DNA from: Streptosporangiaceae bacterium
GTDB taxonomy: Bacteria > Actinomycetota > Actinomycetes > Streptosporangiales > Streptosporangiaceae
Direction: 5' to 3'
DNA: 64,000 bases
NCBI GenBank assembly: GCA_019245115.1
Contig: JAFARZ010000220.1
Location: 62,001 to 126,000 of the forward strand
In this document: piece by piece, positions 1-64,000 of the stretch
Layout of the letters: every line of letters starts with the position of its first letter
Position numbering within the stretch: position 1 is the stretch's first letter
Program-made: the position numbers and the translations under genes
The notes under the pieces: model-generated
Database searches by the model: none
What the model saw: only the letters and a program-made list of their open reading frames with translations
What the model was told of the DNA's origin: nothing

Positions 1-339
1 GTCGCGGCGCCCGGGCCCAGCGGCGCACTGGTCTCGGCCGCCGTAACGGACGCCCAGCAGTGGTACCGAGCGCACGCGGCGCTGCGCGCCCAGGACAACG
101 CCGGCGATCACGCCGGTGCGGTGAACGCGGCGCTCACCGGGCAGCCGGCTGATCAGTTCACCCAGCTGTCCACCGCGCTCAGCAACGCGATCACCGCCGA
201 CCAGAACGCCTTCGCGTCCAATGCCCGCAGCGGCCAGGACGCGTTCACCGGCCTGGCCATCGGCATGATAGTGGCCGCCCTGGTGATGGCGGCCGCATGC
301 GCCTGGGGCCTGACCCGCCGGCTCGCGGAGTACCGATGA
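1..339 (+). CDS. GlnX-like membrane protein, C-terminal end (5' truncated)
   Basis: The window opens inside this gene; 112 codons are readable before the TGA at 337-339. The visible part is an Ala/Gln/Asn-rich helical stretch, as in extracytoplasmic four-helix sensor domains, then one hydrophobic membrane segment (about visible residues 81-103) and a short basic cytoplasmic tail ending RRLAEYR. The stop overlaps the start of the solute-binding protein (ATGA at 336-339). In mycobacteria the order glnX-glnH-pknG is conserved, and GlnX passes the GlnH ligand signal to PknG. Identification therefore rests on gene order and topology, not on a signature motif; the N-terminal half is outside the window. 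Confidence 0.6.
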   Translation, partial: VAAPGPSGALVSAAVTDAQQWYRAHAALRAQDNAGDHAGAVNAALTGQPADQFTQLSTALSNAITADQNAFASNARSGQDAFTGLAIGMIVAALVMAAACAWGLTRRLAEYR

Positions 340-1280
340 TCATCAGAAAGCACCTGGTCCAGGTCGGCGTAACCGTCTTCGCGGCGGTCGCGGTCGTGCT
401 AGGCACCGCCGCCGCGGACGCCGCGACTGCCGGACCGGCCAGACCGTCCGGGGCGCATTTGGCGCCATCGGTCCGCTCGGCGCCCGCCTGCAACCCGGAC
501 GCCAGCAGCATCCGCCCCTCCGGCCCGCCGCGGGTCACATCCGGCTCCTTCATGGCGACGATCAAGGCGCGCGGCTATCTCATCGCCGGGGTGGACCAGA
601 GCACCTATCACTTCGGCTTCCTCAACCCGCTGGACAACCAGATCGAGGGCTTCGACATCGACATGGTCCGGGCAGTGGCTGACGCCATCTTCGGCAACAC
701 GAACCCAGGCAATGTGCACTTCAAGGCGATCTCGGACCAGGATCGGATACAAGACGTGCAGAACGGCACGGTGGACATCGTCGCGCACACGATGACGATC
801 ACCTGCGATCGCCTCCAGAAACTCGATTTCTCCAGCGTGTACTTTGACGCCGGCCAGCGGGTCCTGGTGCAGAAGAACTCCGGAATCAGCGGCCTCGCCG
901 CCCTCAAGGGGCAGCGGGTATGCGCTACCAGCGGATCCGACTCGCCGGCCGCCATCGCCAAGGCGGGGGCGGTTCCGGTCGAAGTTACGTACTGGACCGA
1001 CTGCCTGGTCCTGCTCCAGCAGGGGGACGTTCAGGCGATCTCCACCGATGACTCGATCCTGGACGGGCTAGCGGCGCAGGATCCGTTCACCGAGATGGTC
1101 GGTGACCGCCTCACCCACGAGCCCTACGGCCTGGCGATCGCCAAGCAGCATCCGGAATTCGTGCAGTTCGTGAACGCGGTGCTGGAGCAGCTCCGCGCCG
1201 ACGGCCAGTGGGCGGACAGCTACCGGCGCTGGATCGGCTCGGACGTTCCTCCCCCGCCTGCCGCCCAGTACGGAAGCTGA
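336..1280 (+). CDS. glnH: GlnH-type amino-acid-binding protein of the PknG pathway
   Basis: A 314-residue exported periplasmic-type solute-binding protein (SBP family 3, glutamate/aspartate type). It starts MIIRKHL, has a hydrophobic signal segment (residues 8-30), and after a linker enters the bilobal fold: KARGYLIAGVDQST, the GFDIDMVRAVADAIFG motif, then VDIVAHTMTITCDR and LDFSSVYFDAGQ, all typical of the family. There is no canonical lipobox (APAC is the nearest), unlike the mycobacterial lipoprotein. No permease or ATPase gene follows, which favours a sensing role over transport. It overlaps the upstream gene by 4 nt, so the start at 336 is preferred over codons further upstream. Confidence 0.85.
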   Translation: MIIRKHLVQVGVTVFAAVAVVLGTAAADAATAGPARPSGAHLAPSVRSAPACNPDASSIRPSGPPRVTSGSFMATIKARGYLIAGVDQSTYHFGFLNPLDNQIEGFDIDMVRAVADAIFGNTNPGNVHFKAISDQDRIQDVQNGTVDIVAHTMTITCDRLQKLDFSSVYFDAGQRVLVQKNSGISGLAALKGQRVCATSGSDSPAAIAKAGAVPVEVTYWTDCLVLLQQGDVQAISTDDSILDGLAAQDPFTEMVGDRLTHEPYGLAIAKQHPEFVQFVNAVLEQLRADGQWADSYRRWIGSDVPPPPAAQYGS

Positions 1281-1283
1281 CCG

Positions 1284-2456
1284 ATGGTTACCATGAGCCG
1301 GCAGCAGGCCGCTGACGCGGTCGCGAAAGCGCAGGCCGAACGCGACACGATCCAGTCCAACCTGCTGGATCTGGACGGCAGCTTCGGCAAGCGGCTGCTT
1401 ACCGGCGCGCAGCTCACCGGGACGACCAAGCAGCGCTGGGACACCGCGGCCGCCACCCTCGCCGTGCTCTGGGACACCTACGCGACATACTCGTCCGTGG
1501 TTGACCGTGCCGTAACGCTGGTGGCGGGCAAGCTGGGTCAGCGTGAGCTGACCGAGGTCACCGGCCTGCTCACCCTGCCGTCGGTGGAGGTGACCCGCGG
1601 TCCCGCCCCGCTGGGCCGCCGCGACCTGGCCGACACCGGCCGGGACCAGCTCACCTTGTCCGCCGCCGTGGCGCGGATGCGTACCGCCTTCGCCGAGGTC
1701 GCCGATCTCGTGGCCGCCGCCGAGCAGGCCTGGAACAGCGTGGCGGGTCCGCTGGACGCCGCCGCGGCGGATCTGGCCCACGCCGACTCCCTGGGCGACG
1801 AGGCCCTGGCCGCCGAACTGGCCGAAGTGCGGGCCGAACTCGACCGGCAGCGCGCCGCGCTCAACAGCGACCCGCTCGTGGCTCAGGTCACCGCCGCGAG
1901 CCGGGTCCGCGACCGGGCCGCCGCGGTCGCTGCCAAGGCCGCCGAACTGGCCCGGGTCCGCGCGGGCGCGGTCGCCCGCATAGCCGCCCTCCGCGCGGAC
2001 GCCGACGCCGCCCGTACCGCACGGGACGACGCCGTCGCGGCCGCCCAGCGCGTGGCGGCGAAGATCGCCGGCGTGCCGCCGGTGCCGGACTTCGGGGTCG
2101 ATCCCGCGACCCGCCTGGCCCGGCTGGACGCGCTGCTCGCCGCCGGCCGCTGGACTCGGCTGAGTTCGGAGCTGGATCTCCTGGAGAACGAGCTCACGTC
2201 CGCGGCGCTTCAGTTCAATGACGCCGAACGTACGGTGGTAACACTTCTGAGCAAGCGCGACGAGCTACGCGGGCTACTCGACGCGTACAAAGCGAAGGCC
2301 GGGCGCCTGGGCGCCGCGGAAGATCCAGATCTTGCCCGCCTGTATGACCAGACCAGGGAACTCTTGTGGACGGCGCCGTGCGACCTGACCGCCGCGGCGG
2401 ACGCGGTCACCCGTTATCAGCAGGCCGTGCTTGCGATAGGAGCGCGACGGTTATGA
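1284..2456 (+). CDS. Ala-rich coiled-coil protein between glnH and pknG
   Basis: A 390-residue, almost wholly helical protein with heptad-like Ala/Leu/Arg/Asp runs (for example around residues 170-260) and no signal peptide, membrane segment or enzymatic motif that I recognise. A second ATG lies three codons in, so the start is uncertain by that much. It begins 3 nt after glnH and its TGA overlaps the pknG ATG, so it is almost certainly translated with both. Mycobacterial pknG loci lack a gene here. A cytoplasmic scaffold or regulator linking the receptor to the kinase is an inference from position only. Confidence 0.75.
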   Translation: MVTMSRQQAADAVAKAQAERDTIQSNLLDLDGSFGKRLLTGAQLTGTTKQRWDTAAATLAVLWDTYATYSSVVDRAVTLVAGKLGQRELTEVTGLLTLPSVEVTRGPAPLGRRDLADTGRDQLTLSAAVARMRTAFAEVADLVAAAEQAWNSVAGPLDAAAADLAHADSLGDEALAAELAEVRAELDRQRAALNSDPLVAQVTAASRVRDRAAAVAAKAAELARVRAGAVARIAALRADADAARTARDDAVAAAQRVAAKIAGVPPVPDFGVDPATRLARLDALLAAGRWTRLSSELDLLENELTSAALQFNDAERTVVTLLSKRDELRGLLDAYKAKAGRLGAAEDPDLARLYDQTRELLWTAPCDLTAAADAVTRYQQAVLAIGARRL

Positions 2457-4930
2457 ATACGTGTGGTAGTTGCGGGGGCACGATCGAGGACGGCTACTGC
2501 ACGGTCTGCGGCCTTGCGGCCGTGCCCGTTGCCGCCGCGGCCGGAGGCCCAGGCCAATCTAGCGCCGCGGCCGGAGGCCCAGGCCAATCTAGCGCCGCGG
2601 CCGCGGTGGGAGCTGGCACGCCATCGAGTCCATCGGTATCTTCCAGTCCATCCGCGACGGGCGCCTCATCGGTCGCATCAGGCACATCAGGCATGTCAGG
2701 CACGTCTGGTACGTCGGGCGCGTCGGGTGGCTCGGGTTCGCGGCGCAGTGGCTCGCGGCGTTCCAGCGGGCGGTCGGCCCGCGGCAGGCTCGGGGCCGGG
2801 CTGGTGGACATCCCGCCGGTGGCGTACCGCGATCCGTCCACGGCGGTTCTCGCGGACCCGCAGGTGCCGGAGAACCGGCGGTTCTGCGGCAACTGCGAGC
2901 AGCCGGTGGGCCGGAGCCGCGACGGCAGGGCCGGGCTGACCGAAGGATTCTGCCGGAACTGCGGCACCCGGTTCTCGTTCACGCCCAAGCTGGCGCCCGG
3001 CGACCTGGTCGCCGGGCAGTACGAGGTCCTGGGCTGCCTGGCCTTCGGCGGCCTGGGCTGGATCTATCTGGCCCGGGATCACAACGTCAGCGACCGCTGG
3101 GTCGTACTCAAAGGCCTGCTCAACACCGGAGACGCGGACGCCATGGCCGCCGCCGTCGCCGAGAGGCAGTTCCTGGCCCAGGTCGAGCACCCGAACATCG
3201 TGCGGATCTACAACTTCGTCCAGCAGGCCGGGGCCGGCTACATCGTGATGGAGTACGTCGGCGGCAAGTCGCTGAAGGAGATAAGGCGCCCAGGGCCGGT
3301 TCCCATCTCCCACGCCCTGGCGTACGCGATCGAGGTGCTGCCCGCGCTCGGTTACCTGCACGACCGCGGCCTGGTGTACTGCGACTTCAAGCCGGACAAC
3401 GTCATACAGACCGAAGAGCAGCTCAAGCTCATCGACATGGGCGGCGTGCGGCTGGTCGACGGCGACGGGCCGATCTATGGCACGGTCGGCTATCAGGCGC
3501 CGGAGATCGAGACCGAAGGCCCGTCAGTGTCTTCGGACCTGTTCACCGTCGGCCGTGCGCTGGCCGTGCTGACCTTCGACTTCAAGGGTTACCAGGGCGG
3601 TTACAAGTTCAGGCTGCCGGAAGGCATACCGCTGCTCGCCGAGCAGGAGTCGTTCGCGCGCCTGCTCCGCCGGGCGACCAACGCCGATCCGGGCCGCCGC
3701 TTCGGCTCGGCCGGGGAGATGGCGGAGCAACTGACCGGAGTGCTCCGCGAGGTCCTGGCGGTAGCCGACGGCACCCCGCGCCCGGCGTTCTCCACCGTGT
3801 TCACCCCGGAGATCCAGGCCATCCAAGGGGGGGCCGGGGGGATGGGTCCTCCCGGAAGCGGGGGGGTCACCGGGGGGGTCGTCCCCCAGGGGGATAAACC
3901 GAGCGTGACGGAGATCGTCGGCGGTCTCCCCATGCCGCAGGTGGACCGGACCGACCCGGCGGCCGGGTTCCTCGCCACGTTCGCCGGCCTCGACCCCGTC
4001 CAGCGCGTCGCCGCGTTGTCCGGTGCCGTGGCTGGCGAGGGCGGCGTCCCGCCCGATGTGGCGGCCTCACCGGAGACCAGGCTCGCGCTGGCCCGGGCCA
4101 TGCTGGATGTCGGCGACGCGGAAGGCGCCGGCGGCTTCCTGGCCGACCTGGCCGCCGACGATCCCGGCGACTGGCGGATCGCCTGGTACGACGGCCTGCG
4201 CCGGCTCCTTTCAGGTGATCCGGCGGCCGCACGCGGTGCGTTCAGCGCCGTCTACGACGAGCTACCCGGCGAACTCGCGCCCAAGCTCGGCCTGGCCTTC
4301 GCCGCCGAAGCCGCCGGCGACGCGGCTACGGCCGACCGCTACTTCCGCCTGGTCTGGACCGTGGATCACTCGCACATCAGTGCCGCGTTCGGCCTAGCCC
4401 GTGCCTGCCTGGCGGCCGGGGATCGCCTCGGCGCCATCAACGCACTGGCGGCGGTGCCGGAGACGTCGAGCCACTACGCCGCGGCCCAGATCGCCGCGGT
4501 GCGGATCCTCGTCTCGCCCGGCGTCAGCGGAGACGACCTGCGGGCGGCCGACGGCCGGCTCGGCAAACTGGCCCTGGACGAGGCCCGCCGCCAGCAGCTC
4601 ACCGTGGAGATCCTGCGTGCCGCGCTGGACTGGGCCGCCGCGGCCGGAGGCCCAGGCCAATCCAGCGCCGCGGCCGGAGGCCCAGGCCAATCCAGCACCG
4701 CGTCACCCGCTGGTGCCCCGGGCGCCGGGTCTTCGCAGGCTGCTAACGTCGTTCCGCGATCACGGTCCGGCTCTGATGGCATGATCCTCGGCTGCGAACC
4801 GAACGAGCGCGCGCTGCGCTTCGGTCTCGAGCGCGGCTACCGCGCGCTGGCCCGGCTCACGCCGGACCGTCAGCGCCGGGTCGAGCTGGTTGACATGGCC
4901 AACGCGGTCCGTCCGAGGACCTGGACTTGA
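2453..4930 (+). CDS. pknG: PknG-type Ser/Thr protein kinase with zinc ribbons and TPR domain
   Basis: An 825-residue soluble kinase. In order: an N-terminal zinc ribbon (C4, C7, C16, C19), a Gly/Ser/Ala linker with a 30-bp DNA minisatellite, a rubredoxin-like double CxxC module (about residues 143-170), the kinase domain (about 185-436; glycine loop AFGGLG, Lys in VLKGLL, catalytic VYCDFKPDN, DMG in place of DFG), a poly-G-encoded linker, and a C-terminal TPR-like helical domain (about 500-825). Rubredoxin-kinase-TPR is diagnostic of PknG, which in mycobacteria phosphorylates FHA proteins such as GarA and controls glutamate metabolism. The start at 2453 overlaps the previous stop (ATGA). It is longer than M. 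tuberculosis PknG because of the linkers. Confidence 0.95.
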   Translation: MNTCGSCGGTIEDGYCTVCGLAAVPVAAAAGGPGQSSAAAGGPGQSSAAAAVGAGTPSSPSVSSSPSATGASSVASGTSGMSGTSGTSGASGGSGSRRSGSRRSSGRSARGRLGAGLVDIPPVAYRDPSTAVLADPQVPENRRFCGNCEQPVGRSRDGRAGLTEGFCRNCGTRFSFTPKLAPGDLVAGQYEVLGCLAFGGLGWIYLARDHNVSDRWVVLKGLLNTGDADAMAAAVAERQFLAQVEHPNIVRIYNFVQQAGAGYIVMEYVGGKSLKEIRRPGPVPISHALAYAIEVLPALGYLHDRGLVYCDFKPDNVIQTEEQLKLIDMGGVRLVDGDGPIYGTVGYQAPEIETEGPSVSSDLFTVGRALAVLTFDFKGYQGGYKFRLPEGIPLLAEQESFARLLRRATNADPGRRFGSAGEMAEQLTGVLREVLAVADGTPRPAFSTVFTPEIQAIQGGAGGMGPPGSGGVTGGVVPQGDKPSVTEIVGGLPMPQVDRTDPAAGFLATFAGLDPVQRVAALSGAVAGEGGVPPDVAASPETRLALARAMLDVGDAEGAGGFLADLAADDPGDWRIAWYDGLRRLLSGDPAAARGAFSAVYDELPGELAPKLGLAFAAEAAGDAATADRYFRLVWTVDHSHISAAFGLARACLAAGDRLGAINALAAVPETSSHYAAAQIAAVRILVSPGVSGDDLRAADGRLGKLALDEARRQQLTVEILRAALDWAAAAGGPGQSSAAAGGPGQSSTASPAGAPGAGSSQAANVVPRSRSGSDGMILGCEPNERALRFGLERGYRALARLTPDRQRRVELVDMANAVRPRTWT
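2534..2600 (+). repeat. 30-bp in-frame minisatellite, first pknG cluster
   Basis: Two exact 30-bp units (2534-2563, 2564-2593) plus a 7-bp partial third. Each begins GCCGCGGCCGGAGGC and encodes AAAGGPGQSS in pknG. The same unit recurs at 4637 in this gene and, divergent at its end, at 8771. Confidence 0.95.
3828..3897 (+). repeat. Poly-G-rich stretch in the pknG linker
   Basis: Several runs of six or seven G in about 70 bp, encoding a Gly/Pro/Val-rich linker between the kinase and TPR domains. The frame stays open across it. The runs are slippage-prone and resemble the G-run hairpins seen in spacers of this window. Confidence 0.7.
4637..4699 (+). repeat. 30-bp in-frame minisatellite, second pknG cluster
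   Basis: Two 30-bp units (4637-4666, 4667-4696) nearly identical to those at 2534, differing by one base (AATCC for AATCT), again encoding AAAGGPGQSS, here near the C-terminal part of the TPR region. Confidence 0.95.
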
Positions 4931-4932
4931 AC

Positions 4933-4979
4933 GGCTCTAACCTGGCTGAGCGCAGCGAGGCCTTGGCGCGGAGGGGATT
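4933..4979 (+). repeat. Dispersed repeat carrying the ribosome-binding site of the PP2C gene
   Basis: Contains GAGCGCAGCGAGGCCTTGGC followed by GCGGAGGGGATT, directly before the GTG at 4980. The same sequence recurs at 13318 (opposite strand), 22794, 23542 and 23595. Its GGAGG end supplies the Shine-Dalgarno sequence here. Confidence 0.85.
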
Positions 4980-6137
4980 GTGAGCGAGCGAACGCGAGCG
5001 GAGACGATAGCTGCTTGCCCAGCCTGCGGAGAGCCGACCGGGCCGGGTGACGCGTTCTGCGAGAAATGCGGTACCGAGCTGGCTCCGGCCGTGGTGAGCA
5101 CCGGCACGCCCGGGTTCGTACCGAGCTGCCCGGTCTGCTCGGTGGACCCGTCCATACCTCAGCCGGTCGCGATCACCGCGGACGGGTACTGCGAGTCGTG
5201 CGGCCGCAAAGTGCCGACCGGACGCGACCATACCGAGCTCGACCTCGGCGTGCTCGCCGGCGTTACCGACCGCGGCATCCGGCATTCACGCAACGAGGAT
5301 GCTATGGCCCTGGCCACCGCGGAGACTCCGGCCGGCCCGGTGGCGATCGCCGTGGTCTGTGACGGCGTGTCTAGCTCGCCCCGGCCGGATGACGCGTCGC
5401 TGGCCGGCGCCCAGGCCGGTGTGCGGGTGCTGCTCAACTCCGTGCGTGTCGGTGACGGTCCGCGCAACGCCTCGCTGGCCGCGGTGCGCACCGCCGCGGC
5501 GGAACTGGCCGGTCTCGCCGGTCCCGGCGGCGCGCCGTCCGCCACCTACGTATCGCTGGTCGTCGGTCCCGATCCGGTTCCCGGCGCAGCCGCCGATTCC
5601 GGTCCGGCCACCAGTCCGGACCCGGACGTCGGCACGGGTCCGGATCCCGGATCCGATGCCGTCACCGCCGACTCGCCTGCCACCCCCGCCTCGCGGCCCA
5701 GTTCGGGCGCGGTGACAGTGTGCTGGCTCGGTGACAGCCGGGCCTACTGGCTGTCCGCCGAAGGCTCCAGGCGCCTCACCACCGACGACTCGCTCGCCCA
5801 GGAGATGATCGCCGCGGGCCTGGCGGACGAGGCCGAGGCGATGGCCAGCCCGCAGGCGCACGTGATCACGCGGTGGCTCGGTGCCGACATCGCCGAACCA
5901 CAGGCACGAATCACCCGGTTCGAGCCGACCGGACCGGGTGTCGTGCTGGCCTGCTCCGACGGTCTGTGGAATTACCTGCCGGAGGCCGCCGAACTGGCCG
6001 AGCACGCGCTGCCGGCCGCCGGGACCGACCCGCTGCGCGCCGCACGCGAACTGGTGCAGTTCGCCATTGATGCCGGCGGCATGGACAACATCACCGTGGT
6101 GCTGGTGCCGTTTCCCCTGAGAAGTTCGGTTACATGA
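4980..6137 (+). CDS. PP2C-type Ser/Thr protein phosphatase with N-terminal zinc ribbons
   Basis: A 385-residue protein with two CxxC...CxxC zinc ribbons (about residues 13-34 and 57-81) and a PPM/PP2C catalytic domain from about 90 on. Metal-binding and family motifs are present: TDRGIRHSRNEDA, VVCDGVSSS, WLGDSRAYWL, ACSDGLWNYL and GGMDNITVV. A Gly/Pro/Asp-rich insert (about 200-240) separates the two halves of the domain. The GTG start follows GGAGGGG supplied by a dispersed repeat. As the only phosphatase in the locus it is the natural eraser for PknG and for the facing kinase; its zinc ribbons resemble those of PknG and the FHA protein. Confidence 0.93.
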   Translation: MSERTRAETIAACPACGEPTGPGDAFCEKCGTELAPAVVSTGTPGFVPSCPVCSVDPSIPQPVAITADGYCESCGRKVPTGRDHTELDLGVLAGVTDRGIRHSRNEDAMALATAETPAGPVAIAVVCDGVSSSPRPDDASLAGAQAGVRVLLNSVRVGDGPRNASLAAVRTAAAELAGLAGPGGAPSATYVSLVVGPDPVPGAAADSGPATSPDPDVGTGPDPGSDAVTADSPATPASRPSSGAVTVCWLGDSRAYWLSAEGSRRLTTDDSLAQEMIAAGLADEAEAMASPQAHVITRWLGADIAEPQARITRFEPTGPGVVLACSDGLWNYLPEAAELAEHALPAAGTDPLRAARELVQFAIDAGGMDNITVVLVPFPLRSSVT

Positions 6138-6153
6138 GCGGGAGTTCAGTTAC

Positions 6154-7482
6154 ATGAGCGAGTCCGGCTTCACCGTCGACATCGACCAGAACCAGTACCT
6201 GCCCGAGGGCGGCCGCACGGTCAGCGCGGTCGTGACGGTGACCTCGGCTGACAACATGACCCTGCCCGGCGGTCCGGCAGCTGGCGTAGGCGGCGGCCCG
6301 GGCAGCGGTTCCGCCGAGATCATCATCGTGGACTGCTCGGGTTCGATGGACGTCCCGCAGACGAAGATGGCCTCGGCGCGGGCGGCGGTCGCCGCCGCCG
6401 TCGACGTGGTCCGCGACGGCACGGCGTTCGCGGTCGTGGCCGGCACGAGCACATCGTGGCCGGTGTACCCCACCGATGGCACCATGGCGATCGCGAACCA
6501 GTCCACCCGTGAGGCGGCCAAGCGCGCCGCGGCCGGCCTGCGGGCCAGCGGCGGCACCGCGATCGGCCAGTGGCTGCGGCAGGCATGCGCGATCTTCGAG
6601 ACGCACCCGGCCGAGCTCCGCCACGCGATCTTGCTCACCGACGGCAAGAACCAGCATGAGCGGCCCGAACAGCTCAACGCCGCGATCGCCCGGTGCGAGG
6701 GCCTGTTCAGCTGCGACTGCCGTGGTGTCGGAACCGACTGGGAGGTCGCCGAGCTCCGCCGGGTCTCCACCGCGCTGCTCGGCACGGTGGACATCGTGCC
6801 GGATCCCGCCGGGCTGGCCGCGGATTTCACCACGATGATGGAGAACGCGATGGGCAAGCAGGTCGCTGATGTGGCGCTGCGCGTCTGGACGCCGCAGCAC
6901 GCCGCCATTCAGTTCGTCAAGCAGGTGGCGCCGGAGGTGGTCGACCTCACCGAGCGACGCAGCCAGTCGGGTCCGCAGGCGGGAGATTACCCCACCGGCG
7001 CGTGGGCGCCAGGGGAGAGCCGTGACTACCACCTGTCTGTGGCGGTTAATCCTGCTGGTGTGGGGCAGGAGATGCTAGCCGCGCGGGTGAGCCTGGTGGC
7101 GTCCTCGGCGTCCGGGTCCGAGGTGCTGGGGCAGGGGCTCGTCCGCGCGGTCTGGACCGATGACACAGAGCTGTCCACCAAGATCAACGCGCGAGTCGCG
7201 CATTACACCGGCCAGGCCGAGATGGCGGACCTTATCCAGGACGGCCTCGAGGCGCGCAAGCAGGGCGACGAGGAAACCGCGACCGCCAAGCTGGGCCGCG
7301 CGGTTGCGCTGGCCGAGGAATCCGGCAACGACGACACCGCCAGGCTGCTGGCCAAGGTGGTCGACGTGGTCGACGCCGCTACCGGCACCGTCCGGCTGAA
7401 GAAGGCGGTGGCTGACGCCGACGAGATGGCGCTCGACACGAGATCGACAAAGACGGTCCGGGTGAGGAAAGAGCAGGCGTAG
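6154..7482 (+). CDS. VWA-domain protein of the PknG locus
   Basis: A 442-residue cytoplasmic protein (no signal peptide) with a von Willebrand A domain. The MIDAS motif DCSGS lies at about residues 60-64, the MIDAS Thr in SGGTAIG at about 135, and the conserved Asp in LLTDGKNQ at about 158. A beta-rich middle part and a charged helical C-terminal region (about 350-442) follow. It starts 16 nt after the phosphatase gene; the junction contains an imperfect 20-bp tandem duplication that repeats the ATGAGCG start. VWA proteins bind partners through the MIDAS metal, so a role in complex assembly or as kinase substrate fits, but is inferred. Confidence 0.9.
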   Translation: MSESGFTVDIDQNQYLPEGGRTVSAVVTVTSADNMTLPGGPAAGVGGGPGSGSAEIIIVDCSGSMDVPQTKMASARAAVAAAVDVVRDGTAFAVVAGTSTSWPVYPTDGTMAIANQSTREAAKRAAAGLRASGGTAIGQWLRQACAIFETHPAELRHAILLTDGKNQHERPEQLNAAIARCEGLFSCDCRGVGTDWEVAELRRVSTALLGTVDIVPDPAGLAADFTTMMENAMGKQVADVALRVWTPQHAAIQFVKQVAPEVVDLTERRSQSGPQAGDYPTGAWAPGESRDYHLSVAVNPAGVGQEMLAARVSLVASSASGSEVLGQGLVRAVWTDDTELSTKINARVAHYTGQAEMADLIQDGLEARKQGDEETATAKLGRAVALAEESGNDDTARLLAKVVDVVDAATGTVRLKKAVADADEMALDTRSTKTVRVRKEQA

Positions 7483-7490
7483 GGGGCGGC

Positions 7491-8318
7491 ATGGCCATAT
7501 GTCCGGACGGTCACGATTCGGTCAGCGAAGACTATTGCGACGTCTGCGGCATGCGGATAGGCGGCGCCCCCACCGGGTCCGCCACTGGATCAGCCGCCGG
7601 GTCAGCCCGAGCCGGCTCGGCTCCGGCCGGACCCGTCACGTCCGCGCAGGCCGCTTACCCGCCCGCCGCCGGCCGAGGCTCTACGTCGTCAGCGGCCGCC
7701 TGCCCGCAGTGCGGCTCGTCCACGACTCCGGGCGCATTCTGCGAAGTCTGCGGCTACAACTTCGCCGCCGGCGCACCGTCCTCGTCCAGCGCTTCGCCTA
7801 CCGCATCCGCCTCCTCGCCCCTCCCGTCCGGCCCAGCCCCTGTTCCGGACACCCGCTCCGCTTCTCCCTCCCCGCTGACCCCAGGAACCACGTCAGTCAC
7901 AGCCCCTCCGGTCTCTACCGGCCCCTGGACTGCGGTGGTGGCAGCGGACCGCGGCTACTACGAGACGATGCAGGCCGCGACCGAGGGAGACGGGGCGGAC
8001 ATTCCGTTTCCGCCCTACTGCCCGGAACGCCGGTTCCAGCTCGCCGGCGACGAGATGCGTATCGGCCGGCGCAGCCCATCTCGCGGACTCGAGCCGGAGA
8101 TCGACTTGACCGGCCCGCCGACCGATCCCGGCATCAGCCGCCTGCACGCCGTCCTGATCGCCACTTCCGACGGTGGCTGGGCGGTTCTCGACCCCGGCTC
8201 CGCCAACGGCACCCAGGTCAACGGTGCCGACATCCCGACCAGCCAGCAGGTCCCCCTCCACGACGGCGACCGCATAAGCCTAGGCGCCTGGACCACCATT
8301 ACCATTCACACCTCCTGA
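7491..8318 (+). CDS. FHA-domain protein with zinc ribbons
   Basis: A 275-residue protein. Two short CxxC zinc ribbons (about residues 4-20 and 76-92) and Ser/Ala/Pro linkers precede a C-terminal FHA domain (about 180-275) with the phosphothreonine-pocket motifs RIGRRS, SRLHA and NGTQVNG. FHA domains bind phosphothreonine peptides. PknG in mycobacteria phosphorylates the FHA protein GarA, so this is the likely reader or substrate of the locus, although I see no GarA-type ETTS phosphorylation motif and the architecture differs. RBS AGGGGG lies just before the ATG. Last gene of the rightward run. Confidence 0.92.
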   Translation: MAICPDGHDSVSEDYCDVCGMRIGGAPTGSATGSAAGSARAGSAPAGPVTSAQAAYPPAAGRGSTSSAAACPQCGSSTTPGAFCEVCGYNFAAGAPSSSSASPTASASSPLPSGPAPVPDTRSASPSPLTPGTTSVTAPPVSTGPWTAVVAADRGYYETMQAATEGDGADIPFPPYCPERRFQLAGDEMRIGRRSPSRGLEPEIDLTGPPTDPGISRLHAVLIATSDGGWAVLDPGSANGTQVNGADIPTSQQVPLHDGDRISLGAWTTITIHTS

Positions 8319-8431
8319 CCCGCCCACGCCGCCCGCACCCGCCCGCGCGCCCCCCGCGGGCCACCCGAAGCTCGCGGCCCGTTACCCCAGATAGCGACCA
8401 GTTCGACTTGTCACCCGCTACGTCGCACATG

Positions 8432-9856
8432 TCACCCGCTACGTCCATTCGTCGTGATCAGGGGCAGTCGCACGGTGAAGTTCACCCACAGCGCGTGGAT
8501 GAATCCCGCCGGCCAGATGGCGAAGGCCAGGACCACCCCGGCCGTGCCGGGGACCCCGATCGGGCCGTTGACCGAATCCGGCGCGGTCAGTATGAGGCAG
8601 AACGCAGCGATCATCAGCGCAAGGTAGGCGGTGGCGACAGCCAGCCACCGGCCCCGCCCATGCCTGATCGCGATGTAGCCGAACGACATCCAGGCGCCCA
8701 TCCCGAGCGGCAGCAGAGTCGGCAGGATCCACAGGCTGTGCCGTAGTGCCCGGCGCGGCCGGGGCAGCGCCGCGGCCGGAGGCCCAGGCAGATTCGGCAC
8801 CGCGGCCGGAGGCCCAGGCAGATTCGGCACCGCGGCCGGAGGCCCAGGCAGGTTCGGCACCGCGGCCGGAGGCCCAGGCAGGTTCGGCACCGCGGCCGGA
8901 GGCCCAGGCAGGTTCGGCGCCGCGGCCGGCCTGTCGCCCGTGGTCTCCGGGCGCACCCGGACCAGCAGCCGCGAATAGAGCTGCATCCCGCTCGCGTCAC
9001 CCGCCGAGGGGCTGATGTCGCCGAGCGGGCTCAGCGGGCCGACGTAGGGCAGGAGCCGGTCGTAGACTTCCCGCGCGCCCGACGGCCGCCAGGCCGGGTC
9101 CTTCTGCAGCAGCTGCCACACGAGCTGTACCAGCGGCACGTCGAGGTCACCGCGGCTCAGCGGGGCTGGCGCCTGCTCCAGATGCATGCGCATCAGCGCG
9201 GCGGGTGAGGTGGCGCTGAACACCGGCTCGCCGGACAGCAGTTCGTACAGCAGGCAGCCCAGCGCGTACAGGTCGGTCCGCGGCGTCGTGGGGAGGTTGT
9301 GCAGTTGCTCCGGCGCCATATAGGCGGGCGTGCCGACCGCGACACCCGTGCTGGTGATCCGCTGGCTGACAATGCCGGCCACGCCGAAGTCCAGGATCTT
9401 CGCGGTCCCGTCCGCGGTCACCATCACGTTGGCCGGCTTGATATCCCGGTGGATCACCCCCCGCTCATGCGCGACCGCGAGCACGGCGGCGACCTGCGCG
9501 CCGATCGCGGCCACCCACGGGACCGGCAGTGGCCCCTGCTCGGCGATCAGGTCGCTGACCGTGCATCCGCCGACCAGCTCCATGACCAGGTATAGACCGC
9601 CGTCGTATTCTCCCGCGTCGTAGATCGCGGGCACGCCCGGATGCGGCAGGCCGGCGGTCACGGCCGCCTCCCGCGTGAACCGCCGCACGCCGTCGTCCGG
9701 CTTCGCGTGCGTGGCGAGCGTGTTGTAGGTCAGCAGCTTCACCGCGACCGGCCGGCCGAGCCGCTCGTCCTGTCCCTCCCACACCTGGCCCATCCCGCCG
9801 CGGCCGAGCGGGCTGATCAGCCGGTAGCGGCCGGCGAGGAGTGCGTCGTTCCCCAC
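8432..9856 (-). CDS. Ser/Thr protein kinase with repeat linker and C-terminal membrane segments
   Basis: A 474-residue Hanks-type kinase: LGRGGMGQVW glycine loop, VAVKLL lysine, GVIHRDIKPANVM catalytic loop, LDFGVAG and a GTPAYMAPEQL activation segment, catalytic domain about residues 8-270. A Pro/Leu/Ala linker made of five 30-bp repeats (PNLPGPPAAV) follows, then about four hydrophobic segments (about 375-465), so the kinase faces the cytoplasm. The GTG start lies 11 nt after the stop of the methylase-like gene, suggesting one transcript. It converges on the FHA gene. It is not PknB-like: there are no PASTA domains. Confidence 0.93.
   Translation of the reverse strand: MGNDALLAGRYRLISPLGRGGMGQVWEGQDERLGRPVAVKLLTYNTLATHAKPDDGVRRFTREAAVTAGLPHPGVPAIYDAGEYDGGLYLVMELVGGCTVSDLIAEQGPLPVPWVAAIGAQVAAVLAVAHERGVIHRDIKPANVMVTADGTAKILDFGVAGIVSQRITSTGVAVGTPAYMAPEQLHNLPTTPRTDLYALGCLLYELLSGEPVFSATSPAALMRMHLEQAPAPLSRGDLDVPLVQLVWQLLQKDPAWRPSGAREVYDRLLPYVGPLSPLGDISPSAGDASGMQLYSRLLVRVRPETTGDRPAAAPNLPGPPAAVPNLPGPPAAVPNLPGPPAAVPNLPGPPAAVPNLPGPPAAALPRPRRALRHSLWILPTLLPLGMGAWMSFGYIAIRHGRGRWLAVATAYLALMIAAFCLILTAPDSVNGPIGVPGTAGVVLAFAIWPAGFIHALWVNFTVRLPLITTNGRSG
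8771..8930 (+). repeat. Five-copy 30-bp minisatellite in the membrane kinase
   Basis: Five units (8771-8800 to 8891-8920) plus a 10-bp remnant. Each has CGCGGCCGGAGGCCCAGGC, as in the pknG clusters, then RATTCGGCAC or GGTTCGGCAC. On the plus strand the unit runs in the same direction as in pknG, but the host gene is on the minus strand, so here it encodes PNLPGPPAAV. Confidence 0.95.
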
Positions 9857-9867
9857 ATTGGGCGACT

Positions 9868-11712
9868 TTAGTGGATTCCGGGCGGCTCGAACGTGCCTCC
9901 GGTAACACCGTCCGCCAGGAGCCGGGCGAGTTCGGCCGCCATGGTGTCCGCGGATCGGACCGCTGCCCGCAGGTGCGCGACCCGCCGGAACGCGTCGCCG
10001 TACCCGCGCTGTTCGGCCAGCGGCAGCAGGGGAATCTGAGCCCGCAGGACGTCCGCGCGACCCGTGCTCCCCCGGCTATTCGTGGTTCCGGCCTGGGCCA
10101 TCGATACCCGGGCGTTTCCCGAACTGCCCAGCGCGCCGGCCACGAAGTGCGCGTCGAGCCGTGCCGGATCGACCCGGACCAGGGTGAGCGCTGGCCCGAG
10201 GATGGCTTCGCCGGCGTCCCAGACCCGGGCCGCGAACCGCCCGCCCCCCGTCGCCACCACGATGTCGCCGCCGTGGACCGTCACCCAGCGCGGGTCGCGC
10301 ATCCCCCGCCCCGAGGGAGGACGGCCTTCGGTGACGTCCTCGGCGGTGAGCACGCCATCCGGCCCGGTCCCCAGGTCACCGCGAACCGGCGCGTGATGGA
10401 TCTCCAGATGCCCGAGCCGGGCCAGTTCGGCGACCGTCACCACGGCCGTCTCGCGGGGGCGGCCCGCGGGCCGCAGCTCGGGCGTGAGCGGGCCGAGCAC
10501 GCCGAACAGGATCGCCAGTTGGTTGGTGACCTGGGAAAACTGTTCGGCCGCGTGCTCCGGGGCGGGGGCGGAGATGTGCCGGCCGGGTGTCAGGTCGACC
10601 TCGTCGTCGAGCAGGTCGATGACCGGCACGGCCCGGCTGATGCCGGGTTCCCCCACGCCCGGATCCGCGGCGAACCGCCGCCACGTCGCGATCACCGTCC
10701 GCGGGTCGGACGTGGCCATCATCAGCACGCTGCCCGGGGCGTCCGCCGCCGGCCTGCGCAGCAGCCACAGGTGGTGCGCCGCGGACAGCGCGATCACCGC
10801 ACGCAGTGCGCCTTTGCGCAGCAGTTGCGCCCGGATCCGCCGCCCGGGCCTGCGCGCCGCCGCGGCGGCGGGCAGCAACGCAGCGGCCAGGCCGCACGGC
10901 GACAGGTGGGCGATCATGTGCTGTGCCCAGGCCAGTTCGGGCTCCAGCCGTGGCGGCACACCGAATACCCACCGTGGGTCGCTGGGGTCCGCTTCTGGCA
11001 TTCCGCTGCGCTTGTGAACCGCCAGATTCGACAGAACGGCGTCGGCCAGGACCCCTGGGAACGCGTCACGCAGCAGGCCGTCTTCCGCGCGAATGGTGAC
11101 TTCGCCCGGATGAACGTCGCCGGTACCGAGCCGGAGCCGGATCGCGGCCAGCCGGGCTGAGTCGGCGTCGGGATCCTGGCCGAACAGGCGGCGGGCGCCG
11201 ACGCCGGCGGCGGCGAGGAGGATCTCGCCCGTCCCGCAGGCCGGATCAAGGACAGTGGCGGCTGCTTCGGCGAGCGCGGCCATGAGCTCCGCGATCTCCG
11301 GGTGGGCGACCGACGAGCCACGGGCCTGCACCTCCTGGAGGCGGCCGAACAGAACGTCGAAGGCGTCCGCTGGCCCCAGTGCCGCGACGAGTTCGGTCAG
11401 TGCGGGAGATGGAGCCTGTCCCCGCGCGAGCAGTTCCCCGGCGTCGGCGAGCGTCGCGGCCAGGTGTAGGTCGTCGCCCGCCCGGGCGCGAAGTTCCTGC
11501 CAGGCCCGCTCGGCCAGCGGCACCTCGAGCAGCTTCCCCTGGTCACGAAGCCACGCCTCGACCTCGTCCAGAGCGAACAGCGGGACCGCCGGCGTGCCTC
11601 CGGCGGGCCGCGGGAAGTCGGCATAGCGCCGCCGCCAGTTGCTGACCGCTGACCGCCCGACGTCGGCCAGTCGCGCGATGTCAGCGGCGCTCACGAGGGT
11701 TTCGTCTGACAC
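9868..11712 (-). CDS. N-6 adenine methylase-like HTH protein with degenerate catalytic motif
   Basis: A 614-residue protein with an N-terminal helix-turn-helix (about residues 8-60, ADIARLADVGRSAVSNW) and an HsdM-like Rossmann domain with SAM motif I DPACGTGEILLAA (about 155). The expected catalytic NPPY/DPPF motif is replaced by SNLAVHK (about 235), so methyl transfer is doubtful. The C-terminal 200 residues resemble a target-recognition module. No restriction subunit is adjacent. The GTG start is followed downstream by the membrane kinase gene on the same strand. It may act as a DNA-binding regulator; that is inference. Confidence 0.8.
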   Translation of the reverse strand: MSDETLVSAADIARLADVGRSAVSNWRRRYADFPRPAGGTPAVPLFALDEVEAWLRDQGKLLEVPLAERAWQELRARAGDDLHLAATLADAGELLARGQAPSPALTELVAALGPADAFDVLFGRLQEVQARGSSVAHPEIAELMAALAEAAATVLDPACGTGEILLAAAGVGARRLFGQDPDADSARLAAIRLRLGTGDVHPGEVTIRAEDGLLRDAFPGVLADAVLSNLAVHKRSGMPEADPSDPRWVFGVPPRLEPELAWAQHMIAHLSPCGLAAALLPAAAAARRPGRRIRAQLLRKGALRAVIALSAAHHLWLLRRPAADAPGSVLMMATSDPRTVIATWRRFAADPGVGEPGISRAVPVIDLLDDEVDLTPGRHISAPAPEHAAEQFSQVTNQLAILFGVLGPLTPELRPAGRPRETAVVTVAELARLGHLEIHHAPVRGDLGTGPDGVLTAEDVTEGRPPSGRGMRDPRWVTVHGGDIVVATGGGRFAARVWDAGEAILGPALTLVRVDPARLDAHFVAGALGSSGNARVSMAQAGTTNSRGSTGRADVLRAQIPLLPLAEQRGYGDAFRRVAHLRAAVRSADTMAAELARLLADGVTGGTFEPPGIH

Positions 11713-11845
11713 GGTTCTAACGCTACCGCAAAGCTTAATAAATGGCCACAGTCAATTCGCTTGTGTACTTGGTTCACATATGCTTTGCTATCCGCAGTCC
11801 TAACAAGCCGGTCATACCCGGCGATCCGACTCCCCAGGAGACCCG

Positions 11846-12568
11846 ATGCGCTCCAGCGTGAAGGTGGTGGCAATGTCAGCGGCCGCCCCGTCGCTTGTGA
11901 TTGCACTGCCGCTGCTTCTAACCGCATGCTCAGCCGCCTCCAGCTCGCCAACGGCCGGTTCCACGGCGTCCAGTTCCACGTTGCCGGCCTCCACGCCTGC
12001 CTCAGCCTCCCCGGTCACTCCCGGCGGCTCGTCGCTGAGCGCGGATCAGATCGCCAGCAAGGCGAACGCCGACCTCAAGGCGGCCACGTCCTACCATCTC
12101 TCTGGGACGCTCGACATATCGGGCACTACCGAAACCATGAAGCTCACTCACGCGGCCGGTAACTGCGCGGGCACGATCTCGATCGGGAACCAGCCGATCT
12201 CGTTCGTGCAGGTCGGCAGCACGGCTTGGGTCCGGGCGGGCAGCGGGGGCGATTACCTCAAGACCAGCACGAGCAACTCAAGCTACAAGCAGGATTTCTC
12301 GTACTGTGACCCCAGCCAGGTTGCCGAGCTCGTGGGCCCAATGAGCGGGAGTCTGACCAAGGGCGCGACCACGACAGTGGACGGCACGCAAGTGCAAAAG
12401 CTTGCCCTTGCCAACGTGATCACGATCTACGTAACGACCTCCGCCACGCCGGAGTATGAGCGAGTCACCGACAACGTCGATTCCGAGCACGTGCAGCTGG
12501 ACTTCTCCAGCATCAACGCACCGGTCTCGATCAACCCGCCACCAGCCAGCGAAGTGCTTGGCACCTGA
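11846..12568 (+). CDS. LppX/LprG-like secreted lipoprotein
   Basis: A 240-residue lipoprotein: signal peptide and lipobox LLTACSA (Cys at about 32), Ser/Ala/Pro linker, then a beta-rich domain of the LppX_LprAFG/LolA-like type (ATSYHLSGTLDISG, followed by strands and two Cys). Family members carry lipids or sense envelope state. RBS AGGAG lies 5 nt before the ATG. The next gene is a second lipoprotein 17 nt downstream, so the two are probably one transcript. Confidence 0.8.
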   Translation: MRSSVKVVAMSAAAPSLVIALPLLLTACSAASSSPTAGSTASSSTLPASTPASASPVTPGGSSLSADQIASKANADLKAATSYHLSGTLDISGTTETMKLTHAAGNCAGTISIGNQPISFVQVGSTAWVRAGSGGDYLKTSTSNSSYKQDFSYCDPSQVAELVGPMSGSLTKGATTTVDGTQVQKLALANVITIYVTTSATPEYERVTDNVDSEHVQLDFSSINAPVSINPPPASEVLGT

Positions 12569-12585
12569 ACAGGAGTCCACACGAA

Positions 12586-13311
12586 ATGCGCCTCATAGTG
12601 AAAGCGGCCGGCGCCGCTGCCGCCCTGCCGCTCATCCTCACCGCGTGCTCCACATCTTCGTCCACGGGATCGGCGCCGTCCACCCAGCCGACGACCACCA
12701 CGACCGCGGCGGCCGCGCCGAGTTCCGCCGATCCGGACGCGGGGCTGCTCACTGGCACCCAGCTCAAATCCATGCTGGCGCCCGCATCCTTCTTCCCGTC
12801 CAGCTTCAGTCGCGACCCCAGCGGTTCGGTGAACACCGGCGACACCTTCCAGGCCGCCACGCCCCCGGGAAAGCTGGCCTGCAGCAGGCTGGACACCACC
12901 GGGTGGGTCGACCTGTCGGATATCGGCTCGGTCTCGTTCGCCCAGAGTGACTTCATCGACAAGTCGATTTCCGAGGAATACGCCCAGGAGGTGGACGAGT
13001 ACCAGGGTCTGGGCGCCAAGAAGGTCATGGCGGCACTGCGCAAGGTGGCGACCAGGTGCCGGACGTTCTCCGATCAGCAGACGAGCAGCACGGTGACGGT
13101 CAAGCTCGGCAAAGGGCCGTCGCTTGGTGACGATTCGCTGTCCTTCACGCTGACCAGCCCGCGCTGGCAAGGCGGCACCACCCTTGAAGCCATCCGCATC
13201 GGGACCGTCGTCGTCACCGTGCTCTACTCGGCGGTCAACGGCAACGGCGCGGCCCAGGCCGACGTGCTGGCCGGCATAGTCGCCGGAAAGGTAATCCAGA
13301 AGTCGCTGTGA
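12586..13311 (+). CDS. Secreted lipoprotein, PknH sensor-domain-like
   Basis: A 241-residue lipoprotein with lipobox LILTACST (Cys at about 21), a Thr/Ala/Ser linker, and an alpha/beta domain with two Cys (LACSRLD and ATRCRTF) that could form a disulphide, as in the extracytoplasmic PknH-type sensor domain. The family match is by general pattern and not certain. It follows the first lipoprotein with an AGGAG site between them. Confidence 0.7.
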   Translation: MRLIVKAAGAAAALPLILTACSTSSSTGSAPSTQPTTTTTAAAAPSSADPDAGLLTGTQLKSMLAPASFFPSSFSRDPSGSVNTGDTFQAATPPGKLACSRLDTTGWVDLSDIGSVSFAQSDFIDKSISEEYAQEVDEYQGLGAKKVMAALRKVATRCRTFSDQQTSSTVTVKLGKGPSLGDDSLSFTLTSPRWQGGTTLEAIRIGTVVVTVLYSAVNGNGAAQADVLAGIVAGKVIQKSL

Positions 13312-13317
13312 CCTTCT

Positions 13318-13359
13318 TCCCTCCGCGCCTAGGCCTCGCTGCGCTCGGCCGGCTTGGGG
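13318..13359 (-). repeat. Dispersed Shine-Dalgarno repeat, opposite-strand copy
   Basis: On the minus strand this reads GCCCCAAGCCGGCCGAGCG then CAGCGAGGCCTAGGCGCGG and AGGGAAG, matching the copies at 4933, 22794, 23542 and 23595. No start codon follows it on the minus strand, so this copy has no translation role. Confidence 0.8.
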
Positions 13360-13394
13360 CCGCGGCGGGATCGCCGCCCCCAGCCGTAGCCCGT

Positions 13395-14162
13395 TCAGTA
13401 CTTGGGCCCGACAAACTCGTCCAGCCGCGCCACAGCATCCCGCCGCGCCACGGAGATCGCGTTCCGGCGCGAGAAACGCCAGGCTACTTCGAGCCGATCC
13501 AGCGTCTGCCCGCACAGCAGCAGGATGTCCTGGGATTTGTTGATGAACAGGTAGCGCGGATACTCGTACCACCGGTCGCCATCAGCGAGCCGGGCCCGGA
13601 CCCGGTTCACGCCTCGCCACCCATCCGAGTGAAACAGACCACGGGCGAAGTCACCCGGATGCTCATCCACGATGGCCCGCTGCCATTCCGCCAGCCCGAT
13701 TTTCCGGTTGTGTTTCTTACCCGGCCCATGCTGCGGGAACAGGCACAGCCAGTGCTTGGACGTGCTCTTCACTTCCGTGTAGCCAGGGCGTTGGACGGTG
13801 AAGACGCTGGAAATAGGCATCACTGCGGACATCGCGGTCTTCGTGGCTTCGGCAAGACCGGGCCAGGCATCGCAGCACGCTATGGACACGGCGAATACAC
13901 CCTTACGGCTGCACGTCAGCCAGCCATCGCCGAGATAGAGGCCCAACAGGTACGCATACTCGGGCTCGTCCAAGGGTCTCTCGTGACATCGCGGACAGTC
14001 TGCCGACGTTTGCGTACGGCGATTACCGCGGGCCCGGCGGCGGCCGGTGCGCCATTTCTGGACGGCGCCTATCGAGACGCCGGTGAGCCGCGCGACCTCT
14101 CGGTCTATGAGGCCTTGCGCGGACAACTGGAGTGCCCTGTCCACTGTTGCCTGAGGGTGCAT
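13395..14162 (-). CDS. Free-standing LAGLIDADG endonuclease-like protein with HTH
   Basis: A 255-residue protein. The N-terminal 45 residues form a helix-turn-helix (LIDREVARLTGVSIGAVQKW) and a CxxC pair follows (CPRCHE). Two LAGLIDADG-like helices, YLLGLYLGDGWL (about residue 70) and FARGLFHSDGWR (about 170), each end in the acidic GDG/SDG pair of a single-chain homing endonuclease. It is not inside an intron or intein, and starts 58 nt beyond the 3' end of tRNA-Leu on the same strand. Both acidic residues are kept, so activity is possible, but such proteins also act as regulators. Confidence 0.8.
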   Translation of the reverse strand: MHPQATVDRALQLSAQGLIDREVARLTGVSIGAVQKWRTGRRRARGNRRTQTSADCPRCHERPLDEPEYAYLLGLYLGDGWLTCSRKGVFAVSIACCDAWPGLAEATKTAMSAVMPISSVFTVQRPGYTEVKSTSKHWLCLFPQHGPGKKHNRKIGLAEWQRAIVDEHPGDFARGLFHSDGWRGVNRVRARLADGDRWYEYPRYLFINKSQDILLLCGQTLDRLEVAWRFSRRNAISVARRDAVARLDEFVGPKY

Positions 14163-14220
14163 GGGGGTATCATCCCGCGCACCGCTGACATTTTCGGAAG
14201 TGCGATGCTACCTGCAAAAG

Positions 14221-14306
14221 TGGTGCCGGAAGCGGGATTCGAACCCGCACGCCTTCTCAGGCAGACGCTTTTGAGACGTCCATGTCTTCCGTTCCATCAT
14301 TCCGGC
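14221..14306 (-). tRNA. tRNA-Leu (CAA)
   Basis: 86 nt including an encoded CCA. On the minus strand: acceptor GCCGGAA/TTCCGGC, anticodon stem GACGT/GCGTC with loop CTCAAAA (anticodon CAA, reads UUG), a long class II variable arm, and the T-arm around GGTTCGAATCC. Long arm and anticodon agree on leucine. Confidence 0.97.
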
Positions 14307-14390
14307 AGATTTGCTGACGTTCCCGATTGGGGATCTCGTCACGTGGAGGTGCTCGATGACAATCTACCTGCTGGCGGTAGGCTCTTGCGC

Positions 14391-14996
14391 GTGAGTGGAG
14401 ACCCGGTGCGCGTAGTTATCGCAGAAGATGAAGCCCTGATCCGGCTTGACCTCAAGGAGATGCTGGAAGAGGAGGGCTACTCGGTGGTCGCCGAGGTCGG
14501 GGATGGCGAGTCGGCCGTGGAGGGAGTCACCAGCCTGCGGCCGGACCTGGCCATCCTGGACATCAAGATGCCGGTGCTCGACGGCATCTCCGCGGCCGAG
14601 CGAATCGCGGCGGACCGGCTCGCCCCGGTGGTGATACTGACCGCCTTCTCCCAGCGTGAGCTGGTCGAGCGGGCTCGCGATGCCGGCGCGATGGCCTACC
14701 TCGTCAAGCCGTTCACGAAGGCCGATCTGGTGCCGGCCATCGAGATGGCGGTCAGCCGTTTCGCGGAGATCCGCGCGCTGGACAAGGAGGTCGGCAACCT
14801 GCGGGAACGGCTCGAGGTCCGCAAGCTCCTCGACCGGGCCAAAGGGCTGCTCCAGACCGAGCACGGGCTGACCGAGCCGGCCGCGTTCCGCTGGATCCAG
14901 AAGACGTCCATGGACCGCCGGATGACGATGAAGGCCGTGGCCGAGGCGGTCATCGAGGGCAGTATGCGGGTGTCCGCCGACACCCAGCAGCCATGA
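14391..14996 (+). CDS. pdtaR: ANTAR-type response regulator (PdtaR-like antiterminator)
   Basis: A 201-residue two-domain protein. The receiver domain (residues 1-125) has acidic AEDEA, phospho-acceptor Asp in AILDIKMP, Thr in VILTAFSQ and Lys in LVKPF. The ANTAR RNA-binding domain (about 145-195) contains RKLLDRAKGLL. Phosphorylated, such proteins bind paired hairpins in leader RNAs and prevent termination. The mycobacterial counterpart Rv1626 sits near polA as here. The reading frame is open far upstream, but the conserved start VRVVIAEDEA and the lack of an upstream RBS favour GTG 14391; a possible -10 (TAGGCT) lies 8-13 nt upstream, so the mRNA may be leaderless. Confidence 0.92.
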   Translation: MSGDPVRVVIAEDEALIRLDLKEMLEEEGYSVVAEVGDGESAVEGVTSLRPDLAILDIKMPVLDGISAAERIAADRLAPVVILTAFSQRELVERARDAGAMAYLVKPFTKADLVPAIEMAVSRFAEIRALDKEVGNLRERLEVRKLLDRAKGLLQTEHGLTEPAAFRWIQKTSMDRRMTMKAVAEAVIEGSMRVSADTQQP

Positions 14997-15093
14997 GGCG
15001 GGGAGGTTAGCGGAGCGCCCTGGCTGGTGCTGTGCGGAGGTCTGGCAGGAACCCGGGGAGCCGTTGGTGCCGTGTCCGCCTTCCCCGGCCGAC

Positions 15094-15134
15094 ACGTTGT
15101 CTACTTGGACCCCCCGGGCCCGCCGACACAACGT
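15094..15134. terminator. Weak inverted repeat after the response regulator
   Basis: ACGTTGT (15094-15100) pairs with ACAACGT (15128-15134) around a 27-nt C/G-rich loop. There is no U-tract. It is the only paired structure I see in the 242-bp convergent spacer. Confidence 0.35.
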
Positions 15135-15238
15135 TAGCGACCCGCCCGGGCGTGGCGCAAAAGCGGGGCTGTCCCGCCGTAATCCCAAGATCAACTAATG
15201 ATCACGCCGCGTTCACTTAAAGGGAGCAGACCGGCGAA

Positions 15239-15709
15239 CTAGCAGCGGGAAGCGTCGCGGGCGGGGGGTCCGGGGGGTTGGTTTTCACCCCCCGGAAAAA
15301 CACTGTCGCGGACCATGCAGGTCAGGCGCGACGTGCATACCCGGCGTCCGGCTTCGTCGGTGATGAGGATCTCGAACGTGACCAGCGTCCGCCCGCCGTG
15401 TGCCAACGACGCGACGCCCGTGACCAGCCCGTCGTCGACGCTACGGTGATGCGTCGCGCTGATCTCGATCCCCACGACGATCCGGTCGGTCCCGGCGTGC
15501 AGCACCGCCCCGAGCGAGCCGATGGTCTCCGCCAGCACGCACGAAGCCCCGCCGTGCAACAGCCCGTACGGCTGAGTGTTGCCGGCCACCGGCATGGTCG
15601 CCACGACACGCGTCGGGGAAGCTGAGATGATCTTGATACCCATCCGGTCGGCGAGCGTGCCCGGAGCCACCGTCCGCTCCGCGATCCGGTCAAGGGTCTC
15701 CTGATCCAT
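15239..15709 (-). CDS. PaaI-type hotdog thioesterase
   Basis: A 156-residue single-hotdog acyl-CoA thioesterase: QPYGLLHGGASCVLAETIGS holds the family Asn/His-Gly-Gly-Glu region, followed by ISATHHRSVDDGLVTG. The start at 15709 is chosen because GGAGGTG precedes it and it gives a normal length. The last 12 residues are encoded across a G-run hairpin (15270-15295), so the tail is probably not conserved. It hydrolyses aromatic or fatty acyl-CoAs; the substrate is unknown. Thioesterases commonly neighbour polA in actinobacteria. Confidence 0.88.
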   Translation of the reverse strand: MDQETLDRIAERTVAPGTLADRMGIKIISASPTRVVATMPVAGNTQPYGLLHGGASCVLAETIGSLGAVLHAGTDRIVVGIEISATHHRSVDDGLVTGVASLAHGGRTLVTFEILITDEAGRRVCTSRLTCMVRDSVFPGGENQPPGPPARDASRC

Positions 15710-15918
15710 CCCGGCACCTCCATTTACCGAGGGGAGCCTCCCCCCGACCCCGCGGCGTTGACCGCGTCCCAAGCGTCCCATGCCCCGCCGCAATGCCCGC
15801 GCCGGCCGCGTCTCTAGCGACTCCGAGCGCGATACGCATCCGTTCCGGCACTGTTCGTAGGCAACAAGACCGAAACACTAACGACTCAATTTTGTGCGAT
15901 ACGCGTGACTTCCGATGG

Positions 15919-15932
15919 TGTTAGCGCTCACA
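15919..15932. promoter_or_regulatory. LacI-family operator before the aldose epimerase
   Basis: TGTTAGCGCTCACA is a near-perfect palindrome centred on AGCGCT, the usual core bound by LacI-family sugar repressors in actinomycetes. It lies 66 nt before the chosen start at 15998. The repressor gene is not in the window. Confidence 0.55.
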
Positions 15933-15997
15933 ATCAGACCTTGGAGCGATCAGACTCTGAACTTGTCGATGAAGGCCTGTCAGTGAAGGGAGCCATT

Positions 15998-17398
15998 GTG
16001 CGCCTGAACAGAAGACAGTGGCGTCTTCGTAAGCCATCTGGCGTTGCGAACGACACCACCAGCCAGCCCCGGCTCAGCATCGTCCGCCGGCCGGCGACCA
16101 TCGGGCTCGCGGCCGTGGTCGCGCTGGCCGTCGGCGGCTCGCTCGCGGCGACCCAGGCCATGGCGAGCAACGCCGCGCCAGCCGCAGCGAAGACCCACAG
16201 CGGAGGGCTGTCCGTGACCAGGACGCTCTTCGGTACCGCAATCGAGCCGTACACCGGCAAGCCGACCAGCGTGTTCCGCTACGTCCTCAGCAACGGGAAC
16301 ATGAGCGTCGCCATCATCACCTACGGCGGCGACCTCCAGGAGATCAACGTCCCGGACCGCCATGGCAAGTCCGCCGACGTGATCCTCGGCTTCGCCACCC
16401 TGAACGACTACGTCACCAAGGACAGCCCGCCGGTCGTCGCGAACGGCGGCCCGTACTTCGGCGAACTGATCGGGCGCTACGGCAACCGGATCGCCAAGGG
16501 CACGTTCACCCTCAACCAGCCTGGCGTAGGGCCGGTCACCTACACGCTGCCGATCAACAACGGCGTCAACTCACTGCACGGCGGCCTGGTCGGCTTCGGC
16601 AACCACATCTGGGCCGACCAGCCGATCCAGACCTCCAGCGAGGTCGGCGTCCAGCTGACCCTGGTCAGCCCCAACGGCGACGAGAGCCACCCGGCCGGTT
16701 CCCCGGGCTGCCCGAACGGCTGCACCGGGTACCCCGCCACGCTCAAGACCGTCGTCACCTACACCCTGGACGCGGACAACAACCTCAAGATCCACTACTC
16801 CGCGACCGACGAGTCGCCGAACCTCAACACGGTCCTCAACCTGACCAACCACGCCTACTTCAACCTGGCGGGCGAGGGCTCGGGCAGCGCCGCGAACCAG
16901 CTCATCCAGATCAACGCGAACACCTACACCCCGACTGACGCCACCCAGATCCCGACCGGTGTGTTTTCCCCCGTCGCGGGCACCCCGTTCGACTTCACGC
17001 ACTTCATGCCGCTCGGCTCCAGGATCGAGGACTGCACCCAGCCCGCTTCCCTGTCCTGCCAGCAGCTGCTCATCTCCCAGGGTTACGACCACAACTGGGT
17101 GCTGAACAGCACCGGCCCCACGCACGAAGGCCTCAACCTGGCCGCCCGCGCGCTCGACCCGCGCAGCGGCCGTGAGCTGAACGTCTGGACCGACCAGCCG
17201 GGCGTGCAGTTCTACACCAGCAACTTCCTCAACGGCACCCTCGTGGGCATCAGCGGCCACATCTACCGCCAGACCCAGGCGTACACGTTCGAGACCCAGC
17301 ACTACCCGAACTCGCCCAACCAGAAGAACTTCCCGTCCACCGAACTGGACGCGGGCAAGACGTTCAACAGCACGACCATCTTCCAGTTCTCTTCGTAA
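15998..17398 (+). CDS. Secreted aldose 1-epimerase
   Basis: A 466-residue exported mutarotase. It has an unusually long basic N-terminal region before the hydrophobic signal (about residues 30-52, ending ATQAMASNA). The family motifs follow: GRYGNRIAKG, NSLHGG, the catalytic His in TNHAYFNLAG, QGYDHNWVLN, and the catalytic Glu in PSTELDAGKTF near the C-terminus. It interconverts sugar anomers, here outside the cytoplasm. GTG 15998 is chosen because AAGGGAG precedes it. The LacI-type operator upstream implies sugar control. It is followed by a strong terminator. Confidence 0.92.
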   Translation: MRLNRRQWRLRKPSGVANDTTSQPRLSIVRRPATIGLAAVVALAVGGSLAATQAMASNAAPAAAKTHSGGLSVTRTLFGTAIEPYTGKPTSVFRYVLSNGNMSVAIITYGGDLQEINVPDRHGKSADVILGFATLNDYVTKDSPPVVANGGPYFGELIGRYGNRIAKGTFTLNQPGVGPVTYTLPINNGVNSLHGGLVGFGNHIWADQPIQTSSEVGVQLTLVSPNGDESHPAGSPGCPNGCTGYPATLKTVVTYTLDADNNLKIHYSATDESPNLNTVLNLTNHAYFNLAGEGSGSAANQLIQINANTYTPTDATQIPTGVFSPVAGTPFDFTHFMPLGSRIEDCTQPASLSCQQLLISQGYDHNWVLNSTGPTHEGLNLAARALDPRSGRELNVWTDQPGVQFYTSNFLNGTLVGISGHIYRQTQAYTFETQHYPNSPNQKNFPSTELDAGKTFNSTTIFQFSS

Positions 17399-17410
17399 CA
17401 AAGCACCACA

Positions 17411-17454
17411 TGCCCGGTCCGCCGCCCGCGACTCGCAGGGTGGCGGACCGGGCA
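17411..17454. terminator. Terminator hairpin between the epimerase gene and polA
   Basis: TGCCCGGTCCGCC (17411-17423) pairs perfectly over 13 bp with 17442-17454 around an 18-nt loop. No T-run follows, as is common for actinobacterial terminators. Confidence 0.75.
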
Positions 17455-17473
17455 CCACCAGCCGTTCGCGCCA

Positions 17474-17479
17474 TAGGAT
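17474..17479 (+). promoter_or_regulatory. Possible -10 box for leaderless polA
   Basis: TAGGAT lies 8 nt before the polA ATG at 17488 with no Shine-Dalgarno sequence between, the spacing expected for a leaderless transcript. No clear -35 box is seen. Confidence 0.4.
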
Positions 17480-17487
17480 CTTGAACT

Positions 17488-20196
17488 ATGGAACGGCTCC
17501 TGCTGCTTGACGGTCACTCACTCGCCTACCGCGCCTTCTTCGCGCTGCCGATGGAGAACTTCTCCACTACCACCGGGCAGCCCACCAACGCGGTGTACGG
17601 GTTCACGGCGATGCTGATCAACGTGCTGCGGGATGAGAAGCCGACGCACATCGCGGTCGCGTTCGACCGCAGCGAGCCGACGTTCCGGCACGAGCAGTAC
17701 GTGGAGTACAAGGCAGGCCGGTCCAAGGCGCCTGACGAGTTCCGCAGCCAGGTCAGCCTGATCTTCGAGGTGCTCGACGTCCTCGGCATCCCGCGGCTGT
17801 CGGTGGCGGGTTACGAGGCCGACGACATCATCGCGACGCTGGCCACGCGGGCCGAGGCCGAGGGCATGGACACCCTCATCGTCACCGGCGACCGGGACAC
17901 GTTCCAGCTGGTCAGCGACCATACGACGGTGCTGTACAACAGCCGCGGTGTGTCCGACATGCGGCGGTACGACCCGGCCTCGCTGTTCGAGAAGTACGGC
18001 CTGACCCCGGCGCAGTACCCGGACTTCGCCGCGCTGCGCGGCGACAACAGCGACAACCTGCCCGGCATCCCGGGAGTCGGGGAGAAGACCGCGACCAAAT
18101 GGATCGTGGAGTTCGGCTCGCTCGAGGAGCTGGTCAACCGGGTTGACGAGGTGAAGGGCAGGGCGGGCGACGCGCTGCGCGAGCACCTGGCCAGCGTTAT
18201 GCGCAACCGCCAGATCACCCAGCTGATCCGGGACATGACGCTGGACACGGGCCCGCGCGACCTCGCGCCGCAGCCGTGGGACCGGGAGCGGATCCATCAG
18301 CTGTTCGACACGCTGCAGTTCCGGGTGCTGCGCGAGCGCCTGTACCAGACGCTGCCGCACGGCATCGCGGCGCACGCGGCCGGCGACACCGGTCCCGCGC
18401 CCGCGGTGACTCCGCAACCCGAAAAATCAGCTTTCGACGTGGTTTCTGTCTTGCTCCAGACCGGCGAGGTGAGCGCCTGGCTGGACGATCACCTTTCGAC
18501 CGAACGGGCTGGGGTGGCACTGACCGGAACCTGGGGCCGTGGCACGGGTAACGTTACGGGGCTCGCCATCGCGGCTCCGGACGGGAATGGCGCCTATATC
18601 GACCCGACGTTGCTAGACGAGTCCGACGACAAGGCCCTGGTCGCATGGCTGGCCGACCCGTCGCACCCCAAGGTGCTGCACGACGCCAAGGGCCCGCTGC
18701 ATGCGCTGCACGCTCGTGGCTGGCCGCTGGAGGGGCTGGCTTCGGACACGGCGCTGGCCGCGTACCTGGCCCTCCCGGGGCAGCTGACGTTCGATCTCGG
18801 CGACCTGGCGCTGCGCTACCTGGGCAAGGACCTCGCGCCCGCCGACGCCGGAGGCCAGCTCACCCTGGACGGCTCGGGGGAGCGGGACGCCGCCATGGCG
18901 CTGGTGCTGCGTGCACAGGCGACGCTGGAGCTGTCCGCGGCACTGGACGCCGACCTGGAGCGGCGTGAGTGCCTGCCGCTGCTGCACGACCTGGAGCTGC
19001 CGCTGGTCAGCGTGCTGGCCCGGATGGAGCGGGTGGGCATCGCCGCGGACACCGATCACTTCGCGGCCATGTCCGCGACCTTGCACGGCGAGGTCAAGGC
19101 GGCCGAGCAGGCGGCGTACGCGGTCACCGGGCACGAGTTCAACCTCGGCTCGCCCAAGCAGCTCCAGGAGGTGCTGTTCAACGAGCTCGGCCTGCCCAAG
19201 ACCAAGCGGATCAAGACCGGCTACACCACCGACTCCGAGGCATTGAACTCGCTGCTGGCCTCGACCGGCCACCCGGTGCTCGAGCACCTGATGCGGTGGC
19301 GGGATGTGGCCAAGCTGAAGTCGATCGTGGACTCGCTTATCCCGATGGCGGACGCGGACGGGCGGATCCACACGACGTTCAACCAGACGGTGGCGGCGAC
19401 CGGCCGGCTGTCCTCCACCGACCCGAACCTGCAGAACATCCCGATCCGCACCGAGCTGGGCCGCCGGATCCGCGAGGGTTTCATCGTGGGCCCCGAGTTC
19501 GAGTGCCTGATGACCGCCGACTACAGCCAGATCGAGCTGCGGATCATGGCCCACCTGTCTTCGGACGCGGCGTTGATCGCGGCGTTCGAGTCCGGGCACG
19601 ACTTCCACGCGGCGACCGCGTCGCGGGTGTTCGGCCTGCCGCCCGAGGAGATCGGGCCGGACCTGCGGTCGAAGATCAAGGCCATGAACTACGGACTTGC
19701 CTACGGGCTGTCCGCCTACGGCCTGTCACAGCAGCTGCGGATCAGCACCGAAGAGGCGAGCGGGCTGATGGAGGAGTACTTCAAGGAGTTCGGCGGCATC
19801 AGGGACTATCTCAAGTCCGTCGTGGGCGCGGCGTCGCTGTCCGGGTACACCGAGACGATGATGGGGCGGCGCCGGTACCTGCCCGACCTGACCTCGGACA
19901 ACCGGCAGCGGCGGTCGATGGCTGAGCGCATGGCGCTGAACGCGCCCATCCAGGGCTCGGCCGCGGACGTCATCAAGGTCGCCATGCTTGCCGTGGACCG
20001 GGAGCTGACGGCGGCTGGACTGCGGTCGCGGATGATCCTTCAGGTCCACGACGAGCTGATGATCGAGGTCGCCCCGGGCGAGCTTTCGGCGGTCGAGCCG
20101 CTGGTCCGGTCGGCGATGGCCGGCGCCGCCTCGCTGCGCGTCCCCCTGGAAGTCTCCGTGGGCACCGGCCGATCCTGGGCCGAAGCCGCCCACTGA
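17488..20196 (+). CDS. polA: DNA polymerase I
   Basis: A 902-residue repair polymerase. The N-terminal 5'-3' exonuclease (residues 1 to about 300) has GHSLAYRAFF, GYEADDIIATLA, TGDRDTFQL and GDNSDNLPGIPGVGEKT. The middle domain (about 310-500) lacks clear 3'-5' exonuclease acidic motifs, as in most actinobacterial PolA. The polymerase domain has motif A TADYSQIELRI, motif B RSKIKAMNYGLAYG and motif C QVHDELMIEV. Motif B carries Tyr where E. coli has Phe762. Length and order are normal; a terminator follows. Confidence 0.98.
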   Translation: MERLLLLDGHSLAYRAFFALPMENFSTTTGQPTNAVYGFTAMLINVLRDEKPTHIAVAFDRSEPTFRHEQYVEYKAGRSKAPDEFRSQVSLIFEVLDVLGIPRLSVAGYEADDIIATLATRAEAEGMDTLIVTGDRDTFQLVSDHTTVLYNSRGVSDMRRYDPASLFEKYGLTPAQYPDFAALRGDNSDNLPGIPGVGEKTATKWIVEFGSLEELVNRVDEVKGRAGDALREHLASVMRNRQITQLIRDMTLDTGPRDLAPQPWDRERIHQLFDTLQFRVLRERLYQTLPHGIAAHAAGDTGPAPAVTPQPEKSAFDVVSVLLQTGEVSAWLDDHLSTERAGVALTGTWGRGTGNVTGLAIAAPDGNGAYIDPTLLDESDDKALVAWLADPSHPKVLHDAKGPLHALHARGWPLEGLASDTALAAYLALPGQLTFDLGDLALRYLGKDLAPADAGGQLTLDGSGERDAAMALVLRAQATLELSAALDADLERRECLPLLHDLELPLVSVLARMERVGIAADTDHFAAMSATLHGEVKAAEQAAYAVTGHEFNLGSPKQLQEVLFNELGLPKTKRIKTGYTTDSEALNSLLASTGHPVLEHLMRWRDVAKLKSIVDSLIPMADADGRIHTTFNQTVAATGRLSSTDPNLQNIPIRTELGRRIREGFIVGPEFECLMTADYSQIELRIMAHLSSDAALIAAFESGHDFHAATASRVFGLPPEEIGPDLRSKIKAMNYGLAYGLSAYGLSQQLRISTEEASGLMEEYFKEFGGIRDYLKSVVGAASLSGYTETMMGRRRYLPDLTSDNRQRRSMAERMALNAPIQGSAADVIKVAMLAVDRELTAAGLRSRMILQVHDELMIEVAPGELSAVEPLVRSAMAGAASLRVPLEVSVGTGRSWAEAAH

Positions 20197-20211
20197 GTTT
20201 CTGCTTTTTCT

Positions 20212-20250
20212 GGGGGGTCTGGGGGTACAAACCAACCCTCCAGACCCCCC
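20212..20250 (+). terminator. polA terminator
   Basis: GGGGGGTCTGG (20212-20222) pairs perfectly with CCAGACCCCCC (20240-20250) around a 17-nt loop. It begins 16 nt after the polA stop. Confidence 0.8.
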
Positions 20251-20980
20251 GCCTGCCTCGGCTTCTCGCCGTTGGTGTCACCCAGCCGGGAGGCCCTCTG
20301 GGCCTCCGCGGCCGGGTGATACGCGAAGCTCGCTGGCGCTCGCCGCGGTGCTGCTCGCCGTTATTGGCGGACGGCTGGGCTTGTCCGCGGGCCTTCGGGC
20401 CTTCGGCTCGTGCGGCTGGGGGATCCGCGAAGCTCGCTGGCGCTACTCGCCGTACCCGCGACGGCAGGGCTAGCACACTCCGCTCTTCCTCATCCTGCAC
20501 AATCCGCTTCTCCGCTGGTCTCTCTTCCTCCTGGGCTCTTTCCCCACTGGTCTCCACTTCGTGCGCCGTCCCCTTCTCGCGCCGGTCTCCTTCCCGCGTA
20601 GGTCCCCTTCGTGCGCCGGTCTCCTTCGTGCGCCGTCTCCTTCTCGCGCCCGCCCATCCGCGCAGGTCTCCTTCTCGCGTCGGCCTCCTTCCCGCGCCCA
20701 CCTGCGTGGGACAAAAGCCACAAACGCGACCCTTCGGGCAGCTGCGGCCCCGGATAGTGCAGATAACGCGGAAGTTCCGTGCTAGACGGAAGAATATGCG
20801 TCGGATACGGCCGTCAGGTTTCCACTTAGCACCGAATTTCCGTGCTAATTTAGCCTATTGTGGTTCGCGAACCGTACAAAACGGGCATATTCCGGCCGTG
20901 GCGGATGTTGTACGGTAGGAGACGAGCGAGGCGTGGAGGCGGTGCGGCCATCCGGACTGAGGCCGGATTGTAGCCGGTCT
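20251..20980. other. Gene-poor spacer between polA and rpsA
   Basis: About 730 bp with no credible gene; the open frames in it are minisatellite translations. It holds two related copies of CGCGAAGCTCGCTGGCGCT (20331, 20429), a degenerate tandem repeat (20571-20700) and an AT-richer stretch (about 20705-20930) with GCGGAAGTTCCGTGCTAG that may be a decayed relative of the 140-bp elements at 40274, 49984 and 62448. Confidence 0.6.
20571..20700. repeat. Degenerate 16-18 bp tandem repeat
   Basis: About seven degenerate units close to TCTCCTTCTCGCGCCGG. The period varies, so it is non-coding. Its place beside an AT-richer stretch parallels the minisatellites at 40598, 50321 and 62741. Confidence 0.7.
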
Positions 20981-20983
20981 TAA

Positions 20984-21012
20984 TTGACCCCCCGGCTTTG
21001 CTCTCATATTCT
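20984..21012 (+). promoter_or_regulatory. Sigma-70-type promoter of rpsA
   Basis: TTGACC (20984-20989), a 17-bp spacer, and TATTCT (21007-21012) match the housekeeping consensus well. The predicted leader to the rpsA ATG is about 120 nt. Confidence 0.75.
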
Positions 21013-21141
21013 GAACGCTGCGCTATGTTGTCGTGCGCTCCGTCGCGGTCACCTGACATCTCGTCACATGGTCCTGTGGGGTTGTGCGAGTCTCTAGCGC
21101 GTCCATCTGCATCCTTGTCCGCATCCGGAGCCAACCTACAC

Positions 21142-22707
21142 ATGACGAGCAGCACCCAAGCCAACTCGACCCCCAAGGTGGCGGTCAACGACATCGGGTC
21201 TGAGGAGGCATTCCTCGCCGCGATCGACGAAACTATCAAGTACTTCAACGACGGCGACATTGTCGAAGGGACAGTCGTCAAGGTCGATCGAGACGAGGTC
21301 TTGCTCGATATCGGCTACAAGACCGAAGGTGTCATCCCCTCCCGCGAGCTGTCGATCAAGCATGATGTCGACCCGCACGAGGTGGTGAAGACCGGCGAGC
21401 ACATCGAGGCTCTTGTCCTGCAGAAGGAGGACAAGGAGGGACGCCTGATCCTGTCCAAGAAGCGGGCGCAGTACGAGCGCGCGTGGGGCACGATCGAGAA
21501 GATCAAGGAAGAAGATGGCGTCGTCACCGGCACGGTCATCGAGGTGGTCAAGGGCGGCCTGATCCTGGACATCGGGCTGCGCGGCTTCCTGCCGGCGTCG
21601 CTGGTGGAAATGCGGCGGGTGCGGGATCTCCAGCCGTATGTGGGCCGCGAGATCGAGGCCAAGATCATCGAGCTGGACAAGAACCGCAACAACGTGGTGC
21701 TGTCTCGCCGGGCGTGGCTGGAGCAGACCCAGTCCGAGGTCCGGCACACGTTCCTGAACACGCTGACCAAGGGCCAGATCCGCAAGGGCGTGGTGTCCTC
21801 GATCGTCAACTTCGGCGCGTTCGTCGACCTCGGCGGGGTGGACGGCCTGGTGCACGTGTCCGAGCTGTCCTGGAAGCACATCGACCACCCGGGTGAGGTC
21901 GTCGAGGTGGGCCAGGAGGTCACCGTCGAGGTGCTCGACGTGGACATGGACCGCGAGCGGGTGTCGCTGTCGCTGAAGTCCACGCAGGAAGACCCGTGGC
22001 AGCAGTTCGCCCGGACCCACCAGATCGGCCAGGTCGTGCCCGGCCGGGTCACCAAGCTGGTGCCGTTCGGCGCGTTCGTGCGGGTCGAGGAGGGTATCGA
22101 GGGCCTGGTCCACATCTCCGAGCTGGCCGACCGCCACGTGGAGATCCCGGAGCAGGTCGTCCAGGTGGGCGACGAGATCTTCGTGAAGATCATCGATATC
22201 GACCTGGACCGGCGGCGGATCTCGCTGTCGCTGAAGCAGGCCAACGAGGGCACGGTCGGTGAGGCCGTCGGCGACGACTTCGACCCGACGCTGTACGGCA
22301 TGCCTGCCTCCTACGACGAGCAGGGCAACTACGAGTACCCGGAGGGCTTCGACCCCGAGACTGGCGAGTGGCTGCCCGGGTATGAGAAGCAGCGCGAGGA
22401 GTGGGAGCACCAGTACGCCGAGGCACGGGCCCGGTTCGAGGCACACCGCAAGCAGGTCGAGGAATCCCGCAAGGCCGACGAGGAAGCCGCGCTGACATCC
22501 GGCGGTGAGACTGGTGGCGACGCGGGCGGTGCCCGCGGCGGTACCCGTGGCCGCACCGGCGGCGGCCGGTCCGGTGGCGCGTCCGGCGGCGGCGGTGGCG
22601 CGGTGACCTCGAGTTCTTCGCCCGGCGCCGAGTCCGGTGGCACCCTGGCCTCCGACGAGGCACTAGCCGCCCTCCGCGACAAGCTCTCCGGCGGCGGCCA
22701 GAGCTAG
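21142..22707 (+). CDS. rpsA: 30S ribosomal protein S1
   Basis: A 521-residue protein with four S1 RNA-binding repeats: GDIVEGTVVKVDRDEVLLDIG, then repeats around residues 125, 210 (GVVSSIVNFGAFVDLG) and 295 (GRVTKLVPFGAFVRVE). An acidic region follows, then a long Gly/Arg/Ser-rich tail (about 455-505). It has four domains rather than the six of E. coli, as usual in actinobacteria. S1 recruits mRNA to the ribosome. The start at 21142 is preceded by GGAG and matches family N-termini; the frame is open further upstream but would lie across the promoter. Confidence 0.97.
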   Translation: MTSSTQANSTPKVAVNDIGSEEAFLAAIDETIKYFNDGDIVEGTVVKVDRDEVLLDIGYKTEGVIPSRELSIKHDVDPHEVVKTGEHIEALVLQKEDKEGRLILSKKRAQYERAWGTIEKIKEEDGVVTGTVIEVVKGGLILDIGLRGFLPASLVEMRRVRDLQPYVGREIEAKIIELDKNRNNVVLSRRAWLEQTQSEVRHTFLNTLTKGQIRKGVVSSIVNFGAFVDLGGVDGLVHVSELSWKHIDHPGEVVEVGQEVTVEVLDVDMDRERVSLSLKSTQEDPWQQFARTHQIGQVVPGRVTKLVPFGAFVRVEEGIEGLVHISELADRHVEIPEQVVQVGDEIFVKIIDIDLDRRRISLSLKQANEGTVGEAVGDDFDPTLYGMPASYDEQGNYEYPEGFDPETGEWLPGYEKQREEWEHQYAEARARFEAHRKQVEESRKADEEAALTSGGETGGDAGGARGGTRGRTGGGRSGGASGGGGGAVTSSSSPGAESGGTLASDEALAALRDKLSGGGQS

Positions 22708-22733
22708 TCCACAGCGGAACGGCAAACCGCCGC

Positions 22734-22861
22734 GGCGAGCGAATGCGAGCGCCGCGGCGGTTGCCGTCCCGGAGGGGCGGCGGTTCCCGCCGTGGCTCCA
22801 AGCCGGCTGAGCGCAGCGAGGCCTGGGCGCGGAGGAATTCGAGCCTTGGCGCGGAGGGAAA
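22734..22861 (+). repeat. Dispersed repeat with Shine-Dalgarno end, before coaE
   Basis: A unit of about 105 bp: a GCGGCGAGCG-rich half, then GGCTCCAAGCCGG, GAGCGCAGCGAGGCC and GGAGGAA, followed by a partial second copy of the last 20 bp. The GGAGGG of the partial copy sits 7 nt before the coaE ATG. An almost identical unit lies at 23482. Confidence 0.9.
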
Positions 22862-22863
22862 CA

Positions 22864-23478
22864 ATGCGGGTGGGACTTACCGGGGGTATCGGGTCCGGCA
22901 AGAGTGAGGTCGCGCGGCGATTGGCAGCGCACGGTGCCGTGCTCATCGACGCGGATGTGGCCGCTCGCGAGGTTGTGGCGCCGGGAACGCCGGGCCTGGC
23001 CCGGATCGCGGCCGCCTTCGGTGAACAGGTGCTGGCGGCGGACGGCTCGCTTGACCGCGAGCGCGTGGCGGCGATCGTGTTCTCCGACCCGGCACGGCTC
23101 GCGGAGCTGAACGGTATCGTTCATCCGCTGGTGGGGGAGTGGATGGCGGCCGCCGAGGCGTCGGCGCCGCCGGACGCCGTCGTGGTGCACGACGTGCCGC
23201 TGCTGGCCGAGAACCATCTAGCTCGCCGATATGACCTGGTCATAGTCGTCGACGTGCCGCCGGACGTGCAGCTCACCCGGCTGGTCGCCGAACGGGGCAT
23301 GCCCGCACAGCAAGCACGCGAGCGGATGGCCGCGCAGGCCACCCGCGACCAGCGCCTGGCCATCGCCGACATCGTCATCGACAACTCAGGATCCCTAGCC
23401 GACCTCGACAAGCGGGTCAACCAGGTGTGGCACGAACTCCGATCCCGCGCCGAGCACGAGTCCCGCAGCGAGCGCTAA
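22864..23478 (+). CDS. coaE: Dephospho-CoA kinase
   Basis: A 204-residue P-loop kinase catalysing the last step of coenzyme A synthesis: ATP-dependent phosphorylation of dephospho-CoA. It has Walker A GGIGSGKS (residues 8-15), [21 protein letters not shown] and the lid region [13 protein letters not shown]. Actinobacterial CoaE often has an extra C-terminal GrpB-like domain; this one lacks it. The start is set by the GGAGGG in the upstream repeat and by the P-loop position. uvrB follows. Confidence 0.96.
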
Positions 23479-23481
23479 TCG

Positions 23482-23639
23482 CGGCGAGCGAAGCGAGCGC
23501 CGCGGCGGTTGCCGTCCCGGAGGGGCGGCAATTCCCGCCGTGGCTCCAAGCTGGCCGAGCGCAGCGAGGTCTTGGCGCGGGAGGGAAACACCGTGGCTCC
23601 AAGCCGGCGGAGCGCAGCGAGGCCTTGGCGCGGAGGAAT
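23482..23639 (+). repeat. Dispersed repeat, one and a half copies before uvrB
   Basis: A full unit (23482-23587) nearly identical to that at 22734, then a second copy of its last 45 bp (23595-23639) ending GGAGGAA. The final GGAGGAA precedes an 8-codon mini-ORF, not uvrB itself. Confidence 0.9.
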
Positions 23640-23642
23640 AAA

Positions 23643-23669
23643 ATGTCAGACCCCCGGCATACAGTTTGA
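23643..23669 (+). CDS. Possible 8-codon leader peptide before uvrB
   Basis: ATG to TGA encoding MSDPRHTV. The GGAGGAA of the repeat lies 5 nt upstream, an ideal distance. It ends 23 nt before the uvrB GTG. No coding evidence exists beyond the start signal, so it may be fortuitous; if real it could couple or attenuate uvrB translation. Confidence 0.3.
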
Positions 23670-23692
23670 CTAGAGCCGAGGAGGAGTCTGTC

Positions 23693-25840
<2,148 letters not shown>

Positions 25841-25938
25841 ACGTGCCGCGGGCAGCTGAGAGGGAGAGACCTGTCGCGGCATTCCAATAGTGCAATTGCT
25901 ACCAAAACCGGCGGCGAACAGCGACGTGAGACGTTACC

Positions 25939-26091
25939 ATGGATCGCGACATATCTGGAATGCTGAGGGGGGCCTCAGTGTTCCCTCCGGACGTATCGGC
26001 CCGAGACGTTAGGGCCGCGCTCATCCGGGAAGGTGCTCTAGCGGGCCGGAGGAACCCCACCGAGCACCAGCGCAGTTACCGGGGGAGGTAA
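25939..26091 (+). CDS. Possible 50-residue small protein
   Basis: ATG to TAA, 50 residues, basic and without known motif. The stop overlaps the AGGT of the Shine-Dalgarno sequence of the following transporter gene (TTG 26095), an arrangement seen in translational coupling. No clear RBS precedes its own ATG. It fills most of the 254-bp gap after uvrB. Homology would be needed to accept it. Confidence 0.35.
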   Translation: MDRDISGMLRGASVFPPDVSARDVRAALIREGALAGRRNPTEHQRSYRGR

Positions 26092-26094
26092 GAG

Positions 26095-29440
<3,346 letters not shown>

Positions 29441-29467
29441 ACAGCAACGGCGCTGTGAGGAGAACAC

Positions 29468-30583
29468 ATGAAAGTCGGGATTCCCCGGGAGATCAAGAAC
29501 CACGAATACCGGGTGGCCATCACGCCCGCTGGCGTGCACGAGCTGGTCCGCGGCGGGCATGAGGTGCTCGTCGAGTCGGGCGCTGGTGAAGGGTCGTCGA
29601 TACCCGACGAGGACTTCGCGTCGGCCGGAGCGAAGATCATGCCCACGGCGGACGATGTGTGGGCCGCCGGAGAGATGATCCTCAAGGTCAAGGAGCCCAT
29701 CGCCGAGGAGTACCCCCGGATGCGGAACGGCCAGGTGCTGTTCACCTACCTGCACCTGGCCGCGTCCAAGGCCTGCACCGACGCGCTGCTGGCGCAGGGC
29801 GTCACCTCGATCGCATATGAGACCGTCCAGCTTCCGGACGGGTCGTTGCCGCTGCTCGCTCCGATGTCCGAAGTAGCCGGCCGGATGGCGCCGCAGGTCG
29901 GGGCACACCACCTGCAGCGCGACGGCGGCGGCCGGGGTGTGCTGATGGGAGGTGTGTCCGGGGTCTACGCGGCCAAGGTCGTCGTGCTCGGCGCGGGCGT
30001 GTCCGGCATGAACGCGGCCGCCATAGCGCTGGGGATGCAGGCTGAGGTGCTGCTTGTCGACCGGAACATCACCCGGCTGCGTCAAGCGGATGCCATCTAC
30101 CAGGGACACTGCCAGACGGTCGCGTCCAACACCTACGAGATCGAGCGGGCGGTGATCGACGCGGACCTGGTCATCGGGGCCGTGCTGATCCCGGGAGCGA
30201 AGGCGCCGAGGCTCGTGACCGACGAGCTTGTGGCCCGGATGAAGCCGGGAGCGGTGATGGTGGACATCTCGATCGACCAGGGCGGCTGCTTCGAGGGTTC
30301 GCGGCCGACGACGCACGCCGACCCGACCTACAAGGTGCACGACGTGGTGTACTACTGCGTCGCGAACATGCCGGGCGCGGTGCCGCACACGTCGACGTAC
30401 GCGCTGACCAACGTGACCCTGCCGTATGCGGTTGAGATGGCGAATCTGGGCTGGCGTGCGGCCCTCAAGGCGGATCACGCGCTGGCCCAGGGGCTGTCCA
30501 CGCATGCCGGGGCGTTGACGTCCGGTCCGGTGGCGGAGGCTCACGGCCTGCCGTTCACCCCGATTCCCGAGGTGCTGAACTAG
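29468..30583 (+). CDS. ald: Alanine dehydrogenase
   Basis: A 371-residue NAD-dependent enzyme interconverting alanine with pyruvate and ammonia. [18 protein letters not shown] is the family signature start; substrate-binding Lys/His residues lie in ILKVKEP and FTYLHLA, and the nucleotide-binding loop in [14 protein letters not shown] (about residue 170). RBS GAGGAG precedes the ATG. It sits between the Nudix gene and xerD, an insertion absent from the mycobacterial order but common in actinomycetes. Confidence 0.97.
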
Positions 30584-30600
30584 CCCGCCGGCAGCGGCTC

Positions 30601-31563
30601 ATGGTGACGGTGACGGTGCGGGAGGGGATACGGGAGTACCTCGAGCACCTCGAGGTGGAGCGAGGGCTGGCGGCCAGCACCGTGGAGTCGTACCGGCGGG
30701 ATCTGAGGCGCTACGAGGCGGTGCTCGCGCAGCGAGGGCGGCGTGATCTGGGAGACGTTCACGCCGCCGACGTAGCGGAGTTCCTGGCGTCGCTGCGCGA
30801 AGGGGACGCGGAACACGAGCCGCTGGCGGTCAGCTCGGCGGCACGGGCGGTGATCGCGGTACGCGGTATGCACGCGTTTGCGGCGGCCCAGGGCCTGGCC
30901 GGTACGGACCCCGCCCGGGAGGTCACGCCGCCGTCACCGCCCAGGCGGCTGCCGAAGGCCATCCCGCTCTCCGACGTGGAACGGCTGCTCGACGCGGCCG
31001 GGCCAGGACCGGATGACGCGGTCGCCGCCGATGCCCGCCACCTGCGGGACCGTGCGCTGCTGGAATTCCTCTACGGGACCGGGGCGCGGATCTCCGAGTC
31101 GACCGGGCTCGACATCGATGAGCTGCGGCTCGACGAAGATCCGGTGGTGCGGCTGGCCGGAAAGGGCGGCAAGCACCGGATCGTGCCGGTGGGCAGCTAC
31201 GCGGTCCGGGCGCTTGAGGCCTACCTGATCCGGGCCAGACCCGCGCTCGCTGCCGCGTCCAAGCGGGTATCGGTCGCGCCCGCCGTGTTCCTGAACGCGC
31301 GCGGCGGGCGGCTGACCAGGCAGGGAGCCTGGGGCGTGCTGCAGGCCGCCGCCGAGCGCGCTGGTCTGGCCGGCGTGTCGCCGCACACGTTGCGGCACTC
31401 GTTCGCGACGCACATGCTCGACGGCGGCGCCGACATCCGGGTTGTGCAGGAACTGCTCGGGCACGCGTCGGTGACCACCACGCAGGTGTACACGTTGATC
31501 ACCGTTGACAAGCTGCGCGAGGTCTACGCAGCCGCCCACCCCCGCGCGCTTACAGCAGGGTGA
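30601..31563 (+). CDS. xerD: Tyrosine recombinase XerD
   Basis: A 320-residue chromosome-dimer resolvase. The N-terminal SAM-like core-binding domain (residues 1-105) precedes the catalytic domain with Arg in GTGARISES, Lys in AGKGGKHR, His/Arg in [12 protein letters not shown], the second His in [10 protein letters not shown], and the nucleophile Tyr in VYTLI. It acts with XerC at dif. The 3' end overlaps the convergent rnhB end by 14 bp. The scpA/scpB genes that usually follow are absent here. Confidence 0.93.
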
Positions 31564-32287
31564 GCTGGCCCTCGATGTCAGGTCGCTGCTTCTTCAGATG
31601 CCGCCACCGCGGCAGTTCGTCCAGGTAGGCCCAGGACAGCCGATGGTATGGGGTGGGCCCGAGCGCGGCCAGCGCCTCCTTGTGGACAGGCGACGGGTAC
31701 CCGGCGTTCTCCGCGAACGCGAACCTGTCCGTCTGCTGGCCGGTCAGCCCCGTCAGCGCGGCCATGAACCGGTCCCGGTGCACCTTCGCGATGACCGACG
31801 CCGCCGCTACCGACACCGAGCGCAGGTCCGCCTTGACCTCACACCGCACCGGCCAGCCGTGCCCGATGTAGTCGTGCGTCCCGTCCAGGACCACCGCGTC
31901 CGGCCGGCGGGGCAGTCTCTCCAGAGCCCGCGTCGCGGCCCGGCGCAGCGCGAGCGTCATGCCGGCCGAGTCGATCTCGGCATGGTCCGCTTCGCCGATG
32001 GCGTAGGCCTCCACCCAGTCCAGCAGTTCGCCGGCGATCGCCTCCCGGCGCGGCGATGACAGCAGCTTGGAGTCGGTGAGGCCCGCGGGCGGTTCCGGAT
32101 ATCCGGCCCGCACGATCACCGCGCACACCGTCACCGGTCCGGCCCACGCGCCCCGGCCCACCTCGTCGACGCCCGCGATGCACCGCGCCCCGGCCGTCGC
32201 GAGCGACCGCTCGATGTCATAGCAAGTGATGTAGGGCCTGGGATCCCGGCCGGGCGGGGCCTCGTCACCAAACAGTGCTTCCACCAC
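31550..32287 (-). CDS. rnhB: Ribonuclease HII
   Basis: A 245-residue enzyme removing RNA from RNA-DNA hybrids and misincorporated ribonucleotides. Catalytic acids are seen in [15 protein letters not shown] (Asp-Glu), VLDGTHDY (Asp) and the Lys/Asp region [21 protein letters not shown]. The GTG start overlaps the end of the sirtuin gene by about 23 bp, so the two are probably co-transcribed. Confidence 0.95.
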
Positions 32288-33152
32288 GGGAGGATAACGC
32301 GAGAACCCCCATCTGCCCGGTCACCGCGACCAGTGTTTCGCCCAGTGGTGCGTCCAGGGTCACCGAGGCGAACGCGTCGCCGCGGGTGGCGCCCTGGTTG
32401 ACGATGCCGACCGGCAGCCCCAGCTTCGCCGCGTGACGCACGTACCGGAGCCCTGACATCACCGTCAGCGACGAGCCGAGGACCACCAGCGCGCGAGCCT
32501 GCTCGACCAGCTGGTAACAGGCGGCGGCCCGGGCCGGCGGCACGTTCTCGCCGAAGAACACCACGTCCGGCTTGAGCACTCCATCGCACGCGACGCAGTC
32601 CACCAGCACGAACGATTCGACGTCCTCCTCGGCGAGCACGACGTCGCCGTCCGGATTGACCATGGTCGCCGCCGCGTCCCAGCGTGGATTGGCGGCCCGC
32701 AGCCGCGCGTCCAGGGATTCGCGCGAGGTCCGCCGACCGCAAGCCAGGCACGCGACACGGTGGAGGCTGCCGTGCAGTTCGGTTACCGCTCCGGATCCCG
32801 CTGCCTGGTGCAGCCCGTCCACGTTCTGCGTGATGACGCCGGAGACAAGTCCGGCGCGCTCGAGCGCGGCGACGGCCAGATGCCCGGCGTTCGGCCTGGC
32901 CTTCGCGATGTGCCGCCAGCCAGCATGGCTGCGCGCCCAGTACCGCCGCCGCGCCGCCGCGCCGCCGGTGAACGTCTGGTAGGTCATCGGCGTACCTCGC
33001 CGCGCCTGCCCGGTTGGCCCGCGATAGTCCGGGATGCCAGATTCGGTGGACAGTCCCGCGCCGCTCAGGACGACCACGCCGCCACCGGCGAAAATATCAA
33101 CAATTTGAACGAACGTACTGTGGTTTCTCTCCCCGGCTAGCAGAGTCACCAC
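32265..33152 (-). CDS. Sir2-family NAD-dependent protein deacylase
   Basis: About 295 residues. NAD-binding [23 protein letters not shown], catalytic His in ELHGSL, a zinc site of two CxxC pairs (CLAC and CVAC), and [12 protein letters not shown]. It removes acyl groups from lysines using NAD. The start is uncertain: the frame is open to 33317, GTG 33152 is preferred because the conserved NAD motif then lies about 25 residues in, but the RBS spacing is poor. Its end overlaps rnhB. Confidence 0.9.
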
Positions 33153-33235
33153 TCCAGTGTGCCTTATCGTGCTGGTGGGCCGGTCCGGACAGAGCCTGTC
33201 TCCGGGAATCCGGCCAGCGCGTCCGCTGCCCGCAG

Positions 33236-33526
33236 TTACCAGTCGTCCCACCCGTCGCTGCCTGAACCGCTGCAGGAGGAACAGGTGACCCGGCCCTCGC
33301 CGTAGCACCAGGTGCACCGTTCCGTGCCGCCGCCGCTGCAGGAGCTGCAGCGCTCGCGGCCCGAACCGAGGCAGAACACGCAGTCATCGTCGAAACCGAG
33401 GCAGTGGCACGAGTTGTATCCGCTTCCCGAGCAGGAGTAGCAGGCGCGGTTGCCGCTTCCGATGCAATCGGAGCAGTCTCGTTTGCCGGTGCCGTAGCAC
33501 CAGGTGCAGGAGCCCATTCCAAACAT
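33236..33526 (-). CDS. CxxCxGxG-repeat zinc-finger mini-protein
   Basis: A 96-residue protein made almost only of eight short Cys/Gly units: CTWCYGTG, CSDCIGSG, CYSCSGSG, CHCLGFD, CVFCLGSG, CSSCSGGG, CTWCYGEG, CSSCSGSG. These match the DnaJ central zinc-finger repeat, which binds zinc in pairs, but no J domain is attached. The fourth unit is degenerate. Units 1 and 7 and units 6 and 8 are near copies, suggesting internal duplication. Sirtuin and rnhB follow on the same strand. A redox or chaperone role is possible but not shown. Confidence 0.8.
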   Translation of the reverse strand: MFGMGSCTWCYGTGKRDCSDCIGSGNRACYSCSGSGYNSCHCLGFDDDCVFCLGSGRERCSSCSGGGTERCTWCYGEGRVTCSSCSGSGSDGWDDW

Positions 33527-33570
33527 TTTGCCCCAGAAAGAAGTGGGCGCGAATTGAAGTCAACCGGTCA

Positions 33571-34461
33571 CTACGCGGTTATGACCTCCGCTATCGTGCG
33601 TGTGGCGTGCGGCTCGAACAGGATCGTGTAGTGGTTCACACCGGGAATAAGCCGCGGACGCAGTTGCGGTGCGCGTTGCTGCCAGGCTCGGACCAGCTCC
33701 GGAGGGTGAAGGCCGGGCGGGTGACCGAACATGCCTTTCGGCGCGGTCAGTAGCGGGACCGGCTCCTTGAGCCGTTCGAGGGCGGCGGCGAAACCCGTGC
33801 CGGACAGGATGTGGCGGCCGTCGGCGCGGACAGCGTCCTGTTCGGCGCGGGAACGCAGACCATGGCCGTCGGCCTCGCGGAGGTCGTAGGTGACGTAGTC
33901 CGTTACGTCCTGGGTCCAGCCTTTGGCGAAGGCCGGGTGCGCGTGCCAGAAGTCCAGATACGCTGCTTCGTCCGGGAAGACCTGGCCGAGGCGGGCGATC
34001 GCCGGACCAAGGGTCGCGTCCAGTGCGGCGTCCAGGTCGATGCCTTCGGGCGTGGGGAAGGGAAGCCCGCCGTCGACCAGGATCAGCTTGCGTACGAGTT
34101 CGGGATGGGCGTCACGGGTGAGCAGCGCGATATAGGCGCCCATCGAATGACCGGCCAGCACCGGTGGCTGCGCGCTGTGTTGTCCGGTCGCGAGTCCAAG
34201 CAGGGCGGCGACGTCCTTGACGTGCTGCTCCAGGCCGTACGGTCCGGGGAGGCCGGAGCTGTGACCCCGCCCGCGCAGGTCCGGTGCGGCAAGCGTCCAT
34301 GTCGCTGGAAGCTGCCGGGCAACAGCTTGCCAGGCCATGGCCGAGGCCGTGATGCCGTGCACAGCGACGACGATGTTCTCGCCGGTGCCCCACAGGAGCA
34401 CGCGGAGCTCGCCGCCGTCTACCGGGACCTGGATCTGGCCCTGTTCCATGTCCGGAACCAT
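33571..34461 (-). CDS. Alpha/beta hydrolase
   Basis: A 296-residue hydrolase: oxyanion VHGITASAMAW, DLRGRGHSSG, nucleophile elbow AGHSMGAY (Ser at about 120) and catalytic His in PGVNHYTILF near the C-terminus. The substrate cannot be told from sequence. The frame is open to 34623, but the N-terminal part there is low-complexity; ATG 34461 (or 34449, four codons later) gives the normal family start. Confidence 0.88.
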   Translation of the reverse strand: MVPDMEQGQIQVPVDGGELRVLLWGTGENIVVAVHGITASAMAWQAVARQLPATWTLAAPDLRGRGHSSGLPGPYGLEQHVKDVAALLGLATGQHSAQPPVLAGHSMGAYIALLTRDAHPELVRKLILVDGGLPFPTPEGIDLDAALDATLGPAIARLGQVFPDEAAYLDFWHAHPAFAKGWTQDVTDYVTYDLREADGHGLRSRAEQDAVRADGRHILSGTGFAAALERLKEPVPLLTAPKGMFGHPPGLHPPELVRAWQQRAPQLRPRLIPGVNHYTILFEPHATRTIAEVITA

Positions 34462-35000
34462 AATGGGCGCAACCGCGGTGGTGCGTCGTGCGGTCGGCGG
34501 CACAGCCCAAGCCCCGACTCCCGGCCGTCCCGGGGATATACCCCATCGGCTCGTGTCATTCGAGGCACCACCGCGGTTACGCGCTTGTGGCACGCCGCCC
34601 GCTGAGCGGTGTACTGAACCCACCGCCAGCGAGCGACATGTAGACGGTCCCCCCAGCCCCGTCCGTTCTATAAGTCAGTCGTAAGACCTACGTTCGTCAC
34701 GCGACACATCCCTCTGTCGCGCTGGAAGAAGGCGCTTCAGGCCCAGGTGACGCGCATCCCTGCCCCTCCCTCCGGCAGTTACATGCAGCCACGTGGCGGG
34801 ACCCCGGCGTGGCCACGCCGGGTAATCGTGGCTCGTCAAACACCATTTAGCGTCAACTTTGCGGACGATGCACGCGAATGTGAGTAGATAGTGCTCAAGA
34901 TGGCTCGACATGGGTTAAGGTAGCTAATCGGAGCTAGTCATTTACGGTCAGCGTCCGACTAGACAGGAGCCCCGCAGGGTTACATCCGGAACGGTGGAAC
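34462..35000. other. Spacer before the first GGDEF gene, with a 20-bp palindrome
   Basis: About 540 bp without a convincing gene. At 34803-34822 there is a perfect palindrome, CCCGGCGTGGCCACGCCGGG, a candidate operator or terminator stem. The last 90 bp are AT-richer and probably hold the GGDEF gene promoter, but I see no clear -35/-10 pair. Confidence 0.6.
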
Positions 35001-36416
35001 ATGGGAGCATCGTCCATCACATGCGCGCTCGCGCGCGCGGATTTCCGGACTTGGGCGTGGTGGCGACTCCCGTGGCTTCTGCGGCTGTACATCGGAATTG
35101 CGTCATTTGCGGCTCTTGTGATGACAGGCTACGCAGCTTCGCAGACGACATGGCATGGCTTGGACCTAGCGAAGTACTCCCTCCTGCTAGGTTGTGGCGT
35201 CGCGTCCGTCATGGCGAAGCGGGGTGCCGCGTACCACATGGGCGGGATGACACGGGACTTCCTCAGTACGTGGGTTCTTCCTGTCGCGATCTTGCTGCCG
35301 CCGGTTTATGCCATGGTGACCCCCATTCCTCTCCAGATCATCACGGAGATGCGTGTCAACAAGGGGGTCCTCTACCGCAGAGTGTTCACCGTAGCCGTGG
35401 TCGGAATGTCTTATGGTGCTGCTTCTCTGCTCTTTCGGGCTTTCCCCGACTCCTTCGCTGGCGGCGCTATCGGTGGGGGCAAGCACGCGCTTACCTGGAC
35501 CCTCGCAGTAGCAGCATGCGAGATCGTGGGGGGCAGAGGCCACAACCTCCTCATCGCTGTTGCGGTCAAAATCACAGACCCGAAGGTGAGTCTGCTTAAA
35601 CTGCAACTCGACCGGGAAGCCCTGCAGGGTGACTTCGCCGAGTCAGACCTCGGGATACTGATTACGATTGTCGTTGGTGTCAATGTGGTGCTAGCGGTAT
35701 TCGCGGTGCCTACGGTGCTGTTGATACGAACGTTCATGATGCATACGCAGTTGCTTGCGCAATCAAGGATCGACACGAAGACGGGCCTCCTTAATTCCTC
35801 GACCTGGGAGGCGGAGGCGACCAACGAGATCACGCGGGCCATCAGGACGCACAGCCCGCTGTCAGTGGCGTTGATCGACATTGATCATTTCAAGCGCGTC
35901 AATGACACGCACGGGCACCTGGTGGGGGACAAGGTCCTGCGCGCGGTTACCGATGCGATCCAGCAGCACCTGCGAAGTTATGACCGAGCCGGACGGTTCG
36001 GGGGAGAAGAGTTCGTCGTTCTGCTGCCGCAAGCCCGGCAGGCTGACGCCGTCAACATCGCCGAACGTCTCCGCGGCCACATCGCCGCTATGTCGATACC
36101 CGTCCGCGACGGTGGATCCGGCAGGGTGCACACACCGGATCCGTCGATGAACGGCGCGGCCAGTCACGACGAGAGCGATCCCCAGGTTCGGCTCACGATC
36201 TCGGTGGGGGTTGCCGCGCTCAACGAGTCCGTCCACGAGCTGAATGCCCTCATGGCGGCGGCCGACGCCGCGCTGTATCACGCCAAGCAAACCGGCCGCA
36301 ACAGGACGTCCGTCGTCTGGGCGTCCGAGCCCGTGAGTCTCGGCTCCTCGAGCGAGCCGGACGGCCCGCACGGCGTGGAGACGCCCAGCACCTCATCCAG
36401 CGCGTCGACCGTTTAG
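35001..36416 (+). CDS. Membrane diguanylate cyclase (GGDEF), paralog 1
   Basis: A 471-residue protein with six or seven membrane segments (about residues 20-245) and a GGDEF domain (about 255-430). The active site is intact (FGGEEF), and RSYD five residues upstream is the product-inhibition I-site. A Gly/Asp/Ser-rich insert of about 20 residues interrupts the domain before the last strands. It should make c-di-GMP. The N-terminal region is clearly related to that of the paralog at 42910 (shared LLPPVYA, RRVF, YGAA/YGGAA). The 3' end overlaps the convergent MarR gene by 24 bp. Confidence 0.93.
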   Translation: MGASSITCALARADFRTWAWWRLPWLLRLYIGIASFAALVMTGYAASQTTWHGLDLAKYSLLLGCGVASVMAKRGAAYHMGGMTRDFLSTWVLPVAILLPPVYAMVTPIPLQIITEMRVNKGVLYRRVFTVAVVGMSYGAASLLFRAFPDSFAGGAIGGGKHALTWTLAVAACEIVGGRGHNLLIAVAVKITDPKVSLLKLQLDREALQGDFAESDLGILITIVVGVNVVLAVFAVPTVLLIRTFMMHTQLLAQSRIDTKTGLLNSSTWEAEATNEITRAIRTHSPLSVALIDIDHFKRVNDTHGHLVGDKVLRAVTDAIQQHLRSYDRAGRFGGEEFVVLLPQARQADAVNIAERLRGHIAAMSIPVRDGGSGRVHTPDPSMNGAASHDESDPQVRLTISVGVAALNESVHELNALMAAADAALYHAKQTGRNRTSVVWASEPVSLGSSSEPDGPHGVETPSTSSSASTV

Positions 36417-36842
36417 CACCCCGGCGTTCGGTGGTGCCTGGCTCAGGTGCTCCAGAACCGGTGCCAGACTTCGCAGTTCGTTGAGATGTGCGGAGGACAG
36501 CTTGCCCAGGCAAGCCTGCCCGTCTCGGGTGAGGCGGATTCGGATGATCCGGCCGTCGCCGTCGTCTCTTGTCCGCGCCACGAGACCCGCCGCCTCTGCG
36601 CGGTCGATGAGTTCGACCGCGCTGTGATGGCGCAGCAGGAGGTGATCCGCCAGATCGCCGATGGTCGGCGGCTGATCCCCGGGATGCCCTCGGACGGCAA
36701 GCAGCAGCTGATGTTGCGCGGGAGTGAGGCCCGCTTCGCGAGCGCTTGTTTCGCTCCAGCTGAGGAATTTCCGCAAGCCCGTACGGAACGCCAGCAGGCT
36801 CTCATAGTCCGAGTCGGTTAGCGGCTGGTCGTCTTCCGTCAC
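36393..36842 (-). CDS. MarR-family transcriptional regulator
   Basis: A 149-residue winged-helix regulator: PAQHQLLLAVRGHPG, PTIGDLADHLLLRHHSAVELIDRAE (recognition helix, described by the residues around 62-84), and the wing RDDGDGRIIRIRLTRDG. GTG start with AAGGA 8 nt upstream. It is divergent from the acyl-CoA synthetase gene, and a 14-bp palindrome lies between them, so it probably controls that gene and itself. Confidence 0.92.
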   Translation of the reverse strand: MTEDDQPLTDSDYESLLAFRTGLRKFLSWSETSAREAGLTPAQHQLLLAVRGHPGDQPPTIGDLADHLLLRHHSAVELIDRAEAAGLVARTRDDGDGRIIRIRLTRDGQACLGKLSSAHLNELRSLAPVLEHLSQAPPNAGVLNGRRAG

Positions 36843-36871
36843 GCGGCAGTCCTTGTCAGAGGCGGGGCCAG

Positions 36872-36885
36872 GATCTGATCAGATC
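36872..36885. promoter_or_regulatory. Palindrome in the MarR/acyl-CoA synthetase promoter region
   Basis: GATCTGATCAGATC is a perfect 14-bp palindrome 30 bp from the MarR start and 105 bp from the synthetase start. AGATCTGAGAAGATTTT (36956-36972) repeats part of it nearer the synthetase gene. A likely MarR operator. Confidence 0.5.
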
Positions 36886-36990
36886 GTATCGTGTAGCGAC
36901 ATTGCCTCCTGGGCGAGCACGGTTCCCGGAGGTTGCGCCGATGTCGTTCGTGCAAAGATCTGAGAAGATTTTAGGCAGGAGGTTCGGATC

Positions 36991-38610
36991 ATGCTGAGTT
37001 ATTCATCGGGACCGTCCGCCACGCCGCTGCTCGGGGACACGATTGGCGGGAATTTCGACGCCGCCGTGCGAAAGTTCGCCGGTCGTGACGCACTGGTCGA
37101 CCTGCCCGCCGGGCGGCGGTGGAGCTACGCTGAGCTGGCCGCCGATGTGGATGCCCTGGCGCTCGGGCTGCTGGGGGTGGGCATCGGTAAGGGCGATCGC
37201 GTGGGGATCTGGGCGCCGAACTGCGCCGAATGGGTGCTGGTGCAGTACGCGACCGCCAAGATCGGCGCGATCCTGGTCAATATCAACCCGGCGTACCGCG
37301 TCCGGGAGCTTGAGTTCGTGCTCAACCAGTCGGGTGCGAAGCTGCTGGTGGCCGCCCAGAAGCTGAAGACCTCCGACTACGCGGCGATGATCGACGAAGT
37401 GCGGCCGCAGTGCGCCGCGCTGTCCGACGTAGTACTGCTCGGAACCCCCGAATGGACCGCACTACAGGCGCGCGGGGCCCAAGCCGATCGCTCGTCACTT
37501 GAGCGAATACTGCTGGATCGGGATGATCCAATAAACATTCAGTACACCTCGGGGACCACCGGTTTCCCGAAGGGCGCGACGCTGTCTCACCACAACATCC
37601 TGAACAACGGGTTCTTCGTGGGCGAGCTGTGCGGATACAGCGAGGCCGACCGGATCTGCATTCCGGTGCCGTTTTATCACTGCTTCGGCATGGTCATGGG
37701 GAATCTCGCGGCCACATCGCACGGCGCCTGCATGGTGATTCCCGCCCCGTCGTTCGATCCGGCCGCGGCGTTGCAGGCCGTGGCCGCGGAGCGATGCACG
37801 TCGCTGTACGGGGTACCGACGATGTTCATCGCCGAACTGGCGGTTCCGGAGTTCGATTCGTACGATCTGTCATCCCTCCGGACCGGGATCATGGCGGGTT
37901 CGCCGTGCCCGGTCGAGGTGATGAAGCAGGTCATGACCCGGATGTCCATGCGCGAGGTGTCGATCTGTTACGGCATGACGGAGACATCGCCGGTGTCCAC
38001 GCAGACCAGGGTCGACGATTCGGTCGAGCGGAGGGTGTCGACGGTGGGGCGGGTTGGCCCGCACCTTGAGGTAAAGGTTGTCGATCCAGGCTCTGGCATG
38101 ACCGTTCCCAATGGTGTGCCGGGGGAGCTGTGCACCCGCGGCTACTCGGTCATGCTCGGATACTGGGGACAGCCGGATGCGACGGCCGACGCGATCGACC
38201 GCGCCGGCTGGATGCGTACCGGGGATCTCGCGGTGATGGACGCTGACGGGTATGTGTCAATCACCGGGCGGATCAAGGACATGGTCATCCGGGGCGGCGA
38301 GAACATATATCCGCGGGAGATCGAGGAATTTCTCTACACCCATCCCGACATCCTCGATGCGCAGGTCATCGGGGTGCCGGATCCGGTGTACGGGGAAGAG
38401 CTGATGGCATGGGTGCGGCTGCGGCCTGGTGCGGCTGGATTGACGGTTGAGGCATTGCGTGAGTTCTGTCAGGGCAAGCTGGCGCACTACAAGATCCCGC
38501 GATATGTCCACGTGGTGGAGGAGTTCCCGATGACGGTCACCGGGAAGATACGGAAAGTAGAGATGCGAGCGCAAGCCGTTGCTATCTTGGGGCTAGACTC
38601 CTCTGCGTAG
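36991..38610 (+). CDS. Acyl-CoA synthetase (FadD-like AMP-binding protein)
   Basis: A 539-residue adenylate-forming enzyme activating a carboxylic acid to its CoA thioester. P-loop motif [12 protein letters not shown] (about residue 183), YGMTETSP (about 327), [12 protein letters not shown] (about 408), hinge [16 protein letters not shown] and catalytic Lys in TGKIRKVEM near the end. Closest in pattern to medium or long-chain fatty acyl-CoA ligases. AGGAGG precedes the ATG. Probably controlled by the divergent MarR. Confidence 0.95.
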
Positions 38611-38638
38611 CAAAACCGTCTCTCTCCGTTGAGGTTCG

Positions 38639-39784
38639 ATGGGTGTCGATCGTCCAGACGATTCCGACGTGCCTTCGTTCGCCGATGGCGGTTCGGATCG
38701 ATCGGGCCGGTCCCCTTCTGACGCGCCGGCCGGAGTCGATCCGCCGGACAGTCACGCTGAGGTACGCGCTCGGTGCGAGTACTACGAGTCGTTGCGCGCC
38801 GATGCCTGGGACGAGCCTGCCGACGGGCGGAAGGCGGGTCTGTGCGTTTCCGCAGCTCGCCCGGCGCGGGGGGACATCCCACCGGAACCCGCCGCTCGTT
38901 TCGGCGACTCCGCGACTCTGCCGGCCTGGGGAGACGACCCCCCGGAGGCCCCCGCGGGTTCCCGCGTCTCCGCGGAAACGTCCCACGCAATTGCGCCAGA
39001 CGTTTCCGCGGAAACGTCATCGCGGGATTCGCGGGAATCGCAGGAATCGTGGGACGAAGCGGCGGAGCGGTTCCGCGCGGCCTGGGCTGAGCATCGGACG
39101 CGATGGCCCGACGGCGAAAGGCAACCGGTCGACCGCTCCGGCGATCCGCCCGGTTCCTGGCGCGGCGAGAGCGGGAGATATCTCGATAATGCCGCAAACG
39201 CTGAGGTCGAGAAGCGGTGTGATCGGATAGCGGAGGTGGAGCAGAACGTGATCTCACCCGCGATGCGAGAGATCGAGGCCTGCGATCCCTCGCGCCGCCT
39301 GGTCGGCTTCGAACACCGCCTCAAAGGCCAAGATCGCATCAAAGACAAAGTCGCCGCGGACATGGAAGAGAAAGGTCGCACTGCAACCGAAGCATTGCTT
39401 ATGGTAAAAGATATCATTAGGTACACTTTCGTATATACCGACGAGTCGTATACCTCTAGCGTCAGAGCAGACCTCACGCGTATGGAAGCACGGGGATTCC
39501 AGGAAGTCGAGCGCAGGAATACCTGGTCAGAGGAGCAGTACAAGGGGATCAACAGCAGATGGCGTGACCACGATACCGGGCAGCTCTTCGAGGTTCAGTT
39601 CCATACTGATCTCAGCTTTGAGGCTAAGCAGCTTACGCACTGCGTTTATGAACGGATCCGCAGTCCAGGCACAGGTCGTGCGGAACTGCGCGAGCTTCGG
39701 CAGTTGCAGGGTAATACATGCCGACAAATACCGATTCCGCCAGATGCGTCCACTATTCAAGACTATTTATCGGAGAACGCGTGA
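38639..39784 (+). CDS. RelA/SpoT-like nucleotidyltransferase domain protein, candidate toxin
   Basis: A 381-residue protein. The first 190 residues are low-complexity Pro/Ala/Ser/Glu-rich with SAETS repeats. From about 195 a compact domain begins, with RRLVGFEHRLKGQDRIKDKV, VKDIIRYTFVY (about 257-266), QYKGINSRWR (about 300-309) and FEVQFHT (about 317-323). These correspond in order to the RelA/SpoT synthetase elements (Asp before the first strand, the G-loop, and the E-x-Q strand). There is no hydrolase, TGS or ACT domain. The GC content falls towards the 3' end. It overlaps a small gene by 4 nt, the arrangement of toxin-immunity pairs. Toxin activity is inferred. Confidence 0.65.
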   Translation: MGVDRPDDSDVPSFADGGSDRSGRSPSDAPAGVDPPDSHAEVRARCEYYESLRADAWDEPADGRKAGLCVSAARPARGDIPPEPAARFGDSATLPAWGDDPPEAPAGSRVSAETSHAIAPDVSAETSSRDSRESQESWDEAAERFRAAWAEHRTRWPDGERQPVDRSGDPPGSWRGESGRYLDNAANAEVEKRCDRIAEVEQNVISPAMREIEACDPSRRLVGFEHRLKGQDRIKDKVAADMEEKGRTATEALLMVKDIIRYTFVYTDESYTSSVRADLTRMEARGFQEVERRNTWSEEQYKGINSRWRDHDTGQLFEVQFHTDLSFEAKQLTHCVYERIRSPGTGRAELRELRQLQGNTCRQIPIPPDASTIQDYLSENA

Positions 39785-40044
39785 CTCGAAAAATAACTTA
39801 CTACGCCATGGTGGACGACTTCAGTAGCCGTGAGGAACCCGCTGGCGTCCTTCGCCGCGTGGAAGATGCGGAGGGAGAAAGTGACGAAGTATTCACCCGC
39901 AGCCTCACCTGGAAGCGAAGCTCATCTCTTTACGCTGCCGAGCGGGGGAACATGGATAACAAGTTCTACGAGATTGGGGAGGAGGAGGCTGAGCGGATCG
40001 TGGCACGGATCCGCGCTACGGCCTCTGGGGCGGCGGACGACTAA
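39781..40044 (+). CDS. Small acidic partner of the RelA/SpoT-like protein
   Basis: An 87-residue acidic protein starting MTRKITYYAMVDDFSSRE, with LTWKRSSSLYAAERG in the middle and an acidic helix (EIGEEEAERIVARIR) at the end; no named domain that I know. The GTG start overlaps the stop of the RelA/SpoT-like gene (GTGA), so translation is coupled. Size, charge and overlap fit an antitoxin or immunity protein. An upstream ATG at 39718 is in frame but lies inside the larger gene. Confidence 0.7.
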   Translation: MTRKITYYAMVDDFSSREEPAGVLRRVEDAEGESDEVFTRSLTWKRSSSLYAAERGNMDNKFYEIGEEEAERIVARIRATASGAADD

Positions 40045-40273
40045 CCACCTATGTAAGTAAACCACGCCGCAGTACCCAGGGGGCGTAGCGCTTGCACGAT
40101 AATTACGGTCCTGATGCGGGTCGCGGTGCCTGGGAGGGGCGGGGAAAGGGTTGACTGGCGGATGGGCCGCTTCGCCACCAGCAACGCCAGGCCGTCTTCA
40201 GCGTGTCGGCCAGATGTCGGTATTCCCGGTCAGTTTCCAGGGCATGGTGAGGGGTCGCCGGTTTGCCAGGATA

Positions 40274-40413
40274 TGGCCGTTATGTGCATGGCGATTGCGG
40301 CAAACGACACGGAATAAAAGGGTCGCGCGGAAGAAAGGGTACCGGTTTCCGGCGCCTTTTGTTCCGGATGGCTCCTAACTTCCACAAGATGGCTGGCTCG
40401 TGTGCCCGCTATG
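40274..40413 (-). repeat. 140-bp palindromic intergenic element, copy A
   Basis: Bounded on the minus strand by CATAGCGGGCA (40413-40403) and CATAACGGCCA (40284-40274). It shares 31 consecutive identical bases with copy C (40326-40356 here), including the hairpin GGCGCCGGAAACCGG, and another 17-base block, CTTTTATTCCGTGTCGT. The outer parts also pair (GCGGGCACACGA with TCGTTTGCCGC), so the whole unit can fold on itself. It lies in a 632-bp spacer without genes. Confidence 0.9.
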
Positions 40414-40498
40414 CGGTAGTACGCGTAAATTCGCAGGCTGGCACCGCATTTGCAAAGAGGGCATGGCCGCCACGGGCCTGATAACAGCAAGAAGCGTT

Positions 40499-40655
40499 GT
40501 CGCGGCACAAGCGGCGCGCAGGCGCGGGCCGTACAAGCGGAGCAGGGCCGCACTAGCGGAGCAGGGCCGCACAAGCGGCGCGCGGGCGCAGGGCGGCACG
40601 GCGCCGCGCGGACACACGGCGCCGCGCGGACACACGGCGCCGCAAGGCATGGGTA
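40499..40655 (+). repeat. Minisatellites beside element copy A
   Basis: AAGCGGAGCAGGGCCGCAC-type units (about 19 bp, at least two) followed by an 18-bp unit ACGGCGCCGCGCGGACAC repeated exactly twice (40598-40633) plus 10 bp of a third. It lies between the element and the acetyltransferase start. Confidence 0.85.
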
Positions 40656-40676
40656 CGGGTGGGCCATAGTGGACGG

Positions 40677-41198
40677 ATGAGAGCTACACGACTTGTCGCC
40701 CCTGAGGACGCGCCGGTGATCGCGAAGCTGATCACAGAAAACCGCGGTTTCATGGCGCCTTGGGAGCCTGACAGGGGTGACGACTACTTCACCGTCGAGA
40801 GCCAGCGCAAGGTGATCCAGGCCGGACTGGAGCGCAAAGCGCAGGGAGTGTCGCTCCCGCACGTCATCCTTGACGAGAACGGCGAAGTCGTCGGCCGGAT
40901 CACGCTGAACAGCATCGTCCGTGGCCCGTTCCAGTCGTGCAGCGTCGGCTACTGGCTGAGCCAGAATGCGAACGGCCGGGGCCTGGCCACCGCCGCGCTC
41001 GCCGAGATGAAGCGGATCGCGTTCGCTGAGCTAGGCCTGCACCGGGTCGAGGCAGGCACCCTCAAGCACAACATCAGGTCGCAGCGGGTCCTCGAACGCA
41101 ACGGGTTCGAGCGCTTCGGCCTGGCGCCCAGGTACCTGAAGATCGCGGGGGAGTGGCAGGATCACATTCTTTACCAGGTGCTCAGTGGCGGGATCTAA
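40677..41198 (+). CDS. GNAT acetyltransferase, RimJ/RimL type
   Basis: A 173-residue N-acetyltransferase: VVGRITLNSIVRGPFQSCSVG, the acetyl-CoA loop region NANGRGLATAALAEM (about 98-112), LHRVEAGTLKHNIRSQRVLE and LERNGFERFG, which match ribosomal-protein-alanine acetyltransferases. ATG 40677 gives the family start MRATRL; a GTG six codons upstream is in frame. There is no good RBS, so the mRNA may be leaderless. Confidence 0.9.
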   Translation: MRATRLVAPEDAPVIAKLITENRGFMAPWEPDRGDDYFTVESQRKVIQAGLERKAQGVSLPHVILDENGEVVGRITLNSIVRGPFQSCSVGYWLSQNANGRGLATAALAEMKRIAFAELGLHRVEAGTLKHNIRSQRVLERNGFERFGLAPRYLKIAGEWQDHILYQVLSGGI

Positions 41199-41411
41199 TT
41201 CGGACATCTGACCTGCATTGACGCCTGGATGGCCGGAAACGGTAGTAGCGGCGTGGTGTGATTGATTCGTTGCAGTTTGTTGGCATTGGTTCCGTGGATC
41301 GGCGAGGATGTCATAGTCCGCCGGATCATGCGCGTGACCAAACGCGTGAACAAACGTGTTACCGCGTGCATGACCATGTGATTGACGACCTGCCTTACCA
41401 GGGAGTTGCCG

Positions 41412-42629
41412 TTGACCACCGCATCTGAGCGTTCGCGGTTCGGGGACGTGTTCGCCATAGGGGAGTTCCGCGCGCTATGGCTCGCATACCTGGTATCGGT
41501 GGCCGGAGATCAGCTCGCCCTGGTCGCGGTGACGGTGCTGGTGTACAACCGGACCCATTCCCCGTTGCTGTCAGCACTGGCCTATTCCGCGGGGTTCCTG
41601 CCGTGGGTGATCGGCGGGGTGTCGCTCGCGCGCCTGGCTGACGCATACCCGAGGCGGGCGGTGATGGTGGCCTGCGACGTGATCCGCATCTTCCTGGTGG
41701 CGGCGATGGCGCTGCCGGGCGCGCCACTGTGGGCGCTGATTCTGCTGCTGGCCGTCGTCACGCTGCTGGACTCGCCGTTCCGGGCCGCGCGGTCGGCGAT
41801 GCTGCCGGACATTCTGTCCGGCGATCGCTATGTAATGGGCACGGCCACGATGCAGATCACCAACAGGATCGGCCGCACCGCGGGGTTCGCCGTCGGCGGC
41901 GCTCTGGTCGCCGCGGTCGGCGCCCGGTCGGCGCTGTCCGCTGATGCGGCCACGTTCGCGGTTTCGGCCCTCCTGTTGCGCATAGGGGTACAGGGCCGCC
42001 CGGCCGCGGCGAATCCGCGGCGGCAAAGCCCGTCGGAAAAAGACCGGCCAGAGCGGTTCCTGGCCGTGCGGCGGGTGTTCGGCGACGCTCAGCTGCGAAC
42101 GCTGATGCTGCTGGGCTGGCTGATACCGTTTTACGTGGTGCCCGAAGGTGTCGCCGTCCCGTACGCGCACCTGCTGCACGGCGGCTCGGGGGCGGCGGGG
42201 CTGGTGCTCGCGTCCGGTCCGGCGGGAGCCATTGTCGGTTCGGCGGCCTTCTCCCGGTTCGTCGATCCGGCGCGGCGGCTCCGGTGGATGGGGCCGATGG
42301 CGGTGTGCTCGTGCGCGGTGCTGAGCCTGTGCCTGCTGGGACCACCCCTGGCCGCGTCGCTGTTCATCTTCGCCGCGGCCGCCGCATTCTCTGCCTATCA
42401 GCTCGCGGCCAATGCCGCCTTCGTCGCCGCCGTCCCGTCAAGCTGGCGCGGCCAGGCATTCGGTCTCGCCAACGGCGGGATGAACGTCGGCCAGAGCGCG
42501 TGGTTCATCGCTGCCGGAGCGCTCGCCTCGGTCATTTCACCGGCCGTGGTCATCGCGTTGAGCGGGTTGATCGGTACCGCCGTGGCCGCGATGCTCGCAA
42601 TCGCGTGGCGCGATAAAACCGCTGGCTAG
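41412..42629 (+). CDS. MFS transporter
   Basis: A 405-residue membrane protein with about twelve hydrophobic segments in two halves; the loop between segments 2 and 3 reads ARLADAYPRRAVM, the MFS motif. It resembles putative drug or macrolide exporters of actinobacteria (NreB/enterobactin-exporter group), substrate unknown. TTG 41412 is chosen because AGGGAG lies 6 nt upstream. The spacer before it carries short repeats of CGCGTGAMCAAACG type (41327-41365) that could bind a regulator. Confidence 0.88.
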   Translation: MTTASERSRFGDVFAIGEFRALWLAYLVSVAGDQLALVAVTVLVYNRTHSPLLSALAYSAGFLPWVIGGVSLARLADAYPRRAVMVACDVIRIFLVAAMALPGAPLWALILLLAVVTLLDSPFRAARSAMLPDILSGDRYVMGTATMQITNRIGRTAGFAVGGALVAAVGARSALSADAATFAVSALLLRIGVQGRPAAANPRRQSPSEKDRPERFLAVRRVFGDAQLRTLMLLGWLIPFYVVPEGVAVPYAHLLHGGSGAAGLVLASGPAGAIVGSAAFSRFVDPARRLRWMGPMAVCSCAVLSLCLLGPPLAASLFIFAAAAAFSAYQLAANAAFVAAVPSSWRGQAFGLANGGMNVGQSAWFIAAGALASVISPAVVIALSGLIGTAVAAMLAIAWRDKTAG

Positions 42630-42909
42630 TCAGCGGGGACGTCGCCGCCGGCGGGCATGACAAACAGCCCACGCCTGGTAAGCGGTGGCTAGGCGGTAAC
42701 GCGGATCTTTATTCCCATCCGAAACGCAAGGCAATCCTCCCTCGACCCGCCGGGGTATGGATCAATTCCAGCTAGTTTACGATCTCCTGTCAAGGAGCCG
42801 GCGATCTGCTGGCTCATAGACTTGACCGCCGGCCGCGACTGCTGCAACAATGCGTTATCAGCCCAATTCATGTAGAGATCAACGCTTTTTGCGCTGTCGG
42901 GAATTTTAC

Positions 42910-44190
42910 GTGATCGTTGACTCGCGTCGGGGGGCGTTGAAGTACGGACCGGCGGGGTGGGAGCTATGGCGGCTGCCCGGTCGGGTGCAAGCCTTTATCT
43001 ACGGCGTGCACGTAGCGGCGCTGGCCGTGCTCGCGATAGCCGCGGTCGGCACTCGCTGGCATGCGCGCGACCTTGCTACATTCGCCGCCTTGGCGTGCTG
43101 CGCGGCCGCGACGATCGAGGCGACCAGGAAGGTCAGCGTGCCGCACGGCACTCTCTTCCGCGACATGCGGGCCGTGTGGTACATCACAGCTGCGGCACTG
43201 CTGCCGCCCGTGTACGCAGTGCTCCTCCCGCTGGTCATCGTGCCGGTGAAGGTAGCGCGCATGGCGCCCGGGGTCACGCACCGCCGGGTGTTCAGCGGAT
43301 CGGCCTCCGCACTGGCCTACGGCGGTGCGGCAGCCCTATTCGATCGCTTTCCCCATTCGCTGGCAGGTCCTGCTCCTGCTTCCGGAATCCAGGTCGTCAC
43401 CTGGCTTGCCACGCTGGCCTGCTGCGCTACCGCCGGGCTTGCCGTGGACGACGCCCTGGTCATCGCGGCGCTCAAGTTGTCAGACCCAGGCGTGCACGTC
43501 CGCCCGCTCGCGTTTGGCGGGGAGGCGGTGGTCTCCAACCTGTGCCAGCTGAGCCTGGCCACGCTGATCGCGTTGCCCGCCGCGTTCAGTCCTTTCCTGC
43601 TGGCCGCGGCGCTGCCCGTGGTGGTGGTGATGCGCCGCTTCATGATGCACGCGCAACTGGTCACCGCAGCGAGGATAGATGCCAAGACCGGATTGCTGAA
43701 CGCGGCAGCCTGGCAGCATGAGACCGAACTCGAGGTCAGCCGCGCGTTGCGCATCGGCAGCCCGCTCGCGGTCGTGATTGCGGACATCGATCACTTCAAG
43801 GCGGTCAACGATCAGTACGGGCACCTGGCGGGTGACGCCGTCCTCTCGCTCATGGCCGCGACGATGGCCGCCTTGCTTCGTGACTACGACCTGCTGGGCC
43901 GGTTCGGGGGGGAGGAGTTCGTCATTTGCCTCCCCCACACCGAACCAGCCCAGGCTCTCCAGATCGCCGAACGGGTCCGTGAGAAGGTCTCCCAGATTGG
44001 CGCGCAAGGTCCCGGCGATGTCGAGGTTCAGGTCACGATCTCGCTCGGCGTGGCGAGCCTGGAGCGCTCGGCGCTCAGCCTCGACGAGTTGATCATCGCC
44101 GCGGACACGGCCCTCTACCGTGCCAAGAAGGCCGGTCGCAATTGTGTGCGAATCACCCGTGACCAGGGAGCGGGCCGGCAGGTCGGCTAA
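42910..44190 (+). CDS. Membrane diguanylate cyclase (GGDEF), paralog 2
   Basis: A 426-residue protein with six or seven membrane segments (about residues 25-245) and a C-terminal GGDEF domain (about 255-415). Active site FGGEEF and I-site RDYD five residues before it are intact, and the domain lacks the insert of paralog 1. GTG 42910 follows CGGGAA; the frame is open to 42850 without an RBS. The 280-bp spacer upstream contains no gene that I accept. Two such paralogs 6.5 kb apart suggest local duplication. Confidence 0.92.
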   Translation: MIVDSRRGALKYGPAGWELWRLPGRVQAFIYGVHVAALAVLAIAAVGTRWHARDLATFAALACCAAATIEATRKVSVPHGTLFRDMRAVWYITAAALLPPVYAVLLPLVIVPVKVARMAPGVTHRRVFSGSASALAYGGAAALFDRFPHSLAGPAPASGIQVVTWLATLACCATAGLAVDDALVIAALKLSDPGVHVRPLAFGGEAVVSNLCQLSLATLIALPAAFSPFLLAAALPVVVVMRRFMMHAQLVTAARIDAKTGLLNAAAWQHETELEVSRALRIGSPLAVVIADIDHFKAVNDQYGHLAGDAVLSLMAATMAALLRDYDLLGRFGGEEFVICLPHTEPAQALQIAERVREKVSQIGAQGPGDVEVQVTISLGVASLERSALSLDELIIAADTALYRAKKAGRNCVRITRDQGAGRQVG

Positions 44191-44201
44191 GCTCACCTCG
44201 C

Positions 44202-45200
44202 GTGAAGGTTCTCATCGCGGGTGGCGCTGGTTTCATCGGCAGTACGATCGCGCACGCGTGCCAGGACGCGGGCATCACGCCGGTGATCCTCGACAACCTC
44301 GCCACCGGCCGCGCCGAATTCGCGCAGGACTTCGACTTTTACCAGGGTGACATCGCGGACGGCGAACTCATCGACAAGGTCTTCGCCGAACATCGGGATA
44401 TCGTTGCCGTTGTGCACGCCGCCGCGCTGATCGTCGTACCGGAATCCGTCGCGGATCCCATCCGGTATTACCGCGCCAATGTCACAGGCAGCCTCGAATT
44501 CGCCGCGCATCTTATCCGGAACGACTGCCATCGGATGATTTTCAGCTCGTCCGCCTCCATCTACAAGGTGAGCGACGACCTGACCGTCACCGAGGACTCG
44601 CCGCTCAACCCGCAGAGCCCGTACGCGCGGAGCAAGGCCATCGCCGAGACGATGTTCGCCGACATCGCGGCCGCGACGCCGATGCGGATCCTCTCGCTGC
44701 GCTACTTCAACCCGATCGGCGCCGACCCTAAGATGCGCACCGGCCTGCAGTCGCCGGAGCCGAGTCACGCGCTGGGTAAGATCATCAAGGCTTCACACGA
44801 ACGTACGGTGTTTCACGTGACCGGAACCGGCTATCCGACACGAGATGGGTCCGGAATCCGGGATTACGTTCACGTCTGGGATCTCGCGACCGCGCACGTC
44901 GCCGCGCTGGAGAAGTTCGACGTGCTCATGACAAGCCCCGATGTCGTTATCAACCTGGGAACAGGAACCGGGACCACGGTGCGCGAGCTTGTCGCGGCAT
45001 TCAGCCGGGTGACCGGCGATGAGGTGCGGACGGCGGACGCACCGCCGCGGCCGGGCGATTCCGCGGGTGCGTACACCCGGATCGACCGTGCGCGGCGGTT
45101 GCTCGGCTTCCAGCCGCGGTTCAGCCTCGAGGACGGCATCCGGCACTCGCTGGAGTGGGCCGCGATCAGGGACGATCGCCTTGGCCGTCATCCTGGGTAG
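44202..45200 (+). CDS. NAD-dependent sugar epimerase, GalE-like
   Basis: A 332-residue extended short-chain dehydrogenase: AGGAGFIGS (NAD loop, residues 6-14), VVHAAALIVVPESVADP, FSSSASIYK, catalytic SPYARSK (Tyr/Lys at about 147-151) and LRYFNPIGADP. It is most like UDP-glucose 4-epimerase; the usual VDHG-type residues differ, so UDP-galactose is not certain. GTG start, 11 nt after the GGDEF gene. Confidence 0.9.
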   Translation: MKVLIAGGAGFIGSTIAHACQDAGITPVILDNLATGRAEFAQDFDFYQGDIADGELIDKVFAEHRDIVAVVHAAALIVVPESVADPIRYYRANVTGSLEFAAHLIRNDCHRMIFSSSASIYKVSDDLTVTEDSPLNPQSPYARSKAIAETMFADIAAATPMRILSLRYFNPIGADPKMRTGLQSPEPSHALGKIIKASHERTVFHVTGTGYPTRDGSGIRDYVHVWDLATAHVAALEKFDVLMTSPDVVINLGTGTGTTVRELVAAFSRVTGDEVRTADAPPRPGDSAGAYTRIDRARRLLGFQPRFSLEDGIRHSLEWAAIRDDRLGRHPG

Positions 45201-45732
45201 ATGCTGTGATGCGCGCCACTGCGTCGGCCCACAGCGGCGCGGGAGTCAGCGTGCCGGCCGGCACGGTCCAGAAGCGGAAGGTCGAGGACTTCGTCCACGG
45301 CCGCGCCCGCTTCATGATCGTCCGATGCGGGTCCGTGCGGGCGAACTCGCGCAGTGACGGTTCGTCAGCCCAGGCCGACAGCGTCCAGAAGACACCGCTG
45401 ACCGGATGCGCGCGGAGCGAAACGCCGAGCAGGCCGGGGGTGCGCCGGGCCTGACGCCAGACCCGCAGCGACAGCAGGAAGAAGGTCGGCGAGCGCCAGG
45501 GTGACTCGAGCTCAAACCTCGATCCCATGACAAAGGCGACCGTCCCGGCGGCGCCCTGCCCACCCGGCTGAAGGCTCCGCTCGTCCGGCTGAAGGCTCTG
45601 CTGGTCCGGCTGAAGGCTCTGCTGGTCCGGCTGAGAGCTCTGCTGGTCCGGGTGAGGGCTCCGCTCATCCAGCTGAGGGCTCCGCTCACCCGGCTGACGG
45701 CTCTGCCGGCCGCTCGTCCAAGGAAGTTCCAT
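45166..45732 (-). CDS. ABM-like (DUF3291-type) protein with repeat N-terminus
   Basis: A 188-residue protein. The N-terminal 55 residues are seven 7-residue repeats (PDQQSLQ type) from a 21-bp minisatellite; the rest is a dimeric alpha/beta-barrel-like domain (FFLLSLRVWRQARRTPG, WTLSAWADEPSLREFARTDPH) as in antibiotic-biosynthesis-monooxygenase relatives. ATG 45732 is chosen because GGAGGGA precedes it. It is divergent from the MerR gene and shares the operator region. The 3' end overlaps galE-like by 35 bp. Confidence 0.75.
   Translation of the reverse strand: MELPWTSGRQSRQPGERSPQLDERSPHPDQQSSQPDQQSLQPDQQSLQPDERSLQPGGQGAAGTVAFVMGSRFELESPWRSPTFFLLSLRVWRQARRTPGLLGVSLRAHPVSGVFWTLSAWADEPSLREFARTDPHRTIMKRARPWTKSSTFRFWTVPAGTLTPAPLWADAVARITASTQDDGQGDRP
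45565..45711. repeat. Seven-copy 21-bp coding minisatellite
   Basis: Seven 21-bp units beginning at 45565 on the plus strand, consensus CGGCTGAAGGCTCTGCTGGTC; units 2 and 3 are identical. In frame in the ABM-like gene. Confidence 0.95.
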
Positions 45733-45755
45733 TTGTTCCCTCCGGCGAAACATTG

Positions 45756-45792
45756 GATAGTGACACTACCTAATATAGATAGTCATACTATC
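45756..45792. promoter_or_regulatory. Paired MerR operators
   Basis: GATAGTGACACTACC (45756-45770) and GATAGTCATACTATC (45778-45792) are two inverted repeats with GATAGT/ACTATC arms, centres 22 bp apart, about two helical turns. They lie between the divergent ABM-like and MerR genes. Confidence 0.75.
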
Positions 45793-45812
45793 TAATGCAA
45801 GGAGTGATGCGG

Positions 45813-46460
45813 ATGCAGATGGCCGAGTTGAGCCGGCGGAGCATGGTGCCGGTCGCGACGATCAAGTACTACCAGCGTGAAGGGCTGCTGCAGCCCGGCA
45901 CGCCAACCGCGGCGACCCGCGCGGAGTACGGTGAGCAGCACCTGCGGCGACTGCGCCTGATCCGCGCGCTGGTGGAGATCGGCGAAGTTCCGGTCGCGGC
46001 CATCAGGCACGTCCTGGCCATGGTCGATGATGAGTCGGTCAGCCTGCATGACATGTTCGGTGCGGTGCAGTACTCCCTCGGGCCGCAGCCGGGGCGCCCC
46101 TCGCTCGACCCCGACGGGCAGGCGGCTCGCCGCGAGGTCGACGAACTCATCGATGAGATGGGCTGGAAGGTCAGCCCGGACGCGCCCGCACGGGAACTGC
46201 TGGCATCAGCGCTCGCCGCGCTGCATCGCGCCGACGCGGCGCGTGGGCCGAGCCTGCGCACGTACGCTTCGGCCATGGCCGCGCTGGCCGCCAGGGAAGT
46301 GCCCAGCGTGACTTCCGCGGCGGACGGGAAGTCACGTGTCGAGCTCGCGGAGTCGGCGGTGGCCGCGATGGTCCTGCACGAACGCGTGATAGTGGCGCTG
46401 CGGCGGCTGGCGCAGGAGGACGCCTCGGCGAAGTTCTTCGCGGGTCGGTCGGCCTATTGA
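45813..46460 (+). CDS. MerR-family transcriptional regulator
   Basis: About 215 residues. The N-terminal winged HTH has MAELSRRSMVPVATIKYYQREGLLQPG (residues about 3-29, family signature VPVATIKYYQREGLL) and YGEQHLRRLRLIRAL. The C-terminal part is helical without obvious metal-binding Cys, so the ligand is probably organic. Four in-frame ATGs lie at 45795, 45807, 45813 and 45819; 45813 has the best spacing to AAGGAG. The paired operators upstream suggest autoregulation and control of the divergent gene. Confidence 0.92.
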   Translation: MQMAELSRRSMVPVATIKYYQREGLLQPGTPTAATRAEYGEQHLRRLRLIRALVEIGEVPVAAIRHVLAMVDDESVSLHDMFGAVQYSLGPQPGRPSLDPDGQAARREVDELIDEMGWKVSPDAPARELLASALAALHRADAARGPSLRTYASAMAALAAREVPSVTSAADGKSRVELAESAVAAMVLHERVIVALRRLAQEDASAKFFAGRSAY

Positions 46461-46479
46461 CCGGTTGAGTGTCTGGAGG

Positions 46480-46493
46480 TAGAACACGTTCTA
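46480..46493. promoter_or_regulatory. KstR-like palindrome before the APH-like gene
   Basis: TAGAACACGTTCTA fits TnnAACnnGTTnnA, the consensus for the TetR regulator KstR of sterol catabolism in mycobacteria and rhodococci. It is 83 bp before the APH-like ATG. Related TetR repressors of lipid genes use similar sites. Confidence 0.4.
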
Positions 46494-46575
46494 AACCAGG
46501 GGGAGCCGTCCCCCCGGACCCCCGCGGCATTCCCGAGGTTGCGGGAAGGTGCCGGGCGCGTGACGAGGAGGCGCC

Positions 46576-47637
46576 ATGCCGGTTCCGAAGCCACGAGATC
46601 CGCAGGCGACTCGCGAGGTACTGACCACCTGGCTCGGTGCGCCGGAGCGGTTGCCCGAGGCGGAGGTCATCCAGCTGGAGACGCCGGAGTTCAGCGGCTT
46701 TTCCAGCGAGACCCTGATGATCGACGTTGCCCACAAAGACGGCCTCGCCAAGCTGGCGGTCCGGGTGGCGCCGCAGCACTACCAGGTCTTCCCGGACGTG
46801 CGGTTCGCCGAGCAGTACCGGCTGATGCGGACCTTGCACGATCGCACCGACATCCCGGTCCCGCCGATCCGCTGGTACGAGGCTGATCAGGACTACCTGG
46901 GCGCGCCGTTCTTCGTGATGGACCGGATCGAGGGGCGGGTCCCGACCGACATGCCGCCGTACCATACGGACGGCTGGGTCACCGGGATCGAGCCGGCCGA
47001 GCGCGCGGCCATGTGGTGGTCGGCCCTGGAGATCCTGGCCAGACTGCATCGTCTCGATACCGCCGCGCTCGACGTCGGATTCGTCGACCAGCCGGAGTGG
47101 GGCACGCCCGGCCTGGCCCAGCGGCTCGCGTACTACGAGCACTACATGAACTGGGCCTACCGGGGTCCCCGGCCGACCGCTGAACGGGCACTGGACTTGC
47201 TCAAGCGCACCAGGCCCGCCGAGCCGTACCCGCCGGTGCTGCTGTGGGGCGACGCCCGTATCGGCAACGTGATCTACGCGGAAGGCGGTCTGCCGGTCGC
47301 GGTCCTGGACTTCGAGACCGCCGCATTGGGCCAGCCCGAGGAGGACCTGGCCTGGTTCCTGTTCCTCGACCGCCACCACTCCGAAGGCGTCTATGTTCCC
47401 CGTCTCGACGGGTTCCCGGGCCCGGCGGAGACCATCGCGCGGTACGAGGAACTGCTCGGGCGCCCGATGCGGCACATGGGCTACTACGAGATCCTGTCCG
47501 GCTTCAAGTTCACCGTGATCATGTCACGGATCGCGCAGGCGATGATCGACTGGGACTGGCTGGACGCGGACAGCGACTTCCCCTACAACAACAACTGCTC
47601 GCGCCTGCTCGACAAGATCCTGGAGGGCCAGACGTGA
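46576..47637 (+). CDS. APH-family phosphotransferase-like protein
   Basis: A 353-residue protein of the aminoglycoside-phosphotransferase/choline-kinase fold: VMDRIEGRVP, the catalytic loop LLWGDARIGNVIY (Asp at about 225; WGD in place of HGD), VLDFETAALGQPEEDLAWF (metal Asp). Such proteins in actinobacteria are usually linked to acyl-CoA dehydrogenases and lipid catabolism rather than drug resistance. GAGGAGG precedes the ATG. The stop overlaps the next GTG by 4 nt. Confidence 0.85.
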   Translation: MPVPKPRDPQATREVLTTWLGAPERLPEAEVIQLETPEFSGFSSETLMIDVAHKDGLAKLAVRVAPQHYQVFPDVRFAEQYRLMRTLHDRTDIPVPPIRWYEADQDYLGAPFFVMDRIEGRVPTDMPPYHTDGWVTGIEPAERAAMWWSALEILARLHRLDTAALDVGFVDQPEWGTPGLAQRLAYYEHYMNWAYRGPRPTAERALDLLKRTRPAEPYPPVLLWGDARIGNVIYAEGGLPVAVLDFETAALGQPEEDLAWFLFLDRHHSEGVYVPRLDGFPGPAETIARYEELLGRPMRHMGYYEILSGFKFTVIMSRIAQAMIDWDWLDADSDFPYNNNCSRLLDKILEGQT

Positions 47638-48728
47638 CAGAAGATGGCCTGTCGCCGCTCGACGATTATCCCGTGCACCAGATACCGGAGGTGATGCGGC
47701 ACGTCGGTACCTCGGACCGGAACTTCTACGACCGGTACTACTTCAATGCCTTCCCGCTGACCGGCGACGCGATGCTGATCGTCGGTGTCGCGCAGTACCC
47801 GAACCTGGGCGTCACCGACGCGTTCGCGCTGCTGAGGTACAAGACGCTGCACCGGGTGGTGCGGGCATCGCGTGAGCTGGGCGCCGACCGGATGAATACG
47901 CGGGTGGGCCCGTTCCGGGTGACGGTCATCGAGGGCCTGAAGAGGCTCAACGTAACGCTTGACCCGAATGAGCACGGCTTGAGCTTTGACCTCACCTGGG
48001 ACGGATCGATGCCGGCGCAGGTCGAGCCGCGGCACTTCATCCGCTGGCAGGAGCGGGTGATGTTCGACTCCAGGCGGCTGGCCCAGACCGGCCGCTGGAC
48101 CGGCTCCATCACCGCGGACGACGACGTGTTCAACGTTACCCCTGATCAATGGTGGGGCATACGAGACCGGTCGTGGGGCATCCGCCCGGTCGGCGAGTCC
48201 GAGCCGCCCGGCATCCAGTCGAAAAACACCGGCACGTTCTACTGGCTCTACGCCCCGGTCCAGTTCGAGGACCACTCGATCCTGTGCATCGTCCAGGAAG
48301 ACCACCTGGGCCGTCGCGTCCTGGAGGAAGCGGTCCGCGTACCCGGATTCGGGTCCGGCGGCGAACCGGAGTACCTCGGCCGTCCTGAGTACCACCCCGT
48401 ATATGCGGATGGCACCAGGGATGTCGTCGCGGCGACGATCAGCTTCGCGCCGCCGGGCGGCAAGCCGTTCGACCTGGGGGTCACGCCGCTGCTTCCGGTG
48501 CATCTCATGGTCGGCACCGGCTACGGCCTGGAGCCCGACTGGAAGCACGGCATGTACCAGGGGCCGGATCTGGTCGTCCAGGGCGTCAGCTACGACATCG
48601 CCAAGCCCGAGGACAACGCCCGGATGTGGGGCCTGGTCGACGCCGCCGCCCGGTTCGCCTACGACGGCCATACCGGCTACGGCCTGTTCGAGTACTTCGC
48701 GCTGGGAGACCACCCGTCGTTCCGTTAG
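47634..48728 (+). CDS. Conserved hypothetical partner of the APH-like protein
   Basis: A 364-residue beta-rich cytoplasmic protein with many Trp/Tyr/Phe and Gly-Pro turns, no signal peptide, and no active-site motif that I recognise. The architecture resembles lipocalin-like or AttH/CrtC-type hydratase folds (two similar halves), but this is only a suggestion. The GTG overlaps the stop of the phosphotransferase-like gene, so they very likely act together, perhaps in lipid or sterol metabolism given the KstR-like site upstream. Confidence 0.75.
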   Translation: MTEDGLSPLDDYPVHQIPEVMRHVGTSDRNFYDRYYFNAFPLTGDAMLIVGVAQYPNLGVTDAFALLRYKTLHRVVRASRELGADRMNTRVGPFRVTVIEGLKRLNVTLDPNEHGLSFDLTWDGSMPAQVEPRHFIRWQERVMFDSRRLAQTGRWTGSITADDDVFNVTPDQWWGIRDRSWGIRPVGESEPPGIQSKNTGTFYWLYAPVQFEDHSILCIVQEDHLGRRVLEEAVRVPGFGSGGEPEYLGRPEYHPVYADGTRDVVAATISFAPPGGKPFDLGVTPLLPVHLMVGTGYGLEPDWKHGMYQGPDLVVQGVSYDIAKPEDNARMWGLVDAAARFAYDGHTGYGLFEYFALGDHPSFR

Positions 48729-48738
48729 GGTCAGGCGA

Positions 48739-49080
48739 ATGACACCAGAAGAACGGTATGAGGACCTGGTCGACCGGTTCATGTCCGTCGACGGCGTCAC
48801 GCCACCTGAGGGCGGCAGCGGCTTCGGCCGCAACGCCATGCGCTATCGGCGCAAGCTGTTCGCGATGATCGCCCGCGGCCGGCTGGTCGTCAAACTGCCG
48901 GCCAGCCGGGTCGACGAACTCGTCGCGGCGGGCCACGGCGACCGGTTCGACGCCAACAAGGGCACACCCATGAAGGAATGGTTCAGCCTCGACCGGGAAT
49001 CTCAACTGGAATGGCTATCCCTGGCCCAGGAGGCTCTCGACTTCGCCCGCACAACCGTTCGCCGTGGATCAGCGTCGTAA
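48739..49080 (+). CDS. TfoX N-terminal-like small protein
   Basis: A 113-residue protein: FGRNAMRYRRKLFAMIARGRLVVKLPASRVDELVAAG resembles the TfoX N-terminal domain (key features are the K-LFA strand, VVKLP and the C-terminal MKEWFSL). In many actinobacteria such stand-alone domains are of unknown role. It starts 11 nt after the preceding stop. The frame is open upstream but would lie in the other gene. Confidence 0.75.
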   Translation: MTPEERYEDLVDRFMSVDGVTPPEGGSGFGRNAMRYRRKLFAMIARGRLVVKLPASRVDELVAAGHGDRFDANKGTPMKEWFSLDRESQLEWLSLAQEALDFARTTVRRGSAS

Positions 49081-49085
49081 AGGGC

Positions 49086-49745
49086 ATGATGCGACATTCG
49101 GGTAGGCGGGCATATCTCGCGATACTGGCCGGTTCGCTGTCGATCCTCGCGGCCGCGTGCGGAAGTTCCTCCAGCTCAGGCGGCCCGTCATCGGGCTCGT
49201 CCGGAGGGCAGGCCAGCACCAGCACCAGCACCGCTCCCGGCTCCGGCTCAGCGTCCGCCGCTGGCACCACGCCAGCCGCCGGCGGCAGCCAGCCGACCTC
49301 GCCGCACGCCGCCGGCCCGGCGCCGTGCGCGACGACCGATATGCAGGTCAAGCTCGGCGCTTCGTCGGGAGCGGCGGGCAGCGTCTACCAGACGATCGAC
49401 TTCACCAACAACAGCACGACCACCTGCACGTTGTACGGCTACCCGGGTGTCTCGCTGACCGGCGGCAGTCCGCCCGGCCAGATCGGCGCGGCCGCCGTCC
49501 GGAACCCGTCACCCGGGCCGCGGCAGATCTCGCTCGCGCCCGGCGCGGTCGCCAACGCCGTGGTGCAGGTCACGTTCGCGGGCAACTATCCGGCGGCCAC
49601 CTGCGGCCTCACCCCGGCCGACGCACTGCTCGTCTACCCGCCGAACCAGAAGGCCTCGGTATCCCTGCCGTACCACACGAGCGGCTGCTCCTCGACCAAG
49701 ATCACGATCCTGCATGTCAGCGTGGTGCAATCCGGTGCCGGCTGA
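49086..49745 (+). CDS. DUF4232 lipoprotein
   Basis: A 219-residue lipoprotein: signal peptide and lipobox ILAAACGS (Cys at about 23), Ser/Gly/Ala/Thr linker to about 75, then the DUF4232 beta-sandwich with PCATTDMQVKLG, TCTLYGYPGVSL and three more Cys that may pair. The function of DUF4232 is unknown; it is common in actinobacterial envelopes. ATG 49086 follows AAAGGG. Confidence 0.85.
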   Translation: MMRHSGRRAYLAILAGSLSILAAACGSSSSSGGPSSGSSGGQASTSTSTAPGSGSASAAGTTPAAGGSQPTSPHAAGPAPCATTDMQVKLGASSGAAGSVYQTIDFTNNSTTTCTLYGYPGVSLTGGSPPGQIGAAAVRNPSPGPRQISLAPGAVANAVVQVTFAGNYPAATCGLTPADALLVYPPNQKASVSLPYHTSGCSSTKITILHVSVVQSGAG

Positions 49746-49983
49746 CCCGTGGCTAGCCCATGGCTAGCCCGTCGTTACCTGGGCAGCCGCCACTGGCGGT
49801 GCTAGAGCTCTCGTCCGGGTTCCCGCGCTGTCCGGTGATGCCACGATTAGCGTGATGGTTTCCGCTTCATGGCGGGTTTCCGTACTATGCATACGTTCTG
49901 CGATAAGGTGCGTTTGCGCCATGCCGGGCATGTCGACTTTGTCCGAGCGGGCTGGCCAGCCCGGTGAACTACGCGTCTCAGCA

Positions 49984-50121
49984 CATAGCGGGCACATGGG
50001 CGCTGTCTTTGTGGAAGAAAAGAGCCCTTCGGAACAAAAGGCGCCGGAAACCGGCGCCCAATCCTCCGCGAAGCTCTTTTCTTCCACCTCGTCCACCGCA
50101 GCCACCGTCACATAACGGCCA
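49984..50121 (+). repeat. 138-bp palindromic intergenic element, copy B
   Basis: Bounded by CATAGCGGGCA (49984-49994) and CATAACGGCCA (50111-50121). The inner hairpin GGCGCCGGAAACCGGCGCC is perfect (8-bp stem). Around it, GTGGAAGAAAAGAGC and GCTCTTTTCTTCCAC form a perfect 15-bp outer stem. The loop CGGAAACCG, the GAACAAAAGG block and the ends are shared with copy A. No gene covers it. Confidence 0.92.
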
Positions 50122-50320
50122 TACACTGACGAATCAGTGCCAGTCCACGACACGCCCCAAACGCGATTGTTGGAAATGTTCACATAATGCGGACAATTAA
50201 CCGCACGGCAGCAATCACCGCACAAACCTGCTGATCCAGTCCAGCAAATCTGGATATGGGGCGGTAGGGGGGGAGCGGTCGGCGGCCAAGCCTGCCCGGC
50301 CCGATCCGGCTTCGAGCCCG

Positions 50321-50640
50321 GTGCCAGCCAAGCGGGGTGCCAGCCAAGGCCGGTGCCTGCTAAGCGGGGTGCCGGCCAAGCGGGGTGCCGGCCAAGCGGG
50401 GTGCCAGCTAAGCGGGGTGCCAGCTAAGCGGGGTGCCGGCCAAGCCCCGGTGCCAGCCAAGCCGGGTGCCAGCCAAGGCCGGTGCCTGCTAAGCGGGGTG
50501 CCAGCTAAGCGGGGTGCCGGCCAAGGCCGGTGCCTGCTAAGCGGGGTGCCGGCCAAGCGGGGTGTCGGCCAAGCGGGGTGCCCGCTAAGCGGGGTGCCCG
50601 CTAAGCGGGGGTGTCGGCTAAGCCGGGTGTCGGCTGAGCG
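50321..50640 (+). repeat. 16-bp minisatellite, about 20 units
   Basis: Units close to GTGCCRGCYAAGCGGG run for 320 bp with two or three small indels. The 16-bp period is not a multiple of three, so it is not a protein repeat, although one frame stays open. The rest of the 921-bp spacer (49746-50666) holds only element copy B. Confidence 0.95.
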
Positions 50641-50666
50641 CGGCGCAACGGATAGCGTTACCTGGT

Positions 50667-50972
50667 ATGGAGCTTCGTGTAGCCGACAACCCGGACAAGT
50701 CCCGCTACGAGATCAAGGCCGACGGCGAGGTCGCGGGGTTTATCAACTACAAGATTTCTCCGGACGACATCGCGTTCATCCACACGGAGACCGTGGATCG
50801 GTTCCGGGGGAAGGGCATCGCGGGGCACCTGGTCCAGGCCAGCCTCGATTCCGCCCGGGAGCGCGGCCTGGCGGTCCTGCCGTACTGCCCGTACGTGCGG
50901 AGCTGGATCGGCGAGCACCTCGAGTACGCCAAGCTGGTACCGGCGGAATCACGCGGGGAGTTCGGCCTGTGA
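50667..50972 (+). CDS. Small GCN5-related N-acetyltransferase
   Basis: A 101-residue minimal GNAT (YidJ/Acetyltransf_CG type): DGEVAGFINYKI, HTETVDRFRGKGIAGHLVQASLDSAR (acetyl-CoA loop RGKGIAGHL at about residue 52) and LPYCPYVRSWI with the Cys near the C-terminus. The substrate is unknown. Its TGA overlaps the dehydrogenase start by 4 nt (GTGA). Confidence 0.92.
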   Translation: MELRVADNPDKSRYEIKADGEVAGFINYKISPDDIAFIHTETVDRFRGKGIAGHLVQASLDSARERGLAVLPYCPYVRSWIGEHLEYAKLVPAESRGEFGL

Positions 50973-51898
50973 GCGATAAAACGATCACCGTCTGGCTGCC
51001 CGATCCGGCTGCCGAGACCGTTATGGGCGGCCTGCCGGACGGCTTCCGCGCCGACGTCTGGACCGGCGGGAGCGACCTGCCACCGTCGGCGGACCAGGTG
51101 GAGGTCGTCATCCCGCCGTTCGCCGTGCTGTCGCCCAAGCTGCCGCTGCTCGCCGAGCTACCCCGGCTGCGGCTGATACAGCTGCTGTCCGCGGGCGCGG
51201 AGCTGGTGATCCCGCATGTCCCGCCCGGCGTCACACTGGCCACCGCTCGCGGCGCGCACGATGACTCGGTGGCTGAGTGGGTGCTCGGCGTCATCCTGGC
51301 CCACGCCCGCAGCCTGCCGAGGTTCGTGCGCGCCCAGGACGAAGGCCGGTGGGACTTCACGCAGACCGGCACGCTGGTCGGCAAGACCGTGCTGATCCTC
51401 GGTTACGGCTCCATCGGCGAGGCGGTGGCGCGGATGGTCGCTCCGTTCGGGGTAACGCTGCTGCCGGTGGCCCGCCACCCGCGCGAAGGAGTCGCCGGGC
51501 TCAGCGAGCTGCCGTCCCTGCTGCCCAAGGCGGATGTCGTGGTGCTGCTTGTTCCCGTGACGCCCGCCACCATGGGAATGGTGGACGCGAAGTTCCTCGC
51601 TCAGCTGGCCGACGGCGCGTTGCTGGTCAACGCCGCCCGTGGCGCGATCGTCGACACCGAGGCGCTGCTCGCGGAACTGCGCACCGGACGCGTGTACGCC
51701 GCGCTCGACGTCACCGATCCCGAGCCACTGCCGTCCGGCCATCCGCTGTGGTCCGCCCCCGGACTCATCCTGACCCCGCATGTGGCGGGGGCCAGCGGCC
51801 ATCCGATGGCCCGCGCGCTTGCCGTGGCCAAGGCTCAGCTCGTCCGCTACGCGGCGGGAGAGCCGCTGCTGAACGTGGTCGGCGAAGAAGGCTACTGA
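50969..51898 (+). CDS. D-isomer-specific 2-hydroxyacid dehydrogenase
   Basis: A 309-residue NAD(P)-dependent oxidoreductase: nucleotide loop ILGYGSIGEAVA (about residue 142), catalytic Arg in NAARGAIVDTE, Glu in TDPEPLPSGHPLW and His in TPHVAGAS. It resembles glyoxylate/hydroxypyruvate reductases. The GTG overlaps the GNAT stop. A terminator hairpin follows immediately. Confidence 0.95.
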   Translation: MSDKTITVWLPDPAAETVMGGLPDGFRADVWTGGSDLPPSADQVEVVIPPFAVLSPKLPLLAELPRLRLIQLLSAGAELVIPHVPPGVTLATARGAHDDSVAEWVLGVILAHARSLPRFVRAQDEGRWDFTQTGTLVGKTVLILGYGSIGEAVARMVAPFGVTLLPVARHPREGVAGLSELPSLLPKADVVVLLVPVTPATMGMVDAKFLAQLADGALLVNAARGAIVDTEALLAELRTGRVYAALDVTDPEPLPSGHPLWSAPGLILTPHVAGASGHPMARALAVAKAQLVRYAAGEPLLNVVGEEGY

Positions 51899-51900
51899 GA

Positions 51901-51918
51901 TCATCGGCACGCCGATGA
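51901..51918 (+). terminator. Terminator after the dehydrogenase gene
   Basis: TCATCGGC and GCCGATGA are complementary around AC, followed by GTTTT. A short intrinsic terminator. Confidence 0.7.
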
Positions 51919-51927
51919 GTTTTCGTC

Positions 51928-51981
51928 CTGAGTCTCGTCGGACTCAGTAGCCAGGGGGTCTGGGGGATCGGCATCCCCCAG
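51928..51981 (+). promoter_or_regulatory. Two hairpins in the leader of the ECF sigma gene
   Basis: CTGAGTC/GACTCAG (51928-51934, 51941-51947) and CTGGGGGAT/ATCCCCCAG (51960-51968, 51973-51981). The second stem ends one base before the AAGGAG site of the sigma factor and could hide it. Confidence 0.6.
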
Positions 51982-51994
51982 AAAGGAGCTGACC

Positions 51995-52921
51995 ATGGAC
52001 CAGTTCGAGGAACTCGCTCAACGGCACCGGCGCGAGCTGCACGTGCACTGCTACCGGATGCTCGCGTCGTTCGACGAAGCTGAGGACGCGGTGCAGGAGA
52101 CGTTCCTGCGTGCCTGGCGCGCGCGGGAGAGTTTCGGCGGATCTGGTCAGTTCCGGGCGTGGCTGTACCGGATCGCGACGAACGTCTGCCTGGACCTGCT
52201 CCGCTCACGCAAGAGCCCATCGAGGATGACCTCGTTCGCGGAGGTGCCGTGGCTTCAGCCGTATCCCGACGCGCTGCTGGACGAGGTGGCCTCCACCGAC
52301 GAAGCGCCGGAAGAGGCGGCCATCCGGCGGGAGACGATCTCGCTGGCGTTCCTCGCCGCGCTCCAGGCGCTGCCGCCCCGTCAGCGCGCCGCCCTGATCG
52401 CACGTGACATCCTCGGCTGGCCGGCCAGCGAGACCGCCGATGTGCTCGGCACCAGCGTGGCCGCCGCGAACAGCGCCCTCCAGCGGGCCCGCGTCACCAT
52501 GCAGCAGCACCTGCCGCAGCGCCGCTCCGAGTGGTCCGCCCGCGAGCCGACGGCGGAAGAGATGAATCTGGTCACTGCGTTCATCGAGGCACATGAACGC
52601 TGTGACACGGCCGCCGCGATAGCGATCGCCGCGAAGGACCTGCGCGTCACCATGCCGCCCCAGCCGATGTGCTTCGACGGCGTGGAGTCGATCATCCCGC
52701 TGATGGCCGAGGCGGGCGTCATGGGCACCTGGCGCCTGATCCCGGTTCACGCCAACCGCATGCCGGCCGCCGCCAGCTACCTGCTGCGGCCGGGCGACAC
52801 CAAGTATCGCGCCTTCAAGTTCGACATCATGCGCATCGAGGACGGGAGGATCGCGGAGATCACCACCTTCAACGCCGATCTGTTCCCCGCCTTCGGCCTC
52901 GAGCCGGTGCTCAGGACGTGA
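51995..52921 (+). CDS. ECF RNA polymerase sigma factor with SnoaL-like domain (SigG/SigJ type)
   Basis: A 308-residue sigma factor. Region 2 (about 5-75: HCYRMLASFDEAEDAVQETFLRAW) and region 4 (about 120-175: LPPRQRAALIARDILGW, AETADVLG-like helix) precede a C-terminal NTF2/SnoaL-like domain (about 190-305). No anti-sigma gene is adjacent; in SigG/SigJ-type factors the C-terminal domain takes over control. The 3' end overlaps the facing BNR gene by 11 bp. Confidence 0.93.
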   Translation: MDQFEELAQRHRRELHVHCYRMLASFDEAEDAVQETFLRAWRARESFGGSGQFRAWLYRIATNVCLDLLRSRKSPSRMTSFAEVPWLQPYPDALLDEVASTDEAPEEAAIRRETISLAFLAALQALPPRQRAALIARDILGWPASETADVLGTSVAAANSALQRARVTMQQHLPQRRSEWSAREPTAEEMNLVTAFIEAHERCDTAAAIAIAAKDLRVTMPPQPMCFDGVESIIPLMAEAGVMGTWRLIPVHANRMPAAASYLLRPGDTKYRAFKFDIMRIEDGRIAEITTFNADLFPAFGLEPVLRT

Positions 52922-54233
52922 CCACGGTCGCGTAGATCGCAGACTTCTTGCTGGCGCCGACCGCGCTTCCCCAGGTGAGGGAGATCCGGCCGCCGGGCAG
53001 CTGGGCGATGCCGAACGTGTCACCTGGCCACACCGCGGCGTTGCCGTACTTCGCTGACACCATGACCGCCGGACCGAGCCAGCCGTGGCGGATCGAGAAC
53101 GGCCGGAGGTAAGTGGCGTAGCCCGGCGCGGGCGCACTGGTCTGCCAGGCAATGTAGGCGATACCGGCCTGGCCGCCCGCTGATTCGGTGATGTGCGGCG
53201 CTCGATCGGTATCGGGAGTGACGCGGATCGGCACCGACCAGGTCCGGCCGCCGTCGGCGGAGTACGTCAGCCAGCCGATGTCAGCGGCGGCGGTCTGGGT
53301 GTCCCAGGTGACGTACAGGTTCCCGGCGGCGTCGGCGCTGATGTCGCCGTCGATCCACCAGGTCGGCAGGGCCACGGTCCCGTTGGCTGGCCACAGCGCT
53401 GGCGGTGACGCAGGCCAGTGCGTCCCGTCCGGCGAGGACGCGAAGAACTCGTATCCGGGCTGGACCGCGAGCGTCCGCTGGCTGGTGGGATGGCCTTCGT
53501 AGACAATGTCGATCCGCCCGGCCGGGCCGAGGACGAGGGGAGCGGAGTAGCCGCCACCCAGCGGGAAACGCGGCTCCACGGGGATGATGGGCCCCCAGGT
53601 CCGGCCGCCGTCCGAGGAGGCCTGGATAACGGCGTTGAAATCGCCATTGGTGTAGGCGCAGCTTCCCGATCTGGCGCACAGGAGCTTCACCTCCGACCCG
53701 GACGGACCGTAGTCCCAGGTGAGGTACACGTGACCGGCGGGTCCGACGGCGATGAAGTCCCGGTCGCCCCAGTCTCCCGGCTTCGGCGGGAAGAGCGAAT
53801 GGGTTTGCGCGAAGCTGGCACCGTGGTCGCGGGAGGCGGCCACCACCGGATACATGGAGGTGCCCGGCAGGCCGACCGCCCCGTCGGCGTGCATGTAGGA
53901 GACGTATACGGTCCCGTCTCCGGCTACCGCGATGGCCGGGTCCCAGCTGTGTCCCAGCGAGCCAGGCACGGCGACCGGCGCGCTGAAGTGCCCGCCGGAA
54001 TCAGCCGACCAGGCGAAGCCGATACCCCCGCAGCCGATCCAGTCGGCATAGACATGTCCGGGCGCCGCGGCGGCCTCCTCCACCTCCGAGTTGTTCCCCA
54101 GGCATCCGGCGCTGATGTCGAGCATCCCCGGCGCTCCGGGCCGCTGGCTGGCGCCCGGCGACTGGCTGCACGCCTGAACCCCGGCCGCGGTCAGCGCGAC
54201 CAGCACCACGCACCCGATCAGTTTCTTGACCAC
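52911..54233 (-). CDS. Exported BNR/Asp-box repeat protein (sialidase-like propeller)
   Basis: A 440-residue secreted protein with a hydrophobic leader ending VQACSQ (Cys at about 22, non-canonical lipobox). At least three Asp-box repeats (SADSGGHFS, SSDGGRTWG, SADGGRTWS) mark a beta-propeller of the sialidase/BNR type. The sialidase catalytic Arg triad and RIP motif are not evident, so enzymatic activity is unproven. Only 22 bp separate it from the divergent small membrane protein. Confidence 0.85.
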   Translation of the reverse strand: MVKKLIGCVVLVALTAAGVQACSQSPGASQRPGAPGMLDISAGCLGNNSEVEEAAAAPGHVYADWIGCGGIGFAWSADSGGHFSAPVAVPGSLGHSWDPAIAVAGDGTVYVSYMHADGAVGLPGTSMYPVVAASRDHGASFAQTHSLFPPKPGDWGDRDFIAVGPAGHVYLTWDYGPSGSEVKLLCARSGSCAYTNGDFNAVIQASSDGGRTWGPIIPVEPRFPLGGGYSAPLVLGPAGRIDIVYEGHPTSQRTLAVQPGYEFFASSPDGTHWPASPPALWPANGTVALPTWWIDGDISADAAGNLYVTWDTQTAAADIGWLTYSADGGRTWSVPIRVTPDTDRAPHITESAGGQAGIAYIAWQTSAPAPGYATYLRPFSIRHGWLGPAVMVSAKYGNAAVWPGDTFGIAQLPGGRISLTWGSAVGASKKSAIYATVVTS

Positions 54234-54243
54234 ACACCACCAC

Positions 54244-54249
54244 TATCAT
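54244..54249 (+). promoter_or_regulatory. Possible -10 box of a leaderless gene
   Basis: TATCAT is followed after 6 nt by GTG 54256, with no room for a Shine-Dalgarno sequence in the 22-bp divergent spacer. Confidence 0.45.
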
Positions 54250-54255
54250 CTGGGC

Positions 54256-54654
54256 GTGACCGAAATTTCGGTGTGGCTGCGACGCGGTACGACGACGGTG
54301 GCCGCCGGCCGGGTGGCGCTCGGGCTGACCGCGCTGGCCTGGCCCGCGGTACCCGCCCGTCCCTGGGTTGGCGCGTCAGCGGATGACCTGGCCGCGAAGG
54401 TGTTCGGCCGCGCGCTCGGCGCGCGGGACGTAGCGCTCGGACTTGGCGCGCTGGCCGCGCCGACCGGGTCCGCCCGTGCCTGGGTGGCCGCAGGAGCGCT
54501 GTCCGATGCCCTCGACGTGCTCGCCAGCGTGGCGTCGTGGCGAGACCTGCCCCGGCTGACACGCTGGCTGGTTGCCGCGTCAGCCGGCGGCGCCGCCATA
54601 GTCGGCGCCGCCGGAGCGCTTACCGTCGAGACGCAAGCCCGGTCGCGGCCGTAG
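54256..54654 (+). CDS. Small Ala-rich membrane protein
   Basis: A 132-residue protein with three or four hydrophobic helices and short loops; no family is recognised with certainty. GTG 54256 gives a compact start MTEISVWLRR; an upstream ATG at 54226 would add a His-rich segment overlapping the divergent gene. The stop is immediately followed by the end of the convergent gene at 54655. Confidence 0.7.
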   Translation: MTEISVWLRRGTTTVAAGRVALGLTALAWPAVPARPWVGASADDLAAKVFGRALGARDVALGLGALAAPTGSARAWVAAGALSDALDVLASVASWRDLPRLTRWLVAASAGGAAIVGAAGALTVETQARSRP

Positions 54655-54978
54655 TCAGGAGGACGCGGCCTCGGTGGCGCGCTCACCCGACATGTTGACG
54701 GCGGGGAACATGCCGGCCTTGGCCTTGCCGGTGAGGGTGTCACCGTCGATCGTCACCGTGCACTTGAGGTTGAGCTTCATCGGCTTGGTGACGGCCTGGT
54801 GCCAGGTGACCTCGTTGCCCTGGACCGAGACGTCGGTGAGCGCCGACTCCTCTCCGGAGTCCACGCTGTAGGACGTGCCCTGCCACGTGCCATCGGCCGC
54901 CTGGCTGAGTTCCAGCCGGGCGTGCTGCTTGCCGATCGGGGTGTCTATGGTCATGTTCCAGGTACCTGCAGCTGACAT
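54655..54978 (-). CDS. Small beta-rich hypothetical protein
   Basis: A 107-residue protein starting MSAAGTWNMTIDTPIG, with alternating polar/hydrophobic strands (GTWQGTSYSVDSG, VTWHQAVTKPMKLNLKC) as in small lipocalin-like or FABP-like barrels. No signal peptide. AGGAG lies 8 nt before the ATG. It is a recognised kind of conserved actinobacterial hypothetical protein, function unknown. Confidence 0.8.
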   Translation of the reverse strand: MSAAGTWNMTIDTPIGKQHARLELSQAADGTWQGTSYSVDSGEESALTDVSVQGNEVTWHQAVTKPMKLNLKCTVTIDGDTLTGKAKAGMFPAVNMSGERATEAASS

Positions 54979-55042
54979 GTGCGGTCTCTCCTGTCCACGT
55001 TGACGTCACGCGCTGACGTGCAGCCCAGCCCGTTCGGCTAGA

Positions 55043-55498
55043 TCACGTTCTAGTTTTTATCACCGTCAGGATCAGGCTGGCGAGTCCCTGGGGCCAGATG
55101 GCTTCGGTGCTCGCCTCGATCTCCGGCAGGGACCACCAGTGCCACGCCGCGATCCCGTCGCGGGCGTGCATGCCGCCGACGTCGACGACGCGGCGGCCCG
55201 GCGTGGAAACGCGGGCCAGGAAGAAGCGTTCGTGCTGGCGGACGATCCGCGGTCCGTACCGCATGGTGATCTCGTGGGCGTGAACTTCACCGCCGAGCAC
55301 GACGTCGGTCCAGCCGGTCTCCTCGGCCAGCTCCCGCAGCGCACCGGCCGCGAAGGATTCCCCTTCATCCAGGCCGCCGCCCGGTGTCGACCAGTGCCGG
55401 CCGTTCGGCGGCCCGTCGTCGTACCGGAACAGCAGCACCCGATCCAGTGGATCGAGGACGATGACCCGCCCGGCCTGCCGCAGCGGCAACGCGGTCAC
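55043..55498 (-). CDS. Nudix hydrolase
   Basis: A 151-residue enzyme with a canonical Nudix box (GGGLDEGESFAAGALREL, then EETGW; about residues 40-62). Of the MutT-like group with a WST-PGGG approach; it cleaves a nucleoside diphosphate-X, substrate unknown. The GTG at 55498 overlaps the stop of the HAD gene by 4 nt, so the two are coupled. Confidence 0.92.
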   Translation of the reverse strand: MTALPLRQAGRVIVLDPLDRVLLFRYDDGPPNGRHWSTPGGGLDEGESFAAGALRELAEETGWTDVVLGGEVHAHEITMRYGPRIVRQHERFFLARVSTPGRRVVDVGGMHARDGIAAWHWWSLPEIEASTEAIWPQGLASLILTVIKTRT

Positions 55499-56139
55499 AG
55501 GTACGCTTCCACCTCGAGGAGCGACCGGACGACGGGCGCTGCCCGGCCTGGGACCGCCGCACCGCGCACGATCTGCACGCCCTTGACGCCTATCGCCTCG
55601 GCGCCGGCGCAGAACACCGCCTGGTCGTCCACGAACAGCGCGGCCTCGGCCGCCACCCCGAGCTCCTTGAGCGCGTGCCGGTAGATCCGCGGCGACGGCT
55701 TGACGCAACCGACCTCACAGGACAGCACCAGCGCGTCGGCGAGCGCGGCCACGCCAAGGGAGAACAGCAGATCCCTGGTGAACTCGCCACAGTTGCTGAC
55801 GACCGCGATCTTGATACCGCGTGCCTTCAGCCCCTCCAGGAACGGCATCGTATCGTCGAACACGAACCCGTCGGCCAGCAGCAGCTCCCGCTCCCGGGCG
55901 GCGAGCTTGCGCAGCAGATCATCCCGCGGCTCGATGCCGTAGGTCCGCAGGATCAGCTCGTATCCCTCGAGCCTGGACAGCTCTCCGACGCTCAGCGCGG
56001 GCTCGAGCCGGACATATGCGTCGTGCATCTCATCCGCGGACAGCCCCGCCAGCTCCGACAGCTCGCGGCCGCGTGCCCCAAAGTCCGCATCGAGCATGGT
56101 TCCATACGCGTCAACCAGGCACGCATCCATATAGGCCAT
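55495..56139 (-). CDS. HAD-superfamily hydrolase (haloacid-dehalogenase-like)
   Basis: A 214-residue phosphatase-fold enzyme. Motif I reads VDAYGTML: the second Asp of DxD is Tyr, as in 2-haloacid dehalogenases. Motif II is VVSNCGEF, the Lys lies in GCVKPSPRIY, and motif III/IV in ALFVDDQ. Whether it is a phosphatase or dehalogenase is open. It is translated together with the downstream Nudix gene. Confidence 0.9.
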   Translation of the reverse strand: MAYMDACLVDAYGTMLDADFGARGRELSELAGLSADEMHDAYVRLEPALSVGELSRLEGYELILRTYGIEPRDDLLRKLAARERELLLADGFVFDDTMPFLEGLKARGIKIAVVSNCGEFTRDLLFSLGVAALADALVLSCEVGCVKPSPRIYRHALKELGVAAEAALFVDDQAVFCAGAEAIGVKGVQIVRGAAVPGRAAPVVRSLLEVEAYL

Positions 56140-56205
56140 TTTCTCATAAGTATTTATCCGGGGGCGGACACCAACCCCCGGAGGGTGAGAGCTACGCTGG
56201 CCGGC

Positions 56206-56943
56206 GTGCTGGAACGGGTCACGGTGACGCGGTATGTGACGCCGCTGCGCGAGGGCGGGTCGCTGCCCGCGCTGGTCGAGGCGGACAACCTGGGGACGTA
56301 CGTGATGAAGTTCCGGGGTGCCGGGCAGGGGCCGCTCGCGCTGGTCGCCGAGATCATCGCGGGAGAACTGGCGCGCTCACTCGGACTGCGGGTACCGGAA
56401 CTGGTGCTGGCCGGACTCGACCCGCAGATCGCGGCCAGCGAGCCGGACCCGGAGATCCAGGACCTGCTGCGCGCCAGCGAGGGGCTCAACCTCGGCGTGG
56501 ACTTCCTGCCGGGCGCGGCCGGATTCGATCCGCTGGGCTGGACCGCCGACAAGACCTTCGCCAGCCAGGTGCTGTGGTTCGACGCCCTGGTCCAGAACGT
56601 GGACCGCACCTGGCGGAACCCCAACCTGCTGGTCTGGCATGGGAACATCTGGCTCATCGACCACGGCGCGGCGCTGTACTTCCACCACAACCCAGCTGTA
56701 TCAGCCGGCACAGGCCCCGACCCGCTGAAGCCCTTCGACGCCAAGGATCACGTGCTCGGCGCCCGAGGGCGGCCCGGGCTGGAGGAAGCCCACGCGACGC
56801 TGGAACCACGTGTCACAGGAACGGTGCTGGCGCAAGCAGTGCAGTCCGTTCCCCGTGATTGGTTTGGTGATCTTGACCCGGCGGACTATGTCGCCTACCT
56901 GAAGCGGCGCGCGGCGGTCGTGCCGGAGGTGATCCGGCTATGA
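56206..56943 (+). CDS. HipA-family kinase-like protein
   Basis: A 245-residue protein of the short HipA type (HipA_2): Lys in YVMKFRGAG, QNVDRTWRNPNLL (catalytic Asp and Asn) and LIDHGAALYF (DxG-like metal site). The two-domain form of E. coli HipA is absent and there is no HipB-like HTH gene. The GTG at 56206 gives MLERVTVTRYV, the usual start. Its stop overlaps the DUF3037 start (ATGA). Confidence 0.85.
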   Translation: MLERVTVTRYVTPLREGGSLPALVEADNLGTYVMKFRGAGQGPLALVAEIIAGELARSLGLRVPELVLAGLDPQIAASEPDPEIQDLLRASEGLNLGVDFLPGAAGFDPLGWTADKTFASQVLWFDALVQNVDRTWRNPNLLVWHGNIWLIDHGAALYFHHNPAVSAGTGPDPLKPFDAKDHVLGARGRPGLEEAHATLEPRVTGTVLAQAVQSVPRDWFGDLDPADYVAYLKRRAAVVPEVIRL

Positions 56944-57314
56944 GTCCCGCGGAGGTGTTCGAGTACGCGGTGGTGCGGGTCGTGCCCCGGGTTGAGCGCG
57001 GCGAGGCGATCAACGTCGGGGTGATCGTGTACTGCAAGGCCCGTAAGTACCTGTGCGCGCGGATCGAACTCGACGAGAGGCGGCTGCTGGCGCTGGACCC
57101 GCGGGTGGACGTCGGGGCGGTACGCAACGCGCTTGCCGCGTTCGGGAAGGCGTGCCGGGAGGGACCGCTGGCCGAGCGGCCGCTGGGGGAGCGGTTCCGG
57201 TGGCTCACCGCGCCGCGGTCGACGATGGTGCAGCCGGGGCCCGTGCACACCGGGCTCACCGACGACCCGGACGGGGAACTGGACCGGCTGTTCGGCGAGC
57301 AGGTCCAGGTGTAG
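56940..57314 (+). CDS. DUF3037 protein, partner of the HipA-like kinase
   Basis: A 124-residue protein matching DUF3037: FEYAVVRVVPRVERGEAINVGV, LCARIELDERRLLAL and the RFRWLTAPRS motif. DUF3037 genes are regularly coupled to HipA-family genes in actinobacteria, as here by a 4-nt overlap. Function unknown; partner or substrate of the kinase is inferred. Confidence 0.88.
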   Translation: MSPAEVFEYAVVRVVPRVERGEAINVGVIVYCKARKYLCARIELDERRLLALDPRVDVGAVRNALAAFGKACREGPLAERPLGERFRWLTAPRSTMVQPGPVHTGLTDDPDGELDRLFGEQVQV

Positions 57315-58229
57315 TTACCCGGCCCAGCGGAGGACCAGCGGGTCGCGGGCGCGGGCCAGGTCCAGGAGGCCGCGGCGGGTCCGGGGGGAGACCGGGCCGA
57401 ATGGCGCACGGGTGCGCTCCGAGCCGATGACGCCTCCCTCGGCGAGCAGGATCTTCTGCGCGCGAAGGCCGCACTGGCGGTTCTCGAAATGCAGCAGCGG
57501 CAGCAGGCGCTCCCACTCGGCCGCGGCGCTCGCCCGGTGGCCGGCCGCATAGCTCCGCACGATCTTGCCAAGCTCGTGGGGGATCGTCGAACTGGGCATC
57601 GTGCCCACCGCGCCCGCGTCGAGGTCCGGTATCAGCGTCACCGACTCCTCACCGTCGAACCGGCCCGGCAGCGCTCCGGCCAGCGCGCTCAGCTTGTCGG
57701 CGGCGAACGGGACCTCGACCTTGACGTGGGTGATCCGGGGGACCTCCTTGACCAGGTCGATGAGCAGCGGCGCGGGGAGAGCCGTCGTCGACAGCGGGGC
57801 GTCCTGCACCATGATCGGGATGTCGATCGCGTCGGCCACCCGACTGAAATACTCGATGACCTGACCGGCCGGGACCGCCATCGTGACGCCGAAGAACGGT
57901 GGCATGACCATCACCATGGCCGCGCCCATGTCCTGGGCGGCGCGGCTGCGGAGCGCCGTGACCCGGGCGCTGTAGTGGCTGGTGGTGACGATCACCGGCA
58001 GCCTGCCCGCGACGTGCTCCAGGGCCTTCCTGGCGACCGCGTCCCGCTCGGCGTCGGTCAGCGAGAACTGCTCGGAGTAGTTGGCCAGCACGCATACGCC
58101 GTCGACTCCGGCGTCCATGAGGTAGTCGAGCACCCGGGCCGTTCCGTCGAGGTCGAGGGCCTCGTCGTCATGGAAGATCGTGGGCAGCACCGGGGTAACC
58201 CCGGTCAGCGCCGCGGCTTCGGCGTTCAT
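57315..58229 (-). CDS. DapA-family aldolase/lyase
   Basis: A 304-residue class I aldolase: VTPVLPTIFHDDEALD, GVCVLANYSEQFSLTDAE, catalytic Tyr in TSHYSARV (about residue 97) and Schiff-base Lys in THVKVEV (about 172). It has the TIM-barrel pattern of DHDPS/N-acetylneuraminate lyase, but a housekeeping DapA is unlikely since YSEQF replaces the TTGE motif. The ATG overlaps the end of the flavoprotein gene by 4 nt. Confidence 0.88.
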   Translation of the reverse strand: MNAEAAALTGVTPVLPTIFHDDEALDLDGTARVLDYLMDAGVDGVCVLANYSEQFSLTDAERDAVARKALEHVAGRLPVIVTTSHYSARVTALRSRAAQDMGAAMVMVMPPFFGVTMAVPAGQVIEYFSRVADAIDIPIMVQDAPLSTTALPAPLLIDLVKEVPRITHVKVEVPFAADKLSALAGALPGRFDGEESVTLIPDLDAGAVGTMPSSTIPHELGKIVRSYAAGHRASAAAEWERLLPLLHFENRQCGLRAQKILLAEGGVIGSERTRAPFGPVSPRTRRGLLDLARARDPLVLRWAG

Positions 58230-58753
58230 GATCGCTCGTTCAGGCTGGTCAGGTGGGCGCGCAGCGTTTCCCACGGGAAGACGGCGGGTTCCGGGGTGGC
58301 GTCGGGCAGGTTCGCCGGGTCGTAGATCAGCGTTATGCCCCAGTCGCGCAGGTCGGCGATGCTTCGCTGGAACGCCGGGTGCCGGGACAGGTGGACGTTC
58401 GGCCAGGGGACGACGATGATCGGCAACCCCATGCCGACGGCCTCGTTCAGCAGGCCGAGGGCCAGCGTGTCGCTGATCCCGCTGGCCAGCTTGTTGACGG
58501 TGCTGAACGTGGCGGGCGCGACCACCATGGCGTCCGCGGGCGGGAGGACGTCCCCCTCGTACGGCTGCTTGTAGTTCACGCGGACCGGGTGCCCGGTCAG
58601 CGTCACGAGATGCTCGGTGTCCAGGAACCTGGCTCCGTCCGGCGTGGCGATAACGCACACGTCCCAGCCCTGCCCCTGGGCTGACTGGACGAAGCCGGCG
58701 ACCTGTCCGGCGGGAGGACCGCCGCAGGCGATGACGTAGAGGACGGGTGCCAC
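58226..58753 (-). CDS. Flavoprotein (phosphopantothenoylcysteine decarboxylase/UbiX fold)
   Basis: A 175-residue FMN-binding protein: LYVIACGGPPAGQV, CVIATPDGARFL, ADAMVVAPATFSTVNKLASG (FMN site; key PATFSTVNK) and GLPIIVVPWPN. It may decarboxylate an S-containing or aromatic substrate. It is translated with the aldolase-like gene (ATGA overlap), and the LLM gene diverges from it. Confidence 0.88.
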   Translation of the reverse strand: MAPVLYVIACGGPPAGQVAGFVQSAQGQGWDVCVIATPDGARFLDTEHLVTLTGHPVRVNYKQPYEGDVLPPADAMVVAPATFSTVNKLASGISDTLALGLLNEAVGMGLPIIVVPWPNVHLSRHPAFQRSIADLRDWGITLIYDPANLPDATPEPAVFPWETLRAHLTSLNERS

Positions 58754-58790
58754 GGTCTATGAGACTAGTCCGGTGTGGTCCCATGGGGAC

Positions 58791-60281
58791 ATGAAGGTGC
58801 GGATAGGCATTTCCCTCGGCCCGGGCGGAACGCCTTCCGGGTTCGGCGACGCCGTCGATCAGCTCGAGCAGGCCGGAGTCGACTCCCTGTGGCTACCCGA
58901 GAACGTGTACGGCTCCCTGGTCGACCCGTTCACCGGGATGGCCTTCGCGCTGTCACGCACCATCCACCTGAAGGCCGGGAGCGGCATCTCGGTGCTGCCG
59001 GGGCGTCATCCGGTGCTGGTGGCCAAGCAGCTTGCGTCGCTGGCCGGGCTGGCGCCCGGGCGGGTGCTGCCGGTGTTCGGGCTGCGGCCGGCCCAGCAGG
59101 AGGAACGGGCCCTGTTCCCGGTTCCCGCGGGACGGCGCGCCGAGGTGTTCGACGAGGCGCTGACGCTCCTGCGGATGCTGCTGACCTCGGAGAACGTCTC
59201 GTTCGAGGGAGAGTTCTTCACGGTTTCCGGCGCGCGCACCGGGCCGCTGCCGGCCAAGCCGCTGGACATCTGGCTGGGCGGGAGCGCACCCGCCGGACTG
59301 CGGCGAGCCGGCCGGCTGGCGGACGGGTGGCTCGGGGCGCTGCTGACCCCGGCCGAGGCGGCCGCGGCCGTCGGCATCATCACCGAAGCGGCGGCCGAGG
59401 CCGGGCGGACGGTGGATGACGATCACTTCGGGCTGAGCGTGGCGGTGACGTTCGACGGCATTCCGCCTTCGCTGGTGGCGTCCGTGCGGCGGCGGCGGCC
59501 GGACGCGGACCCGGCGACGCTGGTGGCCCATGGCTGGGACGGGGCGCGACGGCTGCTTTCGCAGTACGTGGACGCGGGGCTGAGCAAGTTCGTGATCCGG
59601 CCGGTCTCCGCCGACGGCATCGGCGAGTTCGTGGAGGGTTTCGTCCGCGAGCTGACGCCGCTCCAGAGCGGGTTACAGCGGCGGTCGCCGGATCCACGGC
59701 TGGGCCAGCTCCAGGGCCTTGCCGACACGGAACACGGTTGCGTCGTCGTAGGTGTGGCCGACGATCTGGATGCCGGTCGGCAGGCTTTCCGCGTAGCCGC
59801 TCGGCACGGCGAGGACCGGACAGCGGTTGCTGATGTTGAACGGGACCGTCATCGTGGCGGTCTCCGGCGGCCCCAGCACCTCGCCCTCCTCGGGTCCCAG
59901 CTGGTCGTACGCGGCGGGCAGGCCGGGCCTCGTGGTGGTGGGACAGATCAGCGCGTCAAACGGTTGCATCGCCTCGGCCAGCTCGCGTTGCATCCGGGCC
60001 TCGGTGCGCAGCCCGTCGAGGAAGGAGAGGTGCTCCTTCGCCCACGCCATCTGGTCGGCGAGCGCCACGGTGTACGGCATCAGCTCCGCGCGGTGATCCC
60101 TGGCGATCTCGCTGATGATGGCACCGAAGATCTGGGTGAAGTGGACCGCCGATGTGCGGCGGATCTCCTCGTGGGTCCACGGCAGCTCGATCTCCTCGAC
60201 CGTCGCTCCCGCGTCGGCCAGGATCCGCGCCGCCGCCCGGGTATTGGCCGCGACATCCTCGCCAACCGGGTAGTCACCTAG
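58791..60281 (+). CDS. LLM-class flavin-dependent oxidoreductase with antisense read-through tail
   Basis: The first about 290 residues are a luciferase-like (F420/FMN-dependent) oxidoreductase: MKVRIGISLGPGGTPSG, DSLWLPENVYG, LDIWLGGSAPAGLRRAGRLADG. Relatives end near VRELTPLQ (about 59660), but here no in-frame stop occurs until 60279-60281, so 200 further Arg/Gly-rich residues are encoded antisense to the amidase gene, overlapping it by 609 bp. The tail looks like an antisense frame, so a lost stop or a one-base error near 59650 is likely (TGA is present at 59653 in another frame). Divergent from the flavoprotein gene. Confidence 0.8.
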   Translation: MKVRIGISLGPGGTPSGFGDAVDQLEQAGVDSLWLPENVYGSLVDPFTGMAFALSRTIHLKAGSGISVLPGRHPVLVAKQLASLAGLAPGRVLPVFGLRPAQQEERALFPVPAGRRAEVFDEALTLLRMLLTSENVSFEGEFFTVSGARTGPLPAKPLDIWLGGSAPAGLRRAGRLADGWLGALLTPAEAAAAVGIITEAAAEAGRTVDDDHFGLSVAVTFDGIPPSLVASVRRRRPDADPATLVAHGWDGARRLLSQYVDAGLSKFVIRPVSADGIGEFVEGFVRELTPLQSGLQRRSPDPRLGQLQGLADTEHGCVVVGVADDLDAGRQAFRVAARHGEDRTAVADVERDRHRGGLRRPQHLALLGSQLVVRGGQAGPRGGGTDQRVKRLHRLGQLALHPGLGAQPVEEGEVLLRPRHLVGERHGVRHQLRAVIPGDLADDGTEDLGEVDRRCAADLLVGPRQLDLLDRRSRVGQDPRRRPGIGRDILANRVVT

Positions 60282-61076
60282 CCGGACGCACAACGCCAGG
60301 CGCATTCCGGTGATGGGCTCGTAGGTGGCCGGCAGCGTCAGCCGCGGCCGCAGCGACGTGTGGTCGCGCGGATCGGGCCCGATCAGCACGTTGGCGAACG
60401 CGACGCAGTCGTCCACCGTCCGGGCGAGCGGTCCGTCCCCGCGGTAGAAGTCGGCGGCCAGCGGCGGCGCGCCCGGGATGCGCCCGTACGGCGCCTTGAA
60501 CCCGACGGTGCCGGTGAACGCGGCCGGGACCCGGGTCGACCCGGCGATGTCCGAGCCGGAGGCGAGCAGCGTCGTCCCGGCGGCGAGCGAGGCGGCCGAG
60601 CCTCCCGACGAACCGCCCGGCGTGCAGGCGGTGTTCCATGGGTTACGGGTGACGCCCCACATCCGCGTGTGCGTGAAGAAGGTGCAACTGAACTCGGGTG
60701 TCGTGGTGCGCGCGTGGATGATCCCGCCGGCGGCCAGGATGCGATCGATGACCGGCGCGTTCTCGGTCGCGACATTCCCGGCGTTGACCAGTGAACCCTC
60801 GGTGAACGACCGCCCCGCGATGGCGTGCTTCTCCTTGGTGGCAACCGGGATGCCTTCCAGCGGGCGGGGCTCCCGGCCGCCCTTGCCGAGGTAGCGCCCC
60901 TCGGCCTCCCGTGCCTGGTCGAGCGCCTCGGCGAAGAGCCGTTCGGCGAAGGCGTTGATCACCGGCTCGACCTTCTCGGCCCGTTCGATGACGGCCCGCA
61001 TGAGCTCGACCGGGGACAGCTCACGGGCACGGAACAACCTCAGGGCCTCGGTGGCGCTCAGATAATGAAGGTCCAT
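59673..61076 (-). CDS. Amidase-signature-family hydrolase
   Basis: A 467-residue enzyme with the Ser-cisSer-Lys triad: Lys in VATKEKHAIAG (about residue 80), CTPGGSSGGSAAS (cis-Ser about 155) and nucleophile Ser in GSDIAGSTRVPAAF (about 179). Hydrolyses amides; substrate unknown. Its 3' third is overlapped antisense by the extended LLM frame, and as the domain is intact this is the real gene in that stretch. Confidence 0.93.
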   Translation of the reverse strand: MDLHYLSATEALRLFRARELSPVELMRAVIERAEKVEPVINAFAERLFAEALDQAREAEGRYLGKGGREPRPLEGIPVATKEKHAIAGRSFTEGSLVNAGNVATENAPVIDRILAAGGIIHARTTTPEFSCTFFTHTRMWGVTRNPWNTACTPGGSSGGSAASLAAGTTLLASGSDIAGSTRVPAAFTGTVGFKAPYGRIPGAPPLAADFYRGDGPLARTVDDCVAFANVLIGPDPRDHTSLRPRLTLPATYEPITGMRLALCVRLGDYPVGEDVAANTRAAARILADAGATVEEIELPWTHEEIRRTSAVHFTQIFGAIISEIARDHRAELMPYTVALADQMAWAKEHLSFLDGLRTEARMQRELAEAMQPFDALICPTTTRPGLPAAYDQLGPEEGEVLGPPETATMTVPFNISNRCPVLAVPSGYAESLPTGIQIVGHTYDDATVFRVGKALELAQPWIRRPPL

Positions 61077-61232
61077 GAACCCATGGTGCGCCCAGCCGGG
61101 TCAGCCGACAAACGTCACGAACCCGCCCTCTGGTGTAGCGGATCGAAGTCGCGGTTCCGCGGTGCTACCGGATAGGCATGAATGTCCGCTAAGACCCGAA
61201 CGGGATCTGGATTAAGAAGTCGCGCGGATAGG

Positions 61233-62103
61233 TGAGTGATCACGGTCGCCTGGCCGGGCGGTCGTCCCATCGGTACAGGGTCCAGGCCTGCCGGATGAGG
61301 CTACGGACAGTGATGATGGTGTCGGCGAGGTCGAAGAAGGCGTCGATGACCTCCTCGTTGCGTTCGTAGCAGCGCTGGAGCCGGTTGAATGCGTTGTGCC
61401 AGGCGTTGGTCCGCTCGACGTGCCACCGCTGGCCTGCCTGGATGGGGGCCTTGTCGCCTTTATGAGCGATTTCCCCGGCCATATCGCGTCCGGCGAGTTC
61501 GTCGCGGGTCTTCTGCGAGTCGTAGCCCGCGTCGAGATGGACGGTGATGTCGTCTGGCAGCGGGCCGAGGTCGTCGAGTTTGTCCAGCGTGGGGGCCAGC
61601 AGCGGGGAGTCGTGCCGGTTCGCGGGGGCGAGTACCCGGTCCAGCGGGATGCCGTAGCCCTCGACCAGCAGGGACCGTTTCATGCCCAGCTTGCGGCGGT
61701 CCACCGGGCTGGGCCCGGCGCATTGGCCGCCGCCGGGAGCTTTGGTGATGCACCCGTCGACCGCCAGGTCCTGCAGGAGGAGGCCGACGATGCGGTCATA
61801 GGAATCGAGGGCGATCTGCTTGAGCCGGGCGAAGATCCCGGCCTTGATCCATTCGTTGCGGCGTTCGCGGATCGTGGTGGCTGAGCAGCTGCAGTCGGCG
61901 ATCGACTCATATGAGCAGCCGAATCGCAGGATCTGGATGAGTTTCTCGAAAATGATCCGGTCCGGGATCCGCGGCTTGTGGCAGCCCAGCGGGTGAGCAG
62001 GGTCATAGACCGGGCGATCGGGCAGCAGCGCGGCGAACTGGTCCCAGAGGGGCTCCAGCAGCCATGATGGGATGGCAGGCACAGGGACTCCCGTGATCAC
62101 TGA
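61233..62103 (-). mobile_element. IS5-family insertion sequence (IS1031-group-like), 865 bp
   Basis: Terminal inverted repeats GTGATCACGG (61236-61245, and complementary at 62091-62100) enclose one transposase gene that runs almost end to end. A 3-bp direct repeat TGA flanks both sides (61233-61235, 62101-62103), fitting the TNA target of the IS1031 group. The IR contains the palindrome GTGATCAC, so the ends could be off by a base or two. The element lies between the amidase gene and the DUF2397 gene. Confidence 0.8.
61240..62082 (-). CDS. IS5-family transposase (DDE)
   Basis: About 280 residues. An N-terminal DUF4096-like HTH (PLWDQFAALLP, RIIFEKLIQILRFGCSYESIA) precedes a DDE domain with Asp in DLAVDGCITKA, Asp in VHLDAGYDSQKTRDEL and Glu in WHVERTNAWHNAFNRL. 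Full length, no frameshift. GTG 62082 is chosen because GGGAG lies 5 nt before it; a GTG at 62100 lies inside the inverted repeat itself. The stop is within the left repeat. Confidence 0.92.
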   Translation of the reverse strand: MPAIPSWLLEPLWDQFAALLPDRPVYDPAHPLGCHKPRIPDRIIFEKLIQILRFGCSYESIADCSCSATTIRERRNEWIKAGIFARLKQIALDSYDRIVGLLLQDLAVDGCITKAPGGGQCAGPSPVDRRKLGMKRSLLVEGYGIPLDRVLAPANRHDSPLLAPTLDKLDDLGPLPDDITVHLDAGYDSQKTRDELAGRDMAGEIAHKGDKAPIQAGQRWHVERTNAWHNAFNRLQRCYERNEEVIDAFFDLADTIITVRSLIRQAWTLYRWDDRPARRP

Positions 62104-62119
62104 GCGTAGACAACTCGAA

Positions 62120-62140
62120 TGATCACGGACCCTGTGCCTG
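62120..62140 (+). repeat. Inverted partial copy of the IS right end
   Basis: TGATCACGG followed by ACCCTGTGCCTG is the complement of the IS right end (62076-62099: CAGGCACAGGG then CCGTGATCA) with 3 nt deleted, 20 bp outside the element. Probably the remnant of an earlier insertion in the opposite direction. Confidence 0.7.
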
Positions 62141-62447
62141 TCTCGCCTCAGGACACGCCGAAGTCCCTCAGATCACGCCAATCCGCGCGGGCTCTAAGAC
62201 GGAATTCCCGGGCGGTGGCGGCGTCCTCGCGTGGTTGTTTCGGGCTTCGTGGTGCTTTTTGTGCAGCGGGGTGCACCAAAGTAACCACAAGGCCCGGATC
62301 AACCGCGATAACTGCCCGGTATGCCCGTTTCCCGGAGCGCATGCGCCGGCCGGACTGCGGCCGCAACGGTTCCGGGCGCCTCAGCGCCCGCTATGTCGCC
62401 CCTCGTTAAGGTGCCGTGCTAGCCTGGGAAACCCGCGCGTATCGCCG
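62141..62447. other. Spacer between the IS and element copy C
   Basis: About 300 bp with no credible gene or structure that I can support; short open frames lack RBS and motif. Confidence 0.5.
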
Positions 62448-62587
62448 CATAGCGGGCATACCGGCCAGCCATGTTGCGGAAATTAGGAGCCTTCCGGAGG
62501 AAAGGGCGCCGGAAACCGGTACCCTTTCTTCCGCGAAGCTCTTTTATTCCGTGTCGTCCCGTGAAACCGTCGTGCACATAATGGTCA
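62448..62587 (+). repeat. 140-bp palindromic intergenic element, copy C
   Basis: Bounded by CATAGCGGGCA (62448-62458) and CATAATGGTCA (62577-62587). Same length as copy A and 31 consecutive identical bases with it (62505-62535). Central hairpin AAAGGGCGCCGG, AAA, CCGGTACCCTTT with one mismatch and one wobble; the outer pairing CGGAAATTAGGAGC/GCTCTTTTATTCCG keeps 11 of 14 pairs despite sequence changes relative to copy B. Confidence 0.92.
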
Positions 62588-62740
62588 ATCCCGGCAAATT
62601 CGGACGACCATTCAGGGAAATCCGGGAACTCGGCTTAAGGTAACCGTCCACGATCTTCTGGCGAGCTGATTACCGCTGCCGTCAACTCCCGCAAATGCTG
62701 AAATGCCGGATATGTCCGAGAGTGGAGACGGGACACCTGG

Positions 62741-62880
62741 CGGGGTGTGGGGCGTGCTTGGGCTGGGCTGAGTGCGGCGCGCCTCGCCGGGCTTGCGGCG
62801 CGCGCCTCGCTGGGCTGAGTGCGGCGCGCGCCTCGCCGGGCTTGCGGCGCGCGCCTCGCCGGGCTTGGGGACGCGCCTGT
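62741..62880 (+). repeat. Minisatellite beside element copy C
   Basis: About five 22-26 bp units of the type GCGGCGCGCGCCTCGCCGGG, some with GGGCTGAGT inserted. It ends 33 bp before the DUF2397 gene. Confidence 0.85.
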
Positions 62881-62912
62881 CAGGGGCGGTCACGCGTTAC
62901 GATTCGAAGGTT

Positions 62913-64000
62913 ATGAGTGCGAGCGCAGAGTCCAGCGCGAGCGACACGGGCAACGCGACCAACGCGAGCGCGCTGGATCTTGACGCGCTCGCGGTCAGCG
63001 ACAGGTTCCGGCTGTTCAACTTCACCCGGCGCGATGACCATGTCGCCTACCTGTGGGTGCTGCGCGCGCTGGACCGGCTCCGTGCCGTGCACATGGTGCA
63101 GGCACACAGCGACGACGTGGCGCAGGCACTCAAGGAGCTCGGCGGCATCCACGACGAGGTCCCGACCCTCGACGGCCGGCTGAGAGAGCGCCTGGACGCC
63201 CTGGCCGAGGACAAGATGCTGCACCGCCTCGAGGACGCGTCCCGGGCGGGCAGCCTGGCCAGGTACCGGAACCGCCAGTCCGTCTACCAGTTCAGCGAGC
63301 TGGGTTACCGGGCGTTCACCGCGGTGGAGGACGTGCTCGGGGCCAGGATCCGCGACGCCAACCTGTCCCGCCTGGTGTTCTCCGATATCCTCGACGACCT
63401 CAGGGCCCTGGCCGGCGCCACGAACCAGAACGACAAGGACCAGGTGTACCGAAGGCTTTCCCGTCTCGACACCGTCCTGGACGACATGTCGCGGCGGGCC
63501 GCGCAGTTCCACCTCACGCTGGGCGAGATCATCCGCTCGACCGACACCTCACCGGACACGTTCCTGCGGTACAAGAACGCCCTGCTCACCCACATGACCG
63601 ACTTCATGGCCGAACTCGACCGCTACCTGCCCCGGCTGGCCGCCGCCGTGGCGGCCGTGGACGAGGAGCCGATGTTCCGCCTGGCCGCCGAGGCCGACGA
63701 GCGCCCGTTCCTGTCGTCCGGCGACCGGTACGACGACTGGCGCAGGAGATGGGCCGCCCTCCGCGCCTGGTTCGCCAACGCCAACGCCAACGACAACGCC
63801 AACGCCAACGCCAACGCCAACGCCAACGATAACGCCAACGACGGCACGCGGGAGTCCAGGGCCGAGGGGCTGCGCACCGCCACCCGTGCCGCGGTCTCCG
63901 GGGTGATCGCGCTGCTCCGTCAGGTCACCGAGGCGCAGCGCGGGGGAGTGAACCGCTCCTCCCAGCTCAGGCACCTCGCCGAGTGGGTGTTCAGCGCCCC
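62913..64000 (+). CDS. DUF2397 protein, probable Wadjet JetA (3' truncated by the window)
   Basis: 362 codons are visible from ATG 62913; the gene runs off the window. RFRLFNFTRRDDHVAYLWVL is the opening signature of DUF2397 (TIGR02677), followed by helical winged-helix-like regions (LDGRLRERLDALAEDKMLHRL, YQFSELGYRAF). DUF2397 genes head clusters with DUF2398, an SMC-like ATPase and DUF2399, described as Wadjet (JetABCD) anti-plasmid systems of a non-type-I kind. An Ala/Asn repeat (about residues 290-308) interrupts the domain. A possible -10 (TACGAT, 62898-62903) lies just upstream. The partner genes should follow beyond 64000. Confidence 0.85.
   Translation, partial: MSASAESSASDTGNATNASALDLDALAVSDRFRLFNFTRRDDHVAYLWVLRALDRLRAVHMVQAHSDDVAQALKELGGIHDEVPTLDGRLRERLDALAEDKMLHRLEDASRAGSLARYRNRQSVYQFSELGYRAFTAVEDVLGARIRDANLSRLVFSDILDDLRALAGATNQNDKDQVYRRLSRLDTVLDDMSRRAAQFHLTLGEIIRSTDTSPDTFLRYKNALLTHMTDFMAELDRYLPRLAAAVAAVDEEPMFRLAAEADERPFLSSGDRYDDWRRRWAALRAWFANANANDNANANANANANDNANDGTRESRAEGLRTATRAAVSGVIALLRQVTEAQRGGVNRSSQLRHLAEWVFSA
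63773..63840 (+). repeat. GCCAAC hexamer tract in the DUF2397 gene
   Basis: About eleven tandem hexamers close to GCCAAC, some with GAC or GAT, encoding an Asn-Ala linker. Changes in copy number keep the frame. Confidence 0.95.

Follow-up and report, generated by a model that had tools for sequence, protein, structure and literature searches.

A kinase-linked HsdM-like fusion protein without catalytic motif IV in a Streptosporangiaceae genome: possibly a DNA-binding regulator derived from a methylase

We analysed a stretch of 64,000 nucleotides of DNA from a Streptosporangiaceae bacterium (here called the window), which lies on contig C387 of a single draft genome (444 contigs, 90.6% complete, 6.2% contaminated) that is the sole representative of its genus in our sample. 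The gene under study has a GTG start, 614 codons and no internal stops, and 11 nt beyond its stop codon is the start of a Ser/Thr kinase gene. The features of the locus are as follows.

9868..11712, minus strand: 614 aa fusion of a helix-turn-helix (HTH), an HsdM-like domain and a half-HsdS, without motif IV
11533..11712, minus strand: N-terminal HTH, residues 1-60 (model helices and conservation)
10567..11526, minus strand: type I HsdM-like domain, residues 63-382 (structure and profile matches)
11224..11247, minus strand: SAM motif I, DPACGTGE, residues 156-163, intact (alignment with 29 relatives)
10963..11043, minus strand: motif IV loop, residues 224-250, in which SNLAVHK (11011-11031) replaces CDPPFHE
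9898..10443, minus strand: half-HsdS target-recognition domain and long C-terminal helix, residues 424-605
8432..9856, minus strand: partner gene, Ser/Thr kinase of 474 aa (PF00069, 159 bits)
11846..12568, plus strand: second lipoprotein-like ORF, between the two-gene module and the conserved lipoprotein gene
12586..13311, plus strand: divergent lipoprotein-like gene (signal sequence and Cys in the translation; no Pfam match)

The HsdM-like domain was recognized by several methods. Structure matches to type I M subunits had Z scores of 29.6 (3lkd_A) and 29.2 (7vs4_A), a profile match to 7vru_A had an E-value of 4.6e-47, and PF02384 (N6_Mtase) scored 64 bits on the protein (cut-off 20.4), over profile positions 31-215 of 311. 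HsdS matches were seen over residues 472-605 (family profile, E about 6e-10) and also over residues 478-595. In the structure model (mean pLDDT 86.7, pTM 0.66, from a 39-sequence alignment) residues 565-605 form the long C-terminal helix, and the N-terminal helices lie at residues 9-15, 20-29 and 48-57. The Pfam matches on this N-terminal part (HTH_23, HTH_28 and HTH_17) were weak and under their cut-offs, while residues 1-75 retain 34 of the 36 sites that are invariant in the orthologues. Taken together, the HTH, the M-subunit matches and the HsdS match indicated that the protein is a fusion of an HTH, an M part and half an S part. An earlier note on this DNA had proposed an HTH added to this copy; the HTH is indeed present, but its residues are conserved family-wide and so it is no addition here.

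This domain order places the protein in an actinomycete family of solitary HTH-HsdM-half-HsdS fusions, many of them directly upstream of a Ser/Thr kinase. Homologues at E <= 1e-30 were found in 233 of the 297 genomes of the order sample (those listed were all in the window's family), and homologues at E <= 1e-20 in 83 of the 394 genomes of the class sample. The 84 plasmid records that matched the window protein were every one below 60% identity. A scan of genome contigs with the window protein gave two distant relatives only. Within its own genome, no second family member was found at E <= 1e-30 (40/40 candidates scored). The genome gave a single HsdS match, which lies on a different contig from the window. 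On contig C282 (1117-3156) there is another M-S fusion methylase of 679 aa, with an intact ANPPF and an HsdS-type domain.

In DNA methylases of this kind the catalytic motif IV is (N/D/S)PP(Y/F/W). When the window protein was aligned to solved HsdM proteins, NLAV was found where NPPF stands, and the alignment to the orthologues placed SNLAV at CDPPF, with the length equal and the frame kept; over the whole loop the change is from CDPPFHERAWGHEEL to SNLAVHKRSGMPEAD, again of equal length. SNLAV lacks the D/N/S residue, both prolines and the aromatic residue, and it therefore fails the motif IV pattern altogether. PPF is retained in all 29 aligned relatives. Both alignments thus bear out the claim in the earlier note that SNLAVHK stands in place of NPPY/DPPF, and SAM motif I is intact as the note had described. 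Given this motif definition, the window protein is probably catalytically dead.

The same note had raised the possibility that motif IV is lost throughout the subfamily, and this did not hold. We scored 341 same-family genomes with three candidates each, and matches at E <= 1e-125 came from 20 of them: the genome of the window, one with a member of a CHPPF clade and 18 whose proteins all carry CDPPF. The CHPPF protein (L021, in genome G061) was left out of the 18 as it belongs to another clade, and L145 was counted among the orthologues by its E-value of 1e-153, though it is outside the tree. In the tree, the window protein sits within a CDPPF clade of 18 rows with a support of 100. Across 92 rows (which include two distant outgroup proteins, the C282 fusion and the second ORF of L053), PP(F/Y/W) was kept in 87, and in 85 of the 90 family rows when the outgroups were set aside. 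The five rows without it are the window protein, where the entire motif is missing, and four single changes (NPQF, VPPV, DPPS and NLPF). Among the proteins sampled, the loss of the whole motif is thus restricted to the window copy.

Residues other than D, N or S also occur at the first position of motif IV in this family: in the tree, 24 rows have CHPPF, four have CI/CVPP and one has CTPPF. The CHPPF rows comprise L034, L112, L113, L116-L118 and L120, and a clade of L021, L025, L027, L031, L032, L056 and others; the leading His is conserved from Streptomyces to relatives in the Streptosporangiales, and this pocket appears both unusual and conserved. The rows with Ile or Val first (L057, L058, L070 and L086, with CIPPF, CIPPY, CVPPF and CVPPV) form a clade of their own, and at three of these four loci a kinase gene follows downstream within 1.5 kb.

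We further compared the loop with the rest of the protein. The 17 orthologues share 177 invariant columns, of which the window protein retains 153, and the losses are concentrated: only 7 of the 17 invariant sites in the motif IV loop are kept against 146 of 160 elsewhere (Fisher p = 3.4e-6), i.e. 10/17 are lost inside the loop and 14/160 outside it. The motif I-III region keeps 16 of its 19 invariant sites and the TRD-like part 44 of 49. When the 17 orthologues were left out one at a time as a control, every one of them kept 17/17 loop sites. Outside the loop the same control gave 146/159 (0.918) for the window protein, near the value of L017 (0.919), with the orthologues ranging from 0.919 to 1.000. 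A loss confined in this way is more readily explained by a pseudoenzyme that is being maintained than by decay of the whole gene.

The terminal branch of the window protein is the longest in its clade (0.56 in one tree and 0.64 in another). In the window lineage, the terminal branches of PolA, the kinase domain and the methylase-like protein measured 0.35, 0.39 and 0.64, and the paths between the window lineage and G291 (sums from the trees) were 0.68 for PolA, 0.60 for the kinase and 0.91 for the methylase-like protein. On these trees the window genome is a divergent lineage, and the methylase-like protein appears to have evolved somewhat faster than its own genome, yet under constraint. With the lowest site retention of the range and the longest terminal branch, the protein may also have undergone some relaxation beyond the loop.

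We also looked at how the loop could have changed. In DNA alignments of the loop, gapped alignments outscored in-frame ones against all 14 orthologues compared, and in 9 of the 14 the gain exceeded the 90th percentile of those in 57 comparable stretches from other parts of the gene. As these gains exceed expectation, small compensating indels are possible, and they are indistinguishable from in-frame substitutions as the origin of the loop. A frameshift was considered as the cause of the motif loss and rejected, since DPPF is absent from all three reading frames of the loop and the base composition by codon position gave no sign of a displaced frame; small paired indels would still be compatible with this.

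The kinase has intact GxGxxG, VAVK, HRDIKPAN, DFG and APE motifs and, by hydropathy, two TM-like stretches at its C-terminus, in agreement with the membrane Ser/Thr kinase that the earlier note had placed 11 nt downstream. Its linker (window 8600-8900) contains, in translation, five tandem ten-residue Pro-rich units of the type PNLPGPPAAV. A same-strand kinase within 1.5 kb downstream was seen in 16 of the 17 orthologue loci, so that the pairing of a methylase-derived protein with a kinase, also proposed from the one sequence, turned out to be general among its close relatives. It was seen in 39 of 62 sampled family loci as well, that of Streptomyces hygroscopicus (L034) among them; the 62 loci and the 92 rows are the best matches to the window protein with some from the class sample, and are not a random draw. 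The kinase-methylase pairing is thus old and conserved.

When the loci were sorted by motif class, the kinase was present at 29/31 CDPPF, 5/6 CNPPF, 2/14 CHPPF, 0/4 CSPPF and 3/7 other loci, that is, at 34 of the 37 D/N-PPF loci against 5 of the 25 loci of all other classes. We rejected the kinase as a functional correlate of the canonical motif, since the pairing tracks clades and the 8 independent pairs on the tree gave a median p of 1; as the counts follow clades and the independent pairs lend no support, no functional link is claimed. Since the kinase usually stands beside methylases with the canonical motif, any real control by the kinase probably arose before catalysis was lost.

At 10 of the 17 orthologue loci, and at that of S. 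hygroscopicus, a gene similar to the lipoprotein-like gene at 12586-13311 stands upstream in divergent orientation; no further conserved gene family was seen around most of the family loci. The 12 neighbouring ORFs scanned with Pfam (297 to 17398) contained no restriction gene and no HsdR, as the note had also read from the window. On the other side, a plus-strand cluster at 297-8318 converges on the kinase gene and encodes a solute-binding protein, an unassigned protein, a PknG-like kinase, a PP2C phosphatase with a zinc ribbon, and one protein each of the vWA and FHA types. The minus-strand ORF at 13395-14162 has weak HTH_23 and LAGLIDADG_3 matches under their cut-offs and is possibly homing-endonuclease-like.

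Reading from the sequence the loss of motif IV, its confinement to the window copy, and the conservation of the other parts and of the pairing, we favour, with about even confidence, a catalytically dead M-S fusion that was retained as a sequence-specific DNA-binding regulator, perhaps under the linked kinase. In this lineage, and in no other of those sampled, motif IV and its surrounding loop have been replaced, and a protein altered in this way would be expected to bind SAM and to recognize a specific site on DNA without methylating it. Two half-HsdS copies would dimerize into a full S-like unit, and in such a dimer the HTH and the two half target-recognition domains would grip the DNA. The linked membrane kinase would phosphorylate the protein and thereby set its DNA occupancy or its partner contacts. 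By descent the protein is a member of the HsdM-like fold family, and it perhaps works like a DNA-binding regulator.

The gene might instead be a non-functional relic, in which catalysis was lost by drift or changed selection and which is decaying with no new function. The long terminal branch would fit this, as would the knowledge of the loss from a single lineage, and the four other rows with NPQF, VPPV, DPPS or NLPF indicate that motif IV is lost now and then; however, the ORF is full-length and uninterrupted, 146 of the 160 invariant sites outside the loop are retained and the partner kinase is intact, and we regard decay as doubtful, though a serious contender. It is very improbable to us that the true protein has a normal motif IV which is hidden in the draft by an error of sequencing or assembly, or by small paired indels, within the loop. 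The contamination and the 444 contigs of the draft, together with the gapped alignment gains, speak for it, but several independent errors would be required to give a loop that is in frame, of orthologue length, undisplaced in codon-position composition and without DPPF in any of the three frames.

The window protein could also serve an active methylase as a partner without catalysis of its own, in the manner of heterodimers that join one active to one inactive subunit, and the intact ANPPF fusion on C282 would be at hand as the active one. There are type I enzymes, such as PacII, whose two M subunits differ, although there M1 and M2 carry NPPF and NPPY (PMC9613975). Since the C282 fusion is distant (branch 3.27), on another contig and, from its translation, without the N-terminal HTH of the family, and no further family member at E <= 1e-30 was found among the 40 candidates scored, we consider such a partnership unlikely by a wide measure. 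As for a still active methyltransferase with an unusual pocket or a different substrate, the protein still has SAM motif I and most of its fold, and the varying first residue (CHPPF, CI/CVPP, CTPPF) suggests that unusual pockets may be tolerated or used in the family; but here the polar residue, the prolines and the aromatic residue of motif IV are all missing, and continued activity seems to us very improbable as well.

If the favoured reading, a dead methylase kept as a regulator, is true, it would be a natural case of a type I-like methylase in which binding has come apart from methylation, in a setting with an already conserved kinase partner. The intact CDPPF orthologues and the dead copy would then offer a comparison of whether the kinase controls a methyl mark or a bound protein. 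A wider proposal is that a kinase-paired solitary type I-like methylase became a SAM-binding, non-methylating, sequence-specific regulator of transcription here, controlled by a membrane Ser/Thr kinase, and that repeated erosion of motif IV (the CHPPF, CI/CVPP and CTPPF clades) has given rise to an actinomycete class of methylase-derived regulators; we offer this tentatively and think it rather unlikely. As a caution, annotations of 'N-6 DNA methylase' in actinomycetes cover proteins in which motif IV is altered or absent.

Among known systems, type I HsdM proteins (PF02384; 3lkd, and 7vru/7vs4, which are PacII M1M2S) have in common with the window protein the fold over residues 63-382 and SAM motif I. 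Unlike them, the window protein has an HTH in front and half an HsdS behind, and is without motif IV; unlike type I systems, the locus has no HsdR in the ORFs scanned. The top Foldseek match was the M-S fusion methyltransferase of Vibrio vulnificus (7eew, 561 aligned columns), which, from the length and title of the entry, we take to be an intact enzyme with M and S parts, and for which we know of no HTH or kinase link. The whole-chain superposition on 7eew was poor (rmsd about 30), so only the domains match. DnmA of Bacillus subtilis is likewise a methylase without a restriction role: it is a solitary adenine methylase with a role in gene expression, but it does methylate DNA, and the part of the paper available mentions no kinase partner (PMC7261158). 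In the literature searched, mostly outside subscription journals, we found no description of a kinase-methylase pair of this type or of inactive HsdM-like regulators.

The Pgl (BREX type 2) system of Streptomyces coelicolor likewise has a kinase gene (PglW) adjoining an adenine methylase gene (PglX). PglW is large, with a NERD domain and two kinase-like domains, against 474 aa for the window kinase, which scored 62.7 bits on the PglW profile NF033442 (cut-off 990). On the NCBIfam profile of MAD6, the kinase of the MADS defence system, it scored 141.4 (cut-off 460), and the PADLOC scores, from profiles without a cut-off, were 232 bits for mad6 and 51 bits for mad2. No PglZ was found at the window locus, and the genome has two partial matches just above the cut-off, on contigs C174 and C378. 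Membership of Pgl/BREX type 2 was rejected, as there is no adjoining PglZ and the kinase is far under the PglW cut-off. In the available part of the Pgl paper, PglX has NPPY and the authors proposed a phosphorylation signal to the methylase (PMC4365076). Of the described systems that we found, Pgl is the closest parallel.
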